A stretch of DNA of 42,275 nucleotides from Paludibacteraceae bacterium (GTDB taxonomy: Bacteria; Bacteroidota; Bacteroidia; Bacteroidales; Paludibacteraceae). The notes under the pieces were generated by a model. It did no database searches. It was not told the DNA's origin and was given only the letters and a program-made list of their open reading frames with translations. The stretch is taken from NCBI GenBank assembly GCA_017471285.1, contig JAFUUZ010000027.1, positions 1 through 42,275 of the forward strand, in the 5' to 3' direction. Of the stretch, positions 1-42,275 are shown one piece after another. Position numbers and translations under genes: made by a program. Positions within the stretch are counted from its first letter, which is position 1; the number at the start of each line of letters is the position of its first letter.

Positions 1-50
1 ACGACGGCAAACGAATAAGAGATAAAACAGAGATGCTGAGCTGTTGGCTA

Positions 51-773
51 TTATCTTTTGACTCTTTGTGGCTGTTTTAAATCGGCTGGATTTGGTTGTT
101 TATTTCCGCCGTTTAGTGGCGAAATTACCCCGACCCGAACACTCTCCTGCCGCGGTCTGCGAATAATATCGTTCTGATTTGCCTGGATTGTACGAATGAT
201 ATCGGTCAACCGATTATGCCGCCGTTTGTCTTTCAGCACCGTCAGCAGGAATGGATCGACAATATCGCCCTCAAGAGTGACATTTGCGCTATCGTACTCT
301 GTATTATACGAAAGCAGCTTGCCATCATCGATGTTTAAGGCACGTCGAAGCGCAAGCTGATAGGCGTAGCCATTGATATTAAAGCTACGCTCAGATTTCA
401 TATAATAGTACTGGCCGACATCACTGCGCCAGTCGATAACAAGCGATTCTGTCCCCTGGTGAATGCCTTCTTTTCCGATAAAGACTACCTTGGTCTCGAT
501 ATCGTCTGTCCCGTCAATTTCCGTATCCAAATCCATTCTTGCGAAATATGGGCTTGGTTTATAAGATCGATACTGATCTGCGTACCGTTCCTCCGACTGA
601 AGATCTTTGCGCATTTCGATATACCGCGTTCTATCTTCATAATCATAAGAGACAAAGCCGGATAGCTCCTTCTGAAGCGCGGCTTTTCTCGCTTCATAGG
701 AGCTGATAATCTGGTCGAGTCTATTCTCTACTCTTTTTAAGTTTTCAGTTTCTTCTACAAAGACCGGGTCCAC
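51..773 (-). CDS. Stand-alone N-terminal (HelD/UvrD-associated) domain protein, motor domain absent
   Basis: The 240-residue product resembles the N-terminal arm and 1A-proximal part of HelD-type (UvrD-like) helicases: a coiled-coil start (about residues 1-60), then 'PYFARMDL', 'VFIGKEGI', 'LVIDWRSDVGQYYY', 'DGKLLSYN' and 'DIIRTIQANQNDIIR'. In HelD enzymes the next segment is the Walker A loop (VxGxAGSGKT). Here the protein diverges after 'IIRRP' into a proline- and asparagine-rich tail and stops. The remaining 50 bases of the window contain no GSGKT in any frame on this strand. The start appears to be GTG at 773, preceded by GGGGTGAG and lying 21 bases after the PLD gene's stop, so it is probably translationally coupled. 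It is the last gene of the eight-gene operon seen here. It may be a dedicated DNA- or RNA-polymerase-binding subunit, or a truncated helicase. HelD similarity is a recognition by motif; the role is inference. Confidence 0.65.
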   Translation of the reverse strand: MDPVFVEETENLKRVENRLDQIISSYEARKAALQKELSGFVSYDYEDRTRYIEMRKDLQSEERYADQYRSYKPSPYFARMDLDTEIDGTDDIETKVVFIGKEGIHQGTESLVIDWRSDVGQYYYMKSERSFNINGYAYQLALRRALNIDDGKLLSYNTEYDSANVTLEGDIVDPFLLTVLKDKRRHNRLTDIIRTIQANQNDIIRRPRQESVRVGVISPLNGGNKQPNPADLKQPQRVKR

Positions 774-794
774 ACGCTCACCCCATCAAACTCT

Positions 795-1700
795 TTATCG
801 GAGAAAGATTCTTTGCGAATAATTTGGACGGTCAATTCCTATTTCTTCCATGTCCAATACAGAAATCCAGTTTAATAAATTCGCTAGAAGGACTTTAACT
901 TCTTTGCGGTATGGTCTTGGATCATTGAGGATAACACTATGTAATGCCGCAGATGCTGCCCCGAAGTATATCTCGTTATGCTCTTGCTCCGACAGCAATT
1001 TCATCAGCCACTGGAAGCATTTGCTTTCTCGAAAGGCATTCTTTATTTCATCTAGGTCTGCCCCCGGGAATGTGTTCAGAAAGATAAGATCCTCCAATGT
1101 AGCTGCCATCGGATCAAAACAGGATGGAAAATCTTCGGAAAAGAGAAGGGAAAAATCGGGGTGAAAAAACTTGTTGATTTCTTCCGGCCATTTTGCAGAT
1201 GCTCTCGGGGTATGGTGTGATTCCATGGAAGAAATCGCAGCCTTCATATCCGCATAAAGAGAGTCTGTCATCCTCACAGAACTACGGAAGAGATTTCTGA
1301 CTTGCTGCCGATCGCTGTCATCAATCTCATTAAGCACGGCCATTTCGTAGTTCCCTATACCGCCAATACTAAGCCCACTGCTAGTCGCATTTGCGCTCCC
1401 TAAAACGCAGCGGAGATTATCAAAAATATATGTTTTAGCATGTAGATCTAGCCGAAAAAACATACTCCACCCGTGCTCTTTGCAGTAGGGATACAGATCA
1501 AGATCTGTTGCTCCAGCCAGGACGTCTTCCGGTTTCAGTCTTACGATGAGATTCTTTACGAGAGGCCGATCAATAAAAGAGTCAAGATACTCAACCAGAG
1601 GCGTTTTACAATACGCCGAAATTAAGGTGAAGGATTCCGTAATATAAGAAAGCTCCATGCAAATGCGATCAAGGATTTGCTGAGAAATCAATATCGGCAT
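795..1700 (-). CDS. Phospholipase D-like (single HKD) nuclease, predicted restriction effector
   Basis: The 301-residue protein carries one HKD motif: H87-x-K89-x4-D94 followed by GSAN (residues 101-104), as in Nuc/BfiI-type PLD nucleases that work as dimers with one motif per chain. The C-terminal half (about 170-301) is helical and not recognised. The longer frame opens at 1766, but the start at 1700 is preferred: it has an excellent AGAGGAGG eight bases upstream, overlapping the end of the preceding GHKL gene (stop at 1718). It sits behind the helicase and GHKL ATPase and ahead of the HelD-like gene, all in one operon with DNA-phosphorothioation genes. I infer it cleaves DNA lacking the modification, guided or licensed by the two ATPases. 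No membrane segment is visible, so a nuclease is likelier than a lipid-active PLD. Confidence 0.8.
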   Translation of the reverse strand: MPILISQQILDRICMELSYITESFTLISAYCKTPLVEYLDSFIDRPLVKNLIVRLKPEDVLAGATDLDLYPYCKEHGWSMFFRLDLHAKTYIFDNLRCVLGSANATSSGLSIGGIGNYEMAVLNEIDDSDRQQVRNLFRSSVRMTDSLYADMKAAISSMESHHTPRASAKWPEEINKFFHPDFSLLFSEDFPSCFDPMAATLEDLIFLNTFPGADLDEIKNAFRESKCFQWLMKLLSEQEHNEIYFGAASAALHSVILNDPRPYRKEVKVLLANLLNWISVLDMEEIGIDRPNYSQRIFLR

Positions 1701-1717
1701 ACGGAATCCCTCCTCTT

Positions 1718-3502
1718 TCAGTTGTTTCGAATTTGCTGCAAATAACGGCGCAGCCGGGTATCCCACTCCTGCAGTAGCTCGTCATTTTGGTCCATGTTGT
1801 GAACATTCGTTTTGTTTATTGCCTGGGCAAGCGCCCCGATAAACAATTCAAAGGCCAACTTGTTTTCTTCATTCATTTGAGAGATGAATTCATTATAGAA
1901 GATGTGCGCCGTATTGATTTTGATCCTGACATTACCAAGACTAAAGTCCGTATCAAAGAACGAGCCATTTCTTCCCAGATTCACATAGGAAAGGATTGTG
2001 TCTTTGCGAAGAATCGCACGGATATCCTCTATTGTCGGATTCTCATTGCCTTGGTCGATAAGCTCCTGTCTCGCACGGTTCTCAAGCTCTTCCTCGGAAG
2101 TGTTCTTGCGCTCTTCCTGAGCCGCGCCTTCATCATCACCAAGATCATTTTCAGCCTGGGAAATAATACGCTCAGGCTCAGTAGACTCCGGTTCACTATC
2201 TTCTCCGGGATTTGTCCGCGAGTCTTTACGAAGTTCCTTGTTTGCCTCGACCATCCGGGTGATTGTATTTTTTACCTCGGTTGCAAGACGATCCCAGATT
2301 GTATCTTCAGCGTCGATATCTCTGTTCGTGCTATCATCATGGAGTTCCACTTGCTGCTTATTGTTTGAAACACCAAAGACTTCATCAAGCACAGGGTCAA
2401 AGCAGATCTCACAGCCCCACCAGCGATGGAAGGGATTGTTCACGCGATCATAGAAATCGAAAATACCGAAGTCTATCTCTCTGTTCGCGCGAACAATAGA
2501 AATGCCTTCAAGATTCTTTACAAATTTACCGAGTGGAGTGCTGCCGGGGTTTCCGGAGGGAAATGCAGTTTGATCGTAAAACTCTGGACGCACTTTTGCG
2601 AAACGAATCGTCACATCAGAAGTCCGGCTTTCTCCCGTTTTCTTATCTGTGTACGGGATGGCGATTGTTGTAATCCCATCCGGGTTCCCTTCTGTTCTGA
2701 ACGGCTCAAAGATCGGTTCAGTGCATCCGATATTGCTCCTCGGGCTGATGTTGCCAGGATCATTAGGATTCCCGAGCACATAGTTAGGCTTCATCAGGAA
2801 AAGAGGATCGTTAGGAAGCACATTAATTGCTTCACTCTCGTGACCCAAAGTAATAATCCGAATATTATGCGTCCCATCATTTATCAGATGGCGGAATTTC
2901 CGACCCAGCGAAAACTCCAGACGACTATTGAGGGCGCTCATCGTCTTGGGCTTTACATTATCGCAATTACGCCAATAGACAAGGGTTCCGTGTTCCGAAA
3001 AATCATATTCTTTCTGAGGTGTTCTGTACTTAATAAACTTTTTGAACATCTCGGGAATATCCTGAAGCACCGGGTCTTCAATTTCTTCTTGTTCGCCAGT
3101 CTTGACTTTTTCTATATCGAGCCAAACCTTATATGATTCATCAATATCATCTGTCCAGGAATATACCTCGACGTTGGGCGTAACATGGAGCGACGCCTGC
3201 GGAAGGCCAACACCAAAACGGCCCATTCCTCTGCGATCAGACTTGGTTGTAAACCCAATGCCCAAGCAGCTTGCGAGCCGATTAATCGTCATGCCGGTGC
3301 CATTGTCAAGAATAGCAAATTCATAAATCGCTTTTCTCCCACTGACAGGGTCAACGCGCTCATTCATAATGACAAAAATGTCTTTTGCTTCTGCCTCTAT
3401 AGAGTTATCTATGATTTCGGCTAGAGCACTATCAATGCTCTTGTAGCCACTGCTCCGAAGAGCATCGCCCATCTGTTTAATCTGAACTATGCTTTGTCCC
3501 AT
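1718..3502 (-). CDS. GHKL (HSP90/MutL/MORC-like) ATPase of the phosphorothioation operon
   Basis: The 594-residue protein begins with a GHKL ATP-binding fold. The N-box is 'ALAEIIDNSIEA' (about 27-38), the G1 motif is D66-NGTGM, and the G2 lid is 'GMGRFGVGL' (92-100). This arrangement is closest to MORC and MutL proteins, whose N-terminal domains dimerise on ATP binding and clamp DNA. Residues about 110-400 would be the S5/transducer region. Residues about 415-510 are very acidic and probably a flexible linker. The start at 3502 has AGGAGG nine bases upstream. The gene lies 18 bases after the helicase stop and 17 bases before the PLD start, so the three are surely co-expressed. Likely job: an ATP-gated clamp that couples target recognition to the PLD nuclease (inference). 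The GHKL fold is firm; the specific role is not. Confidence 0.85.
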   Translation of the reverse strand: MGQSIVQIKQMGDALRSSGYKSIDSALAEIIDNSIEAEAKDIFVIMNERVDPVSGRKAIYEFAILDNGTGMTINRLASCLGIGFTTKSDRRGMGRFGVGLPQASLHVTPNVEVYSWTDDIDESYKVWLDIEKVKTGEQEEIEDPVLQDIPEMFKKFIKYRTPQKEYDFSEHGTLVYWRNCDNVKPKTMSALNSRLEFSLGRKFRHLINDGTHNIRIITLGHESEAINVLPNDPLFLMKPNYVLGNPNDPGNISPRSNIGCTEPIFEPFRTEGNPDGITTIAIPYTDKKTGESRTSDVTIRFAKVRPEFYDQTAFPSGNPGSTPLGKFVKNLEGISIVRANREIDFGIFDFYDRVNNPFHRWWGCEICFDPVLDEVFGVSNNKQQVELHDDSTNRDIDAEDTIWDRLATEVKNTITRMVEANKELRKDSRTNPGEDSEPESTEPERIISQAENDLGDDEGAAQEERKNTSEEELENRARQELIDQGNENPTIEDIRAILRKDTILSYVNLGRNGSFFDTDFSLGNVRIKINTAHIFYNEFISQMNEENKLAFELFIGALAQAINKTNVHNMDQNDELLQEWDTRLRRYLQQIRNN

Positions 3503-3520
3503 GTTTCTCTTGCCTCCTAT

Positions 3521-5251
3521 TTATGACCAGTAAGAGTCAAAATGGTTAAACGCCATTTCTGGATTGAAGCGTCCTAAATTATCCTTCACGTCGACCAGCA
3601 AGCATTCTGCATTTCCGCCCATCATTGGTCCGCGCAATCCACGTCCCAGCATCTGGCTATAAAGGACGACCGACTGAGTTGGCCGGGTTATGAAGACGCA
3701 GCGAATATTTGTTGAGTCGAATCCCGTTGTTAAGACCTCGTAGTTTATGAGGATATTCACAGGATTTGTGCGATCTTTGAAAGCAGCAATGGCATCTGCT
3801 CGATCGGTTGCTGACATTTCTCCGATGACAAGTGTATTGGGGATACTTTCAAGTGAAAGCATATATGAAAGGAGTTTCGCATGCGTTACGGAACAGGCAA
3901 AGACAATTGTTGGGACATTTTCTGAAGAAAGCTCTCTGAGTTTTCTTAGAATTGCTGCATTGCGGCTTCTGTTTCGCCCAATCATTTCAAGCGCCGTTTT
4001 GCTAAAATCTTCATACCCATTAATTGTCATCGAAACCCGGATTCTTCTGATTTGATCCGCAGTAAAAGCCTCTTCGTAAGTAAGCTGTTCCTTTTGAATA
4101 TGCGAAAGGATACCTGCTTCCTGGAAATAATGAATGATGTTATTATCAGTTTCTGTGTTTAAGTAATCTAGCTTGGACAGATTAATCTGGTTCACTATGT
4201 CGGGATCAATGCGGATAATCCGGCCTTCGAACATATCAGAAAACAGCCCATTTTCCTCAGAAGATAAGGTTGTCCGTCCCGGTGTGGCCGTAAGCCCAAT
4301 AAGTGAGCGATCACACATTCCCGCTTTTTTTACCATAAGGCTCTCAACGAGCTGTCTAGTTTCCGTAGCGAGTGCTTTATGTGCTTCATCGAACACTATG
4401 AGGCGCGCGCTTTCTACGATTTTATTGAACAATGCCGGATTGCTCTGTTTTACAGCCTGGAGCTTTTGTATTCCACAGAACATCACGCCGCAAAACGCAT
4501 CGTCTCCAACAGGGATATCCCGTGTACCCCAGAGTTTATATGCTTTTACTGTCCCGCTGCCTAGATGGCTCCAAACACTTGTGAAGGTATCATAAGCTTG
4601 TTGGAGCAGCTCAGTTGTATGCGCAAGCCAAATGACCAGGCCCTCTTGGTGTAAGCTGAAATTGAAGTAGTGCACCAATGTGTGCATGGTTGTTTTCGTT
4701 TTTCCGGTTCCTGTCGGCATGTGAACCAACATGCGTTTCAGTTCGTTTGGTTTGTTGAGCTCGTTCAAAACCCGCTGCTTTATGACGAATTGATAATCTA
4801 ATAATTCGAAAAAACGATCTTCTGCTTGATGAGTAATAACAGAGGTTTCATCAAGAGTTTTCACATCGAAAATACTTGGAGACACACCTAGGATAGCTAT
4901 GAACTTGGAGAACACGGGCCCCTCTCTCCAGGGCATGGCAGCAACAGCAGATGCTTTTTGTTCTAATGATGCCGAGTCGCGTTTCCTTGAAGGCGGCAAC
5001 TCTTGATAGATTAAATCAATGTCTCTTTCCTCCATATGGAACAATACATCCTTGCGAAATGCCGGGTTGCGCAGGATGGCTGTTCCGTTTAGGTGGAGGA
5101 TCATCTCAGCTAACCGTTTTTTTGTAAGGGAAGAATACTCAGCTGATTCCCATTCAGAGACGAGCTGGTCTATAAGATCCTCTCCAAGATACTTCCTCAG
5201 CGCTTCACCAGAAAAGCGCATCATACAGGCTATTAACTTCGGATAATCCAT
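3521..5251 (-). CDS. Superfamily 2 DEAD/DEAH-box helicase of the phosphorothioation operon
   Basis: The 576-residue protein has a complete SF2 motor after a non-motor N-terminal region of about 160 residues. Motif I is 'MPTGTGKT' (178-185), motif II DEAH (288-291), motif III 'TATPGR' (321-326), followed by 'VLTTGFDSTN' (motif V) and 'QMLGRGLRG' (motif VI). The domain order resembles restriction-type helicases (type I HsdR/type III Res motors, COG1061-like) but no nuclease domain is attached. The start at 5251 follows a GGCGTGA ribosome-binding site and lies 15 bases after the cysteine desulfurase stop. It is followed directly by the GHKL ATPase and the PLD nuclease, which suggests a three-protein restriction complex. 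The known SspFGH module occupies the same place beside SspBCD; I could not confirm homology from memory of sequences. Confidence 0.88.
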   Translation of the reverse strand: MDYPKLIACMMRFSGEALRKYLGEDLIDQLVSEWESAEYSSLTKKRLAEMILHLNGTAILRNPAFRKDVLFHMEERDIDLIYQELPPSRKRDSASLEQKASAVAAMPWREGPVFSKFIAILGVSPSIFDVKTLDETSVITHQAEDRFFELLDYQFVIKQRVLNELNKPNELKRMLVHMPTGTGKTKTTMHTLVHYFNFSLHQEGLVIWLAHTTELLQQAYDTFTSVWSHLGSGTVKAYKLWGTRDIPVGDDAFCGVMFCGIQKLQAVKQSNPALFNKIVESARLIVFDEAHKALATETRQLVESLMVKKAGMCDRSLIGLTATPGRTTLSSEENGLFSDMFEGRIIRIDPDIVNQINLSKLDYLNTETDNNIIHYFQEAGILSHIQKEQLTYEEAFTADQIRRIRVSMTINGYEDFSKTALEMIGRNRSRNAAILRKLRELSSENVPTIVFACSVTHAKLLSYMLSLESIPNTLVIGEMSATDRADAIAAFKDRTNPVNILINYEVLTTGFDSTNIRCVFITRPTQSVVLYSQMLGRGLRGPMMGGNAECLLVDVKDNLGRFNPEMAFNHFDSYWS

Positions 5252-5266
5252 ACAATCACGCCTTTC

Positions 5267-6415
5267 TTAGATGTTTTCTTCAATATAGTCTAGTGCGGCT
5301 TGCAACTTCTCAAAATCCTTCTCTGTTGTAAAATAGCCGACACTAAACCGTACCGTTCCGGCGGGGAATGTTCCAAGGAATCGATGGGCGGTCGGTGCGC
5401 AATGTAGCCCTACGCGGCAAGCTATTCCCTGATCATTTAATACTTGTCCAATGCTGTCACTACTATATCCATTAAACACGCAGGAAACGACTCCTACCGT
5501 CGCAGCCTCACCCTTTATCGTGTGAATAAAGGGATAGTCCGACAGGATTTCAAGTAAGCGTTCTCTTGCCTTGCTCTCCCGCTCCCGTATAACCGAAATG
5601 CCAGTTTGCTTGCTCCATTTTAGTGCTGCATATAAACCCGCTATTGCCTGAACATTATGACTCCCTGCTTCATATTTTTCTGGGAGGATATCTGGCATAA
5701 GTGGGTTTGCGCTTTCAATACCTGTCCCTCCGAAAACCAGAGGCAAAAGGTCCACGTTCGGAGGTGCAATTACACCAGAGGCTCCAAAAGGTCCATAAAG
5801 AGTCTTATGGCCGGCAAAAACAGCATAATCCACCTGGGCAGCGATCAAGTCGACATCCACAAGTCCAGCGGTTTGAGACATGTCCGCAACTGTCACAGCG
5901 GAGTATTTCTTCGCAAGCGGAAAGATTTTCTCAATAGGGGCAATAACGCCACAAACATTGCTGGCGTGCGAAGCTATCACAACACTAGGCTGTGTATCCT
6001 GGAACTGGTATGCGATTTTTTCAAGCTGGTAGCTCAACGTGTTCCTGTCTACCGCCAGTTCGATTATGCGAAGCTTGTAGTCCTTTTGAATGTAGTTAAG
6101 GGTTCGCGTGACTGCATTATGCTCAAAAGGCGTAACATAGACCACCATCCCATCTTGCCATGGCAAGCCACGCAAAACCAGGTTAAGTGCCTCAGTTGCA
6201 GTCGGTTGAAATAGAACTTTTTTCCCTTGCGCATGAAAGAGCTCCAGCAAAAGATTGCGGGTATCTTCCATAACAGATGAAGCAGTGATTGCCGTGTCAT
6301 ATGATCCCCTGCCAATATTCACGCCATAATTCCGGTAAAAGGTATCCATGTATTGGTATACTTCTTCCGGTTTGGGGAATGTGGTTGCTGCATTATCAAA
6401 GTATGCCATTTCCAT
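5267..6415 (-). CDS. sspA: Cysteine desulfurase, SspA/DndA-like
   Basis: The 382-residue product is a class V aminotransferase-fold cysteine desulfurase. It starts 'AYFDNAATTFPKPEEV', has the cofactor-stacking 'FEHNA' (His99), the PLP lysine K204 in 'AGHKTLYGPFG', and the persulfide-carrying cysteine C339 in 'GLHCAPTAH'. The sequence style is that of the SufS/CsdA-like 'aminotransferase class V' branch. It would mobilise sulfur from L-cysteine and hand it as persulfide to the SspD-like ATP pyrophosphatase. Position in the operon (12 to 20-base gaps on both sides) ties it to DNA sulfur modification rather than to Fe-S or tRNA thiolation. ATG at 6415 is taken as the start (GGCGGTGA upstream); a second ATG two codons later cannot be excluded. 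Confidence 0.9.
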   Translation of the reverse strand: MEMAYFDNAATTFPKPEEVYQYMDTFYRNYGVNIGRGSYDTAITASSVMEDTRNLLLELFHAQGKKVLFQPTATEALNLVLRGLPWQDGMVVYVTPFEHNAVTRTLNYIQKDYKLRIIELAVDRNTLSYQLEKIAYQFQDTQPSVVIASHASNVCGVIAPIEKIFPLAKKYSAVTVADMSQTAGLVDVDLIAAQVDYAVFAGHKTLYGPFGASGVIAPPNVDLLPLVFGGTGIESANPLMPDILPEKYEAGSHNVQAIAGLYAALKWSKQTGISVIRERESKARERLLEILSDYPFIHTIKGEAATVGVVSCVFNGYSSDSIGQVLNDQGIACRVGLHCAPTAHRFLGTFPAGTVRFSVGYFTTEKDFEKLQAALDYIEENI

Positions 6416-6436
6416 ATGGCAATCACCGCCTTTCTC

Positions 6437-9400
6437 TTAGCAAAGCGACTCTAATACTTCGATCAGTACCTGCCGCTTCTCGCTGTCGCTTATCGCCATG
6501 CCCATTTCATCAAGATTTGCTGTTATCTCATGTTTCAGCAGCTTAGCCATTCTAGAATACTCTATCCGATCAAAGGTTCGAACTTGAGTTTCACCGTTTG
6601 GCCCCACTGAAGTAAGAATATATGTATTGGAGCTGCCTTTGTCCAATGACGCGTCCATGTCATTGAACTCCGTTACATGTGTCTTTAGATCTGTAACCGT
6701 CTTTCGGAATACTTTAACAGTTTCACTGTTCCAGTCCTCAATCCGCAGACCTGTAGCAGGTTTCGCAAGACGGATAATAAAACTCGTATCGTCATTACCT
6801 GCTTCAGAAAACTGTGAGAGCAAGACAGCCTCAACACCATCAAAGACATGCTCTTTCGTTTTCTGAGCGAGCTTTTCGTACCAGCTAGACGCTGCAGAAG
6901 ATGCCGTTTGCCCCTCAACAGAATTCGGCGCAAAGATAGCTGACACATCTTTTGCAAGTCCGTCTGTAAGATTGTCTAATGCCTTATCATAGAGTTCTTT
7001 TGCCCTCTCAATACAAGCGCTTGTTTCGACTGTGAACCCATCAAAGCCAAACACTTTAGGAAGGGACTCGAACAAAAACTCGTGCGGATTTATAGACGGT
7101 ACTTTCAATGCATTGGCGAAACGAATGTTTTGCTTCTCAATCGCGTGGAATTGCTCGCCTCCGACATATAGCTCTCGCGCCTCTTTTGCATACTTAGGAA
7201 GAGCAATGTACCAGCGCTGCATCGCTCGGACGACATAAAGGAAAGAATTGACGTTCTTTTCTCTTGCTAAAATGTGCTGAGAAAACAGACTTTCCAAGTT
7301 TTTAATATAGTCTGCTTTTTCCTGGCTCCAATCGATTAATTTTGCCGTGTATGCTTCTGGCTTGGCATTAATACTGTTGAGAAGTTCCGCATTTATCTCC
7401 AGCTCCTGGCCATAGGAACTAATCGTTAGGTGATCCTTATAGCTATGAAGAACTGCAGCAACATAAAGAGGTATGGGGCCCCTCTTCATGCCAATACCAA
7501 GTTCAGGTCGCGTAAGCTCATCATATAGAGCAGAAAAATATGAGCCGCTCTGATCTAACCCACTGTTAGCAAAGAACTGATCGATATGCTGTAGCACATT
7601 AGCTAACCGCTCATCTGGGCAATCTGAAATGTGGATGCTCGGGCTGCTTTTTATATCGTCTACTACGCCAGGAACAGTGAGTGCGCTCCGCATGATTGAA
7701 ACATCCTGCCCGGTCCCAACCAAGCCAAGCATTGGACTCAGTTCAGATTGTAACAAGCCCCGTACCACCTTTGTTCGACTGTTGATGGTATTAGTGGGCA
7801 AATCATTCTTATTCAGCGTCTCATTGTTGATTCGTGGCGTCCGGTTAAAAACTGTTTCACATATTTCAGAAAGCTTTTGTGATAGCTGGGCTTTTCTGTA
7901 GATTGCAACTTTATTACCGCAGTGATAATACTCTGCCTGTCGGAGTTCCGGGCGGGTAAAGGTCATGATAAAGGAGTCCAGTACCTCACCCATATCCTCA
8001 TAATAGATATGGTATTCGGCAAGCAGCGCCTCATCGCCATCCGCTTCATTTATGAGTTTTACTAAGGCATTATAAGCGTAAGCACTACTGGCAATATCCT
8101 CATATTTCAGGGGAAGGACAAAAACTGTTCTTCTTGCATCAGTGGTATTTTGTCCCAGATAATCACGAAGTTCAGGAATCTGCTCCTCCGAGTCAGGGAG
8201 AATAGCATACACAACGCCATCTGCCTGACTGCCTCCTATACGAAGTGTCCAGTCCTTTACCTCCATCAAATGGCTGCCCTGAATAAATCGAAAGTCAAAA
8301 TAGCGGATAATCGCATTTTCGTCGTTATAGCGCGTCGGATAAAGGTAAGTATCACTGGTATATTCTTCGAGAATATCCTTAACACTTCCGATCATCGTCT
8401 GCCGTTTGATCTCCGATTCAATTGCTTCCCGGACATTTTCGTTAGCTTCTTTTAGTCTAAGATAATTGTTGCTCTTTTTAGCATAGATAACATACTCCCG
8501 CTCTTCCAGATTTTTGAGGGCGGTACTTACATCCGATTCCGAAAAAGCCCCGGCGAAAGATGCAATAACCTTATCGGCTAATGGCGGGAATTTTTCGAAC
8601 TGATTTACGATGTATATCAGCGCGAGAGTTTTTACAATCTTTGCTTCTAGGCTTTTTCGATCAAGCTTTGCAAGAATACGATTAGAAAGAGCGTACATTT
8701 TGAAAATGTCAGAAGTGTACACTTCCTTTTTCAAAAGGGGCTCAAAATAGTCGTAGATTGCATCCGGGGTTAAAATATTTTGCGTGCCATGATCCAAATT
8801 ATCAACAAGGGTGTGGCGATTGTGTGCAGAGATGAATGTAAAAAGGGTACGCTCGTTTTGTGCAACGAGCTCCGATAACCGCGGCAGCAAAAACACTGTT
8901 GTAGGATGAAGCGGGTAACCGCCATATACTACATAGTCCCGCAGCTCCGGTGCTAAATCATTGAAAAGAGCCTCACTCTCGACAAATTTGCTCGCCCAGG
9001 AGAAATACTCTCCATGTGTGGTGCAGTACTCTCCCCGAAATGCTTCGGTTTTCCCAATGGCAGTAGCCATAATCTCATATAGCTGGCCATAATTCGTATG
9101 CATTTCAAGATGTGTAAACCGCTCAGAAACGCCTCTCCAGCCATCCACCTTATTCTTGGGAAGACGGTCAATATAGTTTTCAATGTCTTTATGGGCAATA
9201 AGCAGTAGGTGCATCTGGTCCGCCTTTGACCGGTTGCACTTTTCTGCGAAGTCCTGAAGCATCTTAATATCAGAGATTGAAGTTCCCCGAATATTCGCTT
9301 CAAGATACTTGCTAAACTCGTCGTATACGACAAAAAGGCCCTGGTATCCTCTATCTTTCAATGCAGCGGCAATTGTTGAATAAAGCTCTACAACGTCAAA

Positions 9401-10066
9401 ACCCAGGAACGGATTGAACTCTCCTCCCGAAGTCAGCCTAGGATAGATTTCGACGAACGTCTCATATGCAGAGGCATCGAACTCGCTCAGCCTTGCCTGG
9501 AATTCTTCAATAGGCATGGGCGCAATAGCCTCAACAAAACGTGCATATGTTTCCGGGAAATCCTTCTCCCACATTTGCAGTTTATTGTTCGCCGCAACGA
9601 AATGAGTGTCCGGCATGAGATCCTCAAGCCCGGCATCCTTTAGCGCAAGCTGAATAGCATATAGGAAAGACTGATTAAGGCTTGTGCTGCTCCCCTGAAT
9701 GATAACCGGGAGAAGTCTTTCAGAGGAATGCATATACTCATACACGTACGAATACAAATCCGGGTTATATTCCTCTATTGCTTCCCAAATGCGCTCAAAT
9801 ATAGGGAGATTCTCCCTCTCACGCATCATAGCAAGAAGCATTAAAACGATATGAGATTTTCCTTTTCCATAGGGTCCGATTAATATATGGGCTCTATCTG
9901 TCGAAGAAGGATGTGTGCTCAGAATGATAGGCTCGATAATCTCAAGTGCGGAGGTAGAAGGAATAAAATCTTCTATTTTCCCCATATTGTTGAGATCATA
10001 GGCTAAATTTACAGACTTTTGAAAGCCTGGTGCTATGCGAATATAGCTTTTAACATCCATACTCAT
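6437..10066 (-). CDS. sspC: Large P-loop ATPase, SspC-like
   Basis: This 1209-residue protein has a Walker A motif 'GPYGKGKSH' (64-72) and a Walker B 'VVYDE' (246-250) followed by 'FSKYLEA'. The rest is long and mostly helical with no other domain that I recognise. The arrangement of an early Walker A followed by a long C-terminal region recalls the BrxC/PglY class of defence ATPases. It lies between the DUF4007 gene (12 bases upstream) and the cysteine desulfurase (21 bases downstream), the position expected for the SspC ATPase of the SspABCD phosphorothioation system. Known family role: ATP hydrolysis during PT insertion, possibly remodelling DNA. The start at 10066 has GGAG seven bases upstream. 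Its length seems large for SspC, so a divergent variant is possible. Confidence 0.72.
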   Translation of the reverse strand: MSMDVKSYIRIAPGFQKSVNLAYDLNNMGKIEDFIPSTSALEIIEPIILSTHPSSTDRAHILIGPYGKGKSHIVLMLLAMMRERENLPIFERIWEAIEEYNPDLYSYVYEYMHSSERLLPVIIQGSSTSLNQSFLYAIQLALKDAGLEDLMPDTHFVAANNKLQMWEKDFPETYARFVEAIAPMPIEEFQARLSEFDASAYETFVEIYPRLTSGGEFNPFLGFDVVELYSTIAAALKDRGYQGLFVVYDEFSKYLEANIRGTSISDIKMLQDFAEKCNRSKADQMHLLLIAHKDIENYIDRLPKNKVDGWRGVSERFTHLEMHTNYGQLYEIMATAIGKTEAFRGEYCTTHGEYFSWASKFVESEALFNDLAPELRDYVVYGGYPLHPTTVFLLPRLSELVAQNERTLFTFISAHNRHTLVDNLDHGTQNILTPDAIYDYFEPLLKKEVYTSDIFKMYALSNRILAKLDRKSLEAKIVKTLALIYIVNQFEKFPPLADKVIASFAGAFSESDVSTALKNLEEREYVIYAKKSNNYLRLKEANENVREAIESEIKRQTMIGSVKDILEEYTSDTYLYPTRYNDENAIIRYFDFRFIQGSHLMEVKDWTLRIGGSQADGVVYAILPDSEEQIPELRDYLGQNTTDARRTVFVLPLKYEDIASSAYAYNALVKLINEADGDEALLAEYHIYYEDMGEVLDSFIMTFTRPELRQAEYYHCGNKVAIYRKAQLSQKLSEICETVFNRTPRINNETLNKNDLPTNTINSRTKVVRGLLQSELSPMLGLVGTGQDVSIMRSALTVPGVVDDIKSSPSIHISDCPDERLANVLQHIDQFFANSGLDQSGSYFSALYDELTRPELGIGMKRGPIPLYVAAVLHSYKDHLTISSYGQELEINAELLNSINAKPEAYTAKLIDWSQEKADYIKNLESLFSQHILAREKNVNSFLYVVRAMQRWYIALPKYAKEARELYVGGEQFHAIEKQNIRFANALKVPSINPHEFLFESLPKVFGFDGFTVETSACIERAKELYDKALDNLTDGLAKDVSAIFAPNSVEGQTASSAASSWYEKLAQKTKEHVFDGVEAVLLSQFSEAGNDDTSFIIRLAKPATGLRIEDWNSETVKVFRKTVTDLKTHVTEFNDMDASLDKGSSNTYILTSVGPNGETQVRTFDRIEYSRMAKLLKHEITANLDEMGMAISDSEKRQVLIEVLESLC

Positions 10067-10078
10067 AATGATGCTCCA

Positions 10079-10972
10079 TTACCTATTCAAGGAGGTATAG
10101 TAAGCGTTAATGCATTCTTGGTAGGTCAGATCTGATAGTATTTTTACCACGTCAAGGCCTGCCGTCCTAATAACTTCAACATATCCAAGCCTCGCCAAAT
10201 GATCCAGCTCTGCAGTTAAGGAGACAATATCTAAATTGAACACTTTCCCGATATTACATGCAGCATGCTGAAGCTCGTCTATTTTTATCTCTCGCCGGCC
10301 TTCTGCTTGATCGGCAATTACCGCTAGCAGAATATATGGATGAATGATCCCGCTCTTTGGCGTCGCTTTCCGGAAAACTCTGTCACGGTTTCCGTTCTGT
10401 TCTGTTACTTCAATTAGGCCTAACTCATCTAAGGGGCAGGCAATATTGCTTTCCGGTTGGGCTTTTGCCGGGTTCAGTTTTTTGCGTTCAACATAAGTGT
10501 TGATAATGCAGTTAAAATCATCCTCTAAGGAAGCTTCTGCGGGATACTCTTCTTCCATTGCAGCAAATCTGCTGAGCCCTTCAACGAAATCATTTCGCGT
10601 GAACTCATTCATATCAAAATGGTTGAAGAAATAGTACCACGCTGTCGCAAGTTCTTTATTTGTGGCCAGCTTGTAATGTAGGAGCCAAAGCGTTCCCAGT
10701 TCTTCCATATAGGGATCGTTTTCCTGGATGATCTGTGCAAAATCCGTCAGCGTCTGTGCGCGGCTCCTGCCTTTAACAGAGCTTTCCGTTGTAAGCTGCG
10801 TAGCCTGCATCCAGTAGCGCAGAGACTTAACCATATTTGAGCCCATTCCCAGGACGTCCATTGGGTTTTCGCTCTTGTCTATGAAGACATTCTGGTTGTT
10901 CTGAACTCCCCGGAGGCCTTTATAAAGCCATCCTTTTCGGATAAAGAAAGTTTCATGTGCTCTGAATTTCAT
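10079..10972 (-). CDS. sspB: DUF4007 family protein, SspB-like
   Basis: The 297-residue product shows the DUF4007 signature from its first residues: 'FRAHETFFIRKGWLYKG', 'LGMGSNMVKSLRYWMQA', 'DPYMEELGTLWLLHY' and 'TAWYYFFNHF'. DUF4007 proteins occur next to PAPS-reductase-like genes in phosphorothioation loci, where I take the family to correspond to SspB, reported as the DNA nickase that opens the strand for sulfur insertion. The C-terminal third looks like winged-helix DNA-binding segments. No obvious nuclease motif stands out by eye. It lies 19 bases after the SspD-like gene and 12 bases before the ATPase. The equation of DUF4007 with SspB is from memory of family associations; the DUF4007 call itself is strong. 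Confidence 0.8.
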   Translation of the reverse strand: MKFRAHETFFIRKGWLYKGLRGVQNNQNVFIDKSENPMDVLGMGSNMVKSLRYWMQATQLTTESSVKGRSRAQTLTDFAQIIQENDPYMEELGTLWLLHYKLATNKELATAWYYFFNHFDMNEFTRNDFVEGLSRFAAMEEEYPAEASLEDDFNCIINTYVERKKLNPAKAQPESNIACPLDELGLIEVTEQNGNRDRVFRKATPKSGIIHPYILLAVIADQAEGRREIKIDELQHAACNIGKVFNLDIVSLTAELDHLARLGYVEVIRTAGLDVVKILSDLTYQECINAYYTSLNR

Positions 10973-10991
10973 ACGCTTTCCCCTAACAGAG

Positions 10992-12716
10992 TTATTTTAC
11001 AGTTTTCAGATACTTGTCCATTAAGCATCCGCCATCGAGATACTTGGGGGATACACAAGCCTTGCAGTGCTTGCATTTTGCAGGATTAATCATGTACATA
11101 TCGCCAATGATTGAGATAGCACCGTGCTTGCATACAGACTCACATTTCAAGCATTTTCGGCACGCATTATACTTCCGAATCTGGTATGAGACCATTCGTT
11201 GCAGATCTTCATGATCCGCAACATTCATCGTCTTTACCTTAACCGCATAGTCGTATCCATCCTGCTGAAACGGCTGAATAGAGAGAATCGGAACATTCCC
11301 CTTCACATCTAACACGACGACCTCTTTGATCAGCTTTCTTCCAAGTTCTTTAGATACTTTTCCGAATGGAACAAAGAGGTTATAAAAACTATCGTCAAGA
11401 GGTTTATTGATCTGATAAACCTTGGCATGGTCTTCCGTCGTGCAGTTAGTAAAGCGGATTTTTACATCCTCCGCTGCTTTAACACCATTTCCGCCTTGCC
11501 GTGCTTTCCACTTTCCATCATCGACATAAACTTCGGGATCAGGTTTCCCTATCTGCTTTGCAAAGTCGATAAGAAAAGCTCTCCATTTTACCGACTGCTC
11601 CGGCATATAGATACGGGAAAGGAATTGGGCGCGCGAATTGTTATTAGGGCAGCACCAGCATCCAACTCGATCATAGCCAAGTCTATATGCATCATTGAAA
11701 TCAACGTGCTTTCCAAGCAGATACAGCCAAATGTCAATGTCTTTCCAGAAGAAGATCGGAGATGCAACCGATTGCTTCTGGATCTTCACCGATTCCGAGT
11801 GTTCCTCAAGGCGATTATATTTACTTCTACTAACTGATTCACATTTCCGAATCCCGTAGAATGTAAGGATCTTCTCATCGCCGTAGAGATTATTGATTAC
11901 GCGCGTAATAGGCCCTGTTTTGAACATGGAGCAGCACCAGCGCATCATCCGGGCCGGAGGCCCAATGTCTTCACAGACATTATAGAAATCTTGCTCTTTG
12001 TTCTTTGCTATTTTGAATATTGCACGGGGATTGTTTTTCCGGAATCTCTCAACATATTCAATCGTCAGAGGGAACTCGAGCGTCGTATTGCCAAACACGT
12101 GAACTATGCTTGGATTGCTTAGTGCGCGAACAGTGAGATCTTCTGTTACAGTTGAGTCTTTTCCGCCTGAAAAAGAGATCATTAATTGATCAATGCCATA
12201 TCTTTTTGCCGCACTCTGGATAAAAACAAAAGCTTCGTTTTCTATATACTCCAGGTGCGTCTTATTTGCATCGATGAAGGTTTGGATTTGCTGATCGAAT
12301 ACCGGCTGATATTGCAAAAGATTCTCTTCTTCATATTTTTTTAGTTCTTCAATTATAGAAGAAACGTCAAGCGTCTTGAATAAGCTTGTGGGAACTGTTT
12401 TGGCTTTTCCGTCAATATAGTAGCGATTGTCTTGCGCCCATACTGATCGCTCTGCATATGCAAAAGGCTTCGCTATCAGGATTTCAATCAACAATCTTTC
12501 CTGGGGAAAAACCGGGCGAATATCCGATGAAAGGTAGGGGGCCTCGCCTCCGCAGATCGGGCAGATGTCTTTCCCTTCATCATTAAGCGCTTTGATGATG
12601 GGCGTATTGCAGTGCTTACACCAGTGCACTTCAAACGGGATCTCAGTTTCAGTTTTAGAGCCACAAACTTCGCAATACTCGTGCTGTGCTTCTCTATTGC
12701 ATACTTTACACCACAA
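10992..12716 (-). CDS. sspD: PAPS-reductase/DndC-like ATP pyrophosphatase with zinc ribbons and ferredoxin domain, SspD-like
   Basis: TTG at 12716 is the likely start: AAGGAGG lies eight bases upstream, and the product then begins with a zinc ribbon. The frame is open to 12779. The 574-residue protein has three parts. Residues 3-55 hold four CxxC pairs (zinc ribbons). The central ATP-pyrophosphatase domain has the PP-loop 'SGGKDST' (183-189) plus 'RWCC' and 'GCWCCPNNN', cysteines suited to the [4Fe-4S] cluster known in DndC. The C-terminus is a two-cluster ferredoxin: CxxCxxCxxxC at 519-529, and CxxCxxC at 548-554 with C564. It would adenylate DNA phosphate and accept sulfur from the cysteine desulfurase. 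The built-in ferredoxin suggests self-contained electron supply. It is the first gene of the operon. Confidence 0.82.
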   Translation of the reverse strand: MWCKVCNREAQHEYCEVCGSKTETEIPFEVHWCKHCNTPIIKALNDEGKDICPICGGEAPYLSSDIRPVFPQERLLIEILIAKPFAYAERSVWAQDNRYYIDGKAKTVPTSLFKTLDVSSIIEELKKYEEENLLQYQPVFDQQIQTFIDANKTHLEYIENEAFVFIQSAAKRYGIDQLMISFSGGKDSTVTEDLTVRALSNPSIVHVFGNTTLEFPLTIEYVERFRKNNPRAIFKIAKNKEQDFYNVCEDIGPPARMMRWCCSMFKTGPITRVINNLYGDEKILTFYGIRKCESVSRSKYNRLEEHSESVKIQKQSVASPIFFWKDIDIWLYLLGKHVDFNDAYRLGYDRVGCWCCPNNNSRAQFLSRIYMPEQSVKWRAFLIDFAKQIGKPDPEVYVDDGKWKARQGGNGVKAAEDVKIRFTNCTTEDHAKVYQINKPLDDSFYNLFVPFGKVSKELGRKLIKEVVVLDVKGNVPILSIQPFQQDGYDYAVKVKTMNVADHEDLQRMVSYQIRKYNACRKCLKCESVCKHGAISIIGDMYMINPAKCKHCKACVSPKYLDGGCLMDKYLKTVK

Positions 12717-12725
12717 AACGCTCAC

Positions 12726-13079
12726 CTCCTTCAGCCTATTATCTATTAAATCATATTGCAAGTCCAATAAACAGGACACTCAAATGACAGGGGAGCCTTG
12801 ACACTGAATTTGCTTTTGTTCATGCCCCGATTATCATCGATTCTTCAGCGGATCCGCAAAAATAGCCAGCAGGATATATCCCTACAAAGATAAATTATAA
12901 CACAAGTCGACAGCTTTTTATAGACCTTATCGTTAATCCGGCTAACATTATTTCTATATAACCACAACAGCCCGCCCTAAGAAGTACGGTCTTAGGCTCA
13001 TACGTCATTAAAGTTTCTGAGTTGATCGACTTCAGTAGTGTTTTCTGAAATACCGATCTTTTTTGCGGCATAACCGCTA
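12726..13079 (-). promoter_or_regulatory. Leader and promoter region of the phosphorothioation operon
   Basis: About 350 bases separate the HTH gene (ending 13080) from the operon start and hold no convincing gene. On the minus strand an extended -10 box, TGT-TATAAT, lies at 12902-12894; no good -35 is seen at 17 bases, which fits extended -10 promoters. It would give a leader of about 170 bases. The leader contains an ATG-initiated frame of 25 codons ending just before the sspD ribosome-binding site, with a poor Shine-Dalgarno. The short frames between 12895 and 13183 look like noise. Confidence 0.4.
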
Positions 13080-13289
13080 TCAATCGATATCATCGTACGC
13101 TTTCCCCGGCACGGCTTCCATGCCAAACACTGCAAGGGCTTGATTGACTTTATCCATTCGGACAGTCTTCTTTCCCTGCTCAAGATCGCGCACGAAACGG
13201 AGGCCGAGCCCGGACCTCATGGCAAACTCCTCCTGGGTCAAGCCGGCCTTTTTTCGTTCTGTTTTCACATACTCAGCGATCATATTCAT
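13080..13289 (-). CDS. HipB-like (XRE family) HTH transcription regulator
   Basis: The 69-residue product is a small Xre/HipB-type (y4mF-like) repressor with the helix-turn-helix in 'GLTQEEFAMRSGLGLRFVRDL' region (about residues 18-38; 'LTQEEFAMRSG' and 'LGLRFVRDLEQGKKTVRMD'). Antitoxin repressors of this size normally precede a HipA kinase, but none follows: downstream is the leader of the phosphorothioation operon. The same frame stays open up to an ATG at 13520 that has its own AAGGAG site, so a 146-residue product is possible; the extra 77 residues match nothing I know. Upstream lie a promoter candidate and a perfect palindrome. It could repress itself or the phosphorothioation operon, which begins about 180 bases downstream (inference). 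Confidence 0.7.
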   Translation of the reverse strand: MNMIAEYVKTERKKAGLTQEEFAMRSGLGLRFVRDLEQGKKTVRMDKVNQALAVFGMEAVPGKAYDDID

Positions 13290-13355
13290 AACAACTATAT
13301 TATACCCGTTCGGGGCATTATTTGAAAGAGCTTTTTTGAGAATTCTGCCAGAATA

Positions 13356-13384
13356 AGTATAATACTGTCTACAAGCCGTAGCAA
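13356..13384 (-). promoter_or_regulatory. Candidate sigma-A promoter for the HTH gene
   Basis: On the minus strand, a -35 TTGCTA (13384-13379) and a -10 TATACT (13361-13356) are separated by exactly 17 bases. Transcription would start about 60 bases upstream of the HTH start at 13289. It lies inside the longer open frame, which argues for the shorter HTH product. Confidence 0.4.
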
Positions 13385-13459
13385 CAGCCCCAATCGGGTA
13401 TAAAATGACATTGCCTTTTCGCAGACTTTGTTCTGCTTTTCTCATAGGTTGCATTGAAA

Positions 13460-13481
13460 CTATATCGCTGTAGCGATATAG
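13460..13481. promoter_or_regulatory. Perfect 22-bp palindrome, candidate HTH operator
   Basis: Two perfect 10-base arms (CTATATCGCT / AGCGATATAG) flank a 2-base centre. The core TATCG-N6-CGATA resembles the layout of HipB operators (TATCC-N8-GGATA). It lies about 75 bases upstream of the promoter candidate for the neighbouring HipB-like gene, so autoregulation is plausible. Confidence 0.5.
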
Positions 13482-13520
13482 CGAGTTCAAAAGAGAATCA
13501 TTTATTGGAAGGTCAAACAT

Positions 13521-13559
13521 AAAAACTCCTTGGGACTTTGATCATCCCAAGGAGTTTTT
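13521..13559. terminator. Bidirectional intrinsic terminator / SD-containing hairpin between fic and HTH
   Basis: Perfect 15-base arms (AAAAACTCCTTGGGA and its complement) flank a 9-base loop, giving A5/T5 runs on both sides. On the minus strand it follows the fic stop at 13574 and would terminate fic. Its 3' arm also contains AAGGAG five bases before the ATG at 13520, so the hairpin would hide that ribosome-binding site. Confidence 0.85.
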
Positions 13560-13573
13560 GACTTGTCGGGGAA

Positions 13574-14668
13574 TTATGAGAGATCGACCAGCACTTCCCA
13601 ATGGCCGTTTCGCTTTCCATTGGCACGGTGAAGATAGCCTTTTTCCTGCAGATCTGTCATTCTGCGTTTGATCGTCCTCTCCGATTTGCCGACAGCAACA
13701 GCAAGCTCTTTCTGAGTGATTGCAGGATTTGCTTTCACTGCCTTCAGCACGGCCAGCTCTTCCAAAGTGCAATCCAAAGTGCCATTTTGGCACTTTGAAA
13801 TTTCAGCGTTGGCACTTTGAACCGGGACTTCGCTCTTATACTCCACATGCAGATAGCGATTCTTCAATTCATGCTGTGTGCCGAGGAGAAGGTTTTCAAA
13901 AAACTCTTCGAGAAACTCGCTCGTGGCGTGAATACCTTTTTGCAGATTGTTGTAGTTGGCGCGAACAAGCGCATTTCGGAAGTACCAGGAGTTCGCGGCG
14001 AAGACATCGTTGTTCACTGCAAAGCCGAAGGTCTTCAAATATTTCACGATGAAAACCGCGGTCGCGCGCGTATTGCCCTCGCAGAAGGGATGGATCTGCC
14101 AGATGCCGGACGCAAATTTCGCCATATGCTTGATCGATTCCGGAACAGAAAGTGCATCGTAGGAGAACTGTTTTTCCTGCGAAAAATCATAATCCAGCGT
14201 GTCGCGGATGCTCTCCCAAGAGGAATAGACGACCGTATCGCCGCCGAGCACCCACTCATTTTTTGTGATGTTGTAAGCGCGGAATTGTCCCGCGTGATCA
14301 AAGACACCAGTAAACAAACGACGGTGAATGCTCTGCAGCTCAGCCGGTGAAAACTGAAAAGTTTTCTCCCCCAACAGTTCGGTGATGCGTGCGGAAACGA
14401 TATCCGCCTCCATCGTGCCGTCTTCCACCGCTTTGCGGTTGGCCTGCTCTTTGTAGTAGCTTTGGATGCGCCGCTGCGCGCCGGCAATGTCAATGTCGCC
14501 TTCGATGTGCGCTTTCGCGGTCTCCAACAAATAGGTCGAAGTTTTCAGCCCGTCCACCGCCTGGAGCCCGATGGCCGTTTGCCAGGCAGCACTTTTTTCT
14601 GCGCGCTCCGGCTCACCCTGGCGGATGTATTCACTCAATTCAAGCTGCCATCTGTCCTGCTCCGGCAT
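13574..14668 (-). CDS. fic: Fic family protein adenylyltransferase with C-terminal winged helix
   Basis: The 364-residue protein has the Fic core motif 'HPFCEGNTR' (193-201), a variant of HPFx(D/E)GNxR that keeps the catalytic His, the acidic residue and the Arg. Upstream, 'AKAHIEGD' (about 52-59) looks like the inhibitory (S/T)xxxE(G/N) helix of class II Fic proteins, so the enzyme is probably autoinhibited. The C-terminal 70 residues form a winged helix ('TQKELAVAVGKSERTIKRRM'), giving DNA binding or autoregulation. Family role: transfer of AMP from ATP to a hydroxyl on a target protein; the target is unknown. The frame opens at a TTG (14677), but the ATG at 14668 sits nine bases after AAGGAG and is preferred. 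It is transcribed alone from the promoter at 14706-14734. Confidence 0.93.
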   Translation of the reverse strand: MPEQDRWQLELSEYIRQGEPERAEKSAAWQTAIGLQAVDGLKTSTYLLETAKAHIEGDIDIAGAQRRIQSYYKEQANRKAVEDGTMEADIVSARITELLGEKTFQFSPAELQSIHRRLFTGVFDHAGQFRAYNITKNEWVLGGDTVVYSSWESIRDTLDYDFSQEKQFSYDALSVPESIKHMAKFASGIWQIHPFCEGNTRATAVFIVKYLKTFGFAVNNDVFAANSWYFRNALVRANYNNLQKGIHATSEFLEEFFENLLLGTQHELKNRYLHVEYKSEVPVQSANAEISKCQNGTLDCTLEELAVLKAVKANPAITQKELAVAVGKSERTIKRRMTDLQEKGYLHRANGKRNGHWEVLVDLS

Positions 14669-14705
14669 GAACTTCAACTCCTTCTTTGCCTGATCCTGTG
14701 GTTAT

Positions 14706-14734
14706 ATTTTACCATATCAGCAGGAGTATATCAA
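14706..14734 (-). promoter_or_regulatory. Sigma-A promoter of fic
   Basis: Minus-strand -35 TTGATA (14734-14729) and -10 TAAAAT (14711-14706) with exactly 17 bases between them, about 30 bases upstream of the fic start. Confidence 0.6.
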
Positions 14735-14842
14735 GCTGAATTGTGCATAGTACCTGTGTTTCTCAAAAGAATTACCGGCAAAAAGCATCGCGCTCTGTCG
14801 CAATTTGCTGTATAATCTTTTGATGAGCTTAGGAGGTGCACC

Positions 14843-15532
14843 ATGCAGGAATTAAAGGATATTGATTATGCCTTAGCCCGTATTTTATTAGACTCTGTCG
14901 TCAACAAAACCGGTCGCCTTACATATAAAGAAATCGCAGAACAACTCTCAGTAAAGCTTGGAAGAAAAATCAATGCACATTACAATTTGACCATTCCCCT
15001 TGTCAATGTTTCAAGTCTTTGCTTCAGCATGGGTCTTCCATTATTATCTGCAAATGCTGTTTATTCAAATGCAACTTCCGTGTCAACAGCCGTTGGTGAA
15101 GGATTCTATTCAATGGCCTGTGAACTGCGACCCGAATATAGGGCGTTGACTCCTGTAGAAGCATGGAAATCTGAACGGAAGCGCATTCTTCAATGCAAGG
15201 ATTGGGATAAGCTTGATTCTTTTTTATCCAAAGCAGAAGGGAAAGAGATTCCTTTTGTCCAGAAGGCGCCACGTGTTAAGGATGATCCGTTTTACAGTTG
15301 GCTTTCAACTACGACAACACTTGCAGAGAGTTCCGTGTACAAATACGCTCTCGCAGTAGACTCCATCTCAAAAGAAATGATTGGATTTGGAGTAATCAAA
15401 AAGCCCTTGCGCGAAATGAACGCTCTTGATTTAGATTTTTACATTCCGCAAATCCTTTCGGATCCTCGCTTTGTTGAGAAGAACACGCGAGGCAACAACA
15501 TGTATAGCAATGCCTTGAAACAGTTCCGCTAG
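14843..15532 (+). pseudogene. Truncated DNA-binding/restriction-type protein (N-terminal part only)
   Basis: The 229-codon frame starts well (AGGAGG six bases upstream; a TATAAT at 14811). Residues 1-45 look like a helix-turn-helix ('RLTYKEIAEQLSVKLGRKI'). The remainder up to 'RGNNMYSNALKQF' resembles the helical N-terminal region of HNH-type and McrB-type modification-dependent restriction proteins, where 'KN...MYSxALK' is followed by the catalytic part. Here the frame ends right after this motif, at the exact point where a truncated transposase gene abuts on the other strand (15529). I take this as the 5' part of a gene broken by IS insertion and deletion. Family assignment is tentative. 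Confidence 0.5.
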
Positions 15533-15984
15533 CGGCGCATATCCGTACCGACAGGCAGCTTCTGCTGCTCAACGATCCTGTTAACACAGCGGTTTACGGT
15601 AGAAAGAGAAAGCTCGCCCGCTTTAACGGTTCCGGCAGAGATAAGCTGACGAAGGATTTCGGTAGAAGGAATGCGAGGATATTTTTCCTTCAGGAACTTT
15701 ATCTGCTCGTATATATCCGCATCGATCTTTCTGGATTTACCGGAATCGTCTCTTGGCTGCTTAAGAAGTCCGTTAAAGCCGGCGGTGCGGTAGAAATAAT
15801 ACCAACGCTCAACAGTTTTAACGCTGAAGTAACGAACCTTGCCGTCGGGATCTGTGTATGGAGTTTTAGCAGCCTGCTCGAAGTATGAATGGTTTGAAGT
15901 ACCCTCGGGAAGGGTATAACAAACGACCGGTGCGATTATACCGTATCGCATCAGTGCTAATTGCTGACGTTTTTCATCTGTCAT
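15529..15984 (-). pseudogene. Truncated DDE transposase, N-terminal HTH region
   Basis: The 152-codon remnant begins 'MTDEKRQQLALMRYGIIAP' (ATG 15984, GAGGTG upstream) and contains the paired HTH regions typical of IS481/Mu-like integrase-type transposases ('FSVKTVERWYYFYRTAGFNGL', 'KSRKIDADIYEQIKFLKEKYP'). Full-length relatives continue past a 'DMRRYERPHINEVW'-type stretch into the DDE catalytic core. Here the frame ends at 'DMRR', with no catalytic core in the window. The element is therefore inactive. Confidence 0.75.
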
Positions 15985-16071
15985 AATGAACACCTCGAAA
16001 TAAATAGTAGTGGTACAAGGGTCAGTATACAGAGGAAAAACGGCATAATCTATTCAGGTTATGTGGGCGGC

Positions 16072-16374
16072 TCAAATTCTCAGATAAACACCTCGTTTAA
16101 TTTGCATAAACTGGCGGGAATAGCTGCTGTAGCAGCGATCCAGGATGGACCGAAGCGACGAGTTAAGCTCCGCAAAAGCAGCATCGAGACGCGCTTTCCA
16201 ATAGCGCCTGAAGCGAGCCCGAATATGCAGAACGTCGGATTCTGTTATGTCGGAGTTATTATCCATAATTTCGTTTAATTCATTGCTGCCGAGAGGATAC
16301 AGCAGCACCTTATGCTGAATATCTACGGGAATCTGAGAGTAAGGGACAACCGAATCCGGAAGGATAGGGTACTC
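16072..16374 (-). pseudogene. Remnant of transposon-associated DUF6431-like protein
   Basis: The open frame (16374-16072) has no good start. It begins 'EYPILPDSVVPYSQIPVD' and continues 'RARFRRYWKARL'. The LPD-x-VVPYS block recalls small zinc-finger proteins (DUF6431 type) that precede DDE transposases in many clostridial IS elements, and it lies just upstream of, and on the same strand as, the truncated transposase. The cysteine-rich N-terminus is missing, so both ends of this IS are gone. Confidence 0.45.
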
Positions 16375-16410
16375 TCATTTTACCGCAAGATATATCCAAT
16401 AATATGGACA

Positions 16411-16430
16411 AGCCCCTCTTCCGAGGGGCT
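16411..16430 (+). terminator. Intrinsic terminator-like hairpin
   Basis: An 8-bp stem (AGCCCCTC / GAGGGGCT) with a TTCC loop is followed by TTAATATTTT. No intact plus-strand gene ends just upstream; it may have served the gene broken at 15532. Confidence 0.6.
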
Positions 16431-16735
16431 TTAATATTTTCGTACCTTCGTTTTGTTTATATATTTCCCCACTTTGTGGTGAAGCGGGGGCGGAGAATTG
16501 TCTCTTGATAATTTGCACCGCTTATGGTAAAACTTTTTCAGGGATAGTACTTCCCCTACTGAGCTGCCAATGGCATTTACGGATTGTACTGCTGTTATTT
16601 CTTGTCTCTGTCCTGGATAAAAGGTGACAATGATTAAAGTGAATGATAATACAGGTCAGTATTCCCTCTTGCTGATAATATAGAGACGAAAAGAGCATAA
16701 AACGAAATAAATCGGGATTTGCAAAGGTGAACTGT
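16431..16735. other. Intergenic region, no gene seen
   Basis: About 300 bases with no convincing coding frame. A weak plus-strand promoter candidate (TTGATA at 16505, TAAAAC at 16528, 17-base spacer) lies about 200 bases before the next gene. Confidence 0.4.
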
Positions 16736-17068
16736 ATGGAAAAACAAGTATTTGTCATAGGACGGTGGCTTTATTCAAAACCGACTCTGGAAGCCGATGA
16801 AAACGGTCAAATTGTCATTTTTACAAAATCATCTGTTGCTCCCGCTGAGATTTTTGAATGGGGCATCGACGCCGAAAAGCATCTTTTTGAGCGGTACAGA
16901 TGGTGCGAAAACGATTTTTACGAAGAATTAAATTACAACAAAACAATTTCAGAAAAACAACTGATAGGGCAAATTGAAGAAATCTCTTCAATTTTGAAAG
17001 AACACGGTTTTGATACCGTTTCCGAACAATACGACATAATAAAGGCAAAGATAAATTCAGATTTGTGA
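16736..17068 (+). CDS. Small unknown protein, first of a three-gene cluster
   Basis: The 110-residue product starts at ATG 16736 (AGGTGA five bases upstream; the frame opens at a GTG 9 bases earlier). The first 40 residues look like a beta-rich domain ('QVFVIGRWLYSKPTLEADE', 'QIVIFTKS'); the last 40 are helical ('ISEKQLIGQIEEISSILKEH'). I recognise no family. It ends 20 bases before the metallopeptidase-like gene, so the two are co-transcribed, and a GNAT gene follows. Confidence 0.7.
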   Translation: MEKQVFVIGRWLYSKPTLEADENGQIVIFTKSSVAPAEIFEWGIDAEKHLFERYRWCENDFYEELNYNKTISEKQLIGQIEEISSILKEHGFDTVSEQYDIIKAKINSDL

Positions 17069-17088
17069 AAATGAGGAGATTTCTAGGC

Positions 17089-17550
17089 ATGGAAAGAGCG
17101 GAAATAACTGCATTGTTTGAAAAATACATCAAAAAGCTCCGAATCACACCGGCATGGGATGTACGGTTAGAATTGGTTGAAGATCCGTTATGGCGAAAGA
17201 CCGGCGATTTCAAGATTGATTGTGACGACAGAAAAGCGATCCTGCTGCTGAACGTCGTGAACCCAATACAGGAAAACATGGAGGAAGTCATTGTCCACGA
17301 GTTGATGCATATCAAGATGTATCCGCTGGATCAGGTCACGGAATCGCTCATTACGAACTGCTTTGAAGAAGGTACTGTGGCAAGTAAATTTGCTTATCAG
17401 CAGTTTTTCACTGCCCTTGAGCAGACGGTGGAGGAACTGGCAAAATGCTTCCTGTATGAATTTGGTGAAGACAAAGAGTTTTCCTATGGCAGATGCCGTA
17501 AGGGTAAATCATTCAACGATCTCTATGAAGGCTTGAACAGCATCGACTGA
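17089..17550 (+). CDS. HExxH metallopeptidase-like protein
   Basis: The 153-residue product contains 'VHELMHIKMYPLDQ' with H70-E71-x-x-H74, the zinc-binding HExxH of metallopeptidases, in a helix preceded by a hydrophobic strand ('AILLLNVVNP'). A possible third ligand is the glutamate in 'ITNCFEEGTVA'. It has no signal peptide and no large protease domain, so it is a minimal zincin-like protein; substrate unknown. ATG 17089 is chosen because AGGAGA lies nine bases upstream, although the frame is open from 17065. It may regulate or be regulated by the preceding small protein (speculation). Confidence 0.75.
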   Translation: MERAEITALFEKYIKKLRITPAWDVRLELVEDPLWRKTGDFKIDCDDRKAILLLNVVNPIQENMEEVIVHELMHIKMYPLDQVTESLITNCFEEGTVASKFAYQQFFTALEQTVEELAKCFLYEFGEDKEFSYGRCRKGKSFNDLYEGLNSID

Positions 17551-17576
17551 CAAATACAGGCTTGTGGAGGTGGAAG

Positions 17577-17960
17577 ATGGATTATATCGTAGATGACAAA
17601 CAGCTAAATGCATCTGTGTTCCTTTTGCTTGTGAATAAAATATGGCCAGGCAACTATGATGCGGAACGTACACAAAATGCCTTATCCAAAACACTGAACA
17701 TAACGGCTTATGATGGTAAAAAGCTGATAGGATGCCTACGCATTCTCTCAGATGGTTATTATTTCGGGACCATCACAGAATTGCTTGTTCTTCCGGAATA
17801 TCAGAACAAAGGTATCGGGAGTAACCTTCTTCAATTGGCAAAAGCCAACACACCAACAATGCTGTATTTTGGCTCGCAGCCAGAAGTAGAAAGATTCTAC
17901 GAGAAGAATGGTTGCAAGATGGGTATGCAATCTTACACAATTGAAAAGAAAAGGGAATAG
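17577..17960 (+). CDS. GNAT family N-acetyltransferase
   Basis: The 127-residue product shows the GNAT fold: 'ITELLVLPEYQNKGIGSNLLQ' region carries the acetyl-CoA-binding R/QxxGxG motif (Q-N-K-G-I-G), followed by a short helix and the C-terminal 'VERFYEKNGCKMG'. It would acetylate an amine using acetyl-CoA; substrate unknown. Start at ATG 17577 with GGAGG six bases upstream. It lies 26 bases after the metallopeptidase-like gene and ends the cluster. Confidence 0.9.
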   Translation: MDYIVDDKQLNASVFLLLVNKIWPGNYDAERTQNALSKTLNITAYDGKKLIGCLRILSDGYYFGTITELLVLPEYQNKGIGSNLLQLAKANTPTMLYFGSQPEVERFYEKNGCKMGMQSYTIEKKRE

Positions 17961-18233
17961 ATAAATTCCCATTTGTCGGATTGAAGGCAGCATGTGTTTG
18001 AGTTTATGTGCAAACACAACATTTGTATTTTTATACAAATCACCTTTTATCCAGGACAGAGAGTATTTCTTCAGCAGAGACCCGCGCCGGCAGCTCTTTT
18101 TTGACCACATGTATTCCACAGTGCGGTTCGGAACGTGCGGAAGGCGCGGACAGGAAACGGTCAAACGGAAGCATTTTTGGAATGTAAGTGCCCAAAAAAG
18201 TTATAAATTATCGGAAAAATAAATAAAGGTCGC
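17961..18233. other. Intergenic region, no gene seen
   Basis: About 270 bases between the GNAT gene and the tRNA fragment without a convincing frame or terminator. Confidence 0.4.
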
Positions 18234-18276
18234 CTCATAACCCGGAGGTCGTGAGGTTCAAGACCCACACCCGCAA
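18234..18276 (+). other. Degenerate 3' fragment of tRNA-Met: attachment-site scar
   Basis: From the anticodon loop CTCATAA (18234-18240) the sequence follows the 3' half of a tRNA-Met(CAT): 3' anticodon strand CCCGG, variable AGGTC, T-arm with GTTCAAGA loop and CCCAC, then ACCCGCA. The 5' half is absent: the preceding bases do not pair with the anticodon stem. The T-stem reads GTGAGG instead of an expected GTGGG, so this copy is decayed. Tyrosine integrases commonly recombine in the anticodon loop or 3' half of tRNA genes, so this is best read as an att scar of an integrated element. Confidence 0.6.
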
Positions 18277-18441
18277 TCATAAAAGTGAAAAGCTCTTTGT
18301 CTTGCCGTCCCTGTCAAACTCATACGGCGCAACTATCATATCCTCCTTCGTTTTGATAGCCTCATTATACGCCGCTGAAAACGCAAACGGGTCGTCTGTC
18401 AAACGACAAATGACCCGTATTGGCAAAAAACTATCGTTCAT
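18277..18441 (-). CDS. Small open frame, possible coding remnant
   Basis: A 54-codon frame (ATG 18441) ends exactly at the edge of the tRNA fragment. Its product contains 'TDDPFAFSAAYNEAIKTKED' and 'APYEFDRDGKTKSF', which look protein-like rather than random. No good ribosome-binding site is visible and I know no match. It may be the tail of a larger broken gene. Confidence 0.25.
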   Translation of the reverse strand: MNDSFLPIRVICRLTDDPFAFSAAYNEAIKTKEDMIVAPYEFDRDGKTKSFSLL

Positions 18442-18514
18442 CTGATGATCAATCTGTCATGCAGCTCACAGTGAACAATACCGCGTGATTATTATATCTC
18501 GCAAAGCTCAGGAC

Positions 18515-18748
18515 TTATGCGAACGATTGTAGAATGCTCAGCGCTTCCGTTAGTGAACACCCGTCGTTCACCGCCGGACCCCACACCGTCTCTCTGTAGT
18601 CCGCCCATTCCTTTTCGAGCTCCGCCAGCGCCTCCATTTGGGCCATTTTCGAGGTATCCTTCGGAAACCATTTCTCTTCTATCTTCTGCCCCTCTGTTTT
18701 AAATAATACAATACGGCCTTGACCTTTGTTATGTCGTTTCTGATTATC
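18515..18748 (-). pseudogene. Coding remnant without start codon
   Basis: An open frame of 77 codons reads through 'RIVLFKTEGQKIEEKWFP' and 'MEALAELEKEWADYRETVWG' to a stop at 18515. It has the amphipathic, charged character of a real protein but no start codon (a stop lies just upstream at about 18751). I take it as the C-terminal end of an unidentified gene, truncated next to the prolyl-tRNA deacylase gene. Confidence 0.35.
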
Positions 18749-18770
18749 TTAAAGGCATGGTTATCTTTCT

Positions 18771-19322
18771 TTACTCAGCGCCGACAAGGCGGACTACGAT
18801 CGGTGTTATTCCGAGCGCCGGCAATATTTTATCCGTAAGGTCGCTCGTCTTGAAGCGTATAGAGCTTGTGTTCTCGCACGGATGGCAGCCGAACATCTCT
18901 TCCTTCAGAACGTCCTCGTCGATAACGAGCGTAACTCGATGGTCTTTGTCATTCATAAGTCCGAGAACCGATACGCTGCCCGGATGCAAATCAAGCAACT
19001 TTGTCATAAACTCCTCGTCAGCAAACGAAAGCCGGCTCACGCCCATTTGCTTTGAAAGCTCCTTCGTTTTGAAGGGCTTGTCTCCCGGCATAATGAGAAG
19101 ATAAAAGTCAGTCTTTTGTCTGTTGCAGAGGAACAGATTTTTGCAGATATGCACGTTAAGCACCGCATCCACATCGACGCAGACCTCCATCGTAGTCGCC
19201 GGTCTGTCGGGATGATCGGTGCGGTCAAAATCTATTCCCAGACCGTCAAGAAATGCGTACGAGCGCACTTCCCGGTCGCTGCGGCCAGTCATATCGTCAG
19301 GGGAACCGTGGTAGAGAATCAA
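18771..19322 (-). CDS. YbaK/PrdX-type prolyl-tRNA deacylase domain protein
   Basis: The 183-residue product matches the YbaK/ProXp (PrdX) editing fold: 'LGIDFDRTDHPDRPATTMEV' region at the start, 'KNLFLCNRQKTDFYLLIMPG' with the conserved lysine that binds the tRNA 3' end, and 'HPGSVSVLGLMNDKDHRVTLVID'. The family clears mischarged Ala- or Cys-tRNA-Pro in the cytoplasm as a free-standing helper of prolyl-tRNA synthetase. The frame opens at TTG 19322 with AAGGAAG nine bases upstream; an ATG at 19292 is the alternative with a weaker site. It sits alone, downstream of and co-directional with the SNF2 gene. Confidence 0.85.
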   Translation of the reverse strand: MILYHGSPDDMTGRSDREVRSYAFLDGLGIDFDRTDHPDRPATTMEVCVDVDAVLNVHICKNLFLCNRQKTDFYLLIMPGDKPFKTKELSKQMGVSRLSFADEEFMTKLLDLHPGSVSVLGLMNDKDHRVTLVIDEDVLKEEMFGCHPCENTSSIRFKTSDLTDKILPALGITPIVVRLVGAE

Positions 19323-19382
19323 TTAAAGCACTTCCTTTGCATTTAATGCCGCCTCGCAGCCCAATTTTATGTAATTCTTTTT

Positions 19383-21557
19383 TCAGACATATGATTCTCC
19401 CTCTTGCTCTGTGTTTCCGCCTTTTAAGGCATTGATTCTCTCTATCTCTTCCTCTATGATATTTCCAAACGTCCGCTCATCGATCTCGAAGCTTTTCTCC
19501 GCAGCGTCTGACTTGTCTGCAAAGGCGTCGAAAATCGCCTGCTTATTTTCCAACAATTCCGTTATCTCCTCATCAATCGTATCATCCGCCAGCAATCGAT
19601 ACACCAGCACATTTCTCGTCTGACCCATTCGATACGCTCTCGAAATAGCCTGATTTTCGATTGAAGGCTTGAATTGCGGCTCGCAGATAATTACAACGCT
19701 TGCCGACTGTATGTTAAGACCGGTGCCGCCGGATTGAATCTGCGCTGCCAAAACAGTACCTGCCGGAGCGTTTTCGAATTCGTCGATTATTTCCTGCCTG
19801 CGCTGAGGTGAGACAGCTCCGTTTATCGGGTTCAGGCATTTTCTGCCAAGCAATGTCGTTACTGCGCGAATAGTATCAAGGAAAAACGAGAAGACAATCA
19901 CCTTTCTTCCATCAGATTCCGCTTCTTCAACTAATTCCATCATTCTCTTTGCCTTTGACGAATTGCGGATATCTTCAATGTTCCATGAAACTCTTCTGAC
20001 CGCCATGAAATTATGCTCATAGAGAGTTCTTTCGTACATTTCCTCTTCTTCCGGATTCAGCGTACACCACTCTTTGCTCTCAATAAGCTCCGGCAGCTCT
20101 GTCAGAACTTCTTCTCTCTTTCTTCTGTAATAGACTGGCGCCACGGCGCTTCTGAACTGCGGAGCATGGGACATATACGCGATTCCCTTCAGCGACGCTG
20201 CGATTTGTGGCTGCAGCAGCCCTACCAGCGAAATCATTTCATCGACCTTGTTTTCAAGCGCCGTACCGGTCATGAAGAGCAGACGTTCCGCATAGCTGCT
20301 GATTCTCGCCGTGTTCAAAGTGCGTTTAGCTTCCGGGTTTTTTATATAATGCGCTTCATCTACCACAAGGAGCGAAAATCTATAATCGTCGGGAAGCTTG
20401 ATGTATCCGGTCGTTTCATACGTAGTAACAGCAACTCCGCCGTGTTTAAGCCAACCTCTCAGCGCATCGGCTCTTCCGCTGCCGTGAATCTTAATTGGAT
20501 TCAGTCGGCTCATTTTGCTGATTTCGCGGCACCAGTTAGATAGCACGCTGGCAGGACATACGACCATAAAGTGCGTCGCCCCGGTATTTTTAAGCGACAC
20601 CATCGCGGCAATAGCCTGAACAGTTTTGCCGAGACCCATCTCATCTCCAAGCAGAACTTTTTCCTGGTGCAATATATATTTGACTCCCCATTCCTGATAT
20701 CTTCGAAGAGTGCAGAGAAGTCCATCGGGAAAAAGCTGTTCGTCCTGGATTTCCTGTGCAAGATCTTCCGGCAGTCCGTAAACTATATCATCAGTGCCGA
20801 GAACTCCGGGATTAATATCCTCAATGATATTGAAGAATGAAACCGGATTGCTGACAAACGCATCCCAGCCGTCTTTAGGGGTTATTTGCCGCAGTCTCTG
20901 ATATTCAAGTCCGAGAGCCTGAGTATCTATGCCGTACTGTCCCTGAAGCATTCCGGAAAGGTACTGATACGCAGCGGTCATCCGCAGCTTTTTTGCAGAT
21001 GAACTGAAAAACCACGAAAATCCGTTTGTTCCTGCATTCAGTTCAATTATAGAATTGTTGATGCCTTGAGAAACTTCCGAAAGAATTCTTTTGCTCCTGT
21101 TGGCGACAGAAATGCCTCTTTGATATCTTGTAATTGCGGCAACAAGCGCATCCGCTTCAGGCGTTTTCGAGTCGGCGCTGAGCTTTAGTTTTACTCCGTC
21201 TCTCGTACCATCTATCATGTTATCAACTATTCTGCGAATAGTATATGCCGAATCCTCGCTGATTCCGTTGAAGTAAGCAAGCTGCCCCCAAGTGAGATGT
21301 GCTATATCCCCTATAGTATTATAGCCCTTGTCTTTAAGCGCTTTGATTCTGATTCCGTGCTTCTCTCTGTTCAGCTCATCTATAGGGACTTCCCGAAGCA
21401 TTGCAACAACTTTTTCTTCGATAAAGTCATCAATAGCCTTAACTACTTCTTCCTTATATGAATCTGCGGCCTGGACTGCAGAGCTAAGTGTTGCGTTTAT
21501 TTCGTTGTGCGCATTAATGACATATTTCGCATCTGCCGAACTGAACGGTCTTGCCAT
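19383..21557 (-). CDS. SNF2/RapA-family DNA helicase (translocase)
   Basis: The 724-residue protein has a full SNF2 motor: motif I 'DEMGLGKT' (305-312), DEAH (400-403), 'MTGTALEN' (motif III), 'SGGTGLNIQSA' (motif V) and 'QAISRAYRMGQ' (motif VI). Ahead of it lies an N-terminal region of about 280 residues with a helix-hairpin-helix-like stretch (about 58-115, 'GYNTIGDIAHLTWGQL', 'FNGISEDSAYTIRRI') that probably binds DNA. It has no SWIM or nuclease domain. The start at 21557 follows AGGAAG. A small unknown gene lies upstream on the same strand. Such lone SNF2 genes are frequent in mobile and defence DNA, but no partner is evident here. Confidence 0.9.
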   Translation of the reverse strand: MARPFSSADAKYVINAHNEINATLSSAVQAADSYKEEVVKAIDDFIEEKVVAMLREVPIDELNREKHGIRIKALKDKGYNTIGDIAHLTWGQLAYFNGISEDSAYTIRRIVDNMIDGTRDGVKLKLSADSKTPEADALVAAITRYQRGISVANRSKRILSEVSQGINNSIIELNAGTNGFSWFFSSSAKKLRMTAAYQYLSGMLQGQYGIDTQALGLEYQRLRQITPKDGWDAFVSNPVSFFNIIEDINPGVLGTDDIVYGLPEDLAQEIQDEQLFPDGLLCTLRRYQEWGVKYILHQEKVLLGDEMGLGKTVQAIAAMVSLKNTGATHFMVVCPASVLSNWCREISKMSRLNPIKIHGSGRADALRGWLKHGGVAVTTYETTGYIKLPDDYRFSLLVVDEAHYIKNPEAKRTLNTARISSYAERLLFMTGTALENKVDEMISLVGLLQPQIAASLKGIAYMSHAPQFRSAVAPVYYRRKREEVLTELPELIESKEWCTLNPEEEEMYERTLYEHNFMAVRRVSWNIEDIRNSSKAKRMMELVEEAESDGRKVIVFSFFLDTIRAVTTLLGRKCLNPINGAVSPQRRQEIIDEFENAPAGTVLAAQIQSGGTGLNIQSASVVIICEPQFKPSIENQAISRAYRMGQTRNVLVYRLLADDTIDEEITELLENKQAIFDAFADKSDAAEKSFEIDERTFGNIIEEEIERINALKGGNTEQEGESYV

Positions 21558-21635
21558 ACCGAAATCTTCCTTCTCCGAAATAACTTTAACGTTTTATGCT
21601 AAATAGAATATCAAAAAATGTTGTTAATTGCAATA

Positions 21636-21971
21636 TTACGCAATATAACCGCTGACTTCATATCCCAGCATCTTGCGATAATACCGCTCCTCTTCCCCAT
21701 GCGGTATACGATAGACCGTGCTGTCCATAAAGTCATCAAATTTGTAAACTGCCTCGTCATCGTCGTCAGAGCAGTAGAGCGTGACAATCGGTTTGCCGTG
21801 ATCGTCAAGGTTGTCTATCGTCACTCTGTTGACCTTCAGAATGCGGTTTTCTCTTCTGTTATACAGCAGGTCGCCCACCGTTGCCGGACACACGGCAAGG
21901 CGCCCCTCCCTGTTCGCATCCTGCCAAGAGCGCAGGCACACTTCCTCGTAAGCTGAAATCAAGACATTCAT
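21636..21971 (-). CDS. Small unknown acidic protein
   Basis: The 111-residue product begins 'MNVLISAYEEVCLRSW' at ATG 21971 with AAAGGAG seven bases upstream; the frame is open up to 22040. It contains 'CPATVGDLLYNRRENRIL', a beta-rich middle ('VTIDNLDDHGKPIVTLYC') and an acidic run 'SDDDDEAVYKFDDF'. I recognise no family. It lies 78 bases upstream of the SNF2 gene on the same strand, so they may be co-transcribed. Confidence 0.65.
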   Translation of the reverse strand: MNVLISAYEEVCLRSWQDANREGRLAVCPATVGDLLYNRRENRILKVNRVTIDNLDDHGKPIVTLYCSDDDDEAVYKFDDFMDSTVYRIPHGEEERYYRKMLGYEVSGYIA

Positions 21972-22189
21972 AATGCGTCTCCTTTCAATTTTTCCGTCGT
22001 CCGCATTATACCACACGGCTACGTCCGTTATATGGGACACATCACTGTGACACCCCCTGTCAAGCAGACTTTTTTGGAGAGTGCTGTCGCTAAGTACGGA
22101 TGTACATATATACGAAGGATTTGCAAATCCTTATATATCTGTCTTTCAGAAAGGTGCCCTTAAATTTTCCTCGACATAGATAATAAATA

Positions 22190-22218
22190 TTAAAGTGGCA
22201 AGCTTTTTGCCACTTTAA
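22190..22218 (-). terminator. Second terminator after the surface operon
   Basis: Perfect 12-base arms (TTAAAGTGGCAA and complement) around a 5-base loop, followed on the minus strand by TATTTATT. Confidence 0.7.
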
Positions 22219-22228
22219 GAAAAAATAT

Positions 22229-22258
22229 GAGCCCTTTCCGTTTTGCCGGAAAGAGCTC
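22229..22258 (-). terminator. First terminator after the SLH gene
   Basis: A 12-base stem (GAGCTCTTTCCG / CGGAAAGGGCTC, one mismatch) with a 6-base loop, followed on the minus strand by ATATTTTTTC, about 20 bases after the SLH stop at 22278. Confidence 0.8.
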
Positions 22259-22277
22259 GGTGTATTAAGATAAAAAC

Positions 22278-24056
22278 TTACTTTACGAAATATCTGTAGA
22301 GCATGGTTACAATCTGAGCACGGGCGCAATTCTCATTGCTTCCGAACTTATTGTCGCCGATGCCGTTGGAAATACCGTTCTCCTTCGCCCACGCAGCTGC
22401 GTCGGCGAAGTATGCTCCCTCAGGAACATCAGCGAAGCTCTCGGCAGTAGTTGCCTTGCCGTTCATTGCACGTGCCATGAAGGTTACCATCTGTGCGCGG
22501 TTTACAATTCCGTTTACTCCGAAGGAACCGTCGCCGATACCATTTGTTACGCCGTTCTCAGTTGCCCAAAGGACTGCCTTGTAGTAGAAGGCGTTAGCGT
22601 CGGTGACGTCAGTAAACTCGGACTTGGTCGCTGTAGGCTCCGGGCAGCCGAGCGCTCTCCAGAGGAAGGTCACTGCCTGCGCTCTTGTGCAGGTTGCATC
22701 GGGTGCGAAGTGGTTCTCATCAACGCCGTTCGTGATGCCCTTCTCAACCGCCCAGTCAACTGCCTTTGCATAGTAGCTGTTCTCGGGAACATCTACGAAC
22801 TTGACCTCCTTAGCAAACTTCGCCTCGACCGTCACCTTTCCGCTTGGCTGAGTGAAGGAGTAGGTTCCGTCCTCGTTCTTCGTAAGCTCGATTTCCTTGC
22901 CGCTTGCGTCCTTAACTGTCAACTCTGCGAGCTTGTAACCAGCGTCGGGCGTTGCCGTTACCTTGACGGTCTGTCCTGCCGCAGCCTTCTCCGGCTCGAG
23001 CTTTATGGTGCCATTCTCAGCTTTTGCAATGGTATTCTCAATGGTAGAAGGCGCTATGTAATTCAAGCTCCACTGTGCGTAGAGCACAAGGTTTCCTTCG
23101 GGCGTAACGCTCTCGCCGTCCTTATATTCTACCTTGCCCTTTTCCTCTGTGCTCCAGCCCGCAAAGTTATATCCCTCACGTGTGAAGGTGTTGGATCTGA
23201 GCGCTACGGAGGTTCCCTTGTACGCCTGCGTGAGAGGCGCTCCGACGCCGCCGTTCGCGTAATAGGTGACGGTGTGCATTCCCTCGGTAAGCTTTGCAAG
23301 ATCATCGCCTATTCCCTGCTCAAAGCCTTCAAGATTCGCGATCATAGAAACACCGCTCTGAAGCTCGGAGAGCTTGACGTCCTTGACGTCGCCGTAGGTC
23401 GTTTCGCCGTTTACTGTGACGTATGCGCGGACGTGGTAGACGGTGTCGGAACTCTCCGGCTTGAGCTTATACGAATAGCAGTTATTGCCGTCGATAACGC
23501 TCTGCGGAAGCATTGCAGTATCATTTGTGAGCTTCACAGCCGGAACATTCGTAACGTCGCTGCCGTCGATTTTGAGATTATTGCCGGTAGTCTTTGTGCT
23601 GTAAACAACGCCCGCATCGTCGCCGCTTGCGATCGCATTGAATGCGATGCTGTTTCCGTCAGTCGAACGGGTTATCGATGTAAAGCCCGCAACAGGCTTT
23701 GCCGTCGGCGCGTTGTTTGCATAGACAGCAAAGAGCGTGGTGTTCGCGTTTACGGTGAGCTTAAGCTCCTTAGCATAGCTGACTATCGAGCCGTCAGCCT
23801 CCCAATATGCGAAGGTCTTGTTCTCAACATCCGGCGCGGCGAGCGTTACGCTCTCGCCGTAGCCGTAGGTATCGGAAAGCGCGTCGGACCACTCGCCGTC
23901 TATATAGACGACGAGTTGGGTCTCGGGTGAAAATACAAGGCTCAGATCCGGTGCCTGGATAACCTCCGGCTCATCAGCGAATGCCGCGACGGACATAACT
24001 GCAAAAAGGGCGGCAATCGCGGTCAGAAGCGCGAAATATTTTATTATCTTTTTCAT
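22278..24056 (-). CDS. Secreted SLH-domain surface protein with InlB-type repeat
   Basis: The 592-residue protein has a signal peptide (1-27: KK, hydrophobic core, AFA cleavage). A beta-rich region follows, then an InlB_B/Listeria-Bacteroides repeat (about 262-329, 'HTVTYYANGGVGAP' to 'NLVLYAQW'), then a divergent bacterial beta-repeat (about 345-415). Three SLH domains close the protein (about 417-460, 480-525, 542-590), each with the 'ITNGxxxxxFxPxxxxxRAQ' pattern. SLH domains bind pyruvylated cell-wall polymer, so this is anchored at the S-layer. The start at 24056 has GGGAGG; it lies 12 bases after the stop of the 1980-residue gene, so the two are translated together. It probably anchors or partners the upstream protein, which has no anchor of its own. 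Confidence 0.93.
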   Translation of the reverse strand: MKKIIKYFALLTAIAALFAVMSVAAFADEPEVIQAPDLSLVFSPETQLVVYIDGEWSDALSDTYGYGESVTLAAPDVENKTFAYWEADGSIVSYAKELKLTVNANTTLFAVYANNAPTAKPVAGFTSITRSTDGNSIAFNAIASGDDAGVVYSTKTTGNNLKIDGSDVTNVPAVKLTNDTAMLPQSVIDGNNCYSYKLKPESSDTVYHVRAYVTVNGETTYGDVKDVKLSELQSGVSMIANLEGFEQGIGDDLAKLTEGMHTVTYYANGGVGAPLTQAYKGTSVALRSNTFTREGYNFAGWSTEEKGKVEYKDGESVTPEGNLVLYAQWSLNYIAPSTIENTIAKAENGTIKLEPEKAAAGQTVKVTATPDAGYKLAELTVKDASGKEIELTKNEDGTYSFTQPSGKVTVEAKFAKEVKFVDVPENSYYAKAVDWAVEKGITNGVDENHFAPDATCTRAQAVTFLWRALGCPEPTATKSEFTDVTDANAFYYKAVLWATENGVTNGIGDGSFGVNGIVNRAQMVTFMARAMNGKATTAESFADVPEGAYFADAAAWAKENGISNGIGDNKFGSNENCARAQIVTMLYRYFVK

Positions 24057-24068
24057 GGTTTACCTCCC

Positions 24069-27000
24069 TTAGTGCTGCGTGTTGGTCATGCCGTTCGGGG
24101 TTGCCTTGACGGAATACGAGGGGATCTGATCCCGCGTTGTGGGAAGCGCCTCGGTGTAGATGGTTTCGGTCTTTCCATCCGGCGTCTTATAGGTCAGATA
24201 CGCCATTCCGTAGATGTAGTGGTTGCCGTTGTTCTTCTGAATAAATTTCAGCGGTGTGAGCGTATTGACAGTGCCGGTATTGCTCTTTGTTTTTGTCTTT
24301 GCTTCCCAGTAGATCGGAGGATACTTCTCGACGTTAACGGGCTTGCTCTCGAACATATACTTGGCCAAGCTCTTCGCGCTCATTTCATCAAGCACGCTGT
24401 TCTCGCGCTTTTCGTAATAGTACTGGGGATCGTCGCCCGAGATCAGGTTCATGGCCTGTTCCGTAGCGAAGCCGCTGAGACCGCCGCCCACGAATGGGAT
24501 CATATTGAATCCGAAGCTGAATCCCACGTCGGTTGCCTTCTTTGCGGTGGACTGCTTATATTCCTTTATTGCGTAGTACGAGATGCCTTCATTGTCGCCC
24601 ATTCTGACGCCCGCGTCCACAAAGGTATAGCCGTCCGGGAGCTTGTAGTGCATCTGGAAGAGCACGGTGTCCCAGTTATACCCCTGCGCCTCGGTCACAT
24701 AGCTTCTGGCGCTCAGATCGATTTGCGGCTCTAAAATTGTGCTGACGTAGACCGCCCGCAGCTGCGTGCTGCACGGGATGATGAAGCCCACCATCGAGGA
24801 CGCGGCGAGGTCCTTCCAGGTCGTGCCGTTGTCGGTGCTGTACTGCCACTTGGAGAACACGTTGGTGCCGATCTGAACGAACGCGGCAACATTGACCTCT
24901 TCGTTCTTCTTCACTGTTCTGGGAGCTTCCTCCAGCCATGGGGAAGAAGCGCCGTCTTTCCAATAGGAAACCTGCAACTGCACCTCGGTCGCGCCGGGCT
25001 GTTCATAGCCGCACTGCGTGCAAACACCGTTCTGGAAGGTATGCGCCTCCAGCTTGATGTCGAAGCAGCCGCAGATTCTGACGTGGACATAGGGGAAATA
25101 CTCGCTGTATTCATCCAGCGCGCCGTTAAACGCGGGGAAGTTCAGCGGAACGCAGGTGTACGAATGAACGTGCTTCCACTGAGCGTTCAGTTCAAGGTTA
25201 TCTGTGATACCGGTACTGAAATCGAATGGCGAACCCCGGAAGAAGAACTTGCCGTTCTCGGTTACGCTCTTGCCGACCTTCCAGTTCTCAAGAATGAAGC
25301 CGATCTTCTCAATATCCTCAGGCTTAAGTACGACTTCGCCGTAGGTTGCGTCCATGTTAATGTTTTCATCGCCGTTTTTCGGGTCCAGTATGACAATCGG
25401 GACAATCGGTTCCCAAACTGCGGCAAGCGTCGTATTTGTGCGGACGGGGACCGAATCCCCAGCTGCGTAGATCTTTTCGGAGGCCTTTCCGTTGGCGTCA
25501 TACTGGAAGCCTCTCCAGCCGGCGAAGGTGAATCCGGCCTTCTCCGGGGCTACGGGAGCCTTGACCGAACCGGCAGTGGTCACGTTGCCGGCTTCGTCGG
25601 TGATGCAGGCCCCGATCTCGATCTGCGCGTCGTCCCCGTCAGCAAACGCCGCAATGACGGCCTTGGCGTTTCCGCCGATGATCATGTACTTGTCGCTCCC
25701 GATGGTCTTCCATGTTGTGTTCGTCTGTGCGCTGCACGCGGTCAGCGCCGTAACGCCGTCAACAGCTGCCTTCAGTGTTTCGTTATCCGCGTCCTTGTGC
25801 ACATTGACAAACGCGATCTTGGAAGGTTCAAAGGCGCTCTTCAGGCTCACGGACCAGACGGACACGCCCTCCACGTTCAGGCCGTTCGTCTTTTCCGCCG
25901 CGTAAACACGATCCTGGCTGTCCGTGAACTTGCACCACACCGTATCCGTGCTTTCCGGGGCTGTCTCGGGCAGATACAGAACGGTGTACGATTTCACCTT
26001 GCCGTAGGTAACCGCGATGCTCAGCTCGTCCTCCGCCACACCGGGCATCGTGACCCGAAACAGCTCGGTCTGGGCGGGGGCGGTGAGGTCATTGGCTTCA
26101 AGGTGATCGATATAGGCCTGATAATCCTCGTCGCTGAACTTTGTCATGCTGCTGACGGCAGTTTCCGTGCTGCCTCCAAACTTGACGGCATAGTCGTAAT
26201 CCTCATCGGTGGTGACTCTGAGAATGAAGGTCTCGCCCACCTTGCGGGTGAAACCGTCATCCACCGCTGTGAATTCCTCCGTCAGAAGCTCCGCCGCGCA
26301 GGGCGTTCCTTCGTTGCCCGTCACCGTGAGCTTCACGCCGACGTCGCGCGCGGTAAAGGTCGCGGTCACGGTGACTGCTTCGGTGGGCATAGTGAACTTG
26401 CCGTCCGTCACGGTCACGGCGCCGCCACTTGCCTTCGTGACGGTAATGCTGCCAAGCTCAAAGCCCACAGCGGAGGTTGCTGTCAGCGTTACCTCGCTCC
26501 CGGCTTTCACGGTGGTCTCGTTCTCTGCCGTTGCTACGCCGTCGCCGGATACGGCTACCGTCCCGCCGTTTGTCGGGTCGCAAACCGTGGTGATGGCAAA
26601 GGGCGATCCTTCAAACGTCGCGGACACGGTGACGCCGGACGCCGGCATGGTGAAGGTGCGGGTGTTGCCCTCGCCCGAAAGGGTGACGTCGGCATTCTTG
26701 CCGTCCTTGACCGTGAGCGTGTTGAGCACAAAGCCGGTATCGGGCGTGGCGATCAGCGTGACGGTATCCTGATAATTCGCAGGATTTGTTTCGGACACCG
26801 GGTTCCCGCCCTTGCTTGCCGAAACGCTGCCATTGGACGTCTCGCTGAACGAAATGGTATAATTGATTTTCCGGAACTCCGCGCTGACGGTGACATTCTC
26901 CGCCGGCATGGTAAAGCTGCCGTTGTTTCCGTCGATCGTCACGGCAATGGTTCCGTTGTCCGCTTTTGTGACCGTCAGGCCGTTCAGCTCATACCCCGTC

Positions 27001-30000
27001 GCGGGCGTCGTGCTGATCGTGACGGTGGCGTTGGCGGTGGCGACCACAGGCACCGTGAAGTCGCAGCCTTCGCCGGTGATGCTTCCCTTTATGATTGCGT
27101 TTACGCCGTAAGCCACCGCCGCGGTGTAGGTCGTCGGCGTCTCCGCGCCGTCAGACACCGTGATGCTTGCCTTGAAGAAGCCGTCACCGCCGGGCGCTTC
27201 GCTTGTTTCACTGACCCACTCGCTGCCGGACTTGGTGAAATACCTGACGTTCGCTGCGCTCACGCCGAAGTCTCTCATGTTGCCCGTGACCGTCGCAGCG
27301 CCGCCGCCCTCCGTGGGCGCAGCGATGGTCAGGGTGGCGATGTGCTTATGATCGTCCGTTCCGTCATCCAACAGGCAATTCCCGTCCGTGTTCGCACACG
27401 TCGCGGTAATGGTCGCGCCGTCTTGGGAGAGCGTATAGGAGCTGCCGAAGTCGTGGGTGTGGAAGATGCCGATGCTCACCCACTTATAGTAATTTTCATT
27501 ATCATCTTTACCGCTGAAGGTCGTTAAACCGGAGTAAAGCGTATTCTCCGTTTTAGAAGCGCCCGCCTTGACCTGCAAGTCGTTGTTGATCGTGAAGGTT
27601 CCCTGGCTTATGATGCCTCCCGAAGTGCCGCTGGCGGTGACGGTACCGCTGTTGATGTTGAATACGCTGGCGTCGCTCTGCAAAGATATACCGACGTCTC
27701 CGCTGGCGATCAGGCTGCCGCCGTCGATGGTCATGGTGCCGCCGACGCTGATGGTTCCGCCTGCATCCAGAACACCCGAGTCGCCGGATTGACCGTAAAC
27801 CGTCAGGCTGTTTCCGGAATCGACAGCGATACCGGATGTGCTGCTCGCCGTCAGCGTTGAGTCGTCGCAGAGGATCAGGTTCACGTTGCCGATGACGGTG
27901 ACCTTCCCTGAGATCGTCGCATCCTCAGGGAGAACATACCATGTTGTAACACCACTTGTGCCCCATGTCACGTCGCCGGTGCTATTTTTGACCACTTTGT
28001 AGCTTGTGCAGGCGTTCTCGCCGGTCTTTTCCACCAGCTTGCTCTGGGTGCTGTCCCATGCCATGTAGGAGACGGGATCGAGTGCCACCACCGTCACGTT
28101 GCAGCTCGTGGCCTTGGTGCTGTCCGCGTTGCTGGTGGCGGTGATCGTGGCGCTGCCCGCCGAAATGCCCTTGGCGTAGACAGTCAGGTTGGTGACAGCA
28201 TCTGTGCCGATCTCATTCCCCACGGTGCAGGCCGCGTCGGAGTACAGCGTCACAGCGCTCGCGTTCGTTCCGCTGACGCTCCACTTGATCTTCTTGTCCG
28301 TGGCGCCATCCGGCGTAACGTTGGCGGTGAAGGCGGCGCTAACGCCCACGCCGATCGTCTGCTCGTCGGACGGCGAAAGCGTCAGGCCAGTGATGGGGAC
28401 GGGAGTAAAGGTCGTCCTCATCAACCGCGTTCTGACCTCAGGCGTGCTGGTGACGTCCGTCCAGTTTGTATAATCGCTGGTTTCCATCTTCACGCCCGGG
28501 CCGAGGATCAGGGTGCCGTCGCTGCTGCCGCCGACGCCTTTACCAATGCCATCACCGCCAGCCTTGTGAGCATTGCTATAGCCGGAGCTGCCTTCCACCG
28601 CGCCGCCATAGATGGCTATGGTGCCGCTGCCGCCACCATAGCCGCCGCCGATGCCGGCGCCGCCCCAGCCGCCGCCAATGCCATTTACATTGCCGCCGTA
28701 GATGGTGATCGTTCCGCCGTCGCCTCTATCGCAGCCGCCGATGCCGGCGCCTTGTCCCAGCTCTTCAACGATGCCTGATGAGCTCGTTTTTCCCCCTTTT
28801 CCAGTCACCGTGCCGCCGTAGATGGTAATGGTGCCGGCCGTGCCTTTACGGAAATCCGTAGTATCATCATCATCAACGTAGACTCCGGCGCCAATACCCG
28901 CGGCACGATTGCCGCCGATGGCGGTCACCGTGCCACCGTGGATGTTGATCGTACCGCAGTCGCAGTGCCACTTGTCATTGTATCCGCCGATGCCTGCGGA
29001 AAAATAGTCTACATTATTATGAATATCATCATAAAGATTATCGGTGGTCAGCGCGCCGACGACAGGGGCTTGGGCTCTGGTTCCCGTCCAGCCCTCGTAG
29101 ATGTTGAGGGTAGTGCCGTTTGCCACCGTGACGCCCTTTTTGGCGTTCAGGGTGCAGCCGTCGCAGAGAATCAGATTGACCGTGCCGCTGGTCGAGATGC
29201 GGCTGTTGATGGTCACGTTCTGGTTGACTACGTACCAGGTCGTGGTACCCGCCTCGCCCCACACCGTGGTGTTGGCGCCCACGACGGTGTAGCTCTTGCA
29301 GGCGTCGTCGCCGGTCTTTGCCGCAAGGCTCTGGCTCGCCGCGTCCCATGCCATATAGGATACGGGGGCAGGATCACTCTCAAATAGGGTGAAGGTCACG
29401 TAAGCGGTAACGTCTTGCATGGTGCAGGACGCGGTGTAGGTGCCCGCTGTGGAGGGTGCCTTATTGCCGCCGGGCGTATAGATGATTTCAACGCTGCTGG
29501 TCAGCTCCTCGTTCGTCGAGGAGAGAGTGGCCTCCTTGGGGCTGCCGTCGCAGATCCTGTCGGTGGGGGCTGAAAGGGTCAGGGTGTTGCTGAGTCTATC
29601 CTCTATCGGGCAGCCATCCTCACCGCAATAAATCGTGATCTGATTAGTTTCGTAGGCGCGATAAGCCCAGATATGAGTGTGAGGCTCAGAAAAAAAAGTA
29701 TACCCTTCCCCATCTCCCGGGCAATCGTCGTTAAAGCACATGTACTGCCAATCAATTTTTTCAAAGTTCGTACTGCCGCAGTAAGGGCAAACTCTGAAGA
29801 TGTAGACTTCGGTAAGCTCATAATCAGAGTAGTAACTTTCGCACTCGGAACAATAATACATGTAGTCATCTTCGCTATATGTTAATCCAGAGTGACCTTC
29901 GGGGCATAGATAGTACGATTCTGCCAGCGCGGTCCCGCCCAGCGCGGGGATGAGCGTCAGCGCCAGCGCGAGGCTTAAGAGCAGGCTCAAAACTTTTCGT

Positions 30001-30011
30001 GCTTTTATCAT
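24069..30011 (-). CDS. Giant secreted multi-repeat surface protein (1980 residues)
   Basis: The protein has a signal peptide (1-30, ending A-L-A). Residues about 33-140 are cysteine-rich, with several CxxC-like pairs ('CPEGH', 'CSECES', 'CPYCGS', 'CGEDGC'). A module starting 'AWDAASQSLAAKTGDDAC' (about 221) recurs as 'AWDSTQSKLVEKTGENAC' (about 648). Between them lie a glycine-rich stretch of 'TITIYGG' repeats (about 350-500, beta-helix-like) and a Big_2 Ig-like domain (about 537-643). Residues about 980-1230 hold tandem divergent InlB-type repeats ending 'FTMPxxxVTVSAxF'; more InlB-like units lie near 1500-1600. The C-terminus has no LPXTG, SLH or transmembrane anchor. The start at 30011 has AAGGAGG. 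Likely role: adhesion or surface structure in the gut; the ligand is unknown. Confidence 0.88.
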   Translation of the reverse strand: MIKARKVLSLLLSLALALTLIPALGGTALAESYYLCPEGHSGLTYSEDDYMYYCSECESYYSDYELTEVYIFRVCPYCGSTNFEKIDWQYMCFNDDCPGDGEGYTFFSEPHTHIWAYRAYETNQITIYCGEDGCPIEDRLSNTLTLSAPTDRICDGSPKEATLSSTNEELTSSVEIIYTPGGNKAPSTAGTYTASCTMQDVTAYVTFTLFESDPAPVSYMAWDAASQSLAAKTGDDACKSYTVVGANTTVWGEAGTTTWYVVNQNVTINSRISTSGTVNLILCDGCTLNAKKGVTVANGTTLNIYEGWTGTRAQAPVVGALTTDNLYDDIHNNVDYFSAGIGGYNDKWHCDCGTINIHGGTVTAIGGNRAAGIGAGVYVDDDDTTDFRKGTAGTITIYGGTVTGKGGKTSSSGIVEELGQGAGIGGCDRGDGGTITIYGGNVNGIGGGWGGAGIGGGYGGGSGTIAIYGGAVEGSSGYSNAHKAGGDGIGKGVGGSSDGTLILGPGVKMETSDYTNWTDVTSTPEVRTRLMRTTFTPVPITGLTLSPSDEQTIGVGVSAAFTANVTPDGATDKKIKWSVSGTNASAVTLYSDAACTVGNEIGTDAVTNLTVYAKGISAGSATITATSNADSTKATSCNVTVVALDPVSYMAWDSTQSKLVEKTGENACTSYKVVKNSTGDVTWGTSGVTTWYVLPEDATISGKVTVIGNVNLILCDDSTLTASSTSGIAVDSGNSLTVYGQSGDSGVLDAGGTISVGGTMTIDGGSLIASGDVGISLQSDASVFNINSGTVTASGTSGGIISQGTFTINNDLQVKAGASKTENTLYSGLTTFSGKDDNENYYKWVSIGIFHTHDFGSSYTLSQDGATITATCANTDGNCLLDDGTDDHKHIATLTIAAPTEGGGAATVTGNMRDFGVSAANVRYFTKSGSEWVSETSEAPGGDGFFKASITVSDGAETPTTYTAAVAYGVNAIIKGSITGEGCDFTVPVVATANATVTISTTPATGYELNGLTVTKADNGTIAVTIDGNNGSFTMPAENVTVSAEFRKINYTISFSETSNGSVSASKGGNPVSETNPANYQDTVTLIATPDTGFVLNTLTVKDGKNADVTLSGEGNTRTFTMPASGVTVSATFEGSPFAITTVCDPTNGGTVAVSGDGVATAENETTVKAGSEVTLTATSAVGFELGSITVTKASGGAVTVTDGKFTMPTEAVTVTATFTARDVGVKLTVTGNEGTPCAAELLTEEFTAVDDGFTRKVGETFILRVTTDEDYDYAVKFGGSTETAVSSMTKFSDEDYQAYIDHLEANDLTAPAQTELFRVTMPGVAEDELSIAVTYGKVKSYTVLYLPETAPESTDTVWCKFTDSQDRVYAAEKTNGLNVEGVSVWSVSLKSAFEPSKIAFVNVHKDADNETLKAAVDGVTALTACSAQTNTTWKTIGSDKYMIIGGNAKAVIAAFADGDDAQIEIGACITDEAGNVTTAGSVKAPVAPEKAGFTFAGWRGFQYDANGKASEKIYAAGDSVPVRTNTTLAAVWEPIVPIVILDPKNGDENINMDATYGEVVLKPEDIEKIGFILENWKVGKSVTENGKFFFRGSPFDFSTGITDNLELNAQWKHVHSYTCVPLNFPAFNGALDEYSEYFPYVHVRICGCFDIKLEAHTFQNGVCTQCGYEQPGATEVQLQVSYWKDGASSPWLEEAPRTVKKNEEVNVAAFVQIGTNVFSKWQYSTDNGTTWKDLAASSMVGFIIPCSTQLRAVYVSTILEPQIDLSARSYVTEAQGYNWDTVLFQMHYKLPDGYTFVDAGVRMGDNEGISYYAIKEYKQSTAKKATDVGFSFGFNMIPFVGGGLSGFATEQAMNLISGDDPQYYYEKRENSVLDEMSAKSLAKYMFESKPVNVEKYPPIYWEAKTKTKSNTGTVNTLTPLKFIQKNNGNHYIYGMAYLTYKTPDGKTETIYTEALPTTRDQIPSYSVKATPNGMTNTQH

Positions 30012-30051
30012 TTATGTACCTCCTTGTAACGCCGCTTTCGCAGCTAATATA

Positions 30052-30102
30052 TTAAAAACGCACCGACACAGACGAGCCTTTGCACGTCTGGATCAGTGCG
30101 TT
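30052..30102 (-). promoter_or_regulatory. Terminator-like hairpin inside the surface-operon leader
   Basis: On the minus strand an outer 7-bp stem (AACGCAC / GTGCGTT) encloses a 6-bp stem (CAGACG / CGTCTG) with a 10-base loop, and is followed directly by a T run. It lies between the promoter candidate and the ribosome-binding site, so it may act as an attenuator. A small GNRA-loop hairpin (GCTGC-GAAA-GCGGC) follows before the AAGGAGG. Confidence 0.5.
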
Positions 30103-30202
30103 AATTACATTATGCAGTTAAAATGTGCAGACTTATTATGTATGTGTGTATGAGCTTAGCCGCGGTTGTCATATAAGTCAAGCCATTTGCCTAGTTTTTT
30201 AT

Positions 30203-30231
30203 ATCATAACACTTTTAAGGTTTCTGTGCAA
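30203..30231 (-). promoter_or_regulatory. Candidate promoter of the surface operon
   Basis: Minus-strand TTGCAC (30231-30226) and TATGAT (30208-30203) with a 17-base spacer, giving a leader of about 185 bases. It overlaps the last codons of the SLOG remnant. Confidence 0.45.
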
Positions 30232-30466
30232 GAGTTTCAACATAAATTTTACCCAATTTTTTTGCAAGCGCTACATAGTCCCGCGTTTTGCCGATCTGTC
30301 CACGGTCATAGCAAATGAGATAGTCGCTTGTGCGGATCATGTACTCGTTTGCCCGCACGATGGCAAATGGCTTAGGTACGTCCTCCATCCCCGGCGGATA
30401 GAAGGTGCGGTCGTAGCCGCTTGTATCGTTATTATATGGATAATACGGCGTCAGCAAGGTCAGCAT
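30215..30466 (-). pseudogene. C-terminal remnant of SLOG (YpsA/DUF1273-like) family protein
   Basis: The 83-codon frame contains 'YDRTFYPPGMEDVPKPFAIV', 'RANEYMIRTSDYLICY' and 'GKTRDYVALAKKLGK', the C-terminal signature of small SLOG nucleotide-binding proteins. The N-terminal half with the 'TGHR' glycine motif is absent and no good ribosome-binding site precedes the frame. I therefore call it a 5'-truncated gene. SLOG proteins bind nucleotide-derived signals and often accompany mobile DNA. Confidence 0.65.
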
Positions 30467-30738
30467 TACATGAGGTTGCTGAGTACGTTCCGGAGAAATA
30501 ATGAGGGATAGGCATATTCTTCTATCCGCCGGTCAGGATACATTGTGCGTAGAGAGATAAACCAAGGATTTGCACCTTGCGCATAATGCTAATTCGTGCT
30601 ATAAATTTAGTCTGCGTATAGCGTATTACGACCTCTGGAGGCCCTGAAATGGAAATTAAGCCGGTTTTATGTTCCGGCTCCGGGAGATGGATCAGCCGCT
30701 GGACTGTATTGGTGTTAACAAATAATTCACAGAAAAAA
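30467..30738. other. Intergenic region, no gene seen
   Basis: About 270 bases between the SLOG remnant and the CIRCE promoter; no frame or structure that I can support. Confidence 0.4.
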
Positions 30739-30765
30739 TTAGCACTCCCACTTGACGAGTGCTAA
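30739..30765 (+). promoter_or_regulatory. CIRCE element (HrcA operator) of hsp20
   Basis: A perfect TTAGCACTC - 9 bases - GAGTGCTAA inverted repeat, the canonical CIRCE operator bound by HrcA. It overlaps the -35 box of the hsp20 promoter, so bound HrcA would block RNA polymerase. Confidence 0.97.
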
Positions 30766-30780
30766 AAAAGGTGGTATAAC
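30752..30780 (+). promoter_or_regulatory. Sigma-A promoter of hsp20
   Basis: -35 TTGACG (30752-30757) and -10 TATAAC (30775-30780) with a 17-base spacer; the -35 lies inside the CIRCE element. The leader of about 115 bases holds a two-part hairpin (about 30787-30840) with inner arms CCGGAAC / GTTCCGG. Confidence 0.85.
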
Positions 30781-30904
30781 ATAATCGCAAGAGGGAAAAA
30801 GATCCGGAACTAAGGTTCCGGGTTTCCTCATCTCCCTTGCGGCATATACCACAGCAACAGCCCTGAACAGCATCCAGGACCGAAAATAAAAGGAGGTTTG
30901 ACTT

Positions 30905-31360
30905 ATGTTGTACATGCCTAGTATTTTTGGTGAGGATCTGATGGATCGTTGGTTCGATGACATGGATCGTGAATTCGCCCGGATGGAGAAACCGCTTTAC
31001 GGTCACAACGCGAAGAACCTGATGAAGACGGATGTGCGGGAGCATGATGACAGCTATGAAGTAGATATCGAGCTGCCCGGCTTCCACAAAGATGAAGTTC
31101 AGCTCAGCCTGGAGAACGGGTACCTGAACATCACGGCGGCGAAAGGCCTTGACAAGGATGAGAAGGACAAAAAGTCCGGCAAGCTCATCCGACAGGAGCG
31201 CTATGCCGGCAGCATGAGGCGCAGCTTCTATGTCGGCGAGGAAATCACGGAAGAGGATATCAAGGCCAAGCTGGAGCACGGTGTTCTGACGCTGCAGATT
31301 CCGAAGAAGGAAGCAAAACCGCAGCTTCCTGAAAAGAAGTACATCGCCATTGAAGGCTAA
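30905..31360 (+). CDS. hsp20: Hsp20 family small heat-shock protein
   Basis: The 151-residue protein has the alpha-crystallin domain (about 40-140): 'KTDVREHDDSYEVDIELPGF', 'LENGYLNITAAK', 'YAGSMRRSFYVG' and 'LEHGVLTLQIPKK' (the conserved G-x-L motif). A C-terminal tail with 'KPQLPEKKYIAIEG' may supply the I/V-x-I/V-like assembly motif. It is an ATP-independent chaperone of the cytoplasm that holds unfolded proteins. Start at ATG 30905 with AAAGGAGG. Regulation is clear: HrcA at the CIRCE element. It is monocistronic, ended by the hairpin at 31376. Confidence 0.97.
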   Translation: MLYMPSIFGEDLMDRWFDDMDREFARMEKPLYGHNAKNLMKTDVREHDDSYEVDIELPGFHKDEVQLSLENGYLNITAAKGLDKDEKDKKSGKLIRQERYAGSMRRSFYVGEEITEEDIKAKLEHGVLTLQIPKKEAKPQLPEKKYIAIEG

Positions 31361-31375
31361 TTGATTTCTTAACAG

Positions 31376-31399
31376 CTCCCCACCAATCACGGTGGGGAG
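31376..31399 (+). terminator. Intrinsic terminator of hsp20
   Basis: A 9-bp stem (CTCCCCACC / GGTGGGGAG) with a 6-base loop followed by TCTGCTTT, 16 bases after the hsp20 stop. Confidence 0.8.
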
Positions 31400-31443
31400 T
31401 CTGCTTTCAGGTATCGGCTTAGCTGAAGGTATAATCCTTGAGT

Positions 31444-31485
31444 GCAAAAAAGGCCACAGGTTTCACTTCCTGCGGTCTTTTTTGC
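31444..31485. terminator. Second, bidirectional terminator hairpin
   Basis: Arms of 17 bases (GCAAAAAAGGCC... and its near complement, two wobble/mismatch positions) around an 8-base loop, with A/T runs on both strands. Confidence 0.7.
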
Positions 31486-31569
31486 TATTATTTTATGTTT
31501 GCCGACAGGTTTCGACAGCATATGACAGTGTGCTCCGCTATAATAGTTCCTAGCTGAGACATAAATCCT

Positions 31570-31990
31570 GCCGTCCAGGCCAGATGGAAAGACACGCCCA
31601 TCGATGGTGCTGCACCAACCCCGGAGGAGTTCATTGCCATGTGTGCCAGAGAAGTCAAGGACAGAGCGCAAGAGCTGGCATAGAAAAGACACGCACCCCC
31701 TAGTGGATCGTCCATCGGCAAGTCGGAGCCCTATGAGCGCGTGATCCTGTATCTCGACCGGCGTTTTTTCGACCGGCTGATGCCGGACACCGCGCTGGAG
31801 GCCAACAAGGCCGCCAAAACCGTCGCCCCTGGTGACGGGGCCGGAGGGCGGCTTCGCCCCCTTCGAGGCAGACCTGGCCCGCATCGTAGGGCTGCACATC
31901 TGCTCGATGGGCGAGCGCATCCTGCGCCGTGAGACCGCGCCGGTGGTCGCCACCACCGCCGTCATGTACGCGACGGGCAACCTGTCATAG
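31570..31990 (+). pseudogene. Decayed GC-rich gene of unknown family
   Basis: One frame reads 'WKDTPIDGAAPTPEEFIAMC' up to an in-frame TAG (about 31679), continues 'SEPYERVILYLDRRFFDRLM' to about 31815, and then the coding signal moves to another frame ('FEADLARIVGLHICSMGERI', 'TAPVVATTAVMYATGNLS') ending at 31990. One stop plus at least one frameshift indicate a dead gene. I recognise no family. Its GC content resembles the HAD/ABC operon to its right. Confidence 0.45.
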
Positions 31991-32030
31991 TGTCCGGTGG
32001 TCGGTGGCCGGTGGCTGAAAACGAATCATG

Positions 32031-32068
32031 AAAAAGCTCTTTCGGGATTCTCCCGAAAGAGCTTTTTT
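32031..32068 (-). terminator. Terminator of the ABC/HAD operon
   Basis: A long perfect stem (AAAAAGCTCTTTCGGGA and complement) with a 3-base loop lies directly after the HAD stop at 32070; A/T runs make it bidirectional. Confidence 0.85.
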
Positions 32069-32069
32069 G

Positions 32070-32678
32070 TCAGATCGCGACGTCCAGTTCCCGCAGTTTC
32101 GCCCGCAGCTCCTCCACGTCGCCGTGGAAGACGATGGCCTGCAGGCCGCTGAAGAATGCGCCCTCGGCGTTCGACGTGGCGTCGTCGATAAAGACGCACT
32201 CGCCGGGGATGAGAGAAAAGGTCTCGCACAGGCGACGGTAGATCTCCGGCTGGGGCTTGACCAGCCCCACGTCTGCGCTGATGAGCGTGCCGTCAAAGCA
32301 TTCGCTGCCCGGAATGCGCGGCCAGTAGCTGTGCTGGCGGCGTGAAGCGTTTGACAGGAGATATATCCCATAGCCCTTCGCCTTGAGCTCGCGCACCAGA
32401 GCGGCCATGCCCTCCATGGGCACGATGGGCCGATCCCAGGCGGTCACAAATTGCGCCGCCTGGGCGTGGAGACGCTGGGGCAGGCGCGCGCACATCAACG
32501 CGATGGCCTCGTCGTCCGTCAGCGAGCCGCGGTCGAGCCGCGACCATTCCAGCGACTGGAAAACCTCCCGTCTGAGCAGGTCTCTGTCCTCTCCGAAGAT
32601 CCCGGCACGATCCAGAAACATCTCCGGATCAAAGCGATTCAGGACCTGCCCCATGTCAAATACGATGTTTCGAATCAT
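32070..32678 (-). CDS. HAD-superfamily hydrolase (YihX-like)
   Basis: The 202-residue product has HAD motif I 'FDMGQVL' (nucleophile Asp8), motif II 'LLSNAS' (Ser109), the motif III lysine in 'GLVKPQPEIY' (Lys141) and motif IV 'VFIDDATSN' (Asp165-166). The position that usually holds the second Asp is Gly10, as in YihX-like and haloacid-dehalogenase-like members. Expected reaction: hydrolysis of a phosphate ester of a small metabolite. Start at ATG 32678 (GGAG eight bases upstream), rather than the earlier in-frame start at 32729 that overlaps the ATPase gene. It lies 20 bases after the ABC ATPase stop, so its substrate may be derived from what the transporter brings in. Confidence 0.88.
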   Translation of the reverse strand: MIRNIVFDMGQVLNRFDPEMFLDRAGIFGEDRDLLRREVFQSLEWSRLDRGSLTDDEAIALMCARLPQRLHAQAAQFVTAWDRPIVPMEGMAALVRELKAKGYGIYLLSNASRRQHSYWPRIPGSECFDGTLISADVGLVKPQPEIYRRLCETFSLIPGECVFIDDATSNAEGAFFSGLQAIVFHGDVEELRAKLRELDVAI

Positions 32679-32698
32679 ACGACGCTCTCCGGCGCCTC

Positions 32699-34318
<1,620 letters not shown>

Positions 34319-34323
34319 TTTCG

Positions 34324-36150
34324 TTATCCTCCTATTCCCTTATCGAGGCTCGCACCCGTAACTTTGTTGACAATCGTGTTGAAGACGAGGATCGTGATGA
34401 TCAGCAGCAGGTTGATGCCGCTGGAGAAGGCGTACAGACCCATTTCGTCAAAGTAGTCCAGCATCGTCGAGAGGATGCGGCTCTGTCCGCACAGCAGCAT
34501 GAACAGGCTCAACTCACGCAGACAGGTCATGAAGGGCAGCAGATAGCCGCTGATGATCGACGATTTCTGGATCGGGATGATGATGCGGGTCATGCGCTTG
34601 ATCCAGGGGATGTCCTGGATGATCGCCGCCTCCTCGATCTCGCCGGAAAGCTGTAGCATGGAGTTCAGCGACGAGCGGCTGGCAAAGGGGATGTACTTGA
34701 TCGTACCGGCGACGATCAGACCCGTGTAGGTGTTGTACAGTCTGACCGACTCGCTGGAGAAGAGCACGAACAGCGCCGCGCCCACGGCGATGGACGGCAT
34801 CAGATAGGGCAGGAAGGCCACGGAGTTGACATAGTTGGCCCATTTGCTGCGGCGCTGCTTGGCCACAGCGTAGCCGACCAGGGTGCCGATGGTGCCGGCG
34901 AAGAGGGCGCAGCAGACGCTGACCCACAGCGTGCCGCCGAAGGCCTTCCATATCTCGGCGTTGTAGAGGATGCCCTTCTGGCCGTACATGCCCTGCTCGG
35001 TGACGTTTTCGCTCGTCAGCCACCACTTGGTCGTCAGATTGTTGACGTTGCCGGTGTAGAGGAAGGAATAGTCGCCCGGGTTGGGCAGGAAGGTCTCAAA
35101 GGCAAAGGAGATGATCGGGAAAATGCTGGTGAAGAAGGTCAGGATGACCAGGATGATCGCCAGGACATACTTGGCCGCGCCAAGGTTGATCTTGGAGATC
35201 TGGCCGGATTTGCCCGTGACCGTGGTGTAGCTCTTGCGGCTGGTCAGCGACAGCTGGTTGAGCAGCATGATCGCGATGCCGAAGACCATCATGATGATGG
35301 CCAGGATGCTCGCCTCGCCGGTGTACTTCGAGTTCATCGAGACGTACTTCGTCGAAAGCGTGGTCAGCTGCATGTAGTGCGGCACGGGGTAGGAGCCCAT
35401 GGCGCTGCCGAAGACCAGCAGGATCGTCGAGAGGATGGCGGGCTTGACCATCGGCAGGGTGATGCGGAACATGATGCGGTGCTTGGGCGTGTCGAGGATC
35501 GTCGCCGCCTCTTCCAGGTTCGCGTCCATGTTCCGGAAGATGCCGCCGATCAGGATATAGGCGAAGGGCGCATAGTGCAGACCCAGGACCATCAGACTGG
35601 GGAAAAGGCCCTGGCAGAACCACTTTGGCATATAGATATGGAACAGCGACGCCAACAATCCATCGGACGTGCCGGTAATTTTCGTGGAGTAAAACAGGTT
35701 TTGCCACACGACAGCCAGCGTCCACTGCGGCATGATGTAGGGGAAGATGAAGATGGAGCTTAAGTACTTTCTCCAGGCCAGGTTGGTGCGGGTGACGAGA
35801 AAGGCAAAGATGCCGCCGTAGAGGATGGACACCACGCAGGTGCCCACAGAGAGCAGCACGGTGTTCCACAGCGGTTTCCACAGGTTGGCCATGGCCAGCT
35901 TGCTGGTGAAGAGGTCGGTATAGTTGACAACCGTCCAGCCGGTGGTCTGCTTGGTCAGATGGGCGTCGATCGTGCCGGCGTGGATCCTGAAGGTATCCTC
36001 CACGATGGCGACGATGGGCGCGACGGTGGTGACCGTCAGCACGATGCCGAGCAGCAGCAGGATCACGTTATAGGGCTTGGAAAAGAAGGTCTTGACCTTA
36101 TTCCATGTGATCGTGGCCGGACTTGCCACAAGGGTCCCGGAACTGTTCAT
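34324..36150 (-). CDS. Fused dual-domain ABC importer permease (FbpB/ThiP-like)
   Basis: The 608-residue membrane protein contains two binding-protein-dependent permease halves in one chain. Each half has about six hydrophobic segments and an EAA loop: 'EEAATILDTPKHRIMFRITL' near 240 and 'EEAAIIQDIPWIKRMTRIII' near 520. Duplicated permeases of this kind occur in ferric-iron, thiamine and 2-aminoethylphosphonate importers. The start is ATG 36150 (AAGGAG eight bases upstream), not the longer frame to 36237, which runs into the intercistronic hairpin. Substrate cannot be told from sequence; the neighbouring HAD gene would fit a phosphorylated compound, but iron is equally possible. Confidence 0.92.
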   Translation of the reverse strand: MNSSGTLVASPATITWNKVKTFFSKPYNVILLLLGIVLTVTTVAPIVAIVEDTFRIHAGTIDAHLTKQTTGWTVVNYTDLFTSKLAMANLWKPLWNTVLLSVGTCVVSILYGGIFAFLVTRTNLAWRKYLSSIFIFPYIMPQWTLAVVWQNLFYSTKITGTSDGLLASLFHIYMPKWFCQGLFPSLMVLGLHYAPFAYILIGGIFRNMDANLEEAATILDTPKHRIMFRITLPMVKPAILSTILLVFGSAMGSYPVPHYMQLTTLSTKYVSMNSKYTGEASILAIIMMVFGIAIMLLNQLSLTSRKSYTTVTGKSGQISKINLGAAKYVLAIILVILTFFTSIFPIISFAFETFLPNPGDYSFLYTGNVNNLTTKWWLTSENVTEQGMYGQKGILYNAEIWKAFGGTLWVSVCCALFAGTIGTLVGYAVAKQRRSKWANYVNSVAFLPYLMPSIAVGAALFVLFSSESVRLYNTYTGLIVAGTIKYIPFASRSSLNSMLQLSGEIEEAAIIQDIPWIKRMTRIIIPIQKSSIISGYLLPFMTCLRELSLFMLLCGQSRILSTMLDYFDEMGLYAFSSGINLLLIITILVFNTIVNKVTGASLDKGIGG

Positions 36151-36174
36151 AGGATGTCTCCTTCCTGTAAAACA

Positions 36175-36213
36175 AAGCGCCTCCGAATGTGCGGAACGCA
36201 CCCGGAGGCGCTT
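36175..36213 (-). terminator. Intercistronic hairpin between binding protein and permease
   Basis: Perfect 11-base arms (AAGCGCCTCCG and complement) enclose a smaller GTGCG/CGCAC hairpin. There is no T run, so it is more likely an mRNA-stabilising or partial-termination element that raises binding-protein over permease expression. Confidence 0.65.
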
Positions 36214-36252
36214 GCCTGCTTTATGCAGGTTCAGCAATCAGCTTATAAGGGA

Positions 36253-37674
36253 TCAGCCGGCACTGTACTTGTCGAGCATCTCGATCCAGCTGCCGACAGT
36301 GAACGCGGCGTCAGCGCAGTAGGCGGGATCCTCGAGGACCAGCTTGCCGGTGGTGGTCCACCAGTCATAGCCGCGGTCGTTCTTGTTCGGGAACTTCAGT
36401 TCGCCGTCCACAACGCCGCCCTGAGAGTGGCCGTACTTCTCCTCGGTGCCGGCCGCGACGGTCGGGTTGGAGGAGTAGCCGCCCATATCCTTGCCCCAGG
36501 CGGAGAAGCCGTCGACGGTGCAGGTGATGTAGCTGATGAACGCGCAGGCGGTCCAGGGCAGCGGGCTGTTGTCGGGAACGAACATGTAGTGGCAGTAGCC
36601 GTAGCCGCCGATGCCCTCATAGCCGTCCTCGTAAGCCGCGACCTTGACGTTGTTCACGGAAGAGGAGTCGGTCTCCTCGATGGAGCGGAGCTTGGAGTAA
36701 ACCAGCAGACCGAACTGGTCGGTGGCGGATTTGTCGGTCAGGTTCTTGCAGATGGGGCCGTCGTCGGTGACAGCGTTGTAGCTGCCGACCCACAGCTTGA
36801 TCCACGCGAGCGCGTAGGCGCCGTTTTCGTCAAGGCCCAGGTCCTCGGCGTCGCCCTTGAGCTCGTTGATGGTGGGCTGGAAGTAGGCCTGCTCCTCGGC
36901 GGGCAGCTTGTCAAAGGCTTCCTTCAGCCAGCCGGCGTACTGGGGCGCGGTCAGCATGTAGAGGAAGTTCTTGCCGACGATCTCGGAGTCGATGTCCATG
37001 AACTGGCCATGCTCGCCCTCGGCGACGTAATCCCAAACGTTGTCGAACACCTTGTTGCCGGTGCAGTTGAACATGAAGACCTTGTTCAGGGTCTGCAGGG
37101 GCAGATAGCCTTCATAGGTGGCGGCGTCAACGCCGTTGGCCTCGGCCCACTCCTTCGGGATGAAGGTGTCGAGGATGCCGGTCTGGACCATCTTGCTCTC
37201 GATCTGGTTGCCGTCCTGGATCAGGGTCACGGCGAAGGTGCCGGTGGCCTTGGTAGAGTTGGCGGTCAGCTGATCGAAGATCTTGTTGTTCTTCGGCTGC
37301 TGCCAGTCAAACTCGAGCTTGTAGCTGGGGTCGATGGTCTGCAGATACTCGATGAACAGAGGCAGCGAGCTCTTGCCGCGGCTGGAGTTACCCACGCCGT
37401 AGAGCATCTGGCCGTTGGACTCTTCGATCGCCTTCTTGGCGAGCTCTTCCATGGTCATGCCTTCGGCTTCCTTGATGATCTTCTGCACCTCGGTGAGGTT
37501 CTCCTCGACCGGGGCGGGCTTGGAGGCGGGCTTGTCGGCCGGCGTATCAGCGGGCGTAGCGGAGGGAGCGTCGGCGGCCGGCGCAGCGTCCGGAGCCGGA
37601 GCAGCCTGCTGTCCGCAGGCGGCGAGCGCAAAGATCATGGTGAAAGCCAGAAGAAGTGCCAATGCTTTTTTCAT
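36253..37674 (-). CDS. Extracellular solute-binding lipoprotein of ABC importer
   Basis: The 473-residue protein starts at ATG 37674 (AGGAGG nine bases upstream). It has a lipoprotein signal peptide with lipobox L-A-A-C (lipidated Cys20), an Ala/Pro/Asp-rich linker (about 21-60), and a type 2 periplasmic-binding-protein body. It is the first gene of the operon, with the permease and ATPase following, and would capture ligand at the outer face of the membrane. The fold class resembles the iron/polyamine/2-aminoethylphosphonate-binding proteins. The ligand is not identifiable by eye. Codon use is GC-rich like the rest of this operon. Confidence 0.9.
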   Translation of the reverse strand: MKKALALLLAFTMIFALAACGQQAAPAPDAAPAADAPSATPADTPADKPASKPAPVEENLTEVQKIIKEAEGMTMEELAKKAIEESNGQMLYGVGNSSRGKSSLPLFIEYLQTIDPSYKLEFDWQQPKNNKIFDQLTANSTKATGTFAVTLIQDGNQIESKMVQTGILDTFIPKEWAEANGVDAATYEGYLPLQTLNKVFMFNCTGNKVFDNVWDYVAEGEHGQFMDIDSEIVGKNFLYMLTAPQYAGWLKEAFDKLPAEEQAYFQPTINELKGDAEDLGLDENGAYALAWIKLWVGSYNAVTDDGPICKNLTDKSATDQFGLLVYSKLRSIEETDSSSVNNVKVAAYEDGYEGIGGYGYCHYMFVPDNSPLPWTACAFISYITCTVDGFSAWGKDMGGYSSNPTVAAGTEEKYGHSQGGVVDGELKFPNKNDRGYDWWTTTGKLVLEDPAYCADAAFTVGSWIEMLDKYSAG

Positions 37675-37736
37675 TTTTCTTTTCCTCCTATACAATTGTT
37701 TAAGCTTCCGTAAACCCTACGGATCTTAACACGTGA

Positions 37737-37765
37737 ATTGTACTTCTATTTGTCAGAAATGTCAA
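37737..37765 (-). promoter_or_regulatory. Sigma-A promoter of the ABC importer operon
   Basis: Minus-strand TTGACA (37765-37760), consensus -35, and TACAAT (37742-37737) with a 17-base spacer, about 60 bases before the lipoprotein start. Confidence 0.85.
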
Positions 37766-37796
37766 ATATTACGCCATATCAGCGCGATTATTTGTA

Positions 37797-37823
37797 ACTT
37801 TTAACAAAAAAGTTGTTAAAAGT
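37797..37823. promoter_or_regulatory. Inverted repeat upstream of the ABC promoter, candidate operator
   Basis: Perfect 9-base arms (ACTTTTAAC / GTTAAAAGT) separated by 9 bases, about 32 bases upstream of the -35 box. The position suits an activator site. Confidence 0.5.
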
Positions 37824-38094
37824 TTGTAAAGTCTGCCTCTTGATTTTGATTTTTGAAGGATATTATTTCGTTTTTAGCCTCGGCCGGACGGAAGCGTCTG
37901 TGCGGACCCGTGCGCGGCTTCCGCATCCCGCTTTGTAGGGGACGACGTCCTCGGCAACACCCATAAGAGAGTTTTGAAGCAAAAATGACTTGGTAGCTGT
38001 CTGACGGGATTGGAAGAGTCACGGCAGAGAGGGAAAACAAATGACCTTCTGCCAAAATGTTTCAAAACATATTAGTCTCGAAGTAACCGTCAAC

Positions 38095-38370
38095 CATACC
38101 GACGTATATTACCTTGCAAACAAGTTCGACTTCGACGGAGCAACGCTGACGGAGGCGCTGAAAAAGGCCTTTGAAAACCGTGGACATCACTTCACCGTTG
38201 AGCAGTTCGAGCAGGTAATGGCCTTCGGCAGCGATGACGCTATGCAGAAGAAATGGAAAGCCTTCTGCCGGAAAATCGGCACAAAGACCGATGATTTTGA
38301 TACGGTGCTGAGTACGATAAAAGCGTTTTTGACTGAGCCGTTTACTGCAGCGGTAGATGACGCAGACTAA
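38095..38370 (+). pseudogene. 3' remnant of a second abiEii copy
   Basis: From 'VYYLANKFDFD' onward this frame is about 85% identical to the last 90 residues of the intact AbiEii gene at 39252, including 'TLTEALKK', 'FENRGHHF', 'VEQFEQV' and 'SDDAMQKKWKAFCRKI'. Everything upstream (nucleotidyltransferase core) is missing. The frame continues upstream to an ATG at 38041 but that part is unrelated. It is the tail of a tandem or earlier abiE copy. Confidence 0.88.
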
Positions 38371-38385
38371 TTCTGAGAACACTTT

Positions 38386-38520
38386 TTACTCACCCAGCAT
38401 ATTTCCAATCGTGTTCGCCGCCTCTTTTTGTGCGGAGGTGGTGACGTGAGCGTAGGCCTTTTTCTTGTCAAAGTACCTGTAATGTGCCGCTCCATGGCTC
38501 ACGCAATATATGAACCGGGG
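38386..38520 (-). pseudogene. 3' remnant of a tyrosine recombinase
   Basis: The reading frame ends 'KKKAYAHVTTSAQKEAANTI' plus 'GNMLGE', the usual C-terminus of Tn916/phage-type integrases with the catalytic tyrosine in 'YAHVT'. The upstream sequence no longer aligns well with the GH-box region, so only the last 35-45 codons are recognisable. It is a scar of an integrated element wedged between the two abiE copies. Confidence 0.5.
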
Positions 38521-38567
38521 TATTAAAACTTTGCTTACACTCAATCTAATAATGTGTGTATTTTTTA

Positions 38568-38595
38568 TTGACTGTTCCGAGATAATGAGTATAAT
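38568..38595 (+). promoter_or_regulatory. Sigma-A promoter of abiE
   Basis: -35 TTGACT (38568-38573) and -10 TATAAT (38590-38595) with a 16-base spacer, about 60 bases upstream of abiEi. Confidence 0.7.
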
Positions 38596-38653
38596 AATAT
38601 CAGACACATAGTTGAGCCTTGTGTGTTTGATATTTTACAAAACAGGTATGCTT

Positions 38654-39259
38654 ATGGATATTCAAAATCAAGTAAAAAATATAATTGTTCAGCAAGGCGG
38701 GATTGCCAAATCAGCCGATTTTGTCGCTGCCGGCATTTCCGCAGTTCAAGTTGTTTCTTTGTGCAACGATGGCTTTCTTGAACGTGTCCGTCACGGTTAT
38801 TACACTCTTGCTGAGAATGACACCGCTTCGGAAGAGCAAATGCTTGCAAAGCTATTTCCAAAGGGGATCGTATGTGTTGAGTCGGCTCTTTTCCATTACG
38901 GATATAGCGATTATGCTCCTCGCAAATGGTCCATTGCAATTCCCCGCTCCATGTCACGGACGAAGCTTGAAGATAACATTCTTCCCTTGCAAGCTTATTA
39001 CGTTCAGCAAGATATCTATGAGCTGGGGAAAACAAAAGATACTTTTAACGGAGTAATGCTGCCTGTTTATGATCGTGAGCGAACTATCTGCGACTGCTTC
39101 AAATTTCGCACAAGGCTTGATACTGAGACTTTAAGCAAGGCGCTCAACGCATATGCAAATGACCCGGGCAAAAACCTGCAGAATCTTTCAATATACGCAA
39201 AGAAGCTGCATGTGTATAAAAAAGTTACCGAAATAATGGAGGTACTGCTGAATGGCTGA
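38654..39259 (+). CDS. abiEi: AbiEi-type antitoxin / transcriptional repressor
   Basis: The 201-residue product has the AbiEi layout: an N-terminal winged helix ('VKNIIVQQGGIAKSADFVAA', 'RVRHGYYTL') and a C-terminal antitoxin domain ('VCVESALFHYGYSDYAPRKW', 'YDRERTICDCFKFR'). AbiEi proteins repress their own operon and neutralise AbiEii (type IV toxin-antitoxin behaviour). ATG 38654 is chosen because of the AGG seven bases upstream; the frame is open back to 38612. Its end overlaps the toxin start by eight bases. Confidence 0.92.
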   Translation: MDIQNQVKNIIVQQGGIAKSADFVAAGISAVQVVSLCNDGFLERVRHGYYTLAENDTASEEQMLAKLFPKGIVCVESALFHYGYSDYAPRKWSIAIPRSMSRTKLEDNILPLQAYYVQQDIYELGKTKDTFNGVMLPVYDRERTICDCFKFRTRLDTETLSKALNAYANDPGKNLQNLSIYAKKLHVYKKVTEIMEVLLNG

Positions 39260-40106
39260 CATTGCCGCATCTGTACTCGCACGGCTCAAAAATAAGGCTG
39301 CGGAAAGCGGCAGAAGCTATCAGCTCTGTCTGCAGCTCTTTTGCCAGGAGGAGTTTCTTCGCCGGCTGGAAAAATCCAAATATGCGGATAATTTTGTGCT
39401 GAAAGGCGGGCTGTTCATTTACTCTCTCACCGAATTTGACAGCCGTGTAACCGTTGACGTCGATTTCCTTATCAGGAGGATTCCAAACACGCCTGAACAG
39501 CTAAAGTCGATACTGGAAGAAATAATTGCAACTGACACGGGCAACGATTACGTTTCCTTTGAGATAAAGAACGTGGTACCAATTGCAGTGGCAAAGAAAT
39601 ATGCCGGGATCGGAGCTTCCCTCGTGGCAAGAATCAAAAATACGAAAACGCATTTCAGCATTGACTTCGGCGTTGGTGACGTGATCGTGCCGAAGCAGGA
39701 AAAGCGGAAGATACCGACGCAGTTTGACGATTTCGTCGCCCCGACAGTCAACACCTATTCGCTGGAAACGACGGTTGCCGAAAAGCTCGACGCAATTCTT
39801 TCCCTGATGGAGTTTTCGAGTCGGATGAAGGACTATTACGATCTATACTATTTGGCAAACAAATTCGACTTCGACGTAGCGACGCTGACGGAGGCGCTGA
39901 AAAAGACCTTTGAAAACCGTGGACATCATTTCAGCGTAGAGCAGTTCGAGCAGGTTATAAACTTTGGCAGCGATGACGCTATGCAGAAGAAATGGAAAGC
40001 CTTCTGTCGGAAAATAGATGCAAAGACCGATGATTTCAATACGGTGTTGAGAACGATCAAAGAGTTTTTGACAGAGCCGTATATGGCAGCAGTATGTAGA
40101 TTATAA
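39252..40106 (+). CDS. abiEii: AbiEii nucleotidyltransferase toxin
   Basis: The 284-residue protein is a DUF1814-type nucleotidyltransferase. It shows 'LKGGLFIY' (50-57, the GG-x-hydrophobic motif), the metal-binding pair D69/D71 in 'VTVDVDFL', 'FSIDFGVGDVI' and 'TVAEKLDAILSL' (lysine motif). Family members transfer nucleotides to tRNA 3' ends and cause growth arrest during phage infection. It overlaps abiEi, as is usual for the pair. All core motifs are present, so the toxin is probably active. Its last 90 residues are repeated upstream at 38095-38370. Confidence 0.94.
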   Translation: MADIAASVLARLKNKAAESGRSYQLCLQLFCQEEFLRRLEKSKYADNFVLKGGLFIYSLTEFDSRVTVDVDFLIRRIPNTPEQLKSILEEIIATDTGNDYVSFEIKNVVPIAVAKKYAGIGASLVARIKNTKTHFSIDFGVGDVIVPKQEKRKIPTQFDDFVAPTVNTYSLETTVAEKLDAILSLMEFSSRMKDYYDLYYLANKFDFDVATLTEALKKTFENRGHHFSVEQFEQVINFGSDDAMQKKWKAFCRKIDAKTDDFNTVLRTIKEFLTEPYMAAVCRL

Positions 40107-40162
40107 GCATGACAAAATTCTTGATATAAAAACACCGAGATTGATACAATTTAATTTTTCTT

Positions 40163-40234
40163 ACAGCCGTTTTGCCGCTTGAGGGGTAAGTTGGCATTTG
40201 AGGGGTAAGTGGAGGAAGTCGGGGTCACGGCTGT
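40163..40234 (+). repeat. Inverted and direct repeats downstream of abiEii
   Basis: Inverted arms ACAGCCGT (40163-40170) and ACGGCTGT (40227-40234) end in a T run and may terminate abiE. Between them TTGAGGGGTAAGT occurs twice (40179-40191 and 40198-40210), 19 bases apart. Confidence 0.45.
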
Positions 40235-40308
40235 TTTTATCGGTAGAAATGTTCATACTTCGTCGGTATAATAGACGACAAGAAATCGGGATTTAAGGAG
40301 GTAAGATA

Positions 40309-40617
40309 ATGCCGCGGCATGATTACGGCGAAGAGGATCTGAAAGCGGCGGGGGAGTTTAGGGATATTATCCACGAAGAGGCTTTGGAGATCGTCAGAAA
40401 AACATATCCCGGGGCGGACAAGGTCTTTGATCGATATCCCGTCGAAGCGTATTTCGAGGATGTCTGGGAGTACCCCGGCAAATGGTATTACTATGTAGCC
40501 TTGCCGCAAGGCGCCGGAGGGCGGGAAAGTCTGATTCATACGATTGTCCGTGACGCGAAGGAATATTATCGGAATGGAACGAAACCTCCGTTGTACGACC
40601 CGCATCGCAAGCATTGA
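40309..40617 (+). CDS. Small unknown protein
   Basis: The 102-residue product starts at ATG 40309 with AAGGAGG seven bases upstream; a TATAAT lies at 40267. It is acidic at the front ('YGEEDLKAAGEFRDIIHEEA') and aromatic in the middle ('YPGKWYYYVALPQG'). No family recognised. It heads a set of three plus-strand genes of unknown function that share short spacing. Confidence 0.7.
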   Translation: MPRHDYGEEDLKAAGEFRDIIHEEALEIVRKTYPGADKVFDRYPVEAYFEDVWEYPGKWYYYVALPQGAGGRESLIHTIVRDAKEYYRNGTKPPLYDPHRKH

Positions 40618-40642
40618 CAAATTCGGGTTTGGTGAAATAATA

Positions 40643-41065
40643 GTGAGAAACATTATCAATTTATTTGTAAAGATCAAATCTTTCGAAACTGTCACGCTTC
40701 ATACGAGCGGGATGCGCCATGTGACCGATTATGAGATTGTGAATAGAGGCGACGAAGCGGAAATCTCTCAATATGCCGTCGGATACCGCAGCGGCGATCA
40801 AGTGCGTCAGCTTCAAAAACGAGCCGTATGCTCCGCAAAGCGTGCGTTGAAATTAATGAATAAATGCCGTCTGCTGTCGTGGGACGGATTTCACGGACAA
40901 CGCCCCAAGGGAATCAAGGACGGCAAGAATTTTATTTTCAAAGCGACCGTCAACGGGGGAAAAGAAATCTGCGCGACCGGATCGCAAAGATTTCCTCCGT
41001 ATTATCGTGATTTCAAGGACGGACTTTATGAAATACTGCGAGGTGCGGAAAATGAAAGAGTATAA
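40643..41065 (+). CDS. Unknown protein, second of cluster
   Basis: The 140-residue product probably starts at GTG 40643 (GGTGA seven bases upstream, 25 bases after the preceding stop). The C-terminal part ('LLSWDGFHGQRPKGIKDGKN', 'FKATVNGGKEICATGS', 'FPPYYRDFKDGLYEIL') looks like a compact beta-rich domain. No family recognised. It overlaps the next gene by 14 bases, so the two are translationally coupled. Confidence 0.6.
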   Translation: MRNIINLFVKIKSFETVTLHTSGMRHVTDYEIVNRGDEAEISQYAVGYRSGDQVRQLQKRAVCSAKRALKLMNKCRLLSWDGFHGQRPKGIKDGKNFIFKATVNGGKEICATGSQRFPPYYRDFKDGLYEILRGAENERV

Positions 41066-42137
41066 AGTAAACTCCGGTTACGGCTGGCACGCGTGGTTCT
41101 GGGTCGATAAAGAAGAATTCGAGGGCGAGTGGAAGATCGGAAAGCTTCGGTATCGCGTCGAAAAGGCCGTCGGCAGAGCCGACGACGGCAAGCTTTTTCT
41201 GATGGTCTGGACGAATCACGACCAACACGACTGGCACAAATTCTCGCAGGTATTTTACGAGATCGACGAGAGCGAATACGTCGATCTCCTCGACCGTGCG
41301 ATAAAACAGGGCGAATTATCGCCGAAAGATCGGGAACACCTGATCAAAAGAATGAAAGCGCCCTTTATCCCGCCGTGGGACATCCATAAAGCCGTTGTCG
41401 TTTACCGGGACGGGCGCTACACGCTCGGTCAGCAGAATGATTGTCCGTATCTGATCGTAAACGGAAAGAGATTGACTCTGACCTGCCATCCTTACGAGCC
41501 GTGCCTGTATATCACTGACGAGAACGGCTGCAAAACGGCGGTGCACAACGCCTTTGATCCGTTCGACGTCTTAGACGCTTTCAGCAGAGGCGAAACCATC
41601 GGATCGATCACGGGTCGAGAATACGACGCGCCGGATTTTTGCAGAATGGTCGAATACGCCGCCGGTATGTCGGATATAAGTATTAGCGACGCGGAAATTG
41701 TGCTCGGCTCTGACAAGAAACGTAAAGAGACTGTAAAAAAGAATAAAGAAAAAGAAAAATCAAAGAGCGAACCGTTTCACCCCGAGACGACGCGCGTCAT
41801 ACACGACGATCCGGCGTACGGCGTCATCAGCGAATACCCGGACATAGCCGTTGAGTACTGCCTTGTCAAAAATGAACGTATCGCGAGTGGACGAAACGCG
41901 CATTGGTACGCGCTGATGTGGGCGAGCCGGGCGCTGTTTTTCGACGGTGAGGAACAGATATGGAGCTACGACTGCGGCGGCGCAAAGGGGAAGCAGATCA
42001 CTGTCGAGGCTTTCTTTGCCGCCGCAAACGAAAAACGCGGATCGAATTACCGCGGCGCGTTCTTATATCCGCCCAACGGCGGTTGGCTCAGTAACACGGA
42101 TTTCGACCGTGTGAACGCAGCCCTGTTCCCGAACTGA
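41052..42137 (+). CDS. Large unknown protein, third of cluster
   Basis: The 361-residue product starts at ATG 41052 (GAGGTG six bases upstream). The N-terminal 130 residues are rich in aromatic residues ('YGWHAWFWVDKEEFEGEW', 'VWTNHDQHDWHKF'). A middle region ('AVVVYRDGRYTLGQQNDCPY') resembles the start of a DUF-type beta domain. A lysine-rich linker (about 230-250) separates a C-terminal domain ('YGVISEYPDIAVEYC', 'YRGAFLYPPNGGWLS'). No signal peptide. I recognise no family; three-gene coupling suggests a complex. Confidence 0.7.
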   Translation: MKEYKVNSGYGWHAWFWVDKEEFEGEWKIGKLRYRVEKAVGRADDGKLFLMVWTNHDQHDWHKFSQVFYEIDESEYVDLLDRAIKQGELSPKDREHLIKRMKAPFIPPWDIHKAVVVYRDGRYTLGQQNDCPYLIVNGKRLTLTCHPYEPCLYITDENGCKTAVHNAFDPFDVLDAFSRGETIGSITGREYDAPDFCRMVEYAAGMSDISISDAEIVLGSDKKRKETVKKNKEKEKSKSEPFHPETTRVIHDDPAYGVISEYPDIAVEYCLVKNERIASGRNAHWYALMWASRALFFDGEEQIWSYDCGGAKGKQITVEAFFAAANEKRGSNYRGAFLYPPNGGWLSNTDFDRVNAALFPN

Positions 42138-42141
42138 TATG

Positions 42142-42195
42142 CTCCCTCTATGAGAGACAGTGAAAGAATAAAATCACTGTCAAACATAGGGGGAG
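42142..42195 (+). promoter_or_regulatory. Hairpin burying the transposase ribosome-binding site
   Basis: Outer arms CTCCCTCTATG / CATAGGGGGAG (one mismatch) and inner arms GACAGTG / CACTGTC. The 3' outer arm contains the GGGGGAG Shine-Dalgarno of the transposase gene at 42203. The left end of the IS probably lies close to 42135. Confidence 0.6.
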
Positions 42196-42202
42196 TATTT
42201 TT

Positions 42203-42275
42203 ATGGGACAAAGACAAAAGCTTGAAGTACGGGAAAAGGTCAAGATTATCCGAGACCAGATAGCTGGAAAATACA
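42203..42275 (+). CDS. IS3/IS150-type transposase OrfA, N-terminal fragment (cut by window end)
   Basis: The first 24 codons read 'MGQRQKLEVREKVKIIRD' and on, the usual start of IS3-family OrfA helix-turn-helix proteins ('MGxRxKYSxEEKxxIV'). The GGGGGAG site lies eight bases upstream inside a hairpin. The rest of the gene and the element lie beyond the window, so its integrity cannot be judged. Confidence 0.65.
   Translation, partial: MGQRQKLEVREKVKIIRDQIAGKY

What the first reader, a model, noticed from the sequence alone, without database searches (positions are those of the whole stretch)
51..12716. SspDBCA-like DNA phosphorothioation operon fused to a helicase/GHKL/PLD/HelD-domain restriction arm
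Eight minus-strand genes with gaps of 12-22 bases form one unit. The sequence shows a PP-loop enzyme, DUF4007, a P-loop ATPase and a cysteine desulfurase (modification), then SF2 helicase, GHKL ATPase, single-HKD nuclease and HelD-like N-domain. Known: SspABCD makes single-strand phosphorothioates and pairs with SspE or SspFGH. No SspE-like (DUF262/DUF1524) gene is present. Inference: a variant or new restriction partner, with four rather than three genes.
Basis: partly seen in the sequence, partly recalled or inferred. Interest (0 to 1): 0.85.

Follow-up and report, generated by a model that had tools for sequence, protein, structure and literature searches.

The report
Third cutting arm for DNA-sulfur defence
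Next to genes that should mark the bacterium's own DNA with sulfur sits an apparently undescribed three-gene set (a helicase, a MORC/MutL-like ATPase and a PLD-type nuclease) that recurs with those marking genes across many bacterial phyla and probably attacks invading DNA, which could explain part of why many such marking systems have no known cutting partner.

Summary
The operon is real and not a chance cluster. SspD, SspB, SspC and a cysteine desulfurase (predicted single-strand phosphorothioate modification) are followed by an SF2 helicase, a MORC/MutL-like GHKL ATPase and a single-HKD PLD nuclease. The eighth gene, 'HelD-like', is cut by the contig end; beside PLD it was seen in only 1 of 80 related loci, so a four-gene arm is not supported.

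A GHKL-only search gave 361 candidate relatives; I examined the best 80. The helicase is adjacent in 77, SspB/C/D genes are near in 74, and a PLD domain is present in 61. In 395 genomes of the phylum, all 7 with a full-length match are among the 26 with DUF4007 (p = 2e-9).

None of the arm proteins matches SspE/F/G/H models. Helicase and GHKL tree distances agree closely (r 0.95-0.97), and one GHKL-PLD fusion exists. I read it as a third Ssp restriction arm built on a helicase-GHKL pair. No function was tested. Whether it attacks unmarked DNA or is switched on by the mark is open. Ten searches of an open-licence paper library found no description of it.

The parts
10992..12779 (-).
   Evidence: PAPS_reduct 1.5e-28; BrxP 3e-82, SspD 6.9e-12; SGGKDS motif read directly
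10079..10972 (-). SspB-like DUF4007 protein
   Evidence: PF13182 4.1e-85; SspB 3.2e-63
6437..10066 (-). SspC-like P-loop ATPase, 1209 aa
   Evidence: SspC 1.1e-118, BrxC 2.1e-40; GPYGKGKS read directly
5267..6415 (-). SspA-like cysteine desulfurase (EF2568/SufS-like)
   Evidence: TIGR01977 3.2e-119, over its cut-off; SspA 6.4e-37
3521..5251 (-). SF2 DEAD/DEAH helicase, RadD/ResIII-like, 576 aa: arm gene 1
   Evidence: ResIII 3.3e-21; RadD; PDB RadD 6jde 1.6e-15; adjacent to GHKL in 77 of 80 loci
1718..3502 (-). GHKL ATPase of MORC/MutL type, 594 aa: arm gene 2
   Evidence: HATPase_c_3 7.6e-19; profile A4 finds MORC2/4/3 structures, best 7.8e-10; E29, D32, N33, D66, G70, G94, G97, G99 invariant in 60 of 60 rows
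795..1700 (-). Single-HKD PLD-superfamily predicted nuclease, about 301 aa (mechanical ORF starts at 1766): arm gene 3
   Evidence: PLDc_2 9e-6; H87, K89, G101, S102, N104 invariant in 54 of 54 rows; motif in 61 of 61 PLD-bearing loci
51..773 (-). HelD-like accessory gene, cut off at the contig end; not part of the conserved set
   Evidence: HelD_BACSU 1.3e-9; 50% identity to the L041 HelD-like protein over 214 aa, then no match
1..135 (.). Contig-end stretch with no match to the HelD-like relative; probable assembly break or insertion

Best explanation
This is a phosphorothioate-based restriction-modification locus with a third kind of Ssp restriction arm. Steps that rest on family knowledge: cysteine desulfurase, the SspD/BrxP-type PP-loop enzyme, SspB (DUF4007) and the SspC ATPase place sulfur on one strand of short host DNA motifs. 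Inferred here: the SF2 helicase and the MORC/MutL-like GHKL ATPase form one DNA-scanning motor and clamp that checks DNA for the sulfur mark; on unmarked (invading) DNA it loads or licenses the PLD nuclease, which cuts it. Shown here by sequence: the parts list, intact motifs, conserved synteny, close helicase-GHKL tree-distance agreement and one GHKL-PLD fusion. Not shown: any PT, any cleavage, any phage protection, and the sign of mark recognition.
For: 1) Association. The GHKL-alignment scan of one genome for each of 84,980 species gave 361 candidate relatives; in the best 80: helicase adjacent 77, at least one of SspB/C/D 74, all three 62, cysteine desulfurase 61, PLD domain 61. Converse: 395 genomes of the phylum, 26 with DUF4007; all 7 full-length GHKL matches (357-719 bits; next best 140) are among the 26, hypergeometric p 2.3e-9, or 3.5e-8 without the window (that both calls drew the same 395 is inferred from the shared handles). 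Helicase and PLD are present in all 7. Class sample: the 4 genomes with GHKL matches below 1e-30 are all among 16 with DUF4007 of 395, p 1.8e-6. 2) One unit: helicase and GHKL tree distances r 0.97 (n 68), 0.95 within clade 1, 0.97 outside; SspB-SspC-SspA r 0.88-0.97; 0 of 500 permutations reach these. 3) Physical link: one GHKL-PLD fusion of 885 aa, L104. 4) Active sites: PLD HxK...GSxN in 61 of 61; helicase Walker A in 69 of 78; GHKL D-x-G-x-GM in 80 of 80 and ExxDN in 76 of 80 by pattern. 5) SspB/C/D genes in 60 of 61 PLD-bearing loci versus 14 of 19 PLD-less ones (Fisher p 0.0025; 0.031 without two short contigs). 6) Not the known arms: no SspE/F/G/H match; an Agrobacterium locus holds a GHKL gene of this family beside complete SspFGH.
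Against: No function was tested. Five of the 80 loci (L075, L081, L098, L099, L104) lie in genomes where no DUF4007 was found; L098 is titled a complete genome, so the helicase-GHKL pair can exist without SspB. L104 carries the PLD fusion and a cysteine desulfurase but no DUF4007. In 8 PLD-less cyanobacterial loci an HNH protein precedes the helicase, but there the helicase ORF lacks its first ~180 residues with Walker A, and that part is nowhere in the locus; this may be one inherited event that disabled the helicase, so it is poor evidence for a nuclease exchange. Six of 19 PLD-less contigs end within 2.3 kb after GHKL, so PLD may lie beyond. Tree distances across the two halves are weaker (GHKL or helicase against SspB, SspC or desulfurase r 0.26-0.62 within subsets), so arm and modification module are partly reshuffled; PLD is only moderately tied to helicase and GHKL (0.47-0.69). 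Permutations do not remove shared ancestry. Only the best 80 of 361 relatives were seen. In the Agrobacterium locus the helicase looks degenerate and the third gene is not a PLD. SspE coexists with this arm in some loci, so defence-island clustering could add to the co-occurrence.
Confidence: 0.7

Rival explanations
1. An independent defence system (helicase + paraMORC-type GHKL + nuclease, not reading phosphorothioates) that merely tends to sit beside Ssp genes in defence islands.
For: The helicase-GHKL pair occurs in 5 of 80 genomes without a DUF4007 match. Tree distances between arm and modification module are only moderate within subsets. PMC2292703 (parts 1-2 of 4 read, plus search passages) describes MORC/paraMORC ATPases with SF2 helicases and nucleases in methylation-based RM systems.
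Against: All 7 full-length matches in 395 genomes fall in the 26 DUF4007 genomes. One gene order recurs in clade 1 across Clostridia, Treponema and a Coriobacteriaceae MAG. Of the five genomes without DUF4007, none shows a separate PLD gene next to the pair (L075's contig is short).
Confidence: 0.17
2. A PT-sensing arm like SspE: the phosphorothioate mark on host DNA activates the complex, and no restriction of unmarked DNA occurs.
For: SspE lies directly before helicase or GHKL in L082, L088 and L113. PMC8092258 (parts 1-2 and Discussion read) reports that SspE needs the mark to act.
Against: Motor-clamp-nuclease make-up resembles multi-protein restriction arms more than the single-protein SspE. 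The rarity of PLD without SspB/C/D (1 of 61) fits either sign.
Confidence: 0.3
3. Type-4 BREX (BrxP-BrxC-PglZ-BrxL) that has lost its usual effectors.
For: The PP-loop protein is BrxP-like (3e-82); PMC12839542 says BREX-4 and Ssp share the SspB/C/D homologues.
Against: SspC matches Ssp models far above BrxC (1.1e-118 against 2.1e-40), and no PglZ- or BrxL-named family was listed for the eight proteins (that these libraries hold such models is recalled, not checked).
Confidence: 0.04
4. The eighth, HelD-like gene is a functional fourth component.
For: It follows PLD by 21 bases here, and an intact 1357-aa relative sits in the same place in L041.
Against: Not seen beside PLD in the other 79 loci (some end soon after PLD); the slot is variable.
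Confidence: 0.08

Closest known systems
SspABCD-SspFGH (Vibrio anguillarum FF-93; PMC8092258, parts 1-2 of 5 and Discussion read)
   Same: Ssp-type PT modification genes next to a separate three-gene restriction cassette
   Different: SspF has a Walker A motif and SspH an FtsK/SpoIIIE-like end; the window proteins match none of PADLOC's SspF/G/H models, and an Agrobacterium locus holds a GHKL gene of this family beside SspFGH
SspABCD-SspE
   Same: Same modification family; SspE can sit beside helicase-GHKL (L082, L088) or GHKL (L113)
   Different: SspE is one DUF262+DUF1524 protein; none is in this operon
MORC/paraMORC GHKL ATPases with SF2 helicases and nucleases in RM systems (Iyer 2008, PMC2292703, parts 1-2 and passages read)
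   Same: GHKL ATPase + SF2 helicase + nuclease logic; MORC2/4/3 are the nearest solved structures by sequence
   Different: The parts read describe DNA methylases as the modification; the main text has no PAPS or phosphorothioate mention (figures not held)
PbeA of DndCDEA-PbeABCD (passages of PMC10853773 read)
   Same: PT-linked; per that paper an HKD nuclease fused to an SF2 helicase; the helicase part is related (hhalign 97.2%)
   Different: The PLD profile is not detectably related to the one PbeA protein tested (0.3%); no GHKL; Dnd rather than Ssp modification
Type-4 BREX (PMC12839542, section 34 and section 35 part 1 read)
   Same: BrxP-type PP-loop protein with ferredoxin tail; shared SspB/C homologues
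   Different: No PglZ or BrxL listed among the eight proteins

Membership tests
Ssp phosphorothioate modification module | SspB (DUF4007), SspC ATPase and SspD PP-loop protein encoded together | tested here: met
   SspB 3.2e-63, SspC 1.1e-118, SspD 6.9e-12 (BrxP-type form, 3e-82); DUF4007 4.1e-85
Ssp phosphorothioate modification module | Single-strand PT in host DNA | not testable with these tools
   needs LC-MS/MS
SspE | DUF262 + DUF1524 protein matching SspE models | tested here: not met
   none among the eight proteins; one SspE model over the 54.7%-complete own genome gave no match
SspFGH | Proteins matching SspF, SspG and SspH models | tested here: not met
   positive control in the Agrobacterium locus. 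In the own genome one SspH model hit only the C-terminal part, in an 858-aa FtsK-like frame
Type-4 BREX | PglZ and BrxL with BrxP and BrxC | tested here: inconclusive
   no PglZ- or BrxL-named family listed for the eight operon proteins, but I did not verify that the libraries hold such models; two proteins of a presumed BREX-like locus (L168) also gave no such name
MORC/paraMORC GHKL ATPases | GHKL ATP-binding motifs with MORC-like relatives | tested here: met
MORC/paraMORC GHKL ATPases | MORC-specific S5 motif GhXhhpXXRhl | tested here: inconclusive
   GISIVRANREI (window) fits 10 of 11 positions by eye; the tenth is an invariant E (E342) instead of hydrophobic; motif text
DISARM | DrmA helicase, DrmB and methylase with DrmC PLD | tested here: not met
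   only a weak DrmC match of the PLD (1.1e-7); no other DISARM-named family listed for the eight (DISARM make-up recalled)
PbeABCD | HKD-SF2 fusion protein PbeA with PbeB-D | tested here: not met
   helicase part only (3e-11), no PbeC match among the eight proteins

The most novel reading that the evidence does not exclude
Helicase plus MORC-like GHKL is a general 'mark-reading engine' for phosphorothioated DNA: a clamp and motor that traps unmarked DNA and accepts different cutters (a PLD gene, a GHKL-PLD fusion, in some lineages SspE). It would be the third Ssp restriction arm and one of the main missing partners of solitary-looking Ssp systems, and a MORC-type ATPase tied to a DNA backbone mark rather than a base mark.
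Probability: 0.32. Interest if true: 0.86.

Novelty: new variant of a known kind. Interest (0 to 1): 0.72.

Why it matters
Many sspBCD genomes have no known restriction partner: PMC8092258 counted 2,678 sspBCD occurrences, of which 196 had sspFGH, 199 had sspE and a further 36 had both (found with single reference sequences as queries, so lower bounds). PMC7464106 (passages read) says nearly half of PT strains lack dndFGH/sspE and pbeABCD and takes this as a sign of other functions. In the two samples here, 9 of 36 distinct DUF4007 genomes carry the helicase-GHKL-PLD arm. In the 26 of the phylum sample only 1 had a full-length SspH and none a full-length SspE, using one model each. If the arm works, a good part of the 'orphan' PT modification systems are ordinary two-part defence systems, and a MORC-type ATPase would be linked to a DNA backbone mark, a directly testable question.

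Tried and rejected
Four-gene arm with HelD: not supported, HelD-like gene beside PLD in 1 of 80 loci. SspFGH or SspE homologues under another guise: rejected by PADLOC models (controls 64 and 97). Type-4 BREX: unlikely, no PglZ or BrxL listed. PLD plus helicase as a split PbeA: helicase related, PLD not detectably. Viral reservoir: the window GHKL protein gave no match in viral contigs (close relatives only). My first count called L104 PLD-less; a later search showed a GHKL-PLD fusion, so 61 replaces the 60. My first reading of the ~760-aa cyanobacterial proteins as DndB-like was wrong for L082, L088 and L113, which are SspE; L035's is a weak DndB match. A strict helicase Walker A pattern was met in 58 of 78; with any residue at the variable place it is met in 69 of 78, the nine others being one fragment (L053) and the eight HNH loci with a shortened helicase. 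DEAH is DECH or DEVH in five loci (L060, L061, L062, L065, L066). Promoter and terminator scans found no excess over shuffles. Papers: ten searches listed no paper that describes helicase-GHKL-PLD with SspBCD; most listed papers were seen only as listings, some lists were capped (40 of 69, 25 of 87, 25 of 49), only open-licence PMC text is held, and Xiong 2020 and the Annual Review 2024 were not read.
Full report
What is there. The window is a whole contig (C82) of a 1.55-Mb, 87-contig, 54.7%-complete genome. Its closest named relatives for the GHKL protein are an uncultured Flavonifractor MAG and an Oscillospiraceae MAG (68% and 65% identity), so it is probably an Oscillospirales-type gut bacterium (inference). 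Eight minus-strand ORFs from 12779 down to 51 form one run with 12-21 base gaps. Family scans give: BrxP/SspD-type PP-loop protein, SspB (DUF4007), SspC, SspA-like cysteine desulfurase, RadD/ResIII-like SF2 helicase, GHKL ATPase, PLD, and the first part of a HelD-like protein. None of the eight matches a PADLOC SspE, SspF, SspG or SspH model at E 0.001.

The HelD-like end. The 240-aa ORF aligns with residues 4-216 of a 1357-aa L041 protein at 50% identity, then stops matching. The relative continues directly into a Walker A motif and ends in a RecQ-like segment. The last roughly 135 bases of the contig do not match it, and bases 1-130 occur nowhere else in the genome, so an assembly break or an insertion is likely. 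Among 80 related loci a HelD-like gene next to PLD is seen only in L041; some contigs end soon after PLD. Beyond PLD the relatives carry GmrSD-type, DndB-type or other genes.

Relatives. With the GHKL protein alone, a plasmid search gave 36 records, 10 covering at least 80% of the query. I read six of these regions. Five have DUF4007, helicase and PLD with the GHKL gene (Treponema, Pleomorphomonas, Planktothrix, Trichormus, Mesorhizobium). The sixth, Agrobacterium, has helicase-like and GHKL genes next to complete SspFGH, with a third gene that is not a PLD and a helicase that looks degenerate. The alignment-based scan of 84,980 species genomes gave 361 candidate relatives; the best 80 were kept (L041-L120), the other 281 were not seen. 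By record titles they span Clostridia, Treponema, a Coriobacteriaceae MAG, Bacillaceae, cyanobacteria, Streptomyces, Mycobacterium, alpha-, beta- and gammaproteobacteria, Acidobacteriota, Anaerolineae, a Nannocystis, a Gemmatimonadales and an Armatimonadetes MAG.

Counts over these 80: helicase present 78, directly next to GHKL 77 (median gap -16; eight of these helicases are shortened, see below); at least one of SspB/C/D 74; all three 62; cysteine desulfurase 61; PLD domain 61 (60 separate genes and one GHKL-PLD fusion, L104). The six loci without SspB/C/D are L075, L081, L098, L099, L104 and L105; L075 and L105 are contigs under 7 kb. A whole-genome search of those six genomes and L106's found DUF4007 only in the genomes of L105 and L106 (2 of 7), so five remain without. 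Of 61 PLD-bearing loci 60 have SspB/C/D; of 19 PLD-less loci 14 do (Fisher p 0.0025; 0.031 when the two short contigs are left out). Six of the 19 PLD-less contigs end within 2.3 kb after GHKL, so this contrast is weak. In the clade around the window (L041-L068) 27 of 28 loci have the long BrxP-type D, and the order D-B-C-A-helicase-GHKL-PLD is kept apart from L065 (starts inside SspC), L053 (broken up) and L042 (a GmrSD-type gene between A and helicase). In five of these loci whose gaps I measured, 27 of 30 gaps lie between -17 and 28 bases; the others are 933, 82 and -136.

Converse test. DUF4007 was found in 26 of 395 genomes of the phylum. The GHKL profile on 395 genomes drawn by the same rule gave 7 full-length matches (357-719 bits), then a gap to 140 bits and below; all 7 are in DUF4007 genomes (p 2.3e-9), and all 7 also have helicase and PLD. 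In a class sample the 4 GHKL genomes below 1e-30 of 395 are all among the 16 with DUF4007 (p 1.8e-6). Together, 9 of 36 distinct DUF4007 genomes carry the arm. In the 26, one SspH model was full-length in 1 genome (nearly all other hits cover only its FtsK-like end) and one SspE model was full-length in none; single models, so lower bounds.

Is it one machine? Tree-distance correlations show two tight cores: helicase-GHKL (0.95-0.97) and SspB-SspC-desulfurase (0.88-0.97). Across the cores they drop to 0.26-0.62 within subsets; PLD is intermediate. Helicase and GHKL therefore travel as a pair, while pair, nuclease and modification module are partly reshuffled. Of the 14 PLD-less loci with SspB/C/D, 3 have SspE directly before helicase or GHKL (L082, L088, L113) and 8 have an HNH_4-family protein before the helicase (three of the nine HNH-bearing loci were scanned with Pfam, the rest matched by profile); L072, L093 and L094 showed no substitute. 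But in all 8 PLD-less HNH loci the helicase ORF starts near residue 180 of the full-length form, without Walker A, and the missing part is not found in the locus. They are close cyanobacterial relatives, so this may be one event, and an inactive helicase is possible. I therefore do not count HNH as a proven exchange. PLD-bearing L090 also has the HNH protein, and L089 also has an SspE-like protein.

Activity. The PLD family keeps HxK...GSxN in 61 of 61 loci. The GHKL family keeps its ATP-site residues in 60 of 60 aligned rows (by simple patterns D-x-G-x-GM 80 of 80 and ExxDN 76 of 80), and its nearest solved relatives by sequence are MORC2, MORC4 and MORC3. The window helicase has GTGKT and DEAH motifs. 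By sequence these look like active enzymes; no assay was seen.

Mechanism and its limits. Reported for relatives (PMC8092258): SspBCD marks CpsCA on one strand; SspFGH damages unmarked DNA and harms PT-free cells; SspE needs the mark. By analogy I infer that the helicase-GHKL pair reads PT status and licenses the nuclease. The scarcity of PLD without SspB/C/D (1 of 61) fits an arm that is harmful without the mark, but it also fits a mark-activated arm. That decision needs experiment.

Novelty. Ten searches of the open-licence PMC library listed no description of this set with Ssp genes; most listed papers were not opened. In print are: the GHKL-helicase-nuclease theme in methylation RM systems (PMC2292703, parts 1-2 and passages), the ferredoxin-tailed SspD form (PMC12839542), and PLD-helicase fusion in PbeA (PMC10853773, passages). 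PADLOC gives only distant matches for the three arm proteins. Verdict: a new variant of a known kind, widespread and testable.

Noticed in passing
L104:9953-12610: Natural GHKL-PLD fusion protein of 885 aa in a Pleurocapsa MAG, next to a cysteine desulfurase but without DUF4007 in the draft genome.
   Followed up: partly
L076, L078, L080, L083, L084, L086, L097, L115: Helicase ORF lacking its first ~180 residues (Walker A) with an HNH_4-family gene at the junction, in eight cyanobacterial loci; origin (insertion, deletion or split gene) unexplained.
   Followed up: partly
L157, L158, L162, L165 (DUF4007 loci): Proteins of 807-817 aa recur beside SspB/C/D; three tested (L157, L158, L162) have no PADLOC match. 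L158's is followed by a distant GHKL gene. Possibly a further unknown Ssp partner.
   Followed up: no
L156:700-2904 and L159:975-3188: SspBCD loci carrying a PbeA-like (1111 bits) and a PbeC/DndD-like protein: Dnd-type restriction parts next to Ssp modification genes.
   Followed up: no
L151 and L155: Two SspB-like/SspC-like pairs in one locus, with SspD between them.
   Followed up: no
L176:2514-3713 (G653): A second, C-terminal-half GHKL paralogue between GHKL and PLD.
   Followed up: no
window 13080-13520 and 13574-14677 (-): HTH protein and a Fic/DOC protein with a winged HTH just upstream of the operon.
   Followed up: no
window 38612-40106 (+): AbiEi/AbiEii type IV toxin-antitoxin pair on the same contig.
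   Followed up: no
window 19383-21557 (-): SNF2-family helicase, 724 aa, on the same contig; context not studied.
   Followed up: no
window 22278-30011 (-): Two surface-type proteins (S-layer homology and InlB-type repeats; 592 and 1980 aa) with long open frames on the opposite strand.
   Followed up: no
L095 (record named Chryseobacterium sp. ISL-80): Its genes score very close to those of the Cytobacillus locus L096 (e.g. SspC 1010 and 1022 bits); the organism label may be wrong.
   Followed up: no
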